This document shows positions 1-64,000 of a stretch of 64,000 bases of DNA, piece after piece. This DNA is from Ascochyta rabiei (lineage: Eukaryota > Ascomycota > Dothideomycetes > Pleosporales > Didymellaceae). Numbering within the stretch: position 1 is the first letter of the stretch; each line of letters opens with the position of its first letter. A program made the position numbers and the translations under genes. Location: positions 1,159,079 to 1,223,078 of the forward strand of contig NC_082425.1 of NCBI RefSeq assembly GCF_004011695.2. Reading direction: 5' to 3'. The notes beneath the pieces are model-generated. The model was given only the letters and a program-made list of their open reading frames with translations, was not told where the DNA came from and did not search any database.

Positions 1-171
1 AGCGCCATTTCTGGCAAGAGCCTTGGCCATCATGAACCCAATTCCTAGAGGTGTGTTAGTGACACGAGTAATGGAGCTGAAATTGAGTAGCTTACCTGTA
101 CCTCCACCTGTGATCACAGCAACGATGCCCTCAACGGAAAATAACTCTTGCCGCTTCATAGGACCGTCCAT
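1..171 (-). CDS. Short-chain dehydrogenase/reductase, 5' part only (cut by window edge)
   Basis: Two exons on the minus strand, 171..96 and 44..1, separated by a 51-bp GTAAGC...CTCTAG intron (95..45). Spliced, it reads into the Rossmann motif ITGGGTGIG followed by FMMAKALARNG, the NAD(P)-binding start of the SDR family. The intron splits the second glycine-motif codon in phase 1. The start is ATG at 171..169; an in-frame ATG at 159 is an alternative. The catalytic YxxxK lies outside the window. It is divergent from the O-methyltransferase at 711 across about 540 bp, so it is probably co-regulated and part of the polyketide cluster, where an SDR could reduce or dehydrogenate a pathway intermediate. 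The family call is firm; the role is inferred. Confidence 0.82.
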   Translation of the reverse strand, partial: MDGPMKRQELFSVEGIVAVITGGGTGKLLNFSSITRVTNTPLGIGFMMAKALARNGA

Positions 172-710
172 TATTACCTTTAGCAGGCTGTTTCAAAAGC
201 AAAACCGGGTGGCTATTGATGTTGGCATAGGATGTGACTAAGACCTTCTCAACATTCAGTAAACGAAGGCTAAGACTGTAAGGGCAGATTTTCCCTCCAA
301 GAATGTCAATGTTATACTGCGCACAGCATGCCGCCCGTGATACATGCCGCGTAGGCTATGCTGATTGCGGCCAGCATACTGGTAACCCTGCAGCCATTTG
401 CAGATTCAGGCTTCTTGGTATGCAAATCTATATCAAGAAACTAATGAGTGCAGGATGCTTTTGTTCATGAGTCAGTGCGTTTTTGATGATCATTCATTTG
501 GAATGGAATTCCCTGTAACACTGTATCACGCTCGAGAACGGGTGCCTTCTTCATGTTTACTGACAGCTATCACGTCTTTACCTGACTGCACCAAATACTG
601 CCATGCAAAGTTGCAGACCATTACTCTAGGTCTGCTACGCGAAGACAGTCTTTATCTCATTTTTACATCGCATTATTGCATTTATTTCGAAAGCGGACAA
701 GAGAGGGAAG
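172..710. promoter_or_regulatory. Divergent intergenic region between SDR and O-methyltransferase
   Basis: About 540 bp between two divergently transcribed cluster genes, so it must hold both promoters. I see no convincing coding sequence. An open frame at 398..745 has no family resemblance and runs into the methyltransferase in another frame. I could not assign a specific regulator site. Confidence 0.5.
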
Positions 711-2082
711 ATGGACCTACCTTCCCAATTCACACTGTTTGCTGATCAAGTTTCAACGAACGCGAAGCTGATTTCAACATACCTTCAAAATGGACAAGCA
801 GGATCAGCAGACACCGATGTGTATGAAATGAGTGCTGCCAAAGCCAAATTAGCGGAAGCAGCATTTGGACTACTCACTCTGAGTCGGGATTCAGGAAGCT
901 TTTTGGTTCACTTGACCGTCGATGTTAGTGCTGCTCTTCCTTTACAAAATTTGCATATTGAGACAACACTAATCCTGTGTGCAGTACCAAGTAGTTTGCG
1001 CGCTTAAATGGCTCTGCCACTTCCGTATTCTACAACTTGTACCTTCTAACGGAACCATCACTTATCGGAAACTGGCCGAATTAGCTGGAGCCCCGGAAGC
1101 TACTCTAAGGAGTGCGTTGCGGCTTGTGATGACGAGTGGGTTGTTTGATGAGCTAGGACAGGACGTGGTCGGACATAGTCCAATCTCACGGCGTATTGCC
1201 ACAGATGATAGCCTTCACCATTGGGTCCAATACATCTCAAGCACCATCATGCCGACGGCAGCCAAGCACCTGGAGGCTACCGAAAGATGGCCAAACAGCA
1301 GACAAGTAAACGAAACAGCGCACAATATTGCTTTTGATCACGATACTGCGTACTTCGACTTCGTGGCCCAGGATATGGGTCGATCAATCGAGTTTGCTAG
1401 AACTATGCAAGCAGTATCTAATACAGGCTCTTTTGAAAACCGCCATTTAGTGGAGAGCTTTGATTGGCCTTCACTCGGAGAAGGTTTGATAGTTGATGTA
1501 CGTGCTTCCGTCGAATTTGTTCTCCAATACCGTTCCGCACAGGCTGACGCATAGTAGATGGGCGGATCCACTGGACATGCATCTCTAGCTCTGGCAGAAA
1601 ATTTCCCAGATCTTAGATTCATCGTGCAGGATGTTAGAGATGTAGTTACAGACAGCAAACAGAGATTGGAAAAGCGAGACCTACCGTCTTCGATCGCGTC
1701 TCGCATTCAATTCCAGGAGCACTCTTTCTTCAATCTGCAGCAGGTGAAGGGTGCTTCAGTGTACCTTCTTCGCCATATTCTCCACGATTGGCCGGACAAG
1801 GAAGCTATTCAAATTTTGCGCAACATTGTCCCGGTACTGGGGCCGAAGGGCAGAATCATCATTTCCGATATCGTTCTTCCGCAACGAGCTTCGATCCCTG
1901 CTATTGAAGAGCGGGTTATGAGAATGAATGACTTGCTCTTGCATCAATTCACCAACACATCAGAGAGGGCGCTTGGAGAGTGGAAGGCTATATTCGCGGC
2001 AGCAAGTGACAGGTTCTGTGTCGAGAGGGTCTACAGGAATCCTAACAGCGTACTGTCGCTCATAGAGCTGACTCTTGGTTGA
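711..2082 (+). CDS. SAM-dependent O-methyltransferase (Methyltransf_2 type)
   Basis: Three exons: 711..923, 985..1497 and 1558..2082, giving 416 aa, the usual length for fungal class I-like O-methyltransferases. Intron 1 (61 bp) has GTTAGT, a CTAAT branch and GCAG. Intron 2 (60 bp) begins GTACGT and ends TAG directly before ATGGGCGG; without splicing the frame would stop at 1555. After splicing the SAM-binding motif I reads LIVDMGGSTGHASLALA, followed by a FPDLRFIVQD loop. The N-terminal part is a winged-helix dimerisation domain (KLAELAGAPEATLRSALRLV). The HILHDWPD motif at about 1771-1794 holds the likely catalytic histidine. It would methylate a phenolic hydroxyl of the polyketide made by the neighbouring PKS. 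All signature residues are present, so the gene looks intact. Confidence 0.9.
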
Positions 2083-3439
2083 CTGAACAAGGAACATTCA
2101 TATTGCTTACCACAGCGGGTTTCTGTAGCAGTTTTGTTATTGAATCTAGACTAGTCAACAATTGAACAATTGATTATATCATTTTAAAATAAAAAATGAG
2201 GATATCGATACTCGTAAACCCACTAAGACCCGAACATGCGAGCCAGCCTTTCTTTAGTGTCAAGTAAGATTCTGAGGGTTAATATCCATATCATGGCTGT
2301 ATTGTTGGGCGTGTAACTTGACCAGCTAGTGAGCCAACGCGAGTGTGCACCAGAACATGTTCCAGGCATAGAAAAATCTGAACGGCACGCCTCGGCTGGG
2401 TCATACCAAAGTTGATGTACAGGTGACCCGCAATTTGATGGTTTTCAATTTACATAGTTCCTGTGCCTTTGAGCTTGGCCATCTCCAGAGATGGCGTACC
2501 ATAACATTCTTATGATTACCGTGAAGGCGGCTACACGTATATGGTAGGAGATCCTTATGTTTTTCCAATGTTGAAAGCTGCAGGTCAACAGAATAGCACA
2601 TGCAAGATAAAAGGGCTTATGAAATGCAAGGGAGCCGTTGGTCTGTGTCCCTCAATTCTCTAGATTGTGTGATGTCTGATGCACGGTTATCGTGTCTTTG
2701 CGCGATATCTAAGCAAAGAAACAGCATAGGTGCTGCAAATGTGGCTGCGCAACTCAGATTCGCATCTTGACACTAGCTGCAACGCGTGTGGAACCAATCG
2801 CCCCATTAGACGTGCGGAGGGTGAAATAAACCTTGGCAGCTCGAAGAGGATGGAGTTTGATCTTCACAGACGTCGATAAAGCTCGGATATAAATCCTTAC
2901 CTTGATGACACAGAGCCGGCCCGATAGTACAGAATGTAAGGCAAACAAGAGGTAACATGCCAACCCATATCGAATACATCCTCGAAAATTCAAGAATGCA
3001 GTGGACACAGTCTTGGGATTACTTCTGATTAACTATATAATGCCGCGTATCGATTACTCGTGTAAAACTTCACATCTTACGCTCAAGCACTCGATTTCTT
3101 TGAAAGATACCGACATCAAGAATCTCGAACATTTTCAATAAGAACACATTCGAATCATAGACTTTCTGTCACATTATCCCAAGCCTATCAATCCGTTTCT
3201 TCTGGACCTCAATATTTGTCGCGATTACAGCCTTCTAAGAGTGCCCAGTGGACTGAGGTTGTCGAAGACCGTCTTGTTTTACTGTTTCTAGAACCAGTCC
3301 TACGTCGAGACTGCGCGGAAAGTACTGTTCTGGAGATTCAAGAAAGATCAGTTGCCAGTTTTATTGAGAAAGCACTCGTAAGCAATAAGAGCATTCTATC
3401 ACGTAATAGAACGTTTACTGTTTTAGAATCACTGCTATC
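2083..3439. promoter_or_regulatory. Intergenic region upstream of the PKS
   Basis: 1.36 kb between the methyltransferase stop and the PKS start. It contains the methyltransferase 3' end and the PKS promoter and leader. A TATA-like ACTATATAA lies at 3032-3040, about 400 bp before the PKS ATG. The open frame 3216..3458 does not begin with ATG and overlaps the PKS start in another frame; it is most likely leader sequence. Nothing else is supported. Confidence 0.45.
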
Positions 3440-6400
3440 ATGCGCGATCCCACCATGACCGGGCATCTCACCCTATATTTATTCGGAGACCAAACGTTCG
3501 ATGCTATTTCTCATTTTGAGAGCTTGATGAAAGCCAGGGACGATCCAGTCCTAGACCACCTGCTTACGAAGGCGTACAGCGCCATTCGTACCGAAATGTA
3601 CAGATTGTCACCACAGGTCAGGAAAGAATTCCCCCAGTACAATGGTATTGAAGATTTAGTGCGCATACACCAAGCTGGAAAGCGACTTTTGCCGCTTGAC
3701 ATGGCTCTGACAAGTTTGTATCAACTCGGTACATTCATCATTCGCGTGGACCCTATCGAGTTCGTAGCCGACAGGGCGTGCACTCTAGGTCTTTGTACGG
3801 GAGCACTAGCTGCAGCTGCAGTAAGCTGTAGTCACAGTGCACTGGATCTGATCCCCTTCGCTGTTCAGGCAATTATCGTAGCTTTTCGAGTCGGCGTGCT
3901 TGTGGAAGACTGTGCAGTACATGTCGCTCGCCCGCGCAACAAAGAGGAAAGCTGGTCGACTGTATGCCCCAGATCCACGGTTGTGGACGTATTGAATCAG
4001 TTTTGCATGGAAACTGTAAGTCTTTCGTTCTGTCCATAACTTGATCGCCGAAGCTAAGAAACTTCGTTCAGACACTTCCAAAGTTCGCTCAGCCGTACAT
4101 TAGCGCATACTTGCCAAGCAGCATCACTGTCAGCGGGCCACCTCGATCTCTCGAGATTTTCGTTTCGTCGAAGCTCTATGCTGGTTTCAAACATGAGTCT
4201 ATCCCGATTCATGGTCCATATCACGCACCACATCTGTATTCCGATCAAGACGTGGAACAAGTCATGCGATGTGTAGCATCTGACAGTACTATGCTGAGGC
4301 CTTCTCAACTTCCAGCATTGTCAAGTGGTGGTTCCAGACCAGATGGGAAGGACTTTGCTACACTGTTGAAGGCTGCAGTGACTGACATCTTACGCCATCC
4401 TTTTCAATTGAGCGGCACAGTAGAGGAGCTGGAAACCTGTATAACACAATTTAGCTCACGATCGTTCAACATCGTTTCAATTGGCTCAACGGCCGACCAC
4501 ATGATCTATAGTGCGCTGAGCCAGACTTCGCTGGAGACAATCACGCTGCGCGGACGGGAACATGTGAAAACTCCAATCTTGGACGATAGGGTCGCTTACA
4601 ACCTCAAGAAACCCAAGCTTGCTATCACCGGGATGTCCGGCCGGTATCCTGGCGCAAAAAATAACGAGGAGTTCTGGGATTTGCTTTATCGAGGGCTGGA
4701 TGTCCACAAGCCCGTTCCCGCTTCACATTGGGATTCAACTACACATGTTGACCCTACTGGTACCCGAAAGAATACTAGTGCGACTTTGTTTGGCTGTTGG
4801 CTCGACAATCCAGCAGAATTCGATGCCCCGTTCTTTAGCATATCTCCGAGAGAGGCGCCACAAATTGACCCGGCGCAAAGACTTGCCTTAATGACGGCAT
4901 ATGAGGCAATCGAACAAGCAGGTCTTGTTCCAGATGCTACTCCGTCCTCACGACGGGATAGAGTCGGCGTGTTCTACGGAGTCACTAGCAATGACTGGAT
5001 GGAGACGAATAGTGCTCAGGACATCGATACATATTTTATCCCCGGGGGAAACCGAGCATTCATTCCAGGACGAATTAACTATTGTTTTAAGTTCAGCGGC
5101 CCTAGCTATGCAATCGATACTGCTTGCTCTTCAAGTCTCGCAGGCATCCATCTCGCCTGCAATGCTCTCTGGCAAGGAGATATTGATACCGCTATTGCTG
5201 GCGGTACTAATATTCTCACTAACCCGGATTTCACTGCCGGTCTTGACCGTGGACATTTCCTTTCACGAGGAGGGAATTGTAAGACATTTGATGATAGTGC
5301 CGACGGATATTGCCGAGGGGAGGGCATTGGAACGGTAATTATAAAGCGCCTCGAGGATGCTATAGCGGAGAATGACCCAATCCTGGGTGTCATATCTGGC
5401 GCATGTACAAACCATTCAGCAGAGTCTACATCAATCACGCGGCCGCATTCTGGAGCCCAGCGTGCCATCTTCGAGCGGCTGATAAATCAGGGTGCCGTAA
5501 ATCCCTACAGTATAAGTTATGTGGAAATGCACGGAACGTGAGTAATCATCATTTACTTCAAAGCAGTGGCTGACCTCATTCAGTGGTACTCAAGCTGGTG
5601 ATGCCGGGGAAATGGCCAGTGTTCTCTCTGTTTTCGCGCCGCCCTTGTCGGAGACAAAGAAGGGCAGAAACATTGCCGAGCCTCTCTACCTGGGCTCCGC
5701 CAAAGCTAACATTGGTCACGGAGAGGCCGCTTCAGGGGTATCAAGTTTGATCAAAGTGTTGCTCATGATGCAGAAAAGCATGATCGTCCCCCACTGTGGC
5801 ATCAAAACCCAGATAAATCGCAAGTTCCCCACAGACCTGCAAGAGAGAAACGTCAAAATCGCCCTAGAACCAGTCCCGTGGCCTCGAATGGCGGCTTCCC
5901 AGCCTAGGCGCGTCTTGGTTAATAATTTCAGTGCAGCGGGTGGTAATACTGCTTTGATGATCGAAGATGCCCCGTTGCTCTCGAAGTCAATTGAAGCAGT
6001 CGACCCACGCAGCATTCATCTGATCGCCGTATCCGCAAAAGCTGCCACGTCATTGCGGGGAAATCTTTGTTCCCTGCTTGAGTTCTTGAAACAGAACCAA
6101 GACATCCCGCTTGGGCAGCTCTCATACACAACAACCGCCCGCCGTATGCACCACCAGCACCGAGCGATGATTGCTGGAAAAACCGTGGAGGATATGTGCA
6201 AAAAGATCGAAACCGCTCTGAGTGACAATATAGGGATGACGCGTCCAGGATACTCTTCGAAAATTGTCTTCACGTTCACTGGCCAAGGAGCCCAATATCC
6301 TGGAATGGGTCGGGAATTCTTCGAACACTTCTCCTCTTTCCGCACGGAATTGCTGCGCCTCGACCATATCGGACTCACGCTTGGATTTCCATCCATACTC

Positions 6401-9400
6401 CCCGTAATTCAGTCTCAAGGGGCAGATATTGGAGTGTACCCGCCAACCGCAGTCCAATTGGCCAGCGTTTGCATGCAAATGGCATTGAGCAAACTATGGG
6501 CATCATGGGGAGTGACTCCAGTCGCTGTCATTGGACATAGTCTTGGCGAATATGCTGCTCTCAATGTTTCAGGAGTGCTCTCTGAAGCAGAAACGATATA
6601 TGTTGTGGGAACACGAGCCGCCCTGATCGAGGAAAAGTGTGAAAAAGACACACGTTCTATGCTAGTAGTCAAAGGATCAGTCCAGGAAATTGCGCTTGTT
6701 CTTCGAGACTGTGACTACGAGGTTTCCTGCATGAACTCTCCAGTGGAAACAGTGCTTAGTGGTCCCAACGAGTGCATATCAGCATCAAAAAAAATACTGG
6801 AGAGCTCTGGATTGCGATCAACCCTGCTTAGAGTGCCGTATGCCTTTCATTCTTCACAGATTGAGCATGTAATGCCATTCTTTGAGAAAACGATCGAAGG
6901 CATCACTTTTTCAAAGCCCAAGGTTCCTATCTTGCGTCCTTTAGATGGGAAGATTGATCATGAGGGCGATTTCGATTCCAAATATCTTGCGGCCCATGCT
7001 CGGGAACCTGTTAATATGCTTGAAGCGCTACAAACGGCTCAGAGACAACACCTGATCACAGAGAAAACGATTTTAATCGAGATTGGTCAACATCCAGCTG
7101 TGTCCGGGATGGTGAAAGCAGCACTTGGATCAAATATCAAATCCCTACCTTCGGCTGAACGCTTTAGATCGGTTTGGCAAACGATCACAGTGGCCCTAGC
7201 TTCTCTGTACCATGCAGGGATGGAAATAAACTGGACAGAGTATCAGCGTGATTTTCAGGCCTCTCAAAAGGTGATTGCATTACCGGCCTACAGTTGGAAC
7301 TTGAAAGATTACTGGATACAGTACGTGAACGATTGGTCACTGCGCAAAGGCGACCCACCGTTGAGAAGCAACCAAATGATCAATCTTGAGAGTACGACTA
7401 TTCATCGTGTCATTGAAGAGACGGCCAGTAGTCATAGGTTGCATCTGATCGTTGAGGCAGACATTGCGCGCACAGACCTCAGACCGCTCGTCCAGGGACA
7501 TGAAGTCGATGGCATTCCGCTCTGCACTCCCTCAGTCTACGCAGACATTTCACTGAATATAGGAACATATTTGCTTCAGAAATATCGTCCGACGCAAGCG
7601 GAACGTGTCGTGGATGTTTCTGATATGGCAATATCGAAAGCCCTCATTTTACGAGTCGATGAGAGCCAGCAGCTCCTCCAGATCCACGCTGATGTTGACT
7701 GGGCTTCTCAATCCACCAGTATCATTTTTAAGTCTTTTGATGTAGGTGTTCTATCTTAATCTTCAGCATTACAGACATAACTGACCGGAGTGCAGAAGAG
7801 CCAGAAACTACAAGAGCATAGCAGGTGTGTTGTCCGTTTCAAATCTGAAAAGTTTCAGCAACTTCTTCAGCATAAAGCGGAGAATATAAAAAAAAAGATG
7901 CAGATCTTACGCGATGGAGTCGGACCAGGAATGACTGCACGCTTCAACCGTTCTATGGTGTATCGCATGATCAGCCCTTTGGCCCGATTCCACAACGATT
8001 ACAAGGCTGTTGACGAAATTGTGCTCAACAGTGATACCCTGGAGGCTTCATGTCGCCTTAGCTTTGGGAGTGTCAGACGCGGTGGAAAGTTTCACACGCA
8101 CCCCGCCATCATCGATGCTTTGACTCAGTCTTGCGGATTCACGATGAATTGCAACGATGCAACAGATCTGGACTTTCAAGTATACATGAATCATGGATGG
8201 AGCAGTTTCTCAATATTCGAACATTTGGATTTCGACAAGGTTTACACAACCTACACACGCATGGAGCAAGGAGCCAACAAACTATGGCACGGTGACGTGA
8301 CGATATTCGATGGGGACAATGTTGTTGCGTTCTTCGGGCGGATTGCAGTTAGTATTCTCTCGCGCTCTCTTCTATACAGACTAAATTTCTTCTTAGATCC
8401 AGGGTGTGCCGAGAAAGGCGCTAAAGGCCATCTTATCCATTGAGAGTGGGCTTCAGTCCAAGAAACAGCTCCAGTCTTCAAGAACAGCCGTAGCTCCTCC
8501 TGAGACGCATTTTTCGGAACCACCGGTAACAGAAGCTGGCCGAGCATCCCGTGGATACAAATCTGCCGCGATCAAGTTTACAGAGGCAATGTCCATCATC
8601 GCAGAGGCCAGCGGAATTGACGAAGCAGAATTGACTGATGACACGGCATTTGCCGATGTTGGTATTGATTCACTGATGGGTTTAACCATTTCAGCATGCT
8701 TGAGAGAGAGGCTTGGTCTTGATATCGAATTTCACTCGTTCATCTTCGACTTCCCCACTGTTGGAGATCTAAAGGTCCACTTAGAGAGCTCTGCTGAGTC
8801 GCCCGAAGACTCAGAGACTACCAGCCCTTCAATTTCTGGATTGAATATCACTACACCTAGCTCTGATGATTCTGCTGCATCCTCTGGGGTCGACTTCCAA
8901 CGTGTACTGGAAATCATATCTGAGGAGAGCGGCGTCGCGACTGCTGATCTCACTGACGACTCTGAATTCGCGGATTCAGGCGTAGACTCCCTTCTATCGA
9001 TCGTCGTCACAAGTCGGATGCAAGAAGAACTAGGGCTGAACATCACACATGAATCTCTTTTCATTGAGTGCCCAACAGTACTTGATCTGAAGCTGATGCT
9101 ATCAAGTGGTCTGTCATCTTATGATCGATCCGCTATCAGGGTTCAGACCGAGCCGCTCGCTGGTACCACTAATCGATTGCGTCCGGCAACAGTGCAATGT
9201 CCGGTCCAAAATACTACTGAAAAAGATCTGGGAGCTCGCAAGGAGAAGATCGACCAATATATACAGAAGTACTCCGCTGGATTTTCGGTTCCTGCTCCAT
9301 GTCATTCGTCCCAACTCTCCCACGAGCCGGAGAAAGTGGTAATGGTCACAGGCGCTTCTGGAAGTCTCGGTGCAAACTTGGTGAATCATCTCACTCAGCT

Positions 9401-10451
9401 TCCGGATGTGAAGACAGTTGTGTGTCTCAATCGCGAGAACAGAGAGGAGCCGTATGTTCGTCAACAGAAGTCTATGCGAGACAAGGGGATTCGATTCCCC
9501 GAGCGACTCAAGGTTAAGCTTTGTGTGATTCAGACTGACAGCTCGAAATCCATGCTTGGGCTGGGAAGAGCAAAATACGACGAACTCGCAGGCTCCGTCA
9601 CGCATATCGTTCACAGCGGATGGCCTATGAGCGCAAAAAGACCTCTCTCAGGCTTTGAATCCCAGTTCCAGGTAATGCGTAATCTCATCGACTTTTCCTG
9701 CAACATTGCCGCCCGGCGCCCCAACACCTTCAAAGTTGGATTTCAAATGATCTCCTCCATTGGGGTCGTAGGGCGCTATGAACTTGAGGACTCGAAGCAT
9801 CGAGTCATGGTACCGGAAGCTAGAGTTAAGATTGAATCAGTATTGCCCAATGGTTATAGTGAAGCAAAATGGGGTTGCGAACAGATGATCGCCAATACTC
9901 TCCAACAACATCCTCACCGATTCCGGGCCACGGTTGTTCGACTCGGACAGATTGCTGGCTCAAGGACCAGCGGGTACTGGAACCCAATGGAGCACTTCGG
10001 ATTCTTGATCAAGTCGTCGCAAACACTAAACGCGCTACCCGATGTGCCGGGAACAGCATTTTGGACTACTGTTGACGATATTGCCGCCACACTCTCGGAA
10101 CTGGTGCTTGCCGATTGTACACCATATCCTGTATATCACATCGAAAACCCTGCAGGGCAGTCATGGAAGACGCTCAATTCCATTCTTGGTACTGCACTGA
10201 ACATTACCAACTTCATCCCCTTCGAAGAATGGGTCGAACGTGTGCGAGCAGCACCAAAACAGAACAACCCCGCTTCCTCGCTTCTGAATTTTCTGGACGA
10301 CAACTATCTACGCATGTCCTGTGGCGGTTTAGTGCTGGATGTGCGATGCACGCTGGAGCACTCAAGTACATTAAGAGCCGTAGGGCCTGTCAGTGAGGAA
10401 GTGGTGAGGAAATATGTTCACATATGGCGCGAAATTGGGTTTTTGAGCTGA
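3440..10451 (+). CDS. Non-reducing polyketide synthase, SAT-KS-MAT-PT-ACP-ACP-TR
   Basis: Five exons: 3440..4015, 4072..5537, 5584..7741, 7796..8347 and 8397..10451, giving 2,268 aa. Domains in order: SAT with GLCTG (Cys119); KS with DTACSSS (Cys544), EMHGTGT (His about 678) and the SAKANIGH histidine (about 726); MAT with GHSLGE (Ser1000); product template with His1320 in the GHEVDG segment and Asp1507 in HPAIIDA; ACP1 with GIDSL (Ser1676); ACP2 with GVDSL (Ser1782); C-terminal thioester reductase with TGASGSLG near 1902 and YSEAK (Tyr2071, Lys2075). There is no methyltransferase domain and no thioesterase. The enzyme would build an aromatic polyketide from acetyl and malonyl units and release it reductively as an aldehyde. 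All catalytic residues are present. The start is ATG 3440; ATG 3455 also precedes the conserved LTLYLFGDQ. Confidence 0.95.
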
Positions 10452-11139
10452 TCAGTGTGTGCTTGATAGATATGAAATTTTCGTGGGTCAATTTACTCAT
10501 GTATTGAAAGTTTCGCATAACAATCGAAAAAGACTTAGCTCGAAGTTTAGTACAGTAATATTGTGAAGGTATTTTGCCTTGAACACACCTGTGGTCCACA
10601 AAGCTGGATACCCCGATCTCAGCCCTCACTTCGATCTTGCATACTCGGTAGTTTCGCGGTTGCGGATGCAACTCATGTAGCCCGTAACGACGAGTTTCCA
10701 GGCAGGATTTCGAAAATCTCGTGAAATCATATGCAGATTATGATCGTTTACCGCTGATATCTTGCAAATGAAGACACCGACTCTGAAAGTGCGACTTGAT
10801 GAGCATCACAGATCCTGATAGAAAGCCTGCTACGAAGGTATGAGCAGTCGCTTAAAGCCCGAGATCTTGTTACGGTATATGATAGAGGATGATATCATGG
10901 TACGTTGAGTCATGTACTCTCAATAAATCTTCTATAGCTCAGAAACAAGTTAAGGTGTCTCTTCCGGCCAAACAAACGCTACTTGAGACCATTTCTTTTA
11001 AGTCGATGGTCGAATAAAATGATCAAAATTCTAGTATCATTGCTTAACTACGAGATCAACAAGGAGTTTCTACGCTATAATAACGGTGAAGACCTTGTGA
11101 TGGAGCCTAATTCCTACCCTATCACCTCGTTCATCCCTT
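10452..11139. other. Convergent intergenic spacer between PKS and MFS transporter
   Basis: About 690 bp holding the 3' ends of two convergent genes. The open frames here have no recognisable family and are not supported. I see no repeat or RNA gene. Confidence 0.5.
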
Positions 11140-12946
11140 TCAATTTGTGTTCACCTTCAGTGGCCGCCACTGAATCACTGTTGCTGCCAACAAAGAAGCT
11201 GCCGCCAATCCAATGGTCGGATAAAACGTCCTCATGACCGCTTCATTGTAAACTCCTAACAGCTTCTGCAGTGTATCCCCCTCGTAACTATCCCGCAACC
11301 CTGTTGGACCCGCTGCCAGCACGACTGTAGCATCCAACTCTGGTAACTGGACATTCAACCCGCCAACCAAAGAGCTTTGGAATAGACTCTGCGCCACCGA
11401 CACGAACACCGAGCCGCCCAAAAGCGGGATGAATGTCATCAAAGCTGTGGCGGTAGGCACGTCGGCAGCGGCGAGAGTAGTCTGTACGACAAAGATGGGA
11501 AGTTGGAAGCCTATTCCAACGGATATTCCAAGAAAGATTTGATATCCAATCCACTTTGCTGAACCAGCGGTCGGAGTGAGTGTGGTAAGGAGGCCAGAAC
11601 TTATACAGACCATGGTTGCGCTAAGGAACATAAATGGGCTATAATATCGAATCAACGTGACCACGGCTCCGGAGACCATAGTCAATAGAATGTTGGAAAG
11701 AATGAACGGAAGGTTCATCAGGCCTGATTTTGTGGCCGAGGCACCTTTCACGGCCTGGAACCAGATTGGGAGCTTGATCTGAGTCAGTGCGATCGGTACA
11801 ACATGTTTCGGGAGAATTAGAATCAACTTACGTAGTAGACGAAAATAAACATAGAGCTATTCATGCAGAAGGAAAATAGGGCGGAACCCCAGATGTTGCG
11901 GTTGTGAAGCAGTCGTGGTGGCAGCATCGCCTTCTCGCCAGCGTAGAATTGAAGGCAAACAAAACAAACAAGCAGTACTCCGAAGACCACGAGCAAGCTG
12001 ATAATTTTACCATCTGCCCATGAGTACACAGCGCCGCCCCATTGCAGTGCCAGGAGCAAGCACACGATCGCAGGTAAAAAGAACAGTGTCCCCAGTGGAT
12101 CCAAGCCCCATAACTTCTCTCGTCGAGTGGCCGGGACAATCGGGTCGGTGCTCTGGAAGGTGAAGAAAACAGTTACAGCTGTGATGGCACCAAGGGGTAG
12201 GTTGATGTAGAAGCACCATCGCCAGGTAAGATGATCGGTGAATGCACCTCCGAGCCTGAAACGTAAGAGGCAATGGTAAGCTACTGGAAAAAGCCAACAA
12301 CAGAAGATGAGAAGTCACTTACAATGGTGCAACTATGCTTGCCACAGCAAACATGCCCATGATCAAGCCCGAAAAGGCCGGACGACGGCGCACCGGCACA
12401 CATTCAGAGATGATGACTAGCGAGCCAGAAAAAAGCCCCCCTCCTCCGAATCCAGAGATAGCTCGTCCGATGATGAAGACCACGGATGAGGGGGCAATGC
12501 CACAGATCAGCGAACCCAATTCGAAAATCAATAACGCGCTCAAATACACCCATTTCACTGGGAAAAAAGTATACATTTCGGCCAAAGGAAAGTGTTACCG
12601 CGCATGTGGTTAGCAAGTAGGAGCTTGCATACCATCCGACATCTTCTACAGACTGGAAGTCTGCAGCAATCCTTGGGATCGTGGTGGCGACAATTGTGTT
12701 GTCTAAAGAAGTACAGAATACACAACAACTGAGTCCAATGATGACGGTGGTCAACTTATAGCCGGTAAGAATGGTACCTCTATCCTCAAAGGCTGGAGGG
12801 CTGATATTGTTTTCGCTATGTCTTCTCAACTCCAAAGGTATCTCGTCACTCTCGTAGCTAGCTGCGCGAGCCACCATTTTGACGTAAAAGTTGGGTGCAG
12901 TAGTTGGGCTGGGAGGGTCGGGGGTGTTGTGCATGTTCACAGACAT
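11140..12946 (-). CDS. Major facilitator (DHA2-like) efflux transporter, with a one-base frame break
   Basis: Minus-strand exons 12946..12323, 12255..11832 and 11772..11140, about 559 aa once the break is bridged. The order is: hydrophilic N-terminus; first membrane helix with LDNTIVATTIPRIAADF; VGWYASSYLLTTCA; YTFFPVKWVYLSALLIFELGS; GRAISGFGGGG; RWCFYINLPLGA; YYLPIWFQAVKG; then further helices to 11140. This is the layout of fungal 14-helix drug/toxin exporters, so it probably exports the cluster product through the plasma membrane. For the second intron I prefer the AAG acceptor (exon starts 11772), because it restores YYLPIWFQ and leaves a normal branch-to-acceptor distance. Between about 12552 and 12580 the frame must shift by one base; no GT-AG intron there gives a sensible protein. 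This is either a real inactivating indel or a sequence error. Confidence 0.88.
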
Positions 12947-14407
12947 AGTTTGGTCTAATCTCTGACTTTAATAGAGAAGAGAAGATGACGCTCTGGACGG
13001 AAAGGATGGGAACGCCCCTTGCATATTTTGGTGGCGAGAGTGTCCCGCCCCCATGTCTTGGCAACGTATGACAGAATCTACCGTGTACCCATAGGGACTT
13101 CATTCCCCTTGGATGGCAGTTGGTGTGCTGAAAACTGCCGTAAGCAATCGCTAATGCTTACATGCGTAGCGTGCGGCATGGAAAGCATAAGGCTGCTCAG
13201 AACGAGTGCTTGAACACCTCGCATATAGAAGAGGCGTAATACTGGTTCAACAAACTAAATAGTGAGATGCTCAATTTATAACTCCATCGGAACATTTGAC
13301 TAGAAATATGGTGACTTCATGCAACGGAATAATAAAATTCCGTCATTGAACCGTCTTAGATGGTCTGCAGCTGAAGTCGCTGCTGCAGAAGCACGAAGTC
13401 AAGGATAGCTTACCATTAGGGGCAGAAACAAGAAGTTGAGCGTAACAAGCGGCTCAATAGGGTCCCACCTGCAGCGGATAGCCAGCTCGGCCAGTCGTAC
13501 AAGCTTTCTCAATTAGCGAAATCATCCAATCTCAGCCAAAGACAATGCTAGCCTCTTTCCCCACTAGTCACAATTCATCAACCAGATATATGGTGAGCTC
13601 GAAAATTCCACCGCGATACGATGGAGCAGACCTTGCGCAATCTTTGTGTCTCATCATGGATCGAATTTGCTGAGAAAGCTTCAAGTGACTCTGGGAGATA
13701 ACAACGACCACTGGACGATTGAGAGGCACTTAGGAAAATGATCAGGTGTATCACCAGGGTTTTTACTAAAAGCACTCAATACAGCGTAAACAAGGTCGAT
13801 ATTCCGCAGTATTGTGTAATTTGCAGAAATGTGGGAATGTCTGGGAGAGTTGTTTTCCATTCACGCGAGGAGCCGGATGAAACGGGCGAGGGATGTATCA
13901 TTCGGCAGCTTGTATTCTTAACGAACACCCACTGGTGCCGCAAAATTCAAGGGACATTTGTCTCGAGGTACGGAGAGTAAGCTGATCAAGTGGGTTTGAG
14001 ATATACATTACACTCACTGCCTAGAAACAAGGTTAAAGTTAAGTTTGTAAGGTAAATTAATCAGGTCGTGATGGGTGAAGCTCATATGACGAAGCAGTAG
14101 AGGGGGTGAGAATAGAGCGGGCTTTAAATCCGCTCGGGGTAGAAATGAAATTTTCATGGCCTGTAATAAGGCCTTGAATCGGCAGCGAGCCTTTGGGAGA
14201 TGCAATACCATTTTCAGCTATGGAGAGACGCGACGGCCTGAAATATTGAGTGCAGAGACACCGTACCGTTTGGTACACAATGCGTATCTGAATCACACAT
14301 TTAGACCCATATGGACGTAGGTTTTCAGCCTCAACACTCAGGTGTTAGGAAATTTTAATCAATGACCATAGTCCACTAGTGACGGAGAGTCTACGGCCGA
14401 GGGAGAG
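12947..14407. other. Intergenic region between MFS and P450 genes
   Basis: 1.46 kb of ordinary-composition sequence containing the MFS promoter (right of 12946) and the P450 3' end. Several open frames of 60-80 codons occur on both strands, but none shows a domain, a codon pattern or a splice structure I would defend. I see no repeat or RNA gene. Confidence 0.45.
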
Positions 14408-16252
14408 TTACTCGTAGCCCATAACACCAGAAGCCCGAGGCCGCATGGTCACCTGAAGATCTACTGCCGTCCAAGACAGGCGCGAGGAACTGTGTACAGT
14501 GATATCAAAGTCCTTGTTCACCAGATCCATGTCGTAGAGGTAAACGGTTTTTCCAACCGCCATTCGGAGAATTTGAAATACCATAGTGCGAGCTGGACAT
14601 TGTCGAATTCCAGTAAGGAAGGGCCGAGATGCTTTCTCATTTTTCCTGGAAATAGATTCAATCCACCTCTCGGGTTGAAAGCTGTTCGCAGACTGCCAGT
14701 GCTCCTCTGCGTTCCCCAAGCTGTATTGATCCACAGTCACACCTGTCTAGAGGATGATACGTTAGCCTGTATGAGCAGCTACTGGAAGATACCATAGTAG
14801 ACTCACTCCGTAAGGAATGTAGATACCATCCACAGTCGCTCCCGTGGACACCCTTTGCAAGAGTCCAGCGCAGAATGGTGGTGCCATGCGGAGTGTTTCG
14901 TTGATGCACGCATGAAGATACGGAAGAGTTGCCAGTCGATCATCAGAAATGTCGCTGTATAATCGGAATGTAGACAATAGTTCCTCTTCCACCTTTTTCA
15001 GACATCGCGGATGTTTCAAGAGAAAATAAAAAATCGCATTCATCGATGTATCAGAGGTGCCATAGATGCTCAACCTGTCTCGCGTCAGTTGATTGTTGAA
15101 ACAATGGGAAGAAGGGGCCTTACTTTGTTGAGTAGCTGTTTATCTGAAGGTAGTTGTCTCCTATATCTCGGCCTTTGGACTTCTTGGCCGCTGCTTGAAG
15201 TAGGGCGTAGTGGTTGTCCTTAAATGTTACTCTATCATCATTTTCGATACCAAATGCGGGAAAATTTATGCCCGCGAGTCTACAAAGAACCCACCACACT
15301 TTTTGGAAAGTGGGCTGATACTTTTGTACTGTGAATCTGTCAAAAAAGCAAAAGCAAATTTCTAAGAAACAGGTGAAATACTCCGTGTTGTCAACCAGAG
15401 CATCAAAATTCGCTGTTGGTTCTGTCAGTGACTTAAGACATTGATTCCGACCACAATGAGCGATTGGGTTTGAAGCGGTATTCTGAACATACATCGGCTA
15501 AAGAGCTTTGGTTGTCTACCGCAGGCGATCAGCGACCCCAAAGTCCACATGTAATCTTTGTGGATTGTGGAAAGATCCATCGGGGTTGACGGAGTGTGCC
15601 CAACTCGATGAAGCTTCAAACCCTGCTCAAAAGCGGTGTTGAACATTTGCTCCGAACAGGTCCCGGTGAGATCGCTCAGTGTTGATGCAATGATAGGCCT
15701 GAGCCAATTACGAGGCTCATTGCCGAGACAACTGGAAAGCATAACGTCTGTCATGACGTCTGTATTCACAATCAGACTCCTCCTACTTCCCGATATTGCA
15801 AAGTTCTTGTCGGCACCAATTCCATAGATAGTGTCAAACGCACTGATGGTGGCAAAAGAAATGTCACTCGGTCCTAACCTGACGACTGGGCCTACGAAAT
15901 AGTCAGAATCATGATGCATAATCCTGATGTAATGATATGGCTTGTTCGTGGCATGCAACATACCGTACGTATCGTGAAGACGTTTCAAATCGAAAATATA
16001 TCTTCGGTTGTGTATCATGCGGACATAGTGAATCTTCAAGTATCAGATACACCACCACGGCCGTTAGGCAAAGGGCTCTCACGGGGATGAACTTAGCGAT
16101 GAGCGGGCCAGGAATGCGTGATAAAGGATCCATATAGATTCGGTACAGTAGCCATCCCAGAGCCAGAACAGCAACATATGTTTCGTTAGTGGAGATCCAA
16201 ACTGTGAGTGGTGGATTGCAGATATCCAACTTACAACGTTAAGAAATGCCAT
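14408..16252 (-). CDS. Cytochrome P450 monooxygenase (start unresolved)
   Basis: Minus-strand exons: about 16252..16083, 16033..15964, 15891..15493, 15412..15124, 15074..14807 and 14746..14408. Introns are 49, 72, 80, 49 and 60 bp, with good donors and branch points such as GCTAAC before 14747. Landmarks in order: hydrophobic anchor VAVLALGWLLYRIY; proline-rich hinge DPLSRIPGP; PVVRLGPSDISF; GIGADKNFAISGSRRS; I-helix YGTSDTS; ExxR as ETLR (Glu codon 14897-14899); PERW; heme loop FLTGIRQCPAR with the ligand Cys at 14597-14599. The heme loop has Ala where Gly is usual after the Cys. The anchor frame has no in-frame ATG: the nearest ATG (16252..16250) is one frame off and the anchor frame meets a stop just upstream. 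Either the 5' end is broken or a small indel is present. It probably hydroxylates or oxidises the polyketide. Confidence 0.85.
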
Positions 16253-16819
16253 GCTCTCTAAGCCTTGAATGTACGGATAGAATTTTCGATTCCTTTTAAA
16301 TTTATCAGATTGACAGGTATTGGGCACGAACACTTATTAACTTAGGCCAATCTTAGTACCATCAATTACCATGGAATCAGATGCCGAAATCATACGTAAA
16401 TGAGACCTGTGAAACATATCTCTATAGATTCCTTGCATATTCATATCTGGGTTCAAGTCAAGTCGTACTACAGGAAGGAATGTAGATCGAAAAAATTGCT
16501 AGGTACATCAGTACTATCGTGAGCTAGGTCTTTCAAGAAACACAACTGTACGTATGACGTTTTACATTCCTATTTTGTCTATTTATGAGTAAGGGATAAG
16601 AGGTCTATAGTGCACCTTGCCTCTTTATTGCAGACTACGACAATTGGAAGTCCTGAGTATGTTATATACCGGAGTGTTATTAGAGCAATGAACGTGCAGT
16701 GAAATTACTTACATCTACGGCGCCTCTCCTTTCACTCTTTATCACCTCGACGATACAATCTCAACTCATTTTCCCTCTTTCAACTGCCTCCAAAAGGAGC
16801 CTCTTCAGATTTGTCAAAT
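16253..16819. promoter_or_regulatory. Divergent promoter region between P450 and SnoaL-like gene
   Basis: About 570 bp between divergently transcribed cluster genes. A pyrimidine-rich run (CTTTATCACC...CCCTCTTTCAACTGCC) at about 16735-16790 precedes the plus-strand ATG, as is common in fungal leaders. No specific factor site could be assigned. Confidence 0.45.
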
Positions 16820-17281
16820 ATGCAGTATACAATTTCTGATTACGAGGCAATTCGGAACACAATGGCCCGATATGCAATGGTAGTGGACGAACATAATTGG
16901 GATGATATGCATCATGTGTTCACTGAGGATGCTCGCATCCATTTTACGTTCCTCGGCGCTGCAGGCGATCTACATGGAATTCCTTCCCTCGTACGCTTCA
17001 TCAGGACAGCTGCCACAAATACCACCTCGCAGCACGCAATTTCGACACAGCAAATTGTTCTTACTGGACCGACTACCGCAGAAGCCACAACATATATGAC
17101 TGTGATTCATGTAGGAGGAGAGAACCATAAGCAGAAGGGTGAAATATTTTGTTCGTGGGGCAAGCTCGAGGACAAGCTCATCAAACAAAGCATCGATCAA
17201 TATGAGGACTGGCGCATCACTGAGCGGTTTGTTCACGAGCAACTGCCCAGTACTGGCAGTCTCAGATTGATTGATATCTGA
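16820..17281 (+). CDS. SnoaL/NTF2-like protein (SnoaL_4 type), putative cyclase, dehydratase or isomerase
   Basis: A single exon of 153 aa from ATG 16820; the frame opens earlier only through a TTG. The protein starts with IRNTMARYAMVVDEHNWDDM, then VFTEDARIHFTF, the typical helix-helix-strand opening of the SnoaL_4 group of NTF2-fold enzymes. It ends with a strand-rich half containing YEDWRITER. Such small cone-shaped barrels catalyse aldol-type cyclisation, dehydration or isomerisation in aromatic polyketide pathways; Asp and His residues in the cavity (VVDEH) are candidate acid-base groups. It sits between the P450 and the oxidoreductase. The fold call is good; the reaction is unknown. Confidence 0.82.
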   Translation: MQYTISDYEAIRNTMARYAMVVDEHNWDDMHHVFTEDARIHFTFLGAAGDLHGIPSLVRFIRTAATNTTSQHAISTQQIVLTGPTTAEATTYMTVIHVGGENHKQKGEIFCSWGKLEDKLIKQSIDQYEDWRITERFVHEQLPSTGSLRLIDI

Positions 17282-17841
17282 ATAGACGGGAGTTTCAAGG
17301 AGTGGAATATTGATGTATGACCTCGTAGGCACGTATTTGATACTCAATGGCAAGTGAGTCTGCCTCGCATAAGTAGTGCAGGTCGTTGTCGGTCGTGCAC
17401 GGTAAAGAACTATCGGCTTCAAATCATTTTAAATCCGCTGTTCATACACATTCAGTGACTTCCATTGCCGTCGATCGCAGATCGGCGCTTCTCTGCCATA
17501 ATAGCAACGGATGACTTCGAACACCCCCGTAATGTAGTTTTGCCTTCTAGTGGCCGATCTGTAGCGTATGAGATACAGGCAAGGTTGGTGGTTCGTGAAC
17601 TTTGCATTCCGCGTACAGTAGCTCTGCAAATGTTTCACAACAGGCTGGGTAAACCCGCAGTAACAATGCAGCGGGCTTTCCTAAGTCTGCTGTACAGGAA
17701 TGATTCATAATTTATCTCCGTCCAAAAACCGGGACTGGCAATTATCTTTTGTCTCATGTTGGCATGTATTGTTGCATGTTAAAACCTGGCTTCCTCGGAG
17801 CATCAAGCTACATAGACTCAAACCGCGTCGTCTCTCAACAG
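17282..17841. promoter_or_regulatory. Intergenic region upstream of the MDR oxidoreductase
   Basis: 560 bp between two plus-strand genes. The oxidoreductase frame is open upstream to 17749, but only through TTG and through ATG 17764, which would add residues without family resemblance, so I treat this as leader. Nothing else is supported. Confidence 0.45.
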
Positions 17842-18867
17842 ATGCCTTCTAACACAGCTGCATGGATTGCTGACGCGAAATCGTACCCTCTTGAGGTCAA
17901 AAATGCTCCCACCCACGTCCCAGGCCCCAACGAGATCCTAGTACGTAACTGTGCTGTGGCCGTCAATCATATCGATGTTATGATCCAGAGAAGCGCCTTT
18001 CATCCCATGAACTACCCAGCCATCGTTGGCCAGGATGTGGCTGGCGAGGTTGCCGCTGTTGGACCAGGTGTTACCCGTTTTAAGAAAGGCGATCGCATCC
18101 TAGGCCACTCCATACTCTATGCTACCCTGCAAAGTCGGGACGGAGCCTTCCAAAGGTATACGATTGTGCGCACCAACCTAGCTAGCCAATTGCCGGATGA
18201 AATGCCTTTCGAAGACGCGTGTGTTCTTCCTGTAGGGCTGTCGACTGCTGCCTGCGCCTTATTCCAGGGAACGCATCTAGACCTACGATTGCCAACAAGG
18301 ATGGAAGCAGCTTCGACCCCTACTGAAACAGTTCTGATCTGGGGTGGTTCCTCGAGCGTAGGCTGCAATGCGATCCAGCTAAGCGTGGCGGCCGGGTACG
18401 AGGTCTTCGCCACCACATCGCCGCAGAATTTTGAGTTCGTACGGAAGCTCGGTGCAAGTCAAGTCTTCGACTATCAAGAACGCAACGTTGTGAACGATTT
18501 AGTGCACGCTTTATCCGGAAAAACACTGGCAGGTGCATTGGATGCTATCGGCTTTGCGGCGGCTATCGCCACTGCGAAGGTCGTGGAACAATGCAAAGGC
18601 TCCAAAAAGATGTCCACCACATTACCGGTTCCAGCAGAGATCCCAATCGGTGTCACCGCTAAGCATGTTCGCGGCGATGACCTTCGTGATAATCATCTTG
18701 GCAAAGCAATATACGAAGATTTTCTGCCTGAGGCACTGGAGCGCCAGGCCTTTGTACCTGCCCCGAAACCGGTGGTGGTTGGAGAAGGCCTAGAAAAGGT
18801 TCAACACGCAATCGATCTGCTACAGAAGGGGGTGTCAGCTAAGAAGCTGGTAGTAATCGTCTCGTAG
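17842..18867 (+). CDS. MDR-family oxidoreductase, CipB-like / quinone-oxidoreductase-like (no catalytic zinc motif)
   Basis: A single exon of 341 aa from ATG 17842, where the protein begins MPSNTAAWIADAKSYPLEVK, the usual opening of fungal CipB-like enzymes. It has a GroES-like N-terminal half (PGPNEILVRNCAVAVNHID, then IVGQDVAGEV) and a Rossmann half with WGGSSSVGCNAIQLSVAAG. The zinc alcohol dehydrogenase GHE motif is replaced by GQD and the structural cysteine cluster is absent, so this should be a zinc-free NAD(P)H-dependent reductase. Comparable genes accompany reductively released aromatic polyketides (for example in fusarubin-type clusters), where they act on the aldehyde or quinone scaffold; that role is inferred here. 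The gene looks intact. An upstream in-frame ATG at 17764 is possible but less likely. Confidence 0.87.
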   Translation: MPSNTAAWIADAKSYPLEVKNAPTHVPGPNEILVRNCAVAVNHIDVMIQRSAFHPMNYPAIVGQDVAGEVAAVGPGVTRFKKGDRILGHSILYATLQSRDGAFQRYTIVRTNLASQLPDEMPFEDACVLPVGLSTAACALFQGTHLDLRLPTRMEAASTPTETVLIWGGSSSVGCNAIQLSVAAGYEVFATTSPQNFEFVRKLGASQVFDYQERNVVNDLVHALSGKTLAGALDAIGFAAAIATAKVVEQCKGSKKMSTTLPVPAEIPIGVTAKHVRGDDLRDNHLGKAIYEDFLPEALERQAFVPAPKPVVVGEGLEKVQHAIDLLQKGVSAKKLVVIVS

Positions 18868-19214
18868 TCATGTGTAAGATGAGTCTATGTCACCGTCCTA
18901 AATCGTGAACGCTCATTTATCGGAAAGAAATGTGATTTGTTCCTTGAATAGTCGCATGCTCCATGAAAAAGGCACCCTATGAGACTCAACATGCAATATT
19001 TTAAAGAGTCAAGGATCATGTTGTCATCTCTTGATGATGACACTGGACAAGTTGCCGGGCTCTGTATTTCTAGTGCTGTCCTTGGCAATTCATACCTTGA
19101 ATCCTTGCCGTATCTTTTTAATCAATCTCTTAGGGGTAAGATCATTCCCTTCTTTGTTGCTTCGCTAATCTTTTATGAAGCTATGGCCGGGTGAAACCCG
19201 TAGGCTGGTAATGC
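18868..19214. other. Convergent spacer between MDR oxidoreductase and second SnoaL-like gene
   Basis: 347 bp carrying two convergent 3' ends. I see nothing else in it. Confidence 0.5.
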
Positions 19215-19649
19215 TCACATATGGGAGGCCTGCGCAGCGTCTAGACGGTTTGCGAATTCTATGTATCGCAGGCTGTCTAGGAAGATGTATATCTCGTCAA
19301 TAAGCGTTCCCGACCTATTCATGACAAGAATGGTGACAGATTCGTTTTCGAAAGGGCCAACTGTGGTTTCCGATGTTTGTCGTAGATTGAGCACAACTTT
19401 CCGGGTTGCTTCATCAACGATGATGTGGCGTTCGTCTATCACAGCAAACTTGATGTTTTTTAAAATCGTACGAAGGGTAGGATATCGTTTAATTATCTCC
19501 TCGTTTGTGTGGGAAGACCTAAAGCTTGGAGTGATGCAGTGGGTAATACACGTGGACGTGCGGATAGCTCGAAAAGAGGTCTCATCGATGGTTTCGATTG
19601 ATATGTATTTGGATGCCGTATCGAGGAGAGTATCGCGAGTCGGGGCCAT
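19215..19649 (-). CDS. Second SnoaL/NTF2-like protein
   Basis: A single exon of 144 aa from ATG 19649..19647; the longer frame starts only with TTG. The protein opens MAPTRDTLLDTASKYI, then TCITHCITPS, TNEEIIKRYPTLRTILKN, an AVIDERHIIVDEATRKVVLNL strand pair and FENESVTILVMNRSG. This pattern matches the fungal SnoaL-like group that includes the small isomerases and hydrolases of meroterpenoid clusters (AusH/Trt14 type). It is unrelated in detail to the SnoaL_4 protein at 16820, so the cluster has two separate NTF2-fold enzymes. It converges with the oxidoreductase and diverges from the acyltransferase. The function is inferred only at fold level. Confidence 0.75.
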   Translation of the reverse strand: MAPTRDTLLDTASKYISIETIDETSFRAIRTSTCITHCITPSFRSSHTNEEIIKRYPTLRTILKNIKFAVIDERHIIVDEATRKVVLNLRQTSETTVGPFENESVTILVMNRSGTLIDEIYIFLDSLRYIEFANRLDAAQASHM

Positions 19650-20401
19650 TGTGATCCCCGTGTAACGAGTGCAATTTTGAAAGGTCTTGAAAGGGATCAA
19701 AGCTATGAGAGGGTCCTTTATGGATGTTTTCCAGGACCCGCGATCATTAGATTTCAGCCAAAAGATTCTTCTTAGCCTGCAGGCTTTGCGGGGTTCCCCT
19801 ATGTATCAATGGAAAAATGAGGCAAGGAGAAAAAATGATGATTCATAGCACATTCCTCTTTCAGCGGCTATCAATCAGCCATGATTTAGCTGGTCACCAG
19901 AATCGCATTGCTAATCGCAATCATGAGCGAATTTTGTAATCTCATTCCAGCAATCCACTTGACTGTGAACTTTTGGTACGTGAAAAATCAACGCGCTTTG
20001 ACAAGCTGCATTCCAGCAAGCCCACAATCCAATGAAGATATGCTTGTTTGCACTGAGACGCAATCTGTGGGTTACATTCCAGTTGGTCAACGCATGTACA
20101 GTATCTTCGGTTGCTTAAATGTTCAGTAAAGATAATTTGGGTACAAATTCTGGATGTTAATCTACGTCCCTCCTAGGCCTCGACTCATGTAACAGCTCAT
20201 GATTCACTTTTAGACATTGGTAGTGCTCGGAGACTTGAATTTTAAATGAGCTGAAGTCCTAGTTATACAACGGTGAGTCAGTGATAAGGAATTGCTTTAA
20301 AATTCGAGATATACTTGCCCTGACGATACTTTACAATCCTTCGAGCTCCCAGATCACTCTGGCTAACTGCATGGTAGCTCATCAACCCTAATGTGGCTAC
20401 A
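19650..20401. promoter_or_regulatory. Divergent region between second SnoaL-like gene and acyltransferase
   Basis: 752 bp holding both promoters. Open frames here (for example 19908..20129) show no family or splice support. No repeats. Confidence 0.45.
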
Positions 20402-21945
20402 ATGACTCTTCTCGAACGATTTATGTGTGGATCCTCCAAATCCCATTCTTCCAATATTTACGAAGATGACATTGTGTATCCAGTACATGCTCTCGATGAT
20501 ACAAAAACTTTCCGCAGTTTGTTATTTGCGTGGACGATCCGCTTCAACGACGTATTGGACGCAGATAAATTGTGTTTCGCACTGAGAAGGCTTCTTGAAA
20601 TTGAAGACTGGAGAAAAATTGGTGGTCGCTTGAGATTGAAGGTATCATAAAACGTCCCAACATAGCTTCACTAGGGCTGACAATCCCTTGTCAGAACGAC
20701 GGTAAACTGGAGATCCACGTCCCACGAACATTTACAAAAGAACGAAGGCCCTTCTCGTACAGCCACGAGCACTTTAACGAGGATATAGAAAACCACAACC
20801 TGGCGAAAGACTTTCCCAGGCCTGATGGGAATGTATCAATCTGGCCCAGTCCTCAAAGTTTCCAAACCTTTGGCGCTCGACCTGGTGCACCCACCAGTCT
20901 CAAAGACCTCTTGTCTGGAGATACACCGCAAATATCGCTGCACATCACAACTTTTATGAACGCGACGTTTGTTGCCATCGTATGGCCGCATACGTTAATG
21001 GACATGATCGGTCAGCAAGCCTTCCTCACTGCTTGGTCATTGGTACTAGCCAGACAAGAATTTGCTCTGCCGGCTGTACTCGGTGCAAGAAAGGATGTTC
21101 TATGTGCCATTCTAGACGAAACAGAAGGTGGACCAACAGAGTACTGTTTAAGATCCAAGCAACTACGAGGGATTTCTTTGATTGAATTTGGGATGCGGCT
21201 GGCCTGGGATATGCTGTGCGGCCCGACTCCAGAGACGCGCATTATCTGTCTATCCAAATGGGCTATGGACAGCCTTCGACTTCAAGCTCAAACAGATCTT
21301 ACAACATCCACTGATGGGAAAGATGCATCCTTCATCAGCCACAACGATGTACTGGTAGCTTGGATAGTGCGCGCAGTAGCTACGTCAATCCCCAAAGCAC
21401 GCCCAGTTACGGCTTTACACGCAGTGAATGCTCGATACCGGCTTCCAGCCCTCATCAACGCGCCGGGAGTCTATCTCCAGAACATGGTCGTAACAGCTTG
21501 GACATTACTTTCCCCTGAGCTCGCAATAGGTCCACTAGGCCAAATCGCGCTGATTAATCGACAGTGTCTCAATGAACAGGGAACAGAAGCGCAAGTGCTA
21601 GCGAATCTGCAAGAGCAGCGCCGAACGACCGACCCTTCAAAGCTCTTTTTTGGCCCCTCGGATTCACAACTGATTCTTTTCACTGACTGGACTAAAGCCA
21701 AATTACTCCATGCTCTGAATTTTAGTCCCGCAGTTGTTCGTACTGGCGATACCAGCAATGCGAGATCTAATCCGAGTGGGACTCCAATCTATCATCATGC
21801 CTTTCCTATGCAGCAAAGCCGCCAGCCGAGATTAATGGCTGTGATACTAGACAAGGACTACAATGGTAGTTATTGGCTTATGTTAACCATACCGCCAAAT
21901 GCCTGGATTAAACTTAAGGAATCTTTACAAAGGTTACAAGAGTAG
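20402..21945 (+). CDS. BAHD-like acyltransferase (fungal Transferase family)
   Basis: Two exons, 20402..20641 and 20695..21945, joined by a 53-bp intron with a GGGCTGAC branch, giving 496 aa. The start is ATG 20402; the frame opens a few codons earlier only through GTG. The N-terminal YPVHALDDTKTFRSLLFAWTIRFNDVLDADKL and the catalytic HTLMD (His179, Asp183) inside AIVWPHTLMDMIGQ are typical of fungal trichothecene-acetyltransferase-like BAHD enzymes, which move an acyl group from CoA to an alcohol. The second BAHD motif (DFGWG) is not visible; the corresponding region reads DWTKAKLL, common in fungal members. It probably acylates a hydroxyl placed by the P450. It is the last gene of the cluster; AT-rich repeats start 280 bp downstream. 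Confidence 0.85.
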
Positions 21946-22224
21946 CATACTAGAACTTAAACTTTTCATTTTACTACAAGTGTAACGAGGTTTCGTGAAG
22001 CCCGTTGTGGACTTGCAGTGTCCCGACGCTATCCTACTAGGGAATAGTGCCACATGTAGCCACGGTGTGCAAAATCTGCGCTCTAGGCAATCTTAGGGGA
22101 CAACAAGTATTATTGTTATTACTAATCTACCTATTACTATCCCTCCACTATCTATCCTAGTGTGAAGCAAGTACTATTGCCCACAACTAGGACCTTACAT
22201 AATAATACTTTGTTTATCTAATTG
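21946..22224. other. Spacer at the edge of the cluster
   Basis: About 280 bp of transition from gene-rich to AT-rich DNA. Nothing recognisable. Confidence 0.5.
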
Positions 22225-22524
22225 TTAAATGCGAGGTGTGTTAAATGCGAGGTGTGTTAAATGCGAGGTGTGTTAAATGCGAGGTGTGTTAAATGCGAGG
22301 TGTGTTAGATGATCATGCGAGGGGTGTTAAATGCGAGGTGTGTTAAATGCGAGGTGTGTTAAATGCGAGGTGTGTTAAATGCGAGGTGTGTTAAATGCGA
22401 GGTGTGTTAGATGATCATGCGAGGGGTGTTAAATGCGAGGTGTGTTAAATGCGAGGTGTGTTAAATGCGAGGTGTGTTAGATGATCATGCGAGGGGTGTT
22501 AAATGCGAGGGGTGTTGAATACGA
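22225..22524. repeat. 16-bp minisatellite with a 22-bp higher-order unit
   Basis: The unit TTAAATGCGAGGTGTG is repeated five times (22225-22304), then a 22-bp variant TTAGATGATCATGCGAGGGGTG, five more units, the variant again, three units, the variant a third time, and one or two degenerate units. The phase-shifted unit TGTTAAATGCGAGG equals the start of the LTR family found at 22513, 25171 and 30276 before RIP changed GCGAGG to AAAAGG. Confidence 0.95.
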
Positions 22525-22625
22525 GGTATTAGAGGAATAGGTTAGGCGATAGACCTGCTAAGAAGTGCGCAGGGGCCCCTACCAAAATTTAGAGAAGACA
22601 AAAACCACCCTTACACAGAAGACAA
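22513..22625 (+). repeat. LTR fragment related to the Copia LTRs
   Basis: Starts TGTTGAATACGAGGTATTAG and stays alignable with the 168-bp LTRs at 25171 and 30276 through the GGGGCCCCTACC block to CACCCTTACACAGAA, then diverges. It is therefore about the first 110 bp of an LTR, less RIP-mutated than the other copies. It directly abuts the minisatellite. Confidence 0.75.
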
Positions 22626-23079
22626 TAAATAATAGAAGTGTTACAAAAAATTCCTGCCACAACAGCGCTAGCGTTTATTGCTTTAGCGCTAGCAAAACAG
22701 GGAGAGGTTAAGCACAGACTAGCTGCTAATGATTGATTAATTGATAAGTTTAACGTCCTGTGTAAGTCTAAGACTATATAAGACAAGAGCAGTTAAGCTG
22801 CTCTAGTAATTTAAGGAGTGTGTTTGTTTAAAGGGATAGTAAATGTGTGTTTGTAGTCCAATAGTGAGGGCCTGTGCCCTAGGTTGTTAAGAAGAGCTGT
22901 TGCCCTGTTAAATTAGGGTTGTGTAGAACTATCCTACAAGTAGGTAGTTGTAGTGTTTGTTGTTTGTTGTCTATTACTAACTATTGCTATTATAGTAGAA
23001 AGTCTTTATATTGTTGTTGTTATTGTTGTTGTTATTTGTTTGTCTATTACTATTGCTAGTAGTAGACTGCTAGGGGTGT

Positions 23080-23480
23080 TTAAGCTGTTGCTTAGTCGAT
23101 TTTGTAGGATATAGCTAGGGATATAGACCTGCTACTTCACTAAGGCAGCAGGTATCTATAGGCCTAAGGAGAGAGCTGTTGCTTTGTTAATATAGTGTTC
23201 GTATTAGGGGTAGGTTTAAGCTGTTGCTTAGTTAATTTTGTCTAGGTATAGGAGGTTAGTATAGCTAGTTATAATAGGGGTATTTGTATAGGTTGTAGCT
23301 AGGTATATAGACCTGTTGCTTTACTAAGGCAACAGGTATCTATAGGCCTAAGAGGAGAGCTGTTGCTTTGTTAATAGAGTAGTCGTATAGGGGTACGTTA
23401 AGCTGTTACTTAGTTAAATTTGTCTAGGTATAGAGAGTTAGTATAGCTAGTTATAATAGGGGGTATTAGTAATAAAGTAA
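23080..23480. repeat. Imperfect tandem duplication inside the inverted-repeat element
   Basis: AAGCTGTTGCTTAGT-type segments recur at about 23082, 23218 and 23400. Between them recur AGACCTGYTRCTT...AAGGCARCAGGTATCTATAGGCCTAAG blocks. The spacing is about 136 and 182 bp. Confidence 0.7.
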
Positions 23481-24503
23481 TAGCTGTGTAGCAATTGCTA
23501 GGCAGGCAATAGCTATAGCTAGGAGTTCTCTGTTTGTTGTGCCTTTAACTGGTCTAAATCTTTAAGCGCACGGGCTATTACAGAGATTTTATCTTAACTA
23601 AGACCAGATAACCACTCTGTTTAGCTTACAATAGCCAGCGTGCCTGTTCCAGCGCCTGCACTACAAAACAGACGCTAGAAATAGATGTTAGGAAGGCATG
23701 TTGGTAATATTGGGATGAAAAATTGATAGAAATCGACCTTTTTCTAACTATGAAAAGTTGGTGTTCGGTGGACTAGCTGCTAAAAAGCTTACTACAGCCT
23801 AGGACTTCTATAACACCTTAAGTTTCTATAATACCTTCTAGTTCTATACTACCTTGTACTTCTACACTACTACTTGTTATTACAGCTTCCTATTACAGTT
23901 AGAATAATAGATCTTAGTAATATGAATATTAAGAGGAAGGAGGAGGAGGAAGACAAACTAACTGCAACAACGTAGGATATTAGAAGTCTCTAATAGGTGT
24001 GGGTATCCGCTACAAGGTGTATATGTGCACTAGGATAGTTACATAGAGAATTATTCTGTTCCTATAGGTCTTGTACAAAAGGATACTTAAAAACTAACTA
24101 TCTAGACCTATAGTCCCTTGTTTCTTTTTTACCTATAAATGCTAGAAAGAATTAGAGTACTAACTAGGATATAGAATAAAAACATAATATAAAGGTACTA
24201 AGCTAAAGATAGGTTAGGTATAAGTTAGGACAGAAACCTTTAGAAGGACTAGTACTTTACACTACCCCCCTTCTATATAGGTAGATTGTCCTAGAGACGT
24301 ATAAAATACTCCTAATAATAATTTATACTTAGGCTACACCTATATAGCATTATATTACAGCATTATTAGCCTACTATTATATTGCTTTAATTTTTTGTTT
24401 TTATTTTTATTTAGATAAAGACAACCATTTCTTGCCTATAACATTATTAACTATTTCTAAGGTAACAACAAGCTATTTCCTGTGTTATTCAGTACGTGGC
24501 TAG

Positions 24504-24504
<1 letters not shown>

Positions 24505-24538
<34 letters not shown>
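24505..24538. repeat. (TTA)n microsatellite
   Basis: About 11 consecutive TTA/ATT units. The inverted relative at 30631-30650 has a shorter (ATA)n run at the same place relative to its flanks. Confidence 0.95.
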
Positions 24539-24949
24539 CTAGACGCATTGCGTATGTATATTAGCAGACAATTCCTATACCTCTCCTTACTCTAAGAGAC
24601 ACTATTTCTGCTTATAGGACTGCGAACACACATTTACTATCCCTTTACACAAACACACTCCTTAAATTACTAGAGTAGCTTAACTGCTCTCGTCTTATAT
24701 AGTCTTAGACTCACAAAGAACGTTAACTATTTAATTAATTAATCAATTAATCAACACTATTTCTTACTGTAAGCACGCCTGATTTGCTGTTTTGTTTCCC
24801 TACTAAAAATTACAGGTGTATTAATTAGTTACTATACACATACTAGTTCTACCTAAAGCTCTTATAGTAGCCTATAGAGTTATCTGTATTTATTTAGTCT
24901 ACGCGTTTACAAGAGGGACTTCTAAGGGAGGGTAGTTAACTACAGCTTC

Positions 24950-25114
24950 CTTAAAGCGTCGTTGTCTAAGTGTGTTTATTGCTACGACGGAAATTAGAGC
25001 CTAATAACTATTAGTATTGAGCTGGGTAGGGAGTAAAAAAAGATTAGGTAGTTATTAGGTAATACTTCCTGTTTTTAAGTGTGTAATAAGCACACTTAGA
25101 CAACAACGCCTTAG
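24950..25114. mobile_element. MITE-like element with about 24-bp terminal inverted repeats
   Basis: The left arm (24951-24974) ends TCGTTGTCTAAGTGTG and the right arm (25091-25113) is its inverse, CACACTTAGACAACAACG, with few mismatches. The 165-bp unit has no coding capacity. I did not find an unambiguous target duplication. Confidence 0.6.
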
Positions 25115-25170
25115 AGTAGGCTTAGTCTACCTTTTTCTCCCTTTTAAAGGCATAAATAAACATATATAAC

Positions 25171-25338
25171 TGTTAAATAAAAGGTATTAGAGAAATGGGT
25201 TAGGCGATATACCTGCTAAGAAACCGTGTAGGGGCCCCTACTAGAACCTAGATAAGACAAAAATCACCCTTACATAGAACAAGAACAGAACATTAATACA
25301 TTATTATTAACTTATTACTATTACTATCTAATCTAACA
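25171..25338 (+). repeat. 5' LTR of the Copia element
   Basis: TGTTAAATAAAAGG... to ...TCTAACA, 168 bp, the same length as the 3' LTR. It differs from it mainly by transitions. Confidence 0.9.
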
Positions 25339-25999
25339 ATTAAGAGTCTTACTGCTGCTATAATAAGCGCTAACAACAAGCAAAATAGCAACTAGCTAAA
25401 GCTAGAGGGACGCGACAGTTATTCTTACTAACTTAAGCAACTAGGTCTCCTAGTACCGCTAACTTAAGATTAAGTGCTAGTTGTAAGATACATAGCTGCT
25501 GGTAGACTCTAAAGGGGTGCAACTCTAACGCATATAACTAGAGGCGCTACTGCCTCTAGAAATTATGCAATATAAACTAGTAATAAGTATAAGTAACACC
25601 TTAACTACATTATTACAGACTATCTAAGTAGGTTAAAGCAGAACGCGCAGAATAACACACAAAGTAATAGACATGTTAACAACTGCACTGCAAACACCTA
25701 CAATCCTAATATAGGTATTAGACCTCTTAGAAAAGGGATAAGAGGTATATAAAGAAGATTATAAAGAATATAAGCTTTACCTTAAGTTATATAAGATACT
25801 TAAGAAAGACTATTAAGATAAGAAAAGTAAAATATTAAGAACAGTTAAGCATATTCTTATAACAGTAACACTACATATGCAGCTAAGCTACTGCACAGAA
25901 AACAGAATGCTGCGCAAATAGATAACTGCCCTCTAAGACACTGTTAGAGTAGACGTAGACAAAGAATAGGTGTAAGTATAAGAAAGATACTATACTTTA

Positions 26000-28900
26000 C
26001 TTAGACAAATATAAATAACTATAAATTAGGAGACATAGCTAAGTAAATACAATTAGGCAGTAACTTAAGCTAAGACTCTTAAGGTAGCTAAGGTTATGTA
26101 AACACAAGCTGTTGTTAATAAATTTCTAGGCTCTATATCTAAGATGGTATTAACCTAGACTATAGTGTTCTAAGGGTTAAGATATAACAAGAAAGCTATA
26201 AATAAGAAAATAATAATAAAAGTCTTCTATAATTATATAAGCCTTTAATATCTACTAAGAGGGAAGCCTAAGAGCGCCTTTATAGTAGGAGAGGCATTAT
26301 ACGCAGTAAGCAGGAAATCTAACTTAAACCTATAAAGAGACGCCTTTAGTAGAGAACTAAAAGCGCTATCTAACAATAATTATTAAGGCTAGGGAAACCC
26401 TAGGCAAAGTAAAAGAAAGATAGATAGCTAAAGTGCTAGAACTAAGCAGTTCCTAGAGAGGAATATAGTAAGAGCTAAAGACATATGTCCTACCTATAAA
26501 CAGCGTTATAATATATCTAACTACTACTACGTAAATATAGCTAAGGCACCTAAGTAGTTTAAGCTAAATAAAGGTGTTATAAAACTATTACAGTATAAGC
26601 TTAAACATAACAGTAACTTATAAAAGAGAATATAGGTAATATCTTAAGGGACTAAGTAACTGTAAATAATAACAGCGTCTTAATTAATTACTCTACACAT
26701 TAAGACGTCTTAAACACAAGATAAGATTATTAAGTAACTAGATAGCTAAAAAATTATTTAGGTTAATAAAGGTAGTATAAAAGCAGCATGTAGTATAAGT
26801 AATTAAGGATATCTATTAAAGGAGGTATTTCTTCTAGATTCTGGCTTAACTACGCATATCTATAATAACCTCTTAAGACTTAGAGACGTTTGCTAGCTAG
26901 CAATAGGAGATTATATTAAGACTAGGAACTCTAAGGTCTAGATATAAGGATATAGTACTGTTAATATATTAGTAGAGGGATCTTAAGGCAAATAAGTACT
27001 ACGCTTAGACAATGTTGCGTAGTGCCTAGATTTCCTCTGTAACCTGGTATTATTTAGGCTACTCTAAAGACAAGGAATATAGTAGGATAACTAAGAAGAT
27101 CTAACAATGCTATGTTAAAGAAATAGCAACACTATAGCTATTCTAACAGAAAGCTTTAGATAGTAGGTTATTAAACAACTAAATATAGCTATAACAGCAC
27201 TCTATATACATATAAATTATAATAGAAGATTACTATAGAAAGTAACAGCTATAATGTAGCATAAGAGGCTTAGACATCTAGGACTATCTGCAATTAAGCA
27301 CCTTGTGTATTAATATAAGGAGGTAAAGATTAAAGGTATTATAACAGTGCAATGTAACGCATGCAGATAATTAAAATTAAAGTTTTAAATATAAAGAACA
27401 CTATAATTAAATAATAAAGGCCTAGGTAAATAAATAGCTATAGTCTTCTATAAATATAAAGTAGGAAGCTTTAACAAGAAAAAGAGTTAAATGCTTATTA
27501 CTTGCTAAGACTTTTAGTACGTGTAGGACTTCTACTTTAAGGACAATAGGCCTGTAAGATCTATTATCTGTCTACTTAGGATCTTTGTCTAGTTCTTAAA
27601 GAAACAGTTTAACATTATAGTTAAGGTAATTAAGACAGATAATAAAATTATTATTGTTAAATAAGAGGTTAAGAGATAGTGCATGTCCCTCTTAATAAGA
27701 CTTAAGCCTTCTGCTCTAGAAACACAAGCTTAGAATAGAGGAGCTAAACGCTTAGGGGTTGTAATAAAAGAGAAGGTATATGTTTTTTTACTAGACGCAA
27801 ATCTACTATAGGAACACTAGCTATAAATTACTAGAGAAGTAGTATACCTATACAATTAGACACTAAATTATCTAAATAAGTAGAGATTACTGTACAAATT
27901 ATTCTTTATTCGCGCAGCTGCTATAAATAGCATAGTTACTACACCTTAAAATATAAACTATGCTTACTTAAGAGCATACAGATGCAAAGCATTTACTATA
28001 ACTAATAACACTTATTAAAGAAAATTAAGGCTATAAAGACTAGACCTAAAGGTATAGATTAGATACTTAGTAGGATACCAGTCTACCAACATATACTAAA
28101 TCTAGGTCCTATTAATAGCTAAAGTAATTAGTACCTGTAATGTGGTGTTTAATAAAAAAATAATATTTAACAGCAAAATAGAGGATATTATAGATAACCT
28201 TATATATAATATGTTAGAGGAAATTATAACTTAGATTAGTATAGTTAAACTCCTAGCTATATAGAGCTATATATCTAAAACTAAAACATTCTATAAGAAT
28301 AGGACAACGCAGGAGAACACTCTACGTGCTAAACAACCCTAATATTACTAAGGCAGGAAGATTGTAGAGGCATACCTAACGCCTCCACTAACTCCTCTAC
28401 TAGCAGTATTCCTAACTAAATAGATAAGCTATAATAAGACAACAGACTAACCTAAATAAGACTAAGGAACGTCTATAACAACGCTGTAGGCAGCTGCATT
28501 TATAGCAGGCACTAAGGTAGGACACCTTAGTTAACATAAAGGAAAACCTTTTAATAAAGCTTAATTAAAGAGGATTATAGCAAAGGGAATTAAGCTGTAT
28601 TAGAATAAACTTCTGCTATTACCTACAGCATACTTAAAGCTAGAGGAGCACCCTCTCTACAAGATGTTTAAACAAGCAGAAAACAAACACCTGAAAAGCT
28701 ACAAATAAATAGAGTTAAAGACTAAAGTTCTAGTAGCTCTAGTTTAGAGGTCTAGATAATTAATACTTAACTGTATATAGGTCTATATATATAGGTTTAA
28801 TAAATACTACTACTTTAATAAGTATAAAGTAAGGCTTATAGTTAGAGAAGACTAATAATATAATATTATGTTATAAGACATGTATACAGCAACACTTACA

Positions 28901-30200
28901 GGCTAATTACTTAGAATACTAATAGTAATTACTGCAAAATATAATCTTAAACTAATATAATAGGATGTTATAAATGCAATTGTCTATACAGCTATTAACT
29001 ACAAAATATATATAAGAATGCTAAGAGGATACTAGAAGACAGGCACCTTAATAAAGGTACAGAAAGCCTTATACAGACTCTGTATCTCCCCTCTACTATA
29101 GTAGAAGGAATTTATAGTAATATTAGCTAGAATTAGATTTAAATAAGTACCATAAGAGCTATGCTGTATAATTAAGGATAGAATAATTATCTTCTTCTAT
29201 GTAGACAATATTTTAATTGTATACCACCTAAAGCACAAATAAGAGGCAGATAATGCTATTAAACAGATATAGGAGTAATACCTGTGCACTAGAGGAGACA
29301 ACCTTTAATAGTTCCTTAGTGTAGAAGTCTAATATAATTGATATTAATAGACAATTTAATTATTATAAGCTGCATACGTTAATAAGATTAGTTAATTAGT
29401 AACTGAACAGGACGTAAGGCATAATACGCTAATATCTAGAATTAAACTTAAGCCTAAGAATAGACTAGCTAAACTACTAGAGATTAATTAGTATTAGTAA
29501 AAGATAAGATCTTTGTTGTTTGCAGCAGTAACTACTTAACCTAATATAGTGTTTGCTACGTCGCAACTTACACGCTTTTTAGTTAACCTAAGTAATAAAA
29601 ACTAAGACGCTGCTAACTAAGTGCTTCTATACCTATAGAAGACAAGTAATCTGTTACTTAACTTTAGACAAGGTAAAGGACTTAAAGTTACAAGTAACGT
29701 ATTATTTGCTAATAACACTATATACTAAAAGAGTTCCTAAGGATACGCTATTAAGCTATTTAGAGGACTTATTGCCTAGAGAGCAAATAAACAAGATACT
29801 GTTACAACGTTAACTACTAAGGCTAAGCTCCAGCACTGTCTTAAGTAGCTAAGGAAGTAATATTTACCTCTTAACTATTAAAAGAGCTTTAGGTAACCCT
29901 AAGTAATCCTATAATTATAATTAAATGTAACAATATATAGACAATATATCTAGTTACTATAGATATTATTAAGATATAAACTAAACTTTAGTATATTAAT
30001 ATACACAACTACTAGTTATAATAAGAAGTTAACTGTAAAATAATTAAAGTAGAATATATCCTATATAATAACATAATTATAGATAGATTTATAAAGTTGT
30101 TGCTAATTAGTAAATAGGCTAGCTTTCTTAATTAGTTAGGACTTGTTAAGGGCTAGAAGGGTACATTAAGGGATATTCTGCTTAAGAAGATCCAAGAGCA
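26000..30200 (+). pseudogene. RIP-degraded Copia Gag-Pol reading frame
   Basis: This is the coding remnant of the retrotransposon: GAG-pre-integrase (around 27250), integrase (about 27400-27950), reverse transcriptase (about 28700-29400) and RNase H (about 29600-29900) in order. Conserved positions of the three motifs I could place (27260, 29198, 29732) fall in the same frame, so inactivation came from substitutions, not indels. The outer limits are approximate because no start or stop can be fixed. Confidence 0.75.
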
Positions 30201-30275
30201 ACTAGAGGACCTTATATTAAAGAGTTAATTAACTAGTTTACGCAGCTTGTAATAGGATTCTAAGCTAACAGGGTG

Positions 30276-30443
30276 TGTTAAATAAAAGGTATTAGAGAAA
30301 TAGGTTAGGTAATATACCTGCTAAGAAACCATGTAGGGGCCCCTACCAGAACCTAGATAAGACGAAAATCACCCTTACATAGAACAAGAACAGAACATTA
30401 ATACATCATTATCAACTTATTACTATTACCATCTAATCTGACA
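30276..30443 (+). repeat. 3' LTR of the Copia element
   Basis: 168 bp, TGTTAAATAAAAGG... to ...TCTGACA, followed by the ATAAC duplication. Confidence 0.9.
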
Positions 30444-30448
30444 ATAAC

Positions 30449-30780
30449 CCTTTCGGCTACTGTAAGAGCGCTAGGCAGGACTAGTATTAGTATAATTACT
30501 AATTTACAAACCTGTAAACGTTAGTAAGGAAACAGTTAGTAAAGTAGTTGTGCTTATAGTAAGTATAGTGTCTATTAAAGTAAGGAAAGGTGTAGGAATT
30601 TGCTGTTTAAATACATACGCGATGCGTCTAGATAATAATAATAATAATAAACTGGTTACATACTAAAAAATACCGGATACCCACAACTAATAGAGACTTC
30701 TATCATCCTGTGTTGTTACAGATACTCTAGTTTCTGTATAGTGCTCTGTTACTGTCTTGCACTCTAAGAGAATAAGAGAG
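30449..30780. repeat. Inverted partial copy of the 22.6-24.8 kb element
   Basis: Read in reverse complement, 30540-30780 matches two separated parts of the upstream element: the stretch ending in the TTA microsatellite and ATCTAGACGCATYGCGTATG (about 24490-24600), and the GTGGGTATCCG / GAAGTCTCTA stretch (about 23960-24030). The copy therefore lacks the DNA between them. Confidence 0.65.
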
Positions 30781-30979
30781 CGGGAGAGTGTAGTGTGCTC
30801 TCTTGCGCTCTTGCCAAGACAAAGAGCGACCCTGGTCGCTTCTGTGCATTTAGTGGGGGGCAGGCGACTTGGGAATGCAACACGTTAGCCTTGATGCTTT
30901 TTAAAATTCCATTTTAACTCCAATCGCAGGATTAAGCAAGTTATTCTTGACATCAGTAACGTTAAAGCGGAACAGGCTG
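30781..30979. other. Short non-repetitive stretch
   Basis: About 200 bp of ordinary composition between repeats. No gene or repeat recognised. Confidence 0.4.
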
Positions 30980-33772
30980 GGGTGTTACAAAGTAGTTAGG
31001 CAGGGCGGTAGAGGGTAAAGGAGAAAGAGGGGAGGTAGGTAGGGCTGTAATAAGGCGTTACGAGCAAAGGATAAAGGAGAGAAGAGAGTAGAATAAGGGT
31101 GGGCGGCAGGCCTGTAATAAGGTATTACAGAAGAGGGGGGTAGAGGGTTAGGCAGGGGGGGGCCTGTAGATATGCCCCTAGAGTAAAGCAGTTTAGAGTA
31201 AAGGAGGGGAGGTGTTTAAGACTGTAAAGCGGGATAGAGAAGAGTAGCAGGTAAGCAGGGTGAAGAAGAGAAAGTAGGGGGGCGGTAGGCCTGTTAAGTG
31301 TTACATAAGAGTAAAGAGGTAGTTATAGAGATAGATAAGTAGTACAGAGAGTAGTTTTAAGGCAATTTTTTTTAGCAACGCAATAGTAGTAGCAATTAGA
31401 GTAGTGTAGTTTATGTAGTAGTATAACAGCGCGCAAGTAGGGTTAGGGTTAGGGGTAAGAGATGTATAAGAGAAGAAAAGGAAAGAAAAGAGAAATAAAA
31501 GAATTATTAAGAGAAGAGAATAGTAGAGACAAGAAAGTAAGAAGAGAAGTAAAAAAAGGTAAAGAATTGTTAAAAGAGTGTTAGTATGATAGAAAAGATA
31601 TTTAAATGTAGTATTAAATAAAGTAATAGTAGATAAGTATTAGAAAAGACATTAAAAGTAATAAAGGTGTAAAGATTGTAAACGACGAAGAAAGAGTAAA
31701 GAATAGAGAAAGAAGAAAAGAAAGAATTAAAAAGGAGAGAAAGAAGTAAAAGAAGAAGTTAGTTTGTTAAAAGATGTATGAGATAAAAGAGTAGTTAAAG
31801 AGAAGGTGAAGAGAAAAGAATGATTAGAAAGAGTAAGAGTTAAGAAAAGAAAGAAGGTTAAAGAGAAAAAGTGTAGAAAGAGGAAGGGAAGAAAAAGGGA
31901 AAGCAAAAAGGAAAGTTGTAGTTTGTTAGAGATTTAAAAAGGTTAAGGAACAAGTAAATTAGGAGAATAGAAGAGAAAAGGTATAAAAAGAAGTAAAAAG
32001 TAGAAAGTATATGTTTAAAGAGTTTATAAAGAGTTTAGGGAAAGAGATAAGAGATAGAAAGAAGAAAGAAATTAAGAAAAAAATTTAGAAAAGTAGAAAG
32101 AATAAGAATAGAATAAAGAAAATAAGAGGAAAGGATAGAGAAAAGACGTTAATTAAGAAGAAAATAGTGTTTAAGAAAATAAGATAAGAGAGTAAAGTAG
32201 GATAAGAAAAGAATAAGAATAATAGGTAGGTATTAGTGTAGAAAGAAAGTTAGAGTTTAGAAAAGGAAAATTAGTAGGGTAAGAAGTAAAAGTAGTGTAA
32301 ATAAAAGAAAAGAAGAGAGAAGAAGGTTAAAAAGAGAGGTAATAGTAGAAGGTTTTAAAGAATAAAGAAAGTGGGTTGTAAGAAAGAGAGTATAAATAAA
32401 AGAGAAGAGTAGGAGTTAAGTGTAAGAGAAGAAGTAAATTAAAAAAAAAAGTTAGTAGAGTAATAAATAGAGTAAAGAGTAAATATAGGTGTAAGGAGAG
32501 AAGGAGGAAAGTTAAGGTATTAGAAAAGAGACTAGTAGAGAAAAGTAAGTAGCAAAGATGAGTAGAAAAGATAAGAAGAAGAAGTAAGTATTAAGAGTAA
32601 AAAATTAAAGAGAGAAGAGAAAGGTAGAAAGAGAAGAAGTAAGAGAGAGAGAAAGTAAGTAAGAAAGTAAGTGTATATGTAAGGAAGAGAGTAAGAAATA
32701 GAGTAAGAGAAAGTAGAGAAGAAATTAATAATAATAGTTAGGTTTTAGTGTAAGAAGAGAGGTAGGGTTAGAAGAAAAGTTAGAAGAGTAAAGATTAAAG
32801 TTTTAAAAAAGAGAGAAGAAGGAGAATAGGAAAAGAAATAGTGGTAGTTTAAAGAAAGATTGTTGAAAAGTAAGGAAGATTAGGAGTAGTAGAATAAGAA
32901 AAGAAAAGGATAAGGGAAGTAGAAAGGATAAGGTGTGTAGAAAGGATAGAGAAAAGTAGTAAGGATTAGAGAATAGGTGTTAAGAGTAGAAGAGTAGAGG
33001 GAAGAAAAAGATAAGAGAAGAAGAAGTAGAAGAGAGTAGAGTAAAGAGAATAATAAAGTAAGGAAGAAAGTAGAGTATAGAAAAGAGTAGATTAAGGGAG
33101 AAGAAGAGGGTAAGTGTAAGGGTTAGGGTTTTTAAGTAAGAAGAGGGTTAGGGTTTTAGAGTTAGAAGAAAGTTAGGGTGTTAATATAGAGAGAGTAGAA
33201 GGGGTTTAAGAGAAAAGAAGTAGAAATAGATAAAGAAAGAGGTAGGTAGAAGTGTAAGGAGAGATATAAAAAGAAGGAAGAAGAAAGTAAAAATAGAAAT
33301 AGTTTAGTAGGGAGAAGAAGTTAAAGAAGAAAAGAAACAGTTAAAGTGTTAGAGAAAGGAGGAGTAGAGAAGGTAGTAAAGTAGTTAGGTTAAAATAAAG
33401 GTAGAAAAGTAAGAAAAGGTAAGAAAAGTAAAGGAGAAGGGGAAAAAGAAAAAGAAGAAGAGAAAAGAGGGTAGAGTTTAGAGAAAGGATTTAAGAAAAA
33501 AAAGAAAAAAGGTAGAAGAGAGTAAGAGGTAAGGAAGGAAAAGAGAAGAAGAAGAAGAAGAGGAAGAAAAGAGTTAAAAGAAGAAAGAAAAGATAAAAGG
33601 GTAAAAAATAAAGATAAGAGAAAAGGTAAATAAGAAAGTAAAAGTAATAGTTAAGGTTTTAGTGTAGGAAAAGATGTGTAGTTTAAAAAAGAAAAGAGAG
33701 AGAAGAAAAGGTAAAGTAAGTGAAGATTTTAGGAGTAAGAAAGAAGAAGATAGAGAAAAAGAAGAAGAAGAA

Positions 33773-33804
<32 letters not shown>

Positions 33805-35140
33805 AGAAGAGGAAGAAGAAGAAGAGGAAGAAGAAGAAGAGGAAGAAGAAGAAGAGGAAGAAGAAGAAGAGGAGGAAGAAGAAGAGGAAGAAGAAGAAGA
33901 GGAAGAAGAAGTAAAGTTAAAAAGAAATAGTTGTATAGGAGGAAGGTAAGATATATAGAAAGAAAAGTAGTAAAGAAACTAGAAAAGAAAAGTTAAGGGT
34001 TAAAGAAAAAGTAGAATAAAAAGAAAGAAAGAAAAGTAGTAAAGAAAAGTTAAGGGTTAAAGAAAAAGTAGAATAAAAAGAAAGAAAGAAAAGTAGAAGG
34101 TAGAAAAGAAGAAAAGAGGTATTAAGAGAAGAAAGAGTATTAGGTAGAGAAGAGAGTGTAGAGAAAGGTAGAAGAGTAAGAAAAGTTAAGAGAGGTAAAA
34201 GTTAAGGGGGAAGTGTAGAGTAAAAGGTTAGGTTAAGGTTTTAGAAGAAAGAAAGTGTAAGGGTTTTAAGAAAGATTAGAAAAGAGGTAAGAATTTAAAG
34301 GTAGTAAAAAGAAGAAAGAAAAGGAGAAGAAATTAGAAAAAGAAGAGAAGGGAGGAAGAGAGAAGAAGTAGGAAAAAAGAAGATATAGTAGAAGGAAAGT
34401 TTTAAGGATTATAAAGGGGTAAGAATGTAAGTAAAAAGGAAGAAGGTAGAAGTAAGAGTAAGAGTAAAGAAGAGTGTAAGAGTAAGGATTAGGGTTTTAG
34501 TATAAGAAGAGGGTTAGGGTTTTAGTATAAGAAGAGAGTTAGAGTTTTAAAAAAAAGAAAAGTAAGTAGAAAGAGTAGGTAAAGATAGGGTAAAAGAAAG
34601 GTAGAAAAAGAGAGAGAGAAGAGGGGGGGTTTTTAGGGTTTAGAAAAGAAAAAAGAAGAGAAGTATAGGATAAAGAAGAAAGTAAGGGATTAGAGGGAAG
34701 TAGTAGAAAAGGTAAGTGTTAAGAATAAAAAAGTAGTAAGAGAAGAAATTAGTAGAGAAAAAGAGTTAAGAAGAAGGAAGTAAGAAAGAGTAGGAAAGGA
34801 TAAATAAAAAGAAGAAGGAGAGTAAAAGAGTGTAGAGGTAAGGGTTAGGGTTTTAGTGTAAGAAGAGAGGTTAGGATAGAAGTAGAAGAGAGAGAGAGTA
34901 AGAAGGAGGTAAAAGTAGAAGTAAGTAGGAGTAAAGGAAAGGGAGAGAGAGAAAGTAAGAGTAAAGAAGAGTTTAAGAGTAAGAGAGAAAGAGTTAAGGA
35001 GAGAGGTAGAGAGTAAAGGTTAGAAGAAGGAAGAAAGTAGGGGTAAGAAAGAGAAATTGTAAAGGTTTTAATGTAAGGATAAAGAAGATTAAGAAGAAGG
35101 AGGATAAGATAGAGTAGGATAGGGAATTAGAAGAGGGAAA
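30980..35140 (+). repeat. Internal, RIP-mutated copy of the telomere-adjacent block (block A)
   Basis: From GGTGTTACAAAGTAGTTAGG (about 30977) onward this is collinear with 59865 onward and runs in the same direction. Differences are mostly CA-to-TA and TG-to-TA: the block B GGCCCGTGATAAGGTATCACGG reads here GGCCTGTAATAAGGTATTACAG. Past 31435 the plus strand is almost purely A, G and T, with only a handful of C. TTAGGG-like motifs occur at 31438, 33118-33175 and 34488-34525. Relative to block B there is roughly 1.4 kb of extra purine-rich DNA around 33.2-34.8 kb. Confidence 0.85.
33757..33913. repeat. (GAA)n / GAAGAAGAAGAAGAG purine microsatellite
   Basis: A run of GAA units interrupted at regular intervals by GAG, giving a 15-bp higher-order period. 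It creates long poly-Glu and poly-Lys open frames that are artefacts. Confidence 0.95.
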
Positions 35141-35289
35141 ACAGGTATAGGGTTAGACGAACATAAAAATTTTAATTTTTAATTTTTAGGGTAGAATAGG
35201 AAGCGCACAATTGCGTAAAGAGAACGTACTCTTTAGAATTCCAGCCTAAGCAGTAGGTCTTAAGTTATTGGCGCTGGAAGGGGGTGCTG
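35141..35289. other. Junction between block A and the 186-bp repeats
   Basis: About 150 bp starting with an AT-rich AAAATTTTAATTTTTAATTTTTAG palindromic stretch. No gene seen. Confidence 0.4.
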
Positions 35290-36390
35290 TTGTGGGCGCA
35301 GGACACAGAGCGCGCTAGGCCAAGAAGAGTTATTGTTGCCTACCTCCACCTCTAGCGCCACGCAGCTAGCAACTACTATAGCTAAGCTTAGAGAGGTAGA
35401 ACCTTATACTGTAAGTTAAACGTAACTTATAGAGCTACAATATAAGTTATAGTTATAGTGCTATTAGTAGGTACTACTACAGCGCAGGACGCAGAGCGCG
35501 CTAGGCTAAGAAGAGTTATTGTTGCCTACCTCTACCTCTAGCGCCACGTAGCCAGCAACTACTGTAGCTAAGCTTAGAGAGGTAGAACCTTATGCTGTAA
35601 GTTAAACGCAACTTATAGAGCTATAATATAAGTTATATTTATAGTGCTGTTAGTAGGTACTACTACAGCGCAGGACGTAGAGTACGCTAGGCTAAGAAGA
35701 GTGATTGTTATCTACCTCTACCTCTAGCGCCACGCAGCTAGTAACTACTGTAGCTAAGCTTAGAGAGGTAGAACCTTATGCTGTAAGTTAAATGTAACTT
35801 ATAGAGCTATAATATAAGTTGTAGTTATAGTGCTGTTAGTAGGTACTGCTACAGCGTAGGACGCAGAGCGCGCTAGGCTAAGAAGAGTTATTGTTGCCTA
35901 CCTCTACCTTTAGCGCCACGCAGCTAGTAACCACTGTAGCTAAGCTTAGAGAGGTAGAACCTTATGCTGTAAGTTAAACGTAACTTGCAGAGCTATAATA
36001 TAAGTTGTAGTTATAGTACTAGTAGTAGGTACTGCTGCAGCGTAGGACGCAGAGCGCGCTAGGCTAAGAAGAGTTATTGTTGCCTACCTCTACCTCCAGC
36101 GCTACGTAGCCTGCAACTACTGTAGCTAAGCTTAGAGAGGTAGAACCTTGTGCTGTAAGTTAAATGTAACTTACAGAGCTTTAATATAAGTTGTAGTTAT
36201 AGTGCTGTTAGTAGGTACTGCTGCAGCGCAGGACGCAGAGCGCGCTAGGCTAAGAAGAGTTATTGTCACCTACCTTTACCTCTAGCGCTACGCAGCCAGC
36301 AACTACTACAGCTAAGCCTAGGTAGGCAGAACCTTGTGCTGTAAGTTAAATGCAGCTTACAGAGCTACAATCTAAGATGTAGATGCATTA
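35290..36390 (+). repeat. 186-bp tandem repeat, six copies
   Basis: The landmark GCGCAGGAC/GCGTAGGAC starts at 35296, 35482, 35668, 35854, 36040 and 36226, exactly 186 bp apart each time. Copies differ mainly by C/T and G/A exchanges. Each unit contains CTACCTCTACCTCTAGCGCC, a GCTAAGCTTAGAGAGGTAG segment and an AACTTAYAGAGCTAYAAT segment. There is no conserved reading frame. Confidence 0.95.
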
Positions 36391-37262
36391 TGCTGCAACT
36401 TGCAGTTATAGATACATTGTTCTTTAACTTACACGCAACTTACAGAGCTATAATCTAAGTTGTAGATGTATTATTCTTTACCTTGCACGCAACTTGCAGA
36501 GCTACAATACAACTTACAGAGCTACAATGCAACTTGCAGAGCTATAATCTAAGTTGTAGATATATTGTTCTTTAACTTACACGCAACTTACAGAGCTACA
36601 ACCTAAGTTGTAGATACATTGTTCTTTAACTTACACGTAACTTACAGAGCTATAATCTAAGTTGTAGATATATTGTTTTTTAACTTATACGTAACTTACA
36701 GAGCTATAACCTAAGTTGTAGATATATTGTTCTTTAACTTACACGTAACTTACAGAGCTATAATCTAAGTTGTAGATATATTGTTTTTTAACTTACACAC
36801 AACTTATAGAGCTATAACCTAAGTTATAGATATATTGTTCTTTAACTTACACGTAACTTACAGAGCTACAACCTAAGTTGTAGGTGTATTGTTCTTTAAC
36901 TTGTACGTAACTTACAGAGCTATAATGTAACTTACAGAGCTATAATCTAAGTTGTAGATATATTGTTCTTTAACTTACAGGTAACCTACAGAGCTACAAC
37001 CTAAGTTATAGATCTATTGTTCTTTAACATACACACAACTTACAGAGCTACAATCTAAGTTGTGGTTACATTGTGCTATAACTTAAACATAACTTAAAGG
37101 TAACTTAAACGCAACTTACAAAGCTATAATTTAAGTAGTAGTTATATCTTACTGTAAGTTAAACGTAACTTGTAGAGCTATAATCTAAGTTGTAGGTATA
37201 GTGCTGTTAGTACGTGCTGCTACAGCACTAGACAGACAGTGCGCTAGGCTAAGAAAATTTTT
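36391..37262 (+). repeat. Short (roughly 50-60 bp) tandem repeats derived from the 186-bp unit
   Basis: About a dozen degenerate copies of GTTCTTTAACTTACACG, AACTTACAGAGCTA and AATCTAAGTTGTAGATATATT in series. The core AACTTACAGAGCTATAAT also occurs in the 186-bp unit, and the array ends (37200-37255) by returning to the GTGCTGTTAGTA...GCGCTAGGCTAAG part of that unit. It looks like local re-amplification of part of the larger repeat. Confidence 0.85.
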
Positions 37263-37749
37263 TTAGACGCTAAGCTGCGTTCTAAACACTCTGCTACATA
37301 CTACTAAGTAATAAGAAGTAACTACTAACCTACAGCATATTAACAGGGAAACTAAGAAAATACTAGACTGTTAAAGAGAAGGAATAAGTGCAGTAAGAGT
37401 ATAGCTGCACCTAGTAATTACATAAGAAAAGGTAGAAAGACTCTAAGGCTATAATTAGCTTCTAAGTCTACGTACTGCAGCCGTCAGCTCTATGCATACT
37501 AATGCCGCTGCTAGAGCCTCTAGCTATAGAGAATAGCATAGAGGCTGTTTAAGCTATTTAGCAACCTAGTACAGGTAATAAATAACCTGCTAAAGACGCT
37601 AGCTAGACAGTTTAACGCTGTAGTAGACGCCTAAAGTACTAGAGCGTAGAAGCAGCAGTAATAGTAAAGAAAGAAAGTAACTACTAACGTTACCTACGCT
37701 GACGCAACCTACGCTAACAGGAGAAACTAGGCCACTCTGCGTCTGTCTA

Positions 37750-40700
37750 TTCTGTCTCTAGAGCGTATAGAGAGGAGAGCCTAAGACTAGTAAACAAAAT
37801 TAGTAATATACAGCCTACAGTATCTAAGAAGCTACGCGTTCTATTAAGTAAATGTAAGACTTATTTATAAACTACAGGGACAGTATATAAGCATTAGGAA
37901 CTACAGTACCTATTACGCTAACGCCCTAGGTAGGTTAGATTAACACAGAAAGCTAATGCTAGTACCCTAAACTAGTTTAGGTTTAAACTGTTTCTTTTAC
38001 ATTAGACCTATTACCTTGCTAGCTCCTAAACACCCTCTAAACTGCGTTTTAGACAAGCTTAGAACACACACAACGTGCAATATACCTTAAGAAAGACTAG
38101 AAAAGTACTTAACTAATAAAGAGAGGGTAGAGGTAAGGCAGGAAACTTACTGCGCATTAAAATTGCGTAGAAAGTAATAAGCAACTTGCCCTAACTTTGT
38201 CCCCTACGCACCTACACTCCCTAGAGTCCTAGCTATTACTTAGCTAGGTATTAGTCTTTGCATCAGCTCTAATCTACTTGTCCCTTACAATCCTCTAGAC
38301 AAATACAAAGACAGAGATAATAAGGAACCTCTTACTCTACTTGCAGAGGACAATAACAAGGCTGTAGAAGTTACTAGCTAGGTTTAAGTAAGCAACAGGA
38401 AACACGCACATAAGTAGGAAGAGCATAATAGGCGTTTTATACAACAGACAGAGGAGGTAGACCTAAGGGCTGCAGACATGCTACACAGGTTTTAGCATAA
38501 TCTTAAGCATGCTAATTAAGACGTAGAAGAAAACCTATATCAGTAACTATTAAGCAGCCCTATAGAGAGTTTATTAAGCTAGGACTCTGCTAGAGAGTAC
38601 AGTAGTTTACAGCGTTCTTTAGTATTATATGTAGAAAGATAACTATTAAGTAAGTATAGAACAGGTAAGCGCTTAGAAGCATATATAGCACAGGGCACCC
38701 CTTAAAGGCAGACGCCTTACTTACTACTCTTGTCCTCCCCTTAATCTACAACCTGTAGCACGCCTTTTCCTACGCTGCTGTCTAACAGCAACTACACTGC
38801 TATAACACTAGAAGGGCTAAATAAACTAAACCCTAAGATTAAATAGGCAGCATTACCTGCATAATTAACGCCTAGGGCTAACAGTCTAGCTATACTGCCT
38901 ATAGAGTAAACAGTATATAAGCTTATAAGGTAACTATAGAACTTCTAAGGCTACACACATAAAGAGTATAAGGAGGCAGAGAGAAATTACTACGCGCACT
39001 ATAAGTAGCTAGATATACACTCTATCTGTAAGGGTCTTAAGCAGATAACACGCCTCCTTACTAGAGTGCATAATAGGGGTAGACTGCTTCTAGATGTTAT
39101 TAGCAACCCTAAGATAATAGCGAAACAGTCTCCCCTGTCTAAAGGACTTAACTTAAAGGCTGCGTTTAAGGGCATAAGCCTAGACGCCTGCCCTAAGGAC
39201 GCTAGTACACGTAATAAGAACCTGCCCTACAGCCTATGCCTAGAGCAGCACTACTACAGCAGTAATAAAGAGCGCAGCGTTAACGTAACGTTTAACGTAG
39301 ATAGCGTGTATTACTTTTCTAGCAGCCTAGTGTTTACGTAGTAGGGGATTAAGTAGTACCTCTAGGCGTATACTACCTTTAACCTAGACGCTAATATATA
39401 CTTTAGCCTAACTATTAAGGTATATAACGCTTATAATAAGCTAATACCTATAATACTTCTACTACACAAGATCCTATACTACTACTTTAGCACTATTATA
39501 GGTAGTATCTAGTTACTACTTATATACGTCTTCTTTTCTAAGCTATATCTTAGGTCCTTATATAAGCATAGCAACTTCCTTAGTAAGTAAGACTAGTAGC
39601 TCTAGCTAGACGCAGTGCTGCTTCCCGCGCTAGATGCGCTGGTGCCAGCTACTAAGATAAAGTACTACCCTTACTTAGAGGACATTACTGCTATAGACAT
39701 TACTATGTTGTCTAAAGAGGCCCTATAGAACAAGGACAGCTTATAAGAGCAGATCCCAACATTTACGCTGCAGGCTAAACACCTTAATAGGCTGTAGACG
39801 TCTGTTCTAGAGAGAATTGCTAAGGACCTAGGCCTAAGTTGCTTTAAGGGTGCTACGCTCTTTATAAACGCTAAGAACACTAAGCTTACCTACATAGAAG
39901 AGCTAGGCGTTAGTCTAGCAACTACCTACTAGGCGTAGGAGATAGTGTAGAATAAGGTTACTAACCTGTAGTTCTACAGTAGAAGCTGTACGTTTGTTAA
40001 CATAGCTAAGAAAGTGTTCTTAAGAGATTATATACTGCTGTATAACACTATTACAGACGAATTTAAGGTAGAGACGTTTCTCTAGAAGCGCTGCTGCCTA
40101 GAGTTGTACACGTGCACGTAAGTAAAGCTCCTAGTAAATAGTAAGTAGGCTAGGGGTAGCCTATAGGCGACGATGTACCTATAGGCCACTATGTAAGACT
40201 TAGTAGGCCTAACGCTAGCAACAAAACTATATAGATAAAAGAACACAGATAGGCTAGTATACTTACAGTTCTATAACTCTATTAAGTTACTATTTAACGT
40301 GTCTAAAGTGTACGTGTTTAACAACTAGGCAGTAGAGAACCTAGCGCTTAATCCTGGCTATGTCTGCTTGCTGTAGTAGTAGGATAGCAGCATCTTATTT
40401 AATAAGAAGACCTGTATTACTTTGTACGTGCATAGTAAGAGGTATATAGCTATTAATATCTAAGATAGCTAGCAGCAGTTGTATAGAACACGTAAGGAGT
40501 ATTACGTATCTCTAGCTATAATAGACAAGATGTGTAACCTATAGAAGGAGTAGGACTGTAAAGGTAAGGACAATGCTAATAATACTCTATTACTACTCCT
40601 GCACTATGTTGTCCCCTTACAGGAGCTGTTTAGGTTTATCTGCGCTTAGATAAATAAGCACTGTATACTGTTTAAGTACACGTTTACTAACATAGGTAAG

Positions 40701-42320
40701 AATATCTTACTATAGAAGATAATTGTAATAGTTATTACGCTGTAGGCGCTGCAGTTCTGCTATAGCAGCAACATGCTAGCAAAGGAATTACTGCTGTTTA
40801 AGGACTGCTAGGAGCAAACATGTAGGGTAGATATTGTAGTAAGAGAAGGGCTAGGGATGCAGCAGACCATAGCCAGCTACAGCCTTAGATAGTTCCTGCT
40901 AAAGTTTAACAAGGCGTCTAGGCAAGTTACCTAGCTATACAGTAATAACATACTTATAGGTAACTTACTAATACACACTAAGTATAAGCGTAGGTAGAAG
41001 GCTGTAAAGGACCTTAGCAATGTGTACACCTACTTCTACTAGGCAACTAGGTAGTTTACGCAGTACTAGGTAAGAAAGAACCCCCTATTGCTTATAAGGT
41101 AGGCAGAGTACCTATTCGCCCTTAACCTTAAGCAGTTTAACGCTAATATATAGTTAGTAATACTAGTGTTATATAAGACACACCTAGAGCTGTTATAAGC
41201 TACTCTAGAGCAGAATAGCTATATACTATTCTGCTACTATAGTATATATAGTATGTTCCTTAAGAATAGTATAAGAGTACTACTACACCTAGTTACTAGC
41301 AATAAGATGCGCATTATAAAGGTAGCTACGCTGCTAGAATTCCTCTTCCTCTAGGATAATAGGGAGCGCAAGGTGTAGGGGAGCCTGCTGTACTACATTA
41401 TGCTGTAGCAAAGCTTTAAGTTTATTATAAGTTAGCTTAGCTACTAAAGAGCAAGCAAGTAGCTAGACAGCTACCTCTACCTCGTCTACCTAACGCACTA
41501 GATCCTGCCCTACCCCTTAAGCAACGCGTTAATACAGTCTACTGAGGAGAATACTGCTAGAGGATAGACTAGGCAGATAATGTAGTTCTTATCTGTCTTT
41601 GCCTACTCTATATATGTGTAGAAGTGGTGCAGGAGGGTGTATAGGAAGTAACTAGTGCCTAGAGCACTGTTGCTAAAGAAGCCTCTACTACCTGTGCAGC
41701 TATCTACTGTAGTCTACAAACTTATCTATAGAGCGCACAAAGCAGTAAGAAGAGGTACTATTACTAACTTGTAGGACGCAGCAACGCTGATTAAGCAATG
41801 CAGAAACGTAGGGGTAATAATACTAGGCTAGGACAACAGCGAGGACTACTAGGTTGTAGGCTAGGTTAGTAAGAGTAAGATGCTAAACTTGGCTGTGTAG
41901 GAGGAGTATACCCTCCCTACACTATTAATGCGCGCTAGGATACAGGGCTTAGGTTTAGACAAACTAGATATGCTAATAGTTACGTTTATGTAGGAGTAAG
42001 GCGCTGCAGTAAGGAGGGGAGAGGTAGGCGCTAGAGCGGTTACAGCTACAAGCTTAGCAAGGTTAACACTGTTAGGGCGGTTGCTGTTAATACTAGACAT
42101 CTTTAGGGGGGTATAGCTGCAACGCAGTAATAGCAGCAGCGTGTACTAGCTGTCTAGGAGTACTTAAGGCTAGTAGAAACAGTCCTTACCCTATAGGTTT
42201 TTACAAATAAAACTTTAGCGTATGCTTAGGCTACACAGCTAGTTTCTCTACTTTTTAAAATCTAATTTCCCTACCCTAGTAACTTCCTAGAATTTAATGC
42301 AACCTGTACTAAAATACCTT
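37750..42320 (+). pseudogene. Large RIP-degraded gene (about 1,500 codons) of an uncharacterised fungal family
   Basis: A single frame (frame 0) can be followed from about 37.75 to 42.3 kb with dozens of TAG/TAA codons, mostly where Trp or Gln is expected. Segments read RLLLDVISNPKIIAKQSPLS, ATLFINAKNTKLTYIEELGV, REGLGMQQTIASYSLR, NNILIGNLLIHTKYKRR and, near the end, YRAHKAVRRGTITNL and LDMLIVTFM. I recognise this as the type of long uncharacterised protein often seen with telomere-linked helicases in other fungi, from memory only. The last part (around 41.9-42.0 kb, GGxxxRRGE) resembles the start of the recombinase-like domain of the two helicase genes. Most leucines are CTA or TTA, as expected after TG-to-TA mutation. 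The start and the 3' end are not definable. Confidence 0.6.
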
Positions 42321-42329
42321 ACAGAAGCG

Positions 42330-42610
42330 TAGTAACCTACTAAAGCATTACAACATGCTAAAACACTACAATTTACTAAATTACTGCAACTTACTGTGTT
42401 GCGTCTTACTAAAGCGCTGTAACTTTTGCGTTGCGTCTTACTAAAGCGCTGCAACTTACCGCGTTGCATCTTACTAAAGCGCTGTAACTTATAGCAACTT
42501 ACTACGTTACAACTTAATAAATTGCTGCAACTTACTGTATTACAACTTACTAATACGCTATAACTTACTAAAGCTTTACAACTTACTGCGTTGCTACTTA
42601 CTTAAGCGTC
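42330..42610. repeat. Degenerate minisatellite
   Basis: Repeats of CTTACTAAAGCGCTGYAACTT alternating with GCGTTGCGTC-like linkers, degrading outward. The large pseudogene seems to end here. Confidence 0.75.
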
Positions 42611-42996
42611 GTAAATTACAAAATGTAGAGTAGACACCTGCCTAACTAACGTAACACAGCGCACCTTAACCACCTAAGGATGCACGTTAGGATAGTAATA
42701 ATCCTAATATTAAATAAGAGGCGTACTAATTCCTATTACTACAGACCTAATACGCAGCTAGGTTAAACAGCTTAAGTAACTACATCTAGCGCAACTACAT
42801 CTAGCGCAACTATATCTAGCGCAGTGGCATAGCTATAGCAGAGGTCTAACTAGGCACACTAGCTAATAGCTACTACGCGCTGTTGTCTATATTGCTATCT
42901 TCTGCATTACTATTGTCTATACTACTACTGTTATTGCCACTGTAATTAACATTGCTGTTAGTGTCTTTAACAACTGTCCTCTGCAATACCCTATTC
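42611..42996. other. RIP-mutated spacer with a triple 16-bp repeat
   Basis: AT-rich DNA. CTACATCTAGCGCAA-type units occur three or four times at about 42780-42832. No gene recognised. Confidence 0.5.
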
Positions 42997-44480
42997 TTAC
43001 GCAACATTAACAGGGTGAAATAACTTAAGCAGCGTTATCTGCCGCAACGCTACAGCTAACGCTAGCCTGTCCTGTGTTGCTTGGGACTAGGAAACCTTAA
43101 TCTGTCTGTCTAGCTTGTTGTCCTTACCGTCTGCTACCTCCTCTACTTTATAGCTAGTGGCTAGAGCCTATACCTCTATGCTTAACATCTCTTTCCTACT
43201 AATAGGCCCTCCAGCAATTACATCTGCTCTAAGCTAGTTCTTAAGCGCCTTGCTTGCAGTATACAGATTAGAACGCTTATACTTTATAAGGTTAATAAAG
43301 ACGTCTAGCTAGCCTACGCAAAGCACCTGCTCTAGCTACTAGTAGAACACCTACTTGTAGGGTATCAGCAGCAGACTGCCCTAGCCTAGGCCTTCTACTA
43401 CAGTGTGCCAGCGTATTACTTACTTTAGCTAATTACAAAAGACCTTATTGTCTCTCTTTATTAGGGTAGAGTAGACTAACTTTATTAGCGCTGTAATAGC
43501 TTCTATGTAGACTAGCCCTCTCCTGTAGAAGTTACGCGTCTAGTTGTTACTTACTATAAAGTTACGCTACTAGATTTACTTAATCTTCTAGGTGTAGGCC
43601 TTACCTAGCTGCACAAATGCCTACTGCGATTTAATATAGACAGCTGCTAGCTCTGTCTTATAGCGCCTATACATGTCCTAGGCAACATAGAAGGCGCAAT
43701 TAGAGCTGCGTAACGTGCTCTATGCGTTCTTATAAAGCTGTAACTACTAGGTCTGTATAGCTTAGTCGCCTATACCAGCCTAGAAAGGCATTCCTGTTTC
43801 CTGCTATGTCTGTAGGAAGTGTGCTGCGTAGCAGCGTAAGGACTAGTTACTAAGGGCCCTAGCCTTCTCTAGTATTGCACAAGCTATAAAGTAGGGCGTA
43901 GGGAAAGCTATATAGAAGTTACTGCTGTTAGTAACAACTTACTTAGTAATCTAAGCAATAGTTGCTACGTTCTTTTAGGCAATTAAGTTATAAGCAGCCT
44001 GCTCCTGCAATAGCGCCCTATTACCTAGGACCTAGAGGCTAAGGTCTATGCGTCTCTTTGCATAAGACACCTCCCTCTTCTAGTTACGCTAGAGCTTAGC
44101 GTAGCAGTTTTTGTTAGAGATTGTTATAACTAGCTTAGGCGCTTGTCCCTCTATATGTATGGCTAGTGTTAGAGCTAGTATCTTACTAGAGGCTCTAGCG
44201 CAAACACGCTTAGGAGGGGAGTCTAGCAACTCTAAGGCAACGCGCTGCCTTTTCCTATGCTGTAAGCAACTAGACAGTTGCGCAGATAGAGGTTCCTCTA
44301 CCTTACTGTCTAAAGGGGCTGCGCTTGCAGACGCAGGCACTAGGACAGCCTGCGCCTTCTATCCCTTCTCTGTAACAGACTACGCCGCGCGTATAAGGCA
44401 GCCCTATCCTAGGGCTGCAACTGGAGGCAGTACTTCCTCCAGTTTTCAACGTACTAGGATATTCATTTTCCCTGCGTAGA
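42997..44480 (-). pseudogene. Partner gene, copy 1 (RIP-degraded homologue of 51894-53618)
   Basis: Minus strand. It is alignable along its length with partner copy 2: AGGCCCTCCAGCAATTACATC (43210) matches 52105; GACAGCTGCTAGCTCTG (43640) matches 52538; GCAGCCTGCTC (43992) matches 52900; the Pro/Lys/Arg-rich SPPKRVCAR stretch (about 44200) matches PKRART in copy 2. Many TAG/TAA stops replace Trp and Gln. The C-terminus still reads RQITLLKLFHPV before the stop at 42999..42997, against RQLTLLELFHPV in copy 2. The 5' end near 44480 is approximate. It is divergent from helicase copy 1, just as copy 2 is from helicase copy 2. Confidence 0.75.
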
Positions 44481-44925
44481 CTACATCACGTATAGCTGAC
44501 TCCAGAAAACTTAAAGCAATTGGTCCAGTTAGGTTTCCACTAGTCAATTAACCCCAAATTTGAGTATGTTAATCAGCGCATTTAGTTATATGCTCCAGCA
44601 AAATTATATCCCTACAGCATGCGTGGTTACGTGCGTTAGGGTTTCGTGTTGGAGGTTGGGGTAAGGTTCGTAAGGTTGGGAGAACCCAAGCGACCAGGTT
44701 CGGAGACGTTCCGAGATAACGACCAGCGATCACAAACGTTAACCACGCGCGTAGTCGTATCACACATATAAGAGGTAGGACGCGTCCACAACGCAATATA
44801 TAACATGCAGACTGTAGTTAAGTATAGTAAAATGCAAACAATTACTGGTAACCCACAGTGTGCCAGCACAACCCCGTGTCACCAATTATTATCATTCATC
44901 CACAGTTCAACGTTCAGCAGCAATC
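44481..44925. promoter_or_regulatory. Divergent region of module 1 (partner 1 / helicase 1)
   Basis: 445 bp. A TATA-like AATATATAAC lies at 44795-44804, about 120 bp before the helicase ATG. A palindrome GGACGCGTCC at 44778-44787 contains ACGCGT, the MluI cell-cycle box recognised by MBF-type S-phase factors in fungi; whether it functions is inference. A GGTTGGGGTAAGGTTCGTAAGGTTGGG G-rich stretch lies at 44650-44680. Confidence 0.4.
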
Positions 44926-45990
44926 ATGACAGAGGATAGCGTTGCAGGCGAGTATTTTGAGCATTTGGTTGAGTACGCGTTGGCAGTTTGCAAAGAGTGT
45001 AGACACGGCGTTTTGCCCAGCCAGGTCAGGAGTCATTTGCAGCGTCATCGTGTCAGCCAGAAGCAAGCCGAGTTAGTAGCAGAAGACGTGAGCAGTTGGG
45101 CCGGATTGATTCAATATGCAGGAGAGTTAGAAGTGCCGAGCCAGGCCATTCAGCCTATACATCAGTTGCCGGTTTACGCGGACAGGTTGATGTGTCAGGT
45201 AGACGCAGACCATTGCTGTCAGATATTCCGAAGCGCAGAGGCAATAAGGAAGCATTAGCAGAAGACCCACAGTTGGTCAGTAGCAGGAAAAGGAGGTCGT
45301 CTGAGCTGGGTAGAGAAGGCAGAGATACAAGAGCGCATCAGCAAGGGTTGTAAGAGAATCTATTGCCAGCAGTTGTTAGTCCAGGGCCTGGGGTCGCAGT
45401 ATTTTGAGGTTGAGCAGCCCGACGACAATGGCCCAGACGTCGTGCCAGATGGCGACGCGGCATGGGCGCAGGTGGGCGAGCAGATGGCTAAGGCGTGGGC
45501 CAACGTCGAGATGCGGACGCAAAACACCATCCAGGAGGGAGAGAAAGACGAGGTAAACCCGTGGTTGGAGCGGACGCAGTGGTTGCCGTATTTAGTGGGC
45601 ATGGAGCGACCCGAGCTGATGGCGTGCATCGAGGAACCCGTGGCAGAGCCCGATCCCAGGCAGGAGCAGCAGGCCGAGCCCGTAGAGGCAGCAATGTGGG
45701 CGGCGATGGAGGGATTGGCGCGGTTCAGTCAAGCGTCCGTCATCCACCGCATCGGCGTGTTCGTGCGGCTGGAGGCGATCCGGACAGAGAAGCACCAGAC
45801 GCGATTCCAGCCGTTGCAGCCGTACATGGACGAGAAGTCGATTGGCGACCACACGCGGCCGTGGCAGCAGATATTGATGTTTTTCGCACGAACGCAACAG
45901 GAGCACGTGTGGAAGAGTCCAGCGTATCGTTTCACCCGCCAGCAGCGAGAGGCATGGGAGGCGTTGGTCGAGGCGGCGGAGAGAAGCGTC

Positions 45991-46022
<32 letters not shown>

Positions 46023-49000
46023 GGAAGAGGTGGAGGACCAAGACGAAGAAGACGAGACCATGGCAGACGTCGACGAAGCCATCGACGAGATGGAGACAGA
46101 CACAGCCGAGCCCACCACCAACGCCATCAGTGAGCCAGAGAGGTTGTCGAGCATCCAGAAGGCGTGTTTGGAGTTTTGCATTGCGTTGTTAAGCCAGTTG
46201 ATCACGCGCAAGGAGTACGACAGCCCGTTAGTGTGCGCATTGGCCGTGTTGGGCGTGAAGGAGAATGGATGGAAAGGTGCCGAGCAGTATCCGCCCGTTT
46301 TGTCGGCCGTTATCAAGGTGGCGCGGTTCATGGTCGTGCAGCAGGCGTTAGAGTTGTTAGGCCCGTTGGATGATAAAGACGAGTTCGACAGTGACAGCGC
46401 GTACGAGAGCGACGACAGCAGCAACCTGCCCTAACGCTGGCGCAAAGGATGTTTACAGTTCGTGCAGGAGATAATAGACCGGTTCATGGTGCGCGGCAGC
46501 CACAGCCTGATGCAGTGGATGTTGGATTTGCGGACGTACGGGTTGAAGATCCATTACAACACCACGTCACGCAGCCACGTCAAGTGGGTTAGCCGGGACA
46601 AGTTGTTGTACAAGAGTTTGCAGTTCAGCATAGCGCAGTTCCGCGGCATAGTGCATGGATTGGCGACAGAGAGTCAACAGTTGTTAATGGACGAGTTGTT
46701 GTTTGGCAACAGCAAGGTCGCCGAGCCCATCCCCAGTGTGCCGTGGGACGGTTTGCGCGACAACCCGACCGACGAGCGGCCCGGGTGGAATTTTTTAAAG
46801 GACCACCGCACGCGCATGCCCGTCAATAGAGAGAGGTGGTTGTTCCAGCGGGTAGGGCAGGACGCCGCCATCAGGGACCGATTCATGCAGCGGGGCACCC
46901 GTTCGGGCATCAACACGCAGGAGGTGGAGCGGTACATGGATCGAGTAGTTGCGTTCCGGGAGAAGTTGATTGTGTTGATGCACATGGCGGGCGGACAGCC
47001 AGCGAGAGCCCCAGAGATCATGAGCATCCGGCACAGCAACACAGTCAAGGGCGGGCACCGCAACATATTCATCGAGGACGGCATGGTCGTGTTCGTGACG
47101 CGGTACCACAAGGGATACAGCGTGAGCAGCAACGTCAAGATCATCCACCGGTATTTGCCGCGCGAGGTGGGCGAGCTGTTGGTGTATTACATGTGGTTGG
47201 TGTTGCCGTTCTAGCAGCGGTTGGAGGTGATGGTGTGGGAGAAGGAGGTGATATCGTCGCACATGTGGCCGGCAGACCCAAGCGGCCGCAAGTGGACGAG
47301 CGACCGGTTCCGAGAGACGTTGAAGCGCGAGAGCAGGATCGGATTAGGATTGGAACTGACGATTCCAGCGTATCGCGAGATCGCCATTGGCATCAGCCGG
47401 CGGTTTTTACGCGGGTCCACCGCGTTTCGAGCAGACGAGGGAGACGAGAACGAGGAGTGGAACGAGGAGAACACGTGGTCAGCCATTGCGGACATGCAGG
47501 CAGGGCACATGGTGCACATCGCGGGGATGATATACGCACGAGGCATCATGGAACAGGCAGGGGCAGTAGCAGACAAGAGGCAGCAGTTCCGTATGTCGAG
47601 CACGGATTGGCACCGGTTTTTGGGGTTCCAAGCAGGCGTAGACGACGACGACGGGTGCAAGAAGCGCAAGCGGGCCCCGTTCGAGAGCGAGGCAGACGAG
47701 GCGAGGATCGATCGCTGGGGCCGGTTGAGGAAGATGGACACAGCCGCGCAGATGCAGCAGATGATGGGCAAGGCGGCTGAGTTTCGCGGCGTGCAGAAAG
47801 AGGCCATCGACGCCATCGTTGCCGGCAAGAGTCACGTCGTGGCAGTGATGCCGACTGGGGCAGGCAAAAGCATGTTGTTTATGTTACCAGCATGGGCCGA
47901 GCAGGGCGGTACAACGGTGGTCGTGGTGCCGTTGATCGCGTTGCGGGGAGACATGATGCGGCGATGCAGGAAGTTAGGCATATCGTGCGCCAAGTGGGAC
48001 AGCCGCCGCCTGCCAGACGCAGCCGCAGTCGTATTGGTGACGCCCGAGTCAGCGGTTGGGGAAGAGTTCGCGACGTTTTTGAACCGGTTGCGGGCAACGC
48101 GACAGCTGGACCGGATTGTGATTGACAAGTGTCACATCGTATTGAACCGCTGGTACGATTTCCGCAAGGAGATGCAGAAGTTAGGCAAGTTGGCATCCGC
48201 CGAGACGCAGATGGTGATGTTGACAGCAACATTGCCGCCGAGCGAGGAAGACGAGTTGTTCCGGCGGATGTACGTCGAGCGAGATCAGGTCGATTTGTTC
48301 CGAGCCGAAACCGCAAGGACGAACGTAGCGTACCGCGTGATCAGGGTAGGCAAGGCGGCGAAGAAGAAGGAGGTGGAGGAAATGGTGTTAGGCATGGTGC
48401 AGCAGAAGTTGCGCAAGCACAAGACAGGGAAAGTCGTGGTGTACAGCAATTCGGTGCCGAAGGTCAAGGAGTTGGCGAAGAACTTAGGTTGTCACGCATA
48501 CCATCACAAGGCCGTAGGCAAAGCAAGCATGTTAGAAGAATTTGCCGCAGGCAAAAAGCGTATGATTGTAGCAACAAGCGCGTTAGGGATGGGCGTTGAC
48601 ATACCTGACATCCGGTGCATCATACACATCAATTGGCCGTTCACCGTGTTGGATTACGCACAGGAAAGCGGGCGTGCAGGACGCGACGGGTTGCGCAGCG
48701 AGGCGATCATGATCGTGCAGGAAGGCGAGCAGCGGGCAGCCGAGGACAAGCAGGCGGAGGTGGAACAGCAGTTGGTGCGAGCGTACGTGGAAGGCATAGA
48801 CGAGACAGCAACGTGCAGGCGGGTGGTGTTGGACGGGTATTTGGACAGGCGAGAGAAAGAGCGGGTGGTGTGCGAAGAGGGAGAGGAGAAGTGCGACGTG
48901 TGCAGAGGAGCAGACGGTGAGGAAGAAGACGAGGAGAAGACGGAGGAGGAGATGGAGGAGGAAGAGAGCGAGGAGGACGAGGGAGGCAGCAGTAACGTAG

Positions 49001-49611
49001 AGGATACCGACACGGTCGAGGCAGAGCGAGAGGAGGCACGGCGGGTGTTTGAGCAGCAGCAGCAAGCACGACGCGGCCCGCGACAGACGTTGATACAGCA
49101 GCGGCAGCAAGAGTTTGCCGACGTGGAGTGGTTGCGCAGGCAGTTGGCGTGGTGGACGAAGCGGTGTGGGATATGCGAGGTGGCGGGCGACAGACAGAGC
49201 GAGCACGACGTGCGGCGGTGTTGGAGGCCGGAGAGCCGGCAGGCGAAGGAGATGATCAAGGCAGTAGAGGAGAAGATGCGGTTCGAGGAGTATTCGGGTT
49301 GTTTTTGGTGTGGAGTACCGCAGGAGGTATGCAACTGATAGGAAGACAACGGACGCGGACGGTATCAGAGAGCAGACGGAAGGGATTGTCAATACTGAGG
49401 GGTGTTAGTAGGAGGGTTGTTAGGGTTGGTGTACGGGGGCGGGGAGGGCGTGACAGAGCGGTGGATTGGCCGGTTAGTAGAGCAGGGCGTCGATGCGAGT
49501 TCGATAGAGGGATTGGTTAGGCATTTAGGGCGCAAACAGGCGTTGGAGTGCGTTGAAAGCAACAGGTTGGTAGGGGAGTTTTGTTGGATCACGCGGTTAA
49601 TAGCAGAGTAG
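44926..49611 (+). pseudogene. Telomere-linked RecQ-type helicase with recombinase-like domain, copy 1 (six in-frame stops)
   Basis: One frame of 1,562 codons from ATG 44926 to TAG 49609-49611, no frameshift, no intron needed. In-frame stops: TAG 45256, TAA 46432, TAG 47212, TGA 49336, TAG 49339, TGA 49396; each can arise from Trp, Gln or Arg codons by one transition. Domains: N-terminal zinc-finger-like CKECRHGVLPSQVRSHLQRH (DUF3505-like); Glu-rich acidic linker near 45990-46060; middle domain with recombinase-like residues Arg 47005, Lys 47110, Arg 47374, His 47506, Tyr 47533; RecQ helicase with PTGAGKS at 47851, DKCH at 48124 (Glu of DEAH replaced by Lys), SALGMGVDIPDIRCIIH and QESGRAGRDG; Cys-rich RecQ-zinc-like end (GEEKCDVC) and CFWCGVPQEVCN. 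Leucine is nearly always TTG/TTA and CpT is very rare. Transcribed toward the telomere. Confidence 0.85.
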
Positions 49612-51065
49612 AGGAGGTAGCAGGCGTAGTGGTAGCCAATAAAAGAGTTTTTCGTTCACAATTTGTAGAAGCAGTGCAGCCGAGTTGGGTTCAGGCCAGG
49701 ACGTAGGTTAAGAGCTGTAACCCGTAGCAGAGGGTAGAACGCAGGTACAAAGCCCCAGAAGCCAAGGAGGTTCAGTTAGCAGCAGACAGCAGGGACCATG
49801 TCATCAAGCCGTTAGGGAGGGCAAGAAGAGGAGTAGAAAGTAGAGGGTGAGCAGAGGGCCCGCAAGGTGTTATAGCGTGAAGTTGGGTTCAGGGCCAGAC
49901 GCAAGTTAGGGTTAGGATTATCCGTATTTAAGAAACGTAGACCGCAACCTGTTAGATTTAAGAAAAGATTAAAAGATAAAGAAAAGTCAAGTTTAAGAAG
50001 TTTAAGAAGAGAGAAAGATAAGTAGAAGAAAGACAAGTAGAGTAAAGAGAATAAAAAAGAGAGTTAAAGTTAAAAGAGCAACAAAAGCAAGTAAGTAGGA
50101 GAAGGAAAAGTTAAAAAAAGACCGTTACAGGTACAAAGAAAAGAAAGAAAAGGCAAGTAAAGAAAGAAGAAAGAAGAAAAGAAAACATAAGTAGTTTAGT
50201 AGTTTAGTAGTTTAACAAAATTATTAAAGAGAAGAAAGAAGAAGTAGAAGACAAAGTGCATAGAGCATAAAGAAAGTAGTAGAAAAGAAAGAAAGTAGTA
50301 GAAAAGAAAGAAAGTAGTAGAGAAGAAAGAAGAAGAAGAAGAAAACAGAGTGTATAGAATTTAAAGAAAGTATTAGAGAAGAGTTAGCAAGTACATATTA
50401 AGAGAAAAGATTTTAAAAAAGAACAGAGATTAAGTTAGAAGAAACAGATAAAGAGAAAGAAAAAAGAAAATAAAAGTACATAGATAAATAGAAGAAATAA
50501 GTAGGTTAGTAGTTGTAAAGAAAATTAAGAGAAGAGAGAAAAGATAAAGAGTTAAGATAGAAGAGTTAAAATAGTAATTTATCAAGAGAAGAGAGAGTAA
50601 AAAGAAAGTAAAAAGAGATGTTGGATAATTTAAAAAGCGTTTACAGAAACAAGTAGAGATGCAAAAGGTAAAAAAGATTAGAGAAGAGATTTATAGAGAA
50701 GACAAGGGGAAAAAGAAAGTAAGTAGAAAGAAAGGAGAAGATAGAAATAGAAAAGAGAATATATAGAGATAGTTAGAGTAATAAGATTAGAAGAGAGTAG
50801 AGGTGAAAGGTGTTAAGACAAATGTTATAGGTATAAGAAAAGAAGAAAAAAGAGATAACAAAGGTAAGTAAAGAAGTTTAGTAAAAAAAAAAGAAAAAAG
50901 GAAGAGTAGAGATAAAAGAAATAGTAGGGTGGTAAAAAAGAACAGGTATAAGAAAAAAAAGAAAGGTTAAAAGAAAAATAGTAAAAGTGTTTTAGGGAGA
51001 AGAAAGTAAAGAGTATTATTAGACAGGAGAAAGAAAAGACAGGGTAAGAGTTTTTTACGTAGAGA

Positions 51066-51208
51066 TAGGGTTAGGGTTTTATAGGAAATAATAGGGTTAG
51101 GGTTTTAAAGAAAAGACAGGGTTAGGGTTTTAAAGAAAAGACAGGGTTAGGGTTTTAAAGAAGAGACAGGGTTAGAGTTTTAAAGAAAAGACAGAGTAAG
51201 AGTTTTAG
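51066..51208 (+). repeat. 25-bp repeat containing interstitial telomeric motif
   Basis: GGGTTAGGGTTTTAAAGAAAAGACA repeats with exact 25-bp spacing (51094, 51119, 51144, 51169, then degenerate at 51194); a related unit starts at 51067. Each carries GGGTTAGGG in the same orientation as the true telomere. Confidence 0.93.
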
Positions 51209-51340
51209 ATTTAGAGAAAAAAAGAGAGAAAGAAAGTAACAGAGTGGTTAAATATAGATAAGATAGATACGAAGAAGTTAAAGTAGAGAAAGAAAAAGAA
51301 AAGAAATCAAAGCAGCGTTAAGTATAGGTGAAGAGAAAAT

Positions 51341-51466
51341 GTGTAAACAAGGAAGGAGGTGTAAATAAGAAAGGAGGTGTAAACAAGGAAGGAGGTGTAA
51401 ACAAGGAAGGAGGTGTAAACAGGTAAGAAGGTGTAGACAAGGAAGGAGGTGTAAACAGGTAAGAAA
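51341..51466 (+). repeat. 18-bp minisatellite, seven units
   Basis: GTGTAAACAAGGAAGGAG repeated seven times without gaps (51341, 51359, 51377, 51395, 51413, 51431, 51449), with a few substitutions. Confidence 0.95.
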
Positions 51467-51520
51467 GTAGAAGAGAAGAAGAAGGGTAGACAGTAGGCGA
51501 GTAGAGTGTTAAAGAAGTTC

Positions 51521-51549
51521 AGTTAGTTAGTTAGTTAGTTAGTTAGTTA
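51521..51549. repeat. (AGTT)n microsatellite
   Basis: Seven AGTT units in a row. Confidence 0.95.
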
Positions 51550-51560
51550 CAAGTAGGGGA

Positions 51561-51893
51561 GGTGGGTGGGGAGCCTCCCAGTGATTATACGAACAAAGAC
51601 AGTGTATTTGTTCGCTTTGCCTATGTAAATTTTAGCGTGAGCACAGACACTCGACTGTATTTGTTCGCTTTTTCAGCGTGAATTTGTTCGCTGTTCCTGA
51701 AGTCAAATATTGCTGCAACGATTGCGGAACGTGTACAAAGTGCGTCCCAATTGTATGTTGAATTTCTAGAAGAATCGAGCATACGGTACGTGAGTGGAAT
51801 ATAGTAGATGTTTTAATATTAATGTTCGCGATGTTGTAGGGCAGTATCGATAAGGTATGTAGCACAATGTTCAGAGTTGAGCGCAGGTAACAT
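51561..51893. other. Left flank of module 2 with a small inverted repeat
   Basis: Ordinary composition resumes abruptly after the purine tract. CGAACAAA (51590-51597) and TTTGTTCG (51607-51614) form a perfect 8-bp inverted repeat with a 9-base loop, and TATTTGTTCGCTTT recurs at about 51659. This may be the left edge of the second module or the 3' region of partner copy 2; no gene seen. Confidence 0.4.
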
Positions 51894-53618
51894 CTACTCT
51901 ACAGGATGGAACAATTCAAGCAAAGTTAGCTGACGCAACCGCGGAGCTGGCGTAGGACTCTTCGGCGAAGCATGACTTTGCTCTCTGGTGCTGTCGTCAA
52001 CGCTGTTGTCAGTTTCGTCGTCTTCGCTGTCTTGAATCTCTTCCACCTCGTAGATGGTTGCTGGCGCCTCCGCCTCAATGCTCAGCGTTTTCTTCTCGTT
52101 GATGGGCCCGCCAGCAATTCCCTCTGGCCCTAACCAGTTCTTAAGTGCCTTGCTAGCTGCACAAATGTCTGGACACTCCTTCTTAAGTAGCTTAATCTAG
52201 ACATGCAGCTGGCCTACACGGAGGGTGCGTTCTATCCAGCGATTCGCAATCTCGTCGTGTGGTATTAGGGTCAGAATGCCCCAGCCTAGCTCCTGACTAA
52301 TGGAGTACCAGCGCATGGCTTGGCCTAACCGTCGTCTAAACACCTGCTTGTCCTTCTCAGTAGCGTTGGGACTAACTAACTCTACTAGCGCTGCAACTGC
52401 CTCTGTGCGGATCTGTCCCTTTCCGTATCGATTTCGCGTCCTGTCGTTGCTAGATACAAAGTCGTTATGCCGGATCTGCGCTATCTTGTTGGAGTATGCT
52501 TGACCTAGGAGAGCTGACGCCCATCGAGACTCGATATGGACAGCTGCTAGCTCTGCTTCGTAACGTGTGCACATGTTCCAGGCAAAGCAGAAATCCCTGT
52601 CAGCATCGTTGCGCACACTCAGCAGCTGCAAGCGCTTAGCTCCCGCACCGGTCCTGCTCTGGCTGCCAGCGAGCTCGCCGCCACCTCTGAAGGGTGAGCC
52701 ACGTTCTCGCCAAGCCTGCAGGAACTGGGCAGCGTGGTACCGAGAGGACTGGTTTCCAAGCACGCGCGCTTTCTCTAGAAGGGTGCAGGCCGTGAGGTAG
52801 GGAGTTTGGGTGGAGCTGTAGAAGTCCGTGTCATCGGAGACTGGCTGCTTGATGATCCAGGCGACAACGGACTCGTCCTTTTGCACAATAGAGGTGTAGG
52901 CAGCCTGCTCTGGAAGAGGAGCCTTATCGCCAGGTGCTACCAGACCAAGGGCAAGCCGCTTCTTCGCACGCGAAGTGGCGAGTGTCCTGCTGCGTTTTTG
53001 CTCCGCACGGCGGTTGTTGTTGGAGATGGTAGTGATGTGCAGAGGGGAGTCTTTCAGCTGCTCATCTGGTTCGCTAGGCTGTGACAGCTGAGGGCTGGCT
53101 GGATGTGTCTCATCGGTGGTTGTTCGAGCGCGCTTTGGTGTAGGGGCCGGCGCAGATAGGTGTGGCCGCTTCTTTTGTTGCGGGGGTGGAGCGGAGGCCT
53201 GTTGTGAAGGGGAAGCAAAGGGCTTCTGCGCAGACGGCGGCTCTTCCATCCCGTCCTCCGCAAGCGACTCGGCCGCGCAGACCAGACGATCCCAGATATT
53301 GTCAGGCAGGACGTCGTCGGCGAGCGTCTCGCGCAGAAGCCAGATCGCTGACAAGACGGAGTGGGCAATGAAGACGGGCTTGCAGACGCTGGCATCGTCA
53401 CGGGTGGGGATCAGCCATCCTGCGCTGTGCGGACGAGCACCTGGATCACGCTGCGAGCGTGAGATGGTCGCTCGGCAGAAGAAGAGCTTCTCGTAGTCCT
53501 TATTCGGCGGCTCGTACGCGTAGTTGCGAACGAAGTCAGCTTCGCTGGCCAGAGGAAAGCTCCGACGACCGCCATCAAACCGCTCTGCGGCGCTGTCTAA
53601 TGCTGCCAACCAGTGCAT
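51894..53618 (-). pseudogene. Partner gene, copy 2: uncharacterised subtelomeric protein divergent from the helicase
   Basis: Minus strand, 575 codons from ATG 53618 to TAG 51896..51894, with one in-frame TAG at 52199..52197. The frame is open to 53726 but only through GTG, and a TGA lies just upstream. I recognise no named family. Visible parts: N-terminal globular part (MHWLAALDSAAERFDGG, WLIPTRDD, AIWLLRETLADD); a Pro/Lys/Arg-rich linker with PKRART that could be a nuclear localisation signal; a middle conserved part (AWIIKQPVSDDTDFY, FCFAWNMCTRYEAELAAVHI); a helix-rich part (RRRLGQAMRWYSISQELGWG); and, beyond the stop, an acidic EVEEIQDSEDDE stretch and the tail RQLTLLELFHPVE. The tail fits Qxx[LIM]xx-hydrophobic-aromatic, a PCNA-binding (PIP) pattern. 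The stop can come from CAG or TGG by one transition. Confidence 0.7.
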
Positions 53619-53915
53619 TATCGACTTGTGTACTGCGAATGAGGTTGCGAGCGGAAGTTTGGACGAAGGTTGTGCGGAAAGGGGGTTGGGTGTTGTTGAG
53701 GTTCTGACGCGGTCACACCGCGGCACCGAAAGTCAGGCCGCGCACGGATGTACCACGACGCCCTCACTAACCAGCGTTAGCGGAGCTGGGAGCGCAATCA
53801 AACCAAAAGCAAGATCGATACACAGTCTGTCGATCAATATGCTGGGGGATAGCAAACACTAGGCTAACGGACGTGTTGCATAGCGCCCACTTGTGTCCCT
53901 TCTGCTCCTTACACC
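53619..53915. promoter_or_regulatory. Divergent promoter of module 2
   Basis: Under 300 bp between the partner ATG (53618) and helicase ATG (53916), so both genes must share this control region. It contains CGATCGATAC-like and GATCGATACACAGTCTGTCGATC dyad symmetry near 53812-53838. No TATA box is obvious. Confidence 0.4.
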
Positions 53916-56900
53916 ATGGAACTATTTGCGCAGCTGTTTGAACACTGGCCTGAACTTTGAGTCGTAGTTTGTAAACCATGTGCCACTGCTATTCTACTAG
54001 CGCAGATCGTTACGCACCTCAAAGAGCGCCATCCCAAGGTCACAGTCGCTACGCGCAAGAGCCTGGCGGCAGCTGTACGCGCGCTACCAAACCTTGCGTG
54101 GAGTCCAGGAGACGTGCGTGTACCAAGGCCGGCTAAGGAGCCCATCTTTGGTCTGAAAAGCCGAGAAGACGGGCTGGTATGCTTGTTGGAGCGTTGTTGG
54201 TATACCTGCATCTCGCTGCAGGGCATGCAGAAACATTGCAAGGATAAGCATGGCTGGGTGAACAAACAAAAGCGAGGGGGAGATATAAGGCAAAAGAGCA
54301 AGCACTCGCGCAACCAAGTATGGCGAGACAGCCAATCCTGCCAGCGCTTGTTCAGAGCTGTTGGCTGGCCGGCGTATGTTGCAGTCGAGACGAGCGTTGG
54401 AGCTGCGACTCTAGCAGACATCTCCCAGAGAGTGAAGGCAGATCGCCAGCATCAGCGAGAAGAGCGTGAGGCAGCAGCAGCGCAGGATAAGATTAAAGAG
54501 GGCATCCGTTCGCAGGCTGATCCGTGGCTAGAGCTCACAGAATGGGTCCCGCACCTACAAGGTATCCCAAGGGCGGCACTTCTGCGCGCTAAACAGCTAG
54601 CTGGTAGGGAGGTAGACGCGCGTGGGAAGGAAGAAGTAGCGTTTGACAACACGGGCTTACGCGATGTTTGCAAAGCTATAGAGCGGCTGATACAAAAAGC
54701 GTTCAATAGCAGCCAAGCTGAGGTTGTCGGCAGACTCGCACTGGAGATTATCGAGCGACGTGAGGCGGGCGCAGAATCGAACGAGCGGCCCTTCTACGCT
54801 AGGCATCGAGTCGGTACGATCAAGAAGTACAGCCAGAAGCTGGTGAGCATCCTCTGCTACCTGTGGCGCACATATGACCAGGTCGAGCGGCCGCTATACA
54901 AACTTACCAGCACGCAAGACGCCCTCTTGGTGTCACTCCAGCAAATAGCCCGCTCAGACGACGCTGCGAAGAAAGAGAAACTGGAAGAGCGATGCCTGCG
55001 CTTTTGGATCGCCTTGCTCAACCACAGCCTGACTGGCGACGAGCACGAGAGCGCACTGCTGAGCGGAGTGGCTGTCCTCGGCCTCAAGCCTGATCACCAT
55101 GGCGGTGGGTGGGTTCCGGCGCACGAGTTCTCGCCAACGCTGTCTGCTTTAATTACTACCTTGAAAGCGCTCGTAGTGCATCATGCCCGCTGCCAGCGAG
55201 ATAAAGCGCTTTAGAAAGACCCTTGTACAGCACCTACTGCGTATGAGCTAGTTAAAGACATGTCTGAACGGTTTATGACGCTGTCCGACTTCAAAGGCAC
55301 ACCCAGTCCTATGAATCGAATGCTCCGCTTGCGTACGCTAGCTAGAACACAGGCAAAGCAACGTAATACTCCCGGTATCGTGTCGTGGGATGGAGATCGG
55401 CTTCTCATTGACAAGCAGAGCTTTTCGCTAGCCGATCTCCGGTCGATGGTGAAGGGACTCTGCGAGACGGTGCGGTTGCAGCTATTCAAGGACGTCCTAC
55501 TCTTGGATCTAGACGAAAGGGGTTGCGTGCGACCCAGGACCACCCCGCTTCCAGAGGTGTCCGTGGACAAACTCGTCGATCAGCCAGCCGAGCTGGCTAC
55601 GGGCTGGAGCTTTCTGAAGCACCCCGACAACCAGCTAGATAGATGGCAAGACTGGCTTCTAGACCGGGTGTTGGACGAGGCTCCGCTAAGGGAGAGATTC
55701 ATTCGTGGGATAGATAGCACACAATGGCCGGAACGGACGCTATGGCGCGATGACGCTGTAGCTAGGTACATGAAAGGAGTGCGTCGGTTTAAAGAAGGCC
55801 TCTTCACGCTTGTTCACATGTCTGGCGGCGGGCCTGGTCGCGGGACAGAGATTACCTCGATACAGTGCGAGAACAGTGCAGACGGGGTAGGGTATCGGGG
55901 GGTGTTTGTAGAGGGTGGCCTGGTATCCTTCACCACCACGTACCACAAGGGGTATAGCTTCAGCAAGCGTGTCAAGACGATCCACCGCTATGTTCCCCGG
56001 GAGGTGGGTGAGCTGGTGGTGTACTTCCTCAGGCTCGGTCGACCGTTCATAGATGATCTCCAGATGCTGCACAATGGCGTTGCCCGCCCTACCGCTTTCA
56101 TCTGGGAGCCAGAGCCGGAGGAGCAGTGGGGCGACGAGAGCGATAGCGAAGAGAGCGACGACAGAGACGAGTACGGCGAAGCCGACCGTAAGAAGGCACG
56201 ATCCGCTAACCCAGACGGGTACTGGGGCACCGATCGCATACGCCGTGTCCTGCGCAAGCAGACCTTTCAGTACATGAACACCGCTCTTGGCACCCGCGCC
56301 TGGCGGCATGCCTACCCAGCCATCCACCGAGAGCTGGCAAGAGATGGACAAGCACGCGACTGGTTGGAAGTGCTCTACTGGAACAAAGCGCCGGCGAAGA
56401 GCAACGCGCAAGCGTTGCAGTCCGGCCACAGCCTTAAAACAGAGGAGGGCAACTACGGCCGCTCCATGATGGAGTCTCCCTTTCAGACCATGGCCAAGCG
56501 GGAGGAGTTCCGGCGGGTGAGCATGGACTGGCATCGCGTGCTGGAGTTTGCATCCGCCTGGGAGGACGGCCGTATGCACCCCGGTGTTCGCGCGGAGATG
56601 GTAGCGCAGCAAGAGAAGCAGGCGCTCCAGCGCTGGTCGTTGCTCGCGATGGTGGACCTCAAGGCAGAGTTCAGGCGACTCGCTGGACGGCCGGACGCCG
56701 AGTATCGTGGCAAGCAAGAAGAAAGCCTCGAGGCTGTAATGCAGCGACGGCTGCGCGTGCTAGTTGTTATGGCTACCGGCACCAGCAAGAGTATGCTGTT
56801 CATGCTGCCCGCGTCCGTCTCGCCAGGCGGCGTCTCCGTGGTCGTGGCTCCGTTGAATGCCTTGCGAGACGATCTGCAAGATCGCTGCGACCAGCTCGGC

Positions 56901-58522
56901 ATCCCCTGCGCGAAGTGGGATGGAAGAAGACCGCCGTACTGGGCTCGTATTGTGCTGGTGACGCCTGAGAGCGCAGTCACGAAGGCGTTCGGCAGGTTTA
57001 TTAACGAAAAGCGCATGCTCTATCAGCTAGATCGTATCGTGATAGACGAGTGCCACGTGCTGCTGGAGTCGACACAGGACTGGCGGCCAGACCTCCTCAA
57101 GATGGTGGAGATGACGGAGAAGGGCACACAGGTTGTCTACCTGACTGCAACCTTGCCGCCTACGCTGCAGCCCGCCTTCTTGCACACCGCAGGGCTCGAT
57201 GCCTAGACCGTAACCATATGCCGCGATGAACGCACCACGCGAACGAACATTGCGTACCAGGTGCTAGAGTACACACGTGGCACGCTAGAAAAAGTACTTA
57301 TTGAGCTTGTGGCTGCGAAGAGGAGTAGGTACGGACCCAAGGCGCAGATCATCGTCTATTATCCAACTGTGGACGAGACGAAACGGCTTGCGAAGCTTCT
57401 GCAGTGCTCTGCATACTACCGTCAGATGGGCTCAGACGAGGAAAAGGCACGCATGGTGCGAAGCTTCACCCTGGGCATAGAGAAGCTTTGTACAGCCACG
57501 AACATGCTGGGTCTTGGGCTCGACGCTGCAGGCGTCCGGGTGGTGATCCACGTTGCCATGTGTCCCCTGCTGCTCCAATATGTGCAAGAGAGCGGCCGGG
57601 CAGGACGAACGGGGCTCGACAGCGAGTCTATTATTATGAGAGCGTGCTATGTAACGAAAGAGGGGAGGGTAGAGAAGGCGCTCGGCTACAAGCTGGAGCG
57701 ACCTGCAAAGGAGTTTATGACAGTCGAATCCTGTCAGCGAATCGCGATAGACAAGCACATAGACGGCAGACAGAACAGGCAGCAATGCGAGATGGGAGAG
57801 TCGAAGTGTGATCTATGCGAGCGACACCCCGGTGGTACCAAGCGACAAGCCGTCGAAGAAGAGCAGGAAGAGCCAGAGGAGACGCAGGCCGACACCGCGG
57901 CAGTAGCAGCAGAGGAGCAGCGCAGATGTATAGAGCGAGCTATGGTCGTTAAAGAGCAGAGGGTTGAGATCCAGCAACAGCGAAGGACGGAACAAAAAGT
58001 ATATGACCTGGAGCGGCTAGAGCAGCACTTCCAGCGCTGGAGCAATGCGTGCGCCATCTGCATGGCCACTCAGGCTGACCCGGCGCGCCACGACTGGAAG
58101 GACTGTTCAAAGGCCAGCGGAGCGCAGATGACATTAATGGAGTCTAAGGTGAAATCTATGCACTAAGTGAAGTAGGAGAAGTATGCGCGGTGTTTTTACT
58201 GCTGGGCGCCGCCATCTGCAACAAGTGGGAGGAAACAAGCATACAGGGTGCGTTTAAGACACAAGGGATGCATGTGCCTTGCCAGTACGATGGAGTGCTC
58301 CAGAGAGCAGTAGCTGCGCTGCTTGCCTGCCAGCCACTGATGTGCACGCCATGGCTGGAGCAGCAGATGCAAGACGCCGCGATTGTGCACGGTAGCGATG
58401 AGCTCCGGCTTTACAAGTGGCTCGGATTAAAGATCAAGATGGGCCAGAGAGACGCGAGCCAGATGTGTCGTTTCCTATATGCTTGGGAGGAGGGGCATGT
58501 GCAGTCGTATTTAGCAGACTAG
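53916..58522 (+). pseudogene. Telomere-linked RecQ-type helicase with recombinase-like domain, copy 2
   Basis: From ATG 53916 in one frame to about 58195, then shifted by one frameshift to TAG 58520-58522. In-frame stops: TGA 53958, TAG 55212, TAG 57204, TAA 58164, TAG 58173; the first three fit C-to-T change of Arg or Gln codons. Domains: two zinc-finger-like segments (CKPCATAILLAQIVTHLKERH, and CWYTCISLQGMQKHCKDKH); middle domain with recombinase-like Arg 55839 (GRGTEI), Lys 55947, Arg 56304, His 56427 (SGHSLK) and Tyr 56454 (NYGR); RecQ helicase with Walker A TGTSKS at 56775-56792 (Gly to Ser), intact DECH at 57045, and QESGRAGRTG; RecQ-zinc-like GESKCDLC; terminal segment with CQYDGVLQRAV. 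CpT is normal, unlike copy 1. It faces the telomere and is divergent from partner copy 2. Confidence 0.85.
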
Positions 58523-58689
58523 AAAGAATGTGTTTGATATAACCGTAACCCGAAACCTTAGGTCAGGAGAAGTCAGGAGAAACGTGCTGTAGGCTGACTT
58601 GCGACTGCACGGTGATTACAAGTCAGAAAGTGCAAAACAGCCAAATAGCAACACAGACACTTCAGAGACGTAGAAAGAAACGCCTAGAG
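58523..58689. other. Spacer after helicase copy 2
   Basis: Short non-coding stretch with a direct AGTCAGGAGAA duplication at about 58561-58582. Nothing else. Confidence 0.4.
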
Positions 58690-59440
58690 AAGGGCCACTA
58701 ACCAAAGTAGTCCCCACAACCCAAGTGATACCCGCCAACCCGAGTAATACCCGCCAACCCAAGTAGAGCCCCCCAACCTAAGTAGAGCCCCTAACCCATG
58801 CGGATCCCCTAACTCAAGTAGAACCCCCAACCCAAGTAGAGCCCCCAACCCATGCGGATCCCCCAACCCAAGTAGAGCCCCCGACGCCAAGTAGAGCCCC
58901 AACCCAAGTAGAGCCCCCGACCCAAGTAGAGCCCCCAACCCATGCGGATCCCCCAATCCACGTAGTCAGCACCAACCCGCATAGTCAGCATTAACCCGCG
59001 TAGTAAGCATCAACCCGCGCAGTAAGCATCAATCCACATAGTCACATGGTCAGCATCAAGCCGCGTAGTCAGCACAAACCCGCGTGGTTCCCTGAGTAGT
59101 TCCACAAGTAGTGCGTCAACCCAAGTGGTTGCCCCACCCGAGTGGCACGTCCAACCCGAGTGGGTCCCCCAATCCAAGTGGTTCCCAAGTAGTTCCCCAC
59201 GTAGTTCCCTAAGTAGCGCGCCAAGTAGTGCGCCACCCTAAGTGGTCCGAAAGTAGTCCCCCAAAGTGGCCCGAAAGTGGTCCCTGCAAGCCAAGGGAGT
59301 CCACATCAGTGCCCCCAAGTAGTAAGAGCCAATCATTTAAGAAGAGCCCCCGATCCAGGAAGAGCCCACAATCCGGAGAGAGCAGACTAAACCAAGTGAG
59401 TCCCCATCCAAAAGCAGCCGTGCGTATTGAAGAAAGTGAG
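58690..59440. repeat. Degenerate C-rich minisatellite
   Basis: About 750 bp of roughly 20-bp units such as CCCCCAACCCAAGTAGAGCC and CCCAACCCATGCGGATCCCC, grading into AACCCGCGTAGTCAGCATC and then CCAAGTAGTTCCCC variants. Gly/Leu-repeat open frames on the minus strand are by-products of the repeat. In contrast to the DNA on its right, C is abundant on the plus strand. Confidence 0.9.
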
Positions 59441-59863
59441 AGTCAGGACAAAGTAAATTTAGATAGATAGTAGAGTAGTTGAGAAAGACATGCGCAATAG
59501 GTAGAAGAGCCAGCAGGATGGTGGATGGGAGAGGTACAAGAAGTTGTTTGTGCAAGAGGGCGTCAATCGCGTTGATCGCGCGAATTTGGATTAGGCGGGT
59601 TGGTTGCTTTGTAAATTGGGTATAAGAATGAATGGTAGAGGGAAAGGGCATTTGAACAGGGTATCAGGTGGATTAGAAAGATGGAACGGGATAAAAATGA
59701 CGTGGAGCAAGGTGTTTTGGGCGTTTACATAGTATTGTCACAAGATAGAACAGTAGTTAGGGGAAGTTTGGCAAATCCGATTGTGGTGCCGCAGCCCAGA
59801 AAGGCATTCCTGAACCTGTAGATGCCGTAGTGCGTGAGAGAGGGGCGGGCGGAGGGCCCGTCA
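59441..59863. other. Spacer before the subterminal block
   Basis: About 420 bp with no recognised gene or repeat. Confidence 0.4.
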
Positions 59864-62800
59864 GGTGTCACAAAGCAGTTGGGCAGGGCGGTAGAGGGTA
59901 AAGGAGAAAGAGGGGAGGTGGGTGGGGCCGTGATAAGGCATCACGAGCAAAGGATGAAGGAGAGAAGAGAGTAGAATAAGGGTGGGCGGTGGGCCCGTGA
60001 TAAGGTATCACGGGAGAGGGGGGTAGAGGGTTGGGCGGGGGGCCCGTGGATGTGCCCCCGGAGCGATGCGGTTAAGAGTGAAGGAGGGGAGGTGTTTAAG
60101 ACCGTGAAGCGGGATAGAGAAGAGTAGCAGGTAAGCAGGGTGAAGAAGAGAAAGTGGGTGGGCGGTAGGCCCGTCAAGTGTTACACAAGAGTGAAGAGGC
60201 AGTTGTAGAGATAGATAAGCGGTACAGAGAGCGGTTTTAAGGCGAATTTTTTTCAGCAACGTAATAGTAGTAGCAATCAGAGTAGCGTTGTTCATGCAGC
60301 AGTATAACAGCGCGCAAGTAGCAGAGATAGGGTTAAGAGATGTATAAAAGAAGAAAAGGAAAGAAAAGAGAAATGAAAGAATTGTTAAGAGAAAAGAATA
60401 GTAGAGAGGATAAAGTAAGAAGAGAAGTAGAAAAAGGTAAAAAATTGTTAAAAGAGTGTTAGTAGGATAGAAAAGATAGTTAAATGTAGTATTTAATAAA
60501 GAGAGAGTGTAAAAGTATTAGAAAAGATATTTAAAGTGATTAAGATGTAAAGATAGTAAATGAAGAAAAAAGAGTAGAAAATAGAGAAAGATGAAAAGAA
60601 AGAATTAAAAAGAAGAGAAGAAAGTAGAAGAAGAAGTTAGTTTATTAAAAGATGTATGAAATAAAAGAGTAGTTAAATAGAAGGTGAAAAGAAAAGAAAG
60701 ATTAGAAAGAGTAAAAGTTGAGAAAAGAAAGAAGGTTGAAGAGAAAAAGTGTAGAAAGAGGAAGGAAAGGAAAAAGTAAAGTAAAAAGGAAAGTTGTAGT
60801 TTGTTAGAAATTTAAAAAGGTTGAGGAAGAAGTAAATAAGGAGAAAAGAAGAGAAAAGGTATAAAAAGAAGTAAAAAGTAGAGAGTATATGTTTAAAGAG
60901 TTTATAAAGAGTTTAGGGAAAGAGATAAGAGATAGAAAGAAGAGAGAGATTGAGAAGAAAATTTAGAAAAGTAGAAAGAATAAGAATAGAGTAAAGAAAG
61001 TAAGAGGTAAGGATAGAAGAAAGAAGTAGAAGAAAAGGAAAAGAAGTTAAAAGAGGTTAGTTAAGAAGAAAATAATGTTTAAGAAAGAAAGATAAGAGAG
61101 TAAAGTAGGTTAAGAAGAGAGTAAGAATAATAGGTAGGTGTTAGTATAGAAAGAGAGTATAAGTTTAGAAAAGAAAAGTTAGTAGGGTAAGAAGTAAAAG
61201 TAGTGTAAATAAAAGAAAAGAAGAGAGAAGAAGGTTAAAAAGAGAGATAAAAGTAGAAGGTTTTAAAAAATAAAGAAAGTAAGTTGTAAGAAAGAGAGTA
61301 AGAATAAAAGAGAAGAGTAGGGGTTAAGTGTAGGAGAAGAAGTAAGAGTAAGAGAAAGAAGGTGTAAGGATAAAGGTGGGAATATTAGTATAGGAAGAAA
61401 GTGTAATTTTAGAGAGAAAAGTAAAAAAAAATTAAGTTAGTAGAGTAAAAGATAGAGTAAAGAGTAAATATAGGTGTAAAGAGAGAAGGAAGAAAGTTAA
61501 GGTGTTAGAAAAGAGAGTAGTAGAGAAAAGTAAGTGGAAAAGATGAGTAGAAAAGATAAGAAGAAGAGAGTAAGTATTAGGAGTAAAAAATTAGAGAGAG
61601 AAGAGAAAGGTAGAAAGAGAATAAGTAAGATAGAGAGAGGGTAAGTGAGAAAGTAAGTGTATGTGTTAGGAAGAAGGTAAGGAATAGAGTGAGAGAAAGT
61701 AGAGAAGAAAGTAATAGTAATAGTTAGGTTTTAGTGTGAGAAGAGAGATAGGGTTTGGAGAAAAGTTAGAAGAGTAAAATTTAAAGTTTTAAAAAAGAGA
61801 GAAGAAGGAGAATAGGAAAAGAAAGAGTAGTAGTTTAAAGAAAGATTATTAAAAAGTAGAGAAGATTAGGAGTAGTAGAGTAAGGAAAGGAAAGGATAAG
61901 GGAAGTAGAAAGGATAAGAAAAGTAGAAAGGATAGAGAAAAGTAGTAAGGATTAGAGAATAGGTATTGTGAGTAGAAGAGTAGAGGGAAGAAAAAGATAA
62001 GAGAAGAAGAAGTAGGAGAGAGTAGAATAAAGAGAAGAGTAAAGTAAGGAAGAGAGTAGAGTAAGGAAGAAGGAGAGAATAAGTGTAAGGGTTAGGGTTT
62101 TAGAGTAAAAAGAGGGTTAGGGTTTTAGTGTAAGAAGAGAGGTTAGGGTTAAAGTAGGAGAGAGTGTGGAAAGAGAAGAGGTAGAGGTAAGAGTGTAAGT
62201 AAAAGTAAGGAGTAAGGTTTAAGTGTAAGAGAAGAGTAGAGGTAGGAAAGAGAGAGTAGAGAAGAGGGTGAAAGTAGAAATAAGTAGAAGTAAAGGTAAG
62301 GGTGAGGGAGAGAAAGTAGGAGGAAAGAAGAATTTAAGAGTAAGAGAGGGTAGAGTGTAAGAGGAAGAGTTAAGGAGAGAAGTAGAGAGTAAAGATTAGA
62401 AGAAGGAAGAAAGTAGGGATAAGGAAGAGAAAGTGTAAAGGTTTTAATGTAAGAATAAAGAAGAGTGTAAGAGTAAGTATAAGGGTTTTAGTGTAGGAAG
62501 AGGGTTGGGGTTTTAAGTAAAAGTAGAAGAAAAGAGAAAGATGTAGTAAGTGGTAGAAAAGAGTAGAAGAAAGAGAAGGAAGAAGTAGAATAAGTTAAAG
62601 AAAAAGTAGTGTTTAAGAGTTAAGAAAGTAGGAAAAAGGAGAAGAAAGTAGAGGTAATAAGTAAAAAGAGAAAAGAAGTAGTAGAAGTAGTAGAAGAGGT
62701 AGTAGTAGAGAAGGAGTTTAGATTGTAAAAGGGTTAGGGTTTTAGTGTAGGAAAAGTGTTAGGGTTTTGGTGTAGGAAGAGTAGGTAAAGGTTGAGGAAA

Positions 62801-63922
62801 AGAAAGGTGAGAAAAGGAAAAAAGAAGAAAGAGAGTTTTGTAGTAAAGTTTTAGAAAAAGAAGGAGAAGGTGAGTGTAGGTTAAAGAAGAAAGTAAGAGG
62901 TGAAAAAAAAGTAAGTAGAAGGAAGTAAGTGTTAGGAGTAAAAAAGTAGAAAGAGAAGGAGAGTTAAGAAGAAGAATTAAGAAGAAGAGAGTAGAAGTGA
63001 AGGTGAAAAAGAGGGAGAAAATGTAGGGTGAGGGAGAAAGAGAGTAAGAGAGTTAAAGAAGAAGAGTGTAAGGGTAAGGGGTAGGGTTAAGTTAGAAAGA
63101 AGAGTTAGAGGAGTTTAAGGGTTGGGGAAAAAAAGGGTAGAAGAGAAGGAGGTGAAAATAGAAGAGAGGGAAGAAAAGTAAAGTAGAGTGTGAAGAAAGT
63201 AAGAAAAAGAAAGTAAGAGTAAAAGTAGTAGTAGAAAGAGAAGTAAGGATAGAAGGAAAAGTAGAAGAAAGAATAGAAAAGAGTAGAGGAAAAGAAAAGA
63301 AAAGGGAAAAAGGGAGTAGAGGTAGAAGTAGTAGTAGTAGAGAAAAGGTTAGGGTTTTAGAGTAAGAAGAGTGTTAGGGTTTTAGTGTTAGAAAAGAGGT
63401 TAGTAGAGAGAAGTAAGTGGAAAGAGTAGGAAAAGAAAAAAAGAAGGAAGGAGGTTTTAGAGTTGTAAAGAAGGAAAAAGAAGGTAAGTGTAAGGTGAAG
63501 AAGAGAGTAAGGAGTTAAAAAGAGGTAGGTAGGAGAAGGTAAGTGTTAAGAGTAAAAAAGAAAAGAGATAAGAAAAAGATAGAGAAAAAGAGTTAAGAAG
63601 AAGGAGTTAAGAAAGAGTAAGAAAAAAAGAGGTTAAGGTGAAAGTAGAAGAGAGTGTAAGTAAGAGTAAGGTTTAGGGTTTTAGTGTATGGAAAGAGGGT
63701 AGGGTAAGAGAAAAGAAGAGAAAGAAGAGAAGAGTAGAGGTAAAGAGAAAGAGTAGAGATGAGTGTAAAAGGAGTAGTAAGTGTAAGTAAAGGTAAGGAA
63801 GAGGGAGGGTTTAGAAGTAGGAGAGGGTGTAAGAGTAAGGGTTAGAAGAAGGAAGAAAGAAAGTAGGAGTAAAGAAGAGAAAGTGTAAGAGTAAGTGTTA
63901 GGGTTTTAGTGTAGGAAGAGGG
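59864..63922 (+). repeat. Subterminal block B, C-free strand adjoining the telomere
   Basis: The first 460 bp has mixed composition with long GC palindromic bits and is the un-RIPped counterpart of 30977-31435. From about 60326 to the end I find no C on the plus strand: only A, G and T, mostly AGAAAG/GTAAG-type purine runs with scattered GGGTTAGGGTTTTAGTGTAAGAAGAG-like units (62088-62150, 62700-62780, 63345-63395, 63900). No coding sequence. The opposite strand therefore contains no G. Confidence 0.92.
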
Positions 63923-64000
63923 TTAGGGTTAGGGTTAGGGTTAGGGTTAGGGTTAGGGTTAGGGTTAGGGTTAGGGTTAGGGTTAGGGTTAGGGTTAGGG
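63923..64000 (+). repeat. Telomere, 13 perfect TTAGGG units
   Basis: TTAGGG repeated 13 times without error to the last base. The G-rich strand runs 5' to 3' to the right, so the chromosome end is at the right of the window. Confidence 0.99.

What the first reader, a model, noticed from the sequence alone, without database searches (positions are those of the whole stretch)
53916..58522. Helicase gene carries an upstream tyrosine-recombinase-like domain
Seen: in copy 2, before the helicase motifs, Arg (55839, in GRGTEI), Lys (55947), Arg-His (56304-56309) and GHS...NYG with Tyr exactly nine residues after His (56427 to 56454). Known: tyrosine recombinases use R-K-H-R-H/W-Y, with GHxxxxxxxxY at the end. 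Inferred: the telomere-linked helicase may be a recombinase-helicase fusion, i.e. the enzyme of a mobile element that can cut, join or capture chromosome ends, and not only a helicase. I do not know of this being a standard annotation of telomere-linked helicases.
Basis: partly seen in the sequence, partly recalled or inferred. Interest (0 to 1): 0.9.

Follow-up and report, generated by a model that had tools for sequence, protein, structure and literature searches.

The report
Telomere helicase with conserved recombinase active site
A gene repeated at many chromosome ends of this fungus, known only as a helicase, also carries a strongly conserved set of residues like those of DNA cutting-and-joining enzymes, and the DNA unit that holds it starts at the same base wherever its inner end was read, which suggests a mobile element that caps chromosome ends.

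Summary
Arg 55839, Lys 55947, Arg 56304, His 56427 and Tyr 56454 (His+9) lie in one open frame before a RecQ-type helicase. All five are present in 195 of 208 homologues; 9 of the other 13 have gaps there. A second, diverged telomere helicase in the window keeps them too.

The HxxR histidine is absent, as in type IB topoisomerases and TelA. The fold is unproven: structure prediction was off, and sequence comparisons found no recombinase; the two with a positive control failed on it too.

The unit carrying the gene has a nucleotide-precise inner end (51575). Four families give 63 junctions on about 57 flanks; 61 begin CTCCC/CTCCT or CTATCC. Where an empty-site paralogue exists, the target's next base is C in 17 of 24 (3.7 expected). 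The outer end is the telomere at all 32 contig ends carrying this unit.

Best reading: a one-ended, telomere-terminated mobile element whose recombinase-helicase joins its inner end to worn or broken chromosome ends. The joining step is inferred.

The parts
51575..64000 (+). Family-1 (F1) terminal unit: precise inner end to chromosome end (about 12.4 kb)
   Evidence: homology of the 31 other terminal copies starts at query 670-677; 32 of 46 contig ends carry it 10.4-12.5 kb from the end; junctions read
51575..51579 (+). F1 inner terminus CTCCC
   Evidence: 37 junctions; CTCCCA 32, CTCCTA 3, TTCCCA 1, GTCTTA 1
51590..51614 (.). Perfect inverted repeat CGAACAAA-9 nt-TTTGTTCG, 15 nt inside the terminus; further TTTGTTCG at 51660 and 51683
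   Evidence: 8-bp arms or longer in 1.0% of 2395 background 70-nt windows; the octamer occurs only once more, at 17148, in the 64 kb
52197..53732 (-). Divergent ORF of 511 aa in the unit, no Pfam family above cut-off
53961..55211 (+). First ORF piece: OrsD (PF12013) N-terminal domain
   Evidence: E 3.8e-17
55215..57203 (+). Second ORF piece: recombinase-like domain followed by DEAD helicase lobe
   Evidence: PF00270 E 2.2e-15 at aa 501-651
55662..56504 (+). Recombinase-like domain, aa 150-430 of the piece
   Evidence: alignments; counts
55839..55841 (+). Arg I (R209)
   Evidence: 205 of 208, 3 gaps
55947..55949 (+). Lys (K245)
   Evidence: 204 of 208, 4 gaps
56304..56306 (+). Arg II (R364)
   Evidence: 201 of 208, 5 gaps, 2 substitutions
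56427..56429 (+). His (H405) of GH-x8-Y
   Evidence: 201 of 208, 5 gaps, 2 substitutions
56454..56456 (+). Candidate nucleophile Tyr (Y414)
   Evidence: 201 of 208, 5 gaps, 2 substitutions
57207..58163 (+). Third ORF piece: Helicase_C
   Evidence: PF00271 E 4.8e-12
59864..63918 (+). Telomere-proximal purine-rich, C-poor tract with scattered TTAGGG
63919..64000 (+). (TTAGGG)n telomere, end of contig
44404..44409 (+). Family-2 (F2) inner terminus CTATCC
   Evidence: 8 junctions, 8 different flanks
44419..44444 (.). Perfect inverted repeat AACTGGAGG-8 nt-CCTCCAGTT, 15 nt inside the F2 terminus
46846..47637 (+). Same domain in TLH copy 1 (F2), one in-frame stop, all five residues kept
   Evidence: sequence E 6e-89
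37268..37519 (+). Empty-site paralogue of a family-4 (F4) junction on another contig

Best explanation
The telomere-linked helicase (TLH) is a three-part enzyme: an OrsD-type N-terminal domain, a tyrosine-recombinase/topoisomerase-IB-like domain with a conserved R-K-R-H-Y set, and a RecQ-type helicase. It is the enzyme of a one-ended mobile unit whose inner end is a defined terminus (CTCCC, or CTATCC in three other families) and whose outer end is the chromosome's own telomere. Shown here: the residues and their conservation; the domain order; the base-exact inner termini in four families on many unrelated flanks; telomere repeats, not the rest of the target, beyond the F1 units at contig ends; a target base that often matches the terminus. 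Inferred: the domain folds and acts as a recombinase; it cuts at the inner terminus through a 3'-phosphotyrosine; it passes the telomere-bearing fragment to an eroded or broken recipient end, or exchanges tips at a matching C, with the helicase opening or clearing the ends. The result is replacement or capping of chromosome ends by the unit.
For: Extra recombinase-like features: R-x-x-E and R-x-V-P. H to Y spacing is 9. Mobility: termini exact in F1 (37 junctions read of 37 found), F2 (8 of 8), F3 (15 of 16) and F4 (3 of 5). 58 flank groups by a 30-nt rule, two of them near-duplicates. All 26 F2-F4 junctions read begin CTATCC, although F3 differs from F2 and F4 beyond it. Target next base C in 17 of 24 empty-site paralogues against 3.7 expected (F2-F4 9 of 9). 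F1 points to the telomere at all 32 contig ends that carry it, and all 32 end in TTAGGG repeats. Several flanks are truncated older units, so new units are stacked on old ends.
Against: No fold model. No annotated recombinase family in Pfam, NCBIfam or PHROGs for 14 members, and no PDB recombinase by profile. hhalign, HMM scoring and a home-made profile comparison against about 80 FimB/Xer-type proteins gave nothing; recombinases did not outscore shuffles, and the reversed domain scored higher than the real one (z 1.4 against -0.2). TelN against the same set failed too. The HxxR His is missing. Two F1 empty sites have A and five have T, so identity with the target is not strict. Only F1 and F2 have the inverted repeat 15 nt inside. 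Not every fragment starts at the terminus: three weak matches (67-70%) begin inside the unit, one F1 tail in the window is left-truncated (30981), and four further tail matches were not traced. Nothing ties the junctions to this enzyme rather than to another factor.
Confidence: 0.55

Rival explanations
1. The domain is a tyrosine-recombinase fold, but the precise junctions come from host repair: a break or nick always arises at the unit's inner end (replication-fork stall, chromatin border, another nuclease) and end joining with 1-5 nt of microhomology attaches it to broken ends.
For: Matches with the target are short (1-5 nt in F2-F4) and seven F1 junctions show none at the first base; flanks look like eroded ends.
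Against: The same hexamer ends two dissimilar inner-end types, F3 and F2/F4, and the element side begins CTATCC in 26 of 26 F2-F4 junctions read; ordinary end joining trims both sides.
Confidence: 0.25
2. The units spread only by homologous or break-induced recombination between chromosome ends; the helicase is incidental.
For: Terminal units are 97-100% identical over a 1.3-kb probe, and some groups share the flank as well, which is ordinary end duplication (L332/L335/L357, L333/L354, L337/L342, L348/L366, L399/L400).
Against: Homology-driven spread would carry variable lengths of flank; instead homology stops at the same base on about 57 flanks.
Confidence: 0.08
3. The domain is not a tyrosine recombinase: an unrelated fold (for example a DNA-binding or nuclease domain) whose conserved R, K, R, H and Y mimic the pattern.
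For: No profile-level similarity to known recombinases; no HxxR His.
Against: Order, spacing (H+9=Y), R-x-x-E and R-x-V-P all fit, and exactly these positions are near-invariant; two of the comparison methods failed on a true recombinase pair too.
Confidence: 0.15
4. A recombinase fold kept only for DNA binding, as with domesticated Crypton domains.
For: Domesticated YR domains exist (PMC3212892, passages incl. abstract).
Against: Those lose the catalytic residues; here all five are kept in 195 of 208.
Confidence: 0.07

Closest known systems
Telomere-linked RecQ helicases of fungi (Magnaporthe, Ustilago, Metarhizium; named in PMC11893274 and PMC5576322 passages)
   Same: Telomere-adjacent, multicopy, DEAD plus Helicase_C; DUF3505 (the older name of OrsD, recalled) also reported beside the helicase in Colletotrichum.
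   Different: The recombinase-like active site and base-exact inner termini were not described in any passage I saw. [quoted passage not shown]
Cryptons and Starships (YR DNA transposons; DUF3435 captain)
   Same: Tyrosine-recombinase-type residues; enzyme gene near one end, reading inward (Starship layout recalled); short target match.
   Different: No DUF3435 or GCR1_C domain in the window ORFs scanned or the 14 members; helicase and OrsD fused; no second terminus, the outer end being the telomere. The genome has separate DUF3435 genes (16 matches).
Telomere resolvases (TelA) and type IB topoisomerases
   Same: R, K, R, H, Y without the HxxR His: TelA has Tyr at that place (PMC3558466 passages) and topoisomerases Lys (PMC2747268 passages); cut-and-join chemistry.
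   Different: Ends here are TTAGGG arrays, not hairpins; the fungal proteins carry a helicase; no meaningful sequence similarity to TelN relatives was found.
HeT-A/TART, MoTeR and FoTeR telomeric retroelements
   Same: Precise end joined to a chromosome end (HeT-A recalled); stacks of successive, truncated units.
   Different: No reverse transcriptase in the seven window ORFs scanned; the gene reads towards the telomere, whereas FoTeR and MoTeR1 have their 5' end towards the terminus (PMC12857005 passages).
Helitrons
   Same: Element-coded helicase; a hairpin-capable repeat near an end in F1 and F2.
   Different: Helicase is DEAD/RecQ-type, no Helitron_like_N or PIF1 in the ORFs scanned; no TC...CTRR ends (definition recalled).

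Membership tests
Tyrosine recombinase superfamily | Arg I, Lys, Arg II, His/Trp, Tyr in order | tested here: met
   195 of 208
Tyrosine recombinase superfamily | His of HxxR | tested here: not met
   position 361 is A, Q, S, R and others; also not His in TelA and topoisomerase IB
Tyrosine recombinase superfamily | GH-x8-Y spacing | tested here: met
   (H405, Y414); each in 201 of 208 with 5 gaps
Tyrosine recombinase superfamily | Catalytic-domain fold | not testable with these tools
Tyrosine recombinase superfamily | Profile similarity to known members | tested here: inconclusive
   none found, but TelN against FimB/Xer fails with two of these methods
Starship captain (DUF3435) | DUF3435 domain | tested here: not met
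Crypton | YR plus GCR1_C in a short two-ended element (fungal Cryptons) | tested here: not met
   no GCR1_C; no second terminus seen
Telomere-linked helicase | RecQ-type helicase gene next to telomeres | tested here: met
   32 of 46 contig ends
Mobile element | Constant terminus on unrelated flanks, with empty sites | tested here: met
   63 junctions, 24 with empty-site paralogues; one end only
Mobile element | Two termini or target duplication | tested here: not met
   for F1 the outer end is the telomere at all 32 ends that carry it; outer ends of interior and other-family units were not mapped
Telomere resolvase | Hairpin telomere ends | tested here: inconclusive
   contig ends read as TTAGGG repeats; an assembly would not show a closed hairpin, but the array fits ordinary telomeres

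The most novel reading that the evidence does not exclude
Fungal telomere-linked helicases are the transposition enzymes of a class of one-ended DNA elements, 'chromosome-cap transposons'. A recombinase-helicase cuts at a fixed inner terminus and transfers a telomere-bearing tip to broken or worn chromosome ends, so fungal chromosomes can be re-capped by a selfish element without telomerase or reverse transcription.
Probability: 0.4. Interest if true: 0.95.

Novelty: new variant of a known kind. Interest (0 to 1): 0.85.

Why it matters
Telomere-linked helicases have been reported in fungi since at least 1998 (reference seen), and their function is still called unclear (PMC11893274 passage). 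If they are recombinase-helicases of end-capping elements, that would explain why such genes sit at so many chromosome ends and why fungal chromosome ends change so fast, and it would add a DNA-only route of chromosome-end healing beside telomerase and telomeric retrotransposons. It yields direct tests: cleavage at CTCCC/CTATCC, and precise new junctions in sister isolates.

Tried and rejected
Sequence-profile proof of homology to known recombinases: Pfam, NCBIfam and PHROGs scans of 14 trimmed members and a PDB profile search, hhalign, HMM scoring against 87 recombinases and shuffles and a self-written profile-profile alignment gave nothing. In some searches the positive control (TelN against FimB/Xer) also failed, so I count these two as uninformative. 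One search was also flawed (missing scores entered as -99 for the recombinases only). A regular-expression test of motif order was dropped: it matched 194 of 208 TLHs but only 5 of 80 bacterial recombinases and 39 of 4160 shuffles.

The inverted repeat 15 nt inside F1 and F2 looked like a recombinase site or an integron-style hairpin, but F3 has no arms of 6 bp or more near its end and F4 only two 6-bp ones elsewhere, so I do not build on it. Rejected: spread by homologous recombination alone (constant base on unrelated flanks). Left open: an RNA route, because the constant end could be the 3' end of an antisense RNA; no reverse transcriptase in the seven ORFs scanned. L376, fetched to read the outer end of an interior F1 copy, matched nothing in the window and was not followed.

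Rows left out: alignment A1 used 45 of the 63 hits plus the window and P0003; A4 used the window, 30 of these and 25 of the 26 new hits. One search found 308 and listed 120, 119 of them new; each search scored only the roughly 8000 candidates sharing most words. One search counts all 208. In one search the near-duplicates L333 and L354 count twice; without one the figures are 16 of 23. One F3 and two F4 junctions found were not read. F4's five residues were not checked (the motif search did not hit them).
Full report
WHAT IS THERE. The window is the right end of a contig: G000:C21, last 64 kb, ending in TTAGGG repeats at 63919-64000. A protein from a contig of exactly that length is named as Ascochyta rabiei, a chickpea fungus. 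TLH copy 2 is in three open pieces separated by stops: 53961-55211 with OrsD (PF12013), 55215-57203 with the region in question and a DEAD helicase lobe, and 57207-58163 with Helicase_C. The window copy is therefore interrupted, and its Walker A motif deviates from the usual GxGKS form. Copy L010 runs uninterrupted through OrsD, the recombinase-like region and the DEAD lobe (1117 aa), and homologues of about 1500 aa exist.

THE RESIDUES. Three protein searches listed 208 different homologues. A profile built largely from them finds the domain, or part of it, in all 208. R209 is kept in 205, K245 in 204, R364 in 201, H405 in 201 and Y414 in 201; 22 of the 28 exceptions are alignment gaps. 195 of 208 have all five, nine have a gap at one or more, and four are complete but substituted. 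In a 56-row alignment down to 25% identity, R209, E212, K245, R258, R364 and H405 are invariant and Y414 is 55 of 56. TLH copy 1 of the same window (45259-49338), a far-diverged family, has the same domain and all five residues, with one stop inside.

HOW IT COMPARES. The order R...K...R...H-x8-Y, the R-x-x-E after Arg I and the R-x-V-P after the Lys stretch are those of tyrosine recombinases (the last two recalled; the XerD printed shows both). The HxxR His is missing and its place is variable. Type IB topoisomerases have Lys there (PMC2747268, passages) and the telomere resolvase TelA has Tyr (PMC3558466, passages), so its absence is compatible with cut-and-join chemistry but is not that of canonical integrases. 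Sequence profiles did not link the domain to any known recombinase. In the two comparisons with a positive control, TelN, a true member, failed against the same set as well, so those two are weak evidence either way.

THE UNIT. Going outward from the gene changed the picture. DNA around copy 2 is found at 32 of 46 contig ends (16 left, 16 right; 23 contigs, one of which may be mitochondrial), always pointing to the telomere, and all 32 of these ends finish in TTAGGG repeats (window; 31 of 31 others). Homology stops at the same base, window 51575. All 37 full-terminus matches were read: the flanks are different sequences, some shared in groups, and the unit begins CTCCC (32), CTCCT (3), TTCCC (1) or a decayed form (1). 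From inner end to contig end is 12.2-12.5 kb at 29 of the 32 ends and 11.8, 10.4 and 10.4 kb at the others. The same holds for three other TLH families in this genome: F2 (copy 1 of the window; 8 junctions read of 8 found), F3 (15 of 16) and F4 (3 of 5), all 26 read beginning CTATCC. Beyond that hexamer F2 and F4 are alike and F3 differs. Copies of F2, F3 and F4 match the copy-1 gene probe, which spans the domain. One decayed F3 copy (C5) keeps all five residues and another (C4) has lost Arg II and His; F4 matches the domain profile (E 4e-48), but its residues were not checked. Exceptions: three weak matches (67-70%) begin inside the unit, the window's internal tail at 30981 is left-truncated, and four further tail matches were not traced.

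THE TARGETS. Several flanks are truncated older units: tail tracts (for example L332, L336, L355, L358), copy-1-type genes (L339; L401) or F1-type units (L360, L361). For 24 flanks a paralogue without the insertion was found among the fetched DNA. The target's next base is C, like the first base of the terminus, in 17 of 24 (9 of 9 in F2-F4, 8 of 15 in F1); local composition predicts 3.7 (P 5e-13). The other seven are T (5) or A (2). Shared stretches are 1-5 nt in F2-F4, for example CTATC in L403 and CTAT in the window's F2. Limits: only the best paralogue was used, it is 84% or more identical to the flank, alignments had to reach the junction within one base, the terminal C could be the target's rather than the element's, some F3 targets are short repeats, and two near-duplicates (L333, L354) are both counted.

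MECHANISM. Shown: a constant inner end, varied flanks with a C preference, telomere at the outer end of F1, and an encoded protein with a conserved cut-and-join-like residue set and a helicase. Inferred: the recombinase domain cuts at the inner terminus and joins the telomere-bearing piece to a recipient end (as topoisomerase IB can ligate a bound end to a foreign 5'-OH; recalled), or exchanges tips in a single crossover with a 1-5 bp overlap. Either gives a one-ended element. Homologous recombination alone does not explain base-exact ends on about 57 flanks. Host end joining at a fixed break point remains the strongest rival.

PRIOR ART. Searches of the open-licence library: 'telomere-linked helicase' (38 papers listed); tyrosine recombinase with telomere, RecQ helicase, fungi, transposon; telomere, helicase, Crypton, tyrosine recombinase, subtelomer; DUF3505 with helicase; tyrosine recombinase, RecQ, helicase, fused, fungal; subtelomeric helicase set; telomere, transposon, helicase, integrase-like set. 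Most hits were seen only in the listings; passages were seen of eleven papers, of which those concern other enzymes. None of these passages describes a recombinase domain in telomere-linked helicases or exact unit ends. In Colletotrichum the telomere-adjacent helicase/DUF3505 repeats were already treated as transposable elements (PMC5576322 passages), so the mobile-element idea has a precedent. Most subscription papers are not held, and Rehmeyer 2009 could not be read.

VERDICT. The interpretation as a recombinase-helicase of a mobile element is likely on residues and junctions but unproven in fold and activity.

Noticed in passing
30981-35120 and 59864-63746: An internal tract (aligned 30981-34585) is 76% identical to the present telomere-proximal purine-rich tract: an old chromosome end now about 29 kb inside, left-truncated.
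   Followed up: partly
49900-51570: Telomere-like purine-rich tract with 25-nt TTAGGGTTTT repeats between TLH copy 1 and copy 2: the old end on which the present unit was placed.
   Followed up: yes
52197-53732 (-): A 511-aa divergent ORF without a Pfam family lies between the unit's inner end and the TLH gene; a possible second element gene.
   Followed up: no
35296-36382 and 36404-37203: Subtelomeric satellite arrays (186-bp and 54-bp units); paralogues of the stretch 36927-37519 flank an F4 unit on contig C9.
   Followed up: partly
G000, 16 matches to PF11917: DUF3435 (Starship captain-like) genes occur elsewhere in this genome, 15 of the 16 matches with internal stops.
   Followed up: no
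60300-63900: The telomere-proximal tract has almost no C on the + strand (GC skew near 1), in both the present and the old internal copy; cause unknown.
   Followed up: no
P0008 (EKO05_0010850): The TLH protein annotated for this genome has Gln at Arg II (R364Q), so that copy is probably inactive at that site.
   Followed up: no
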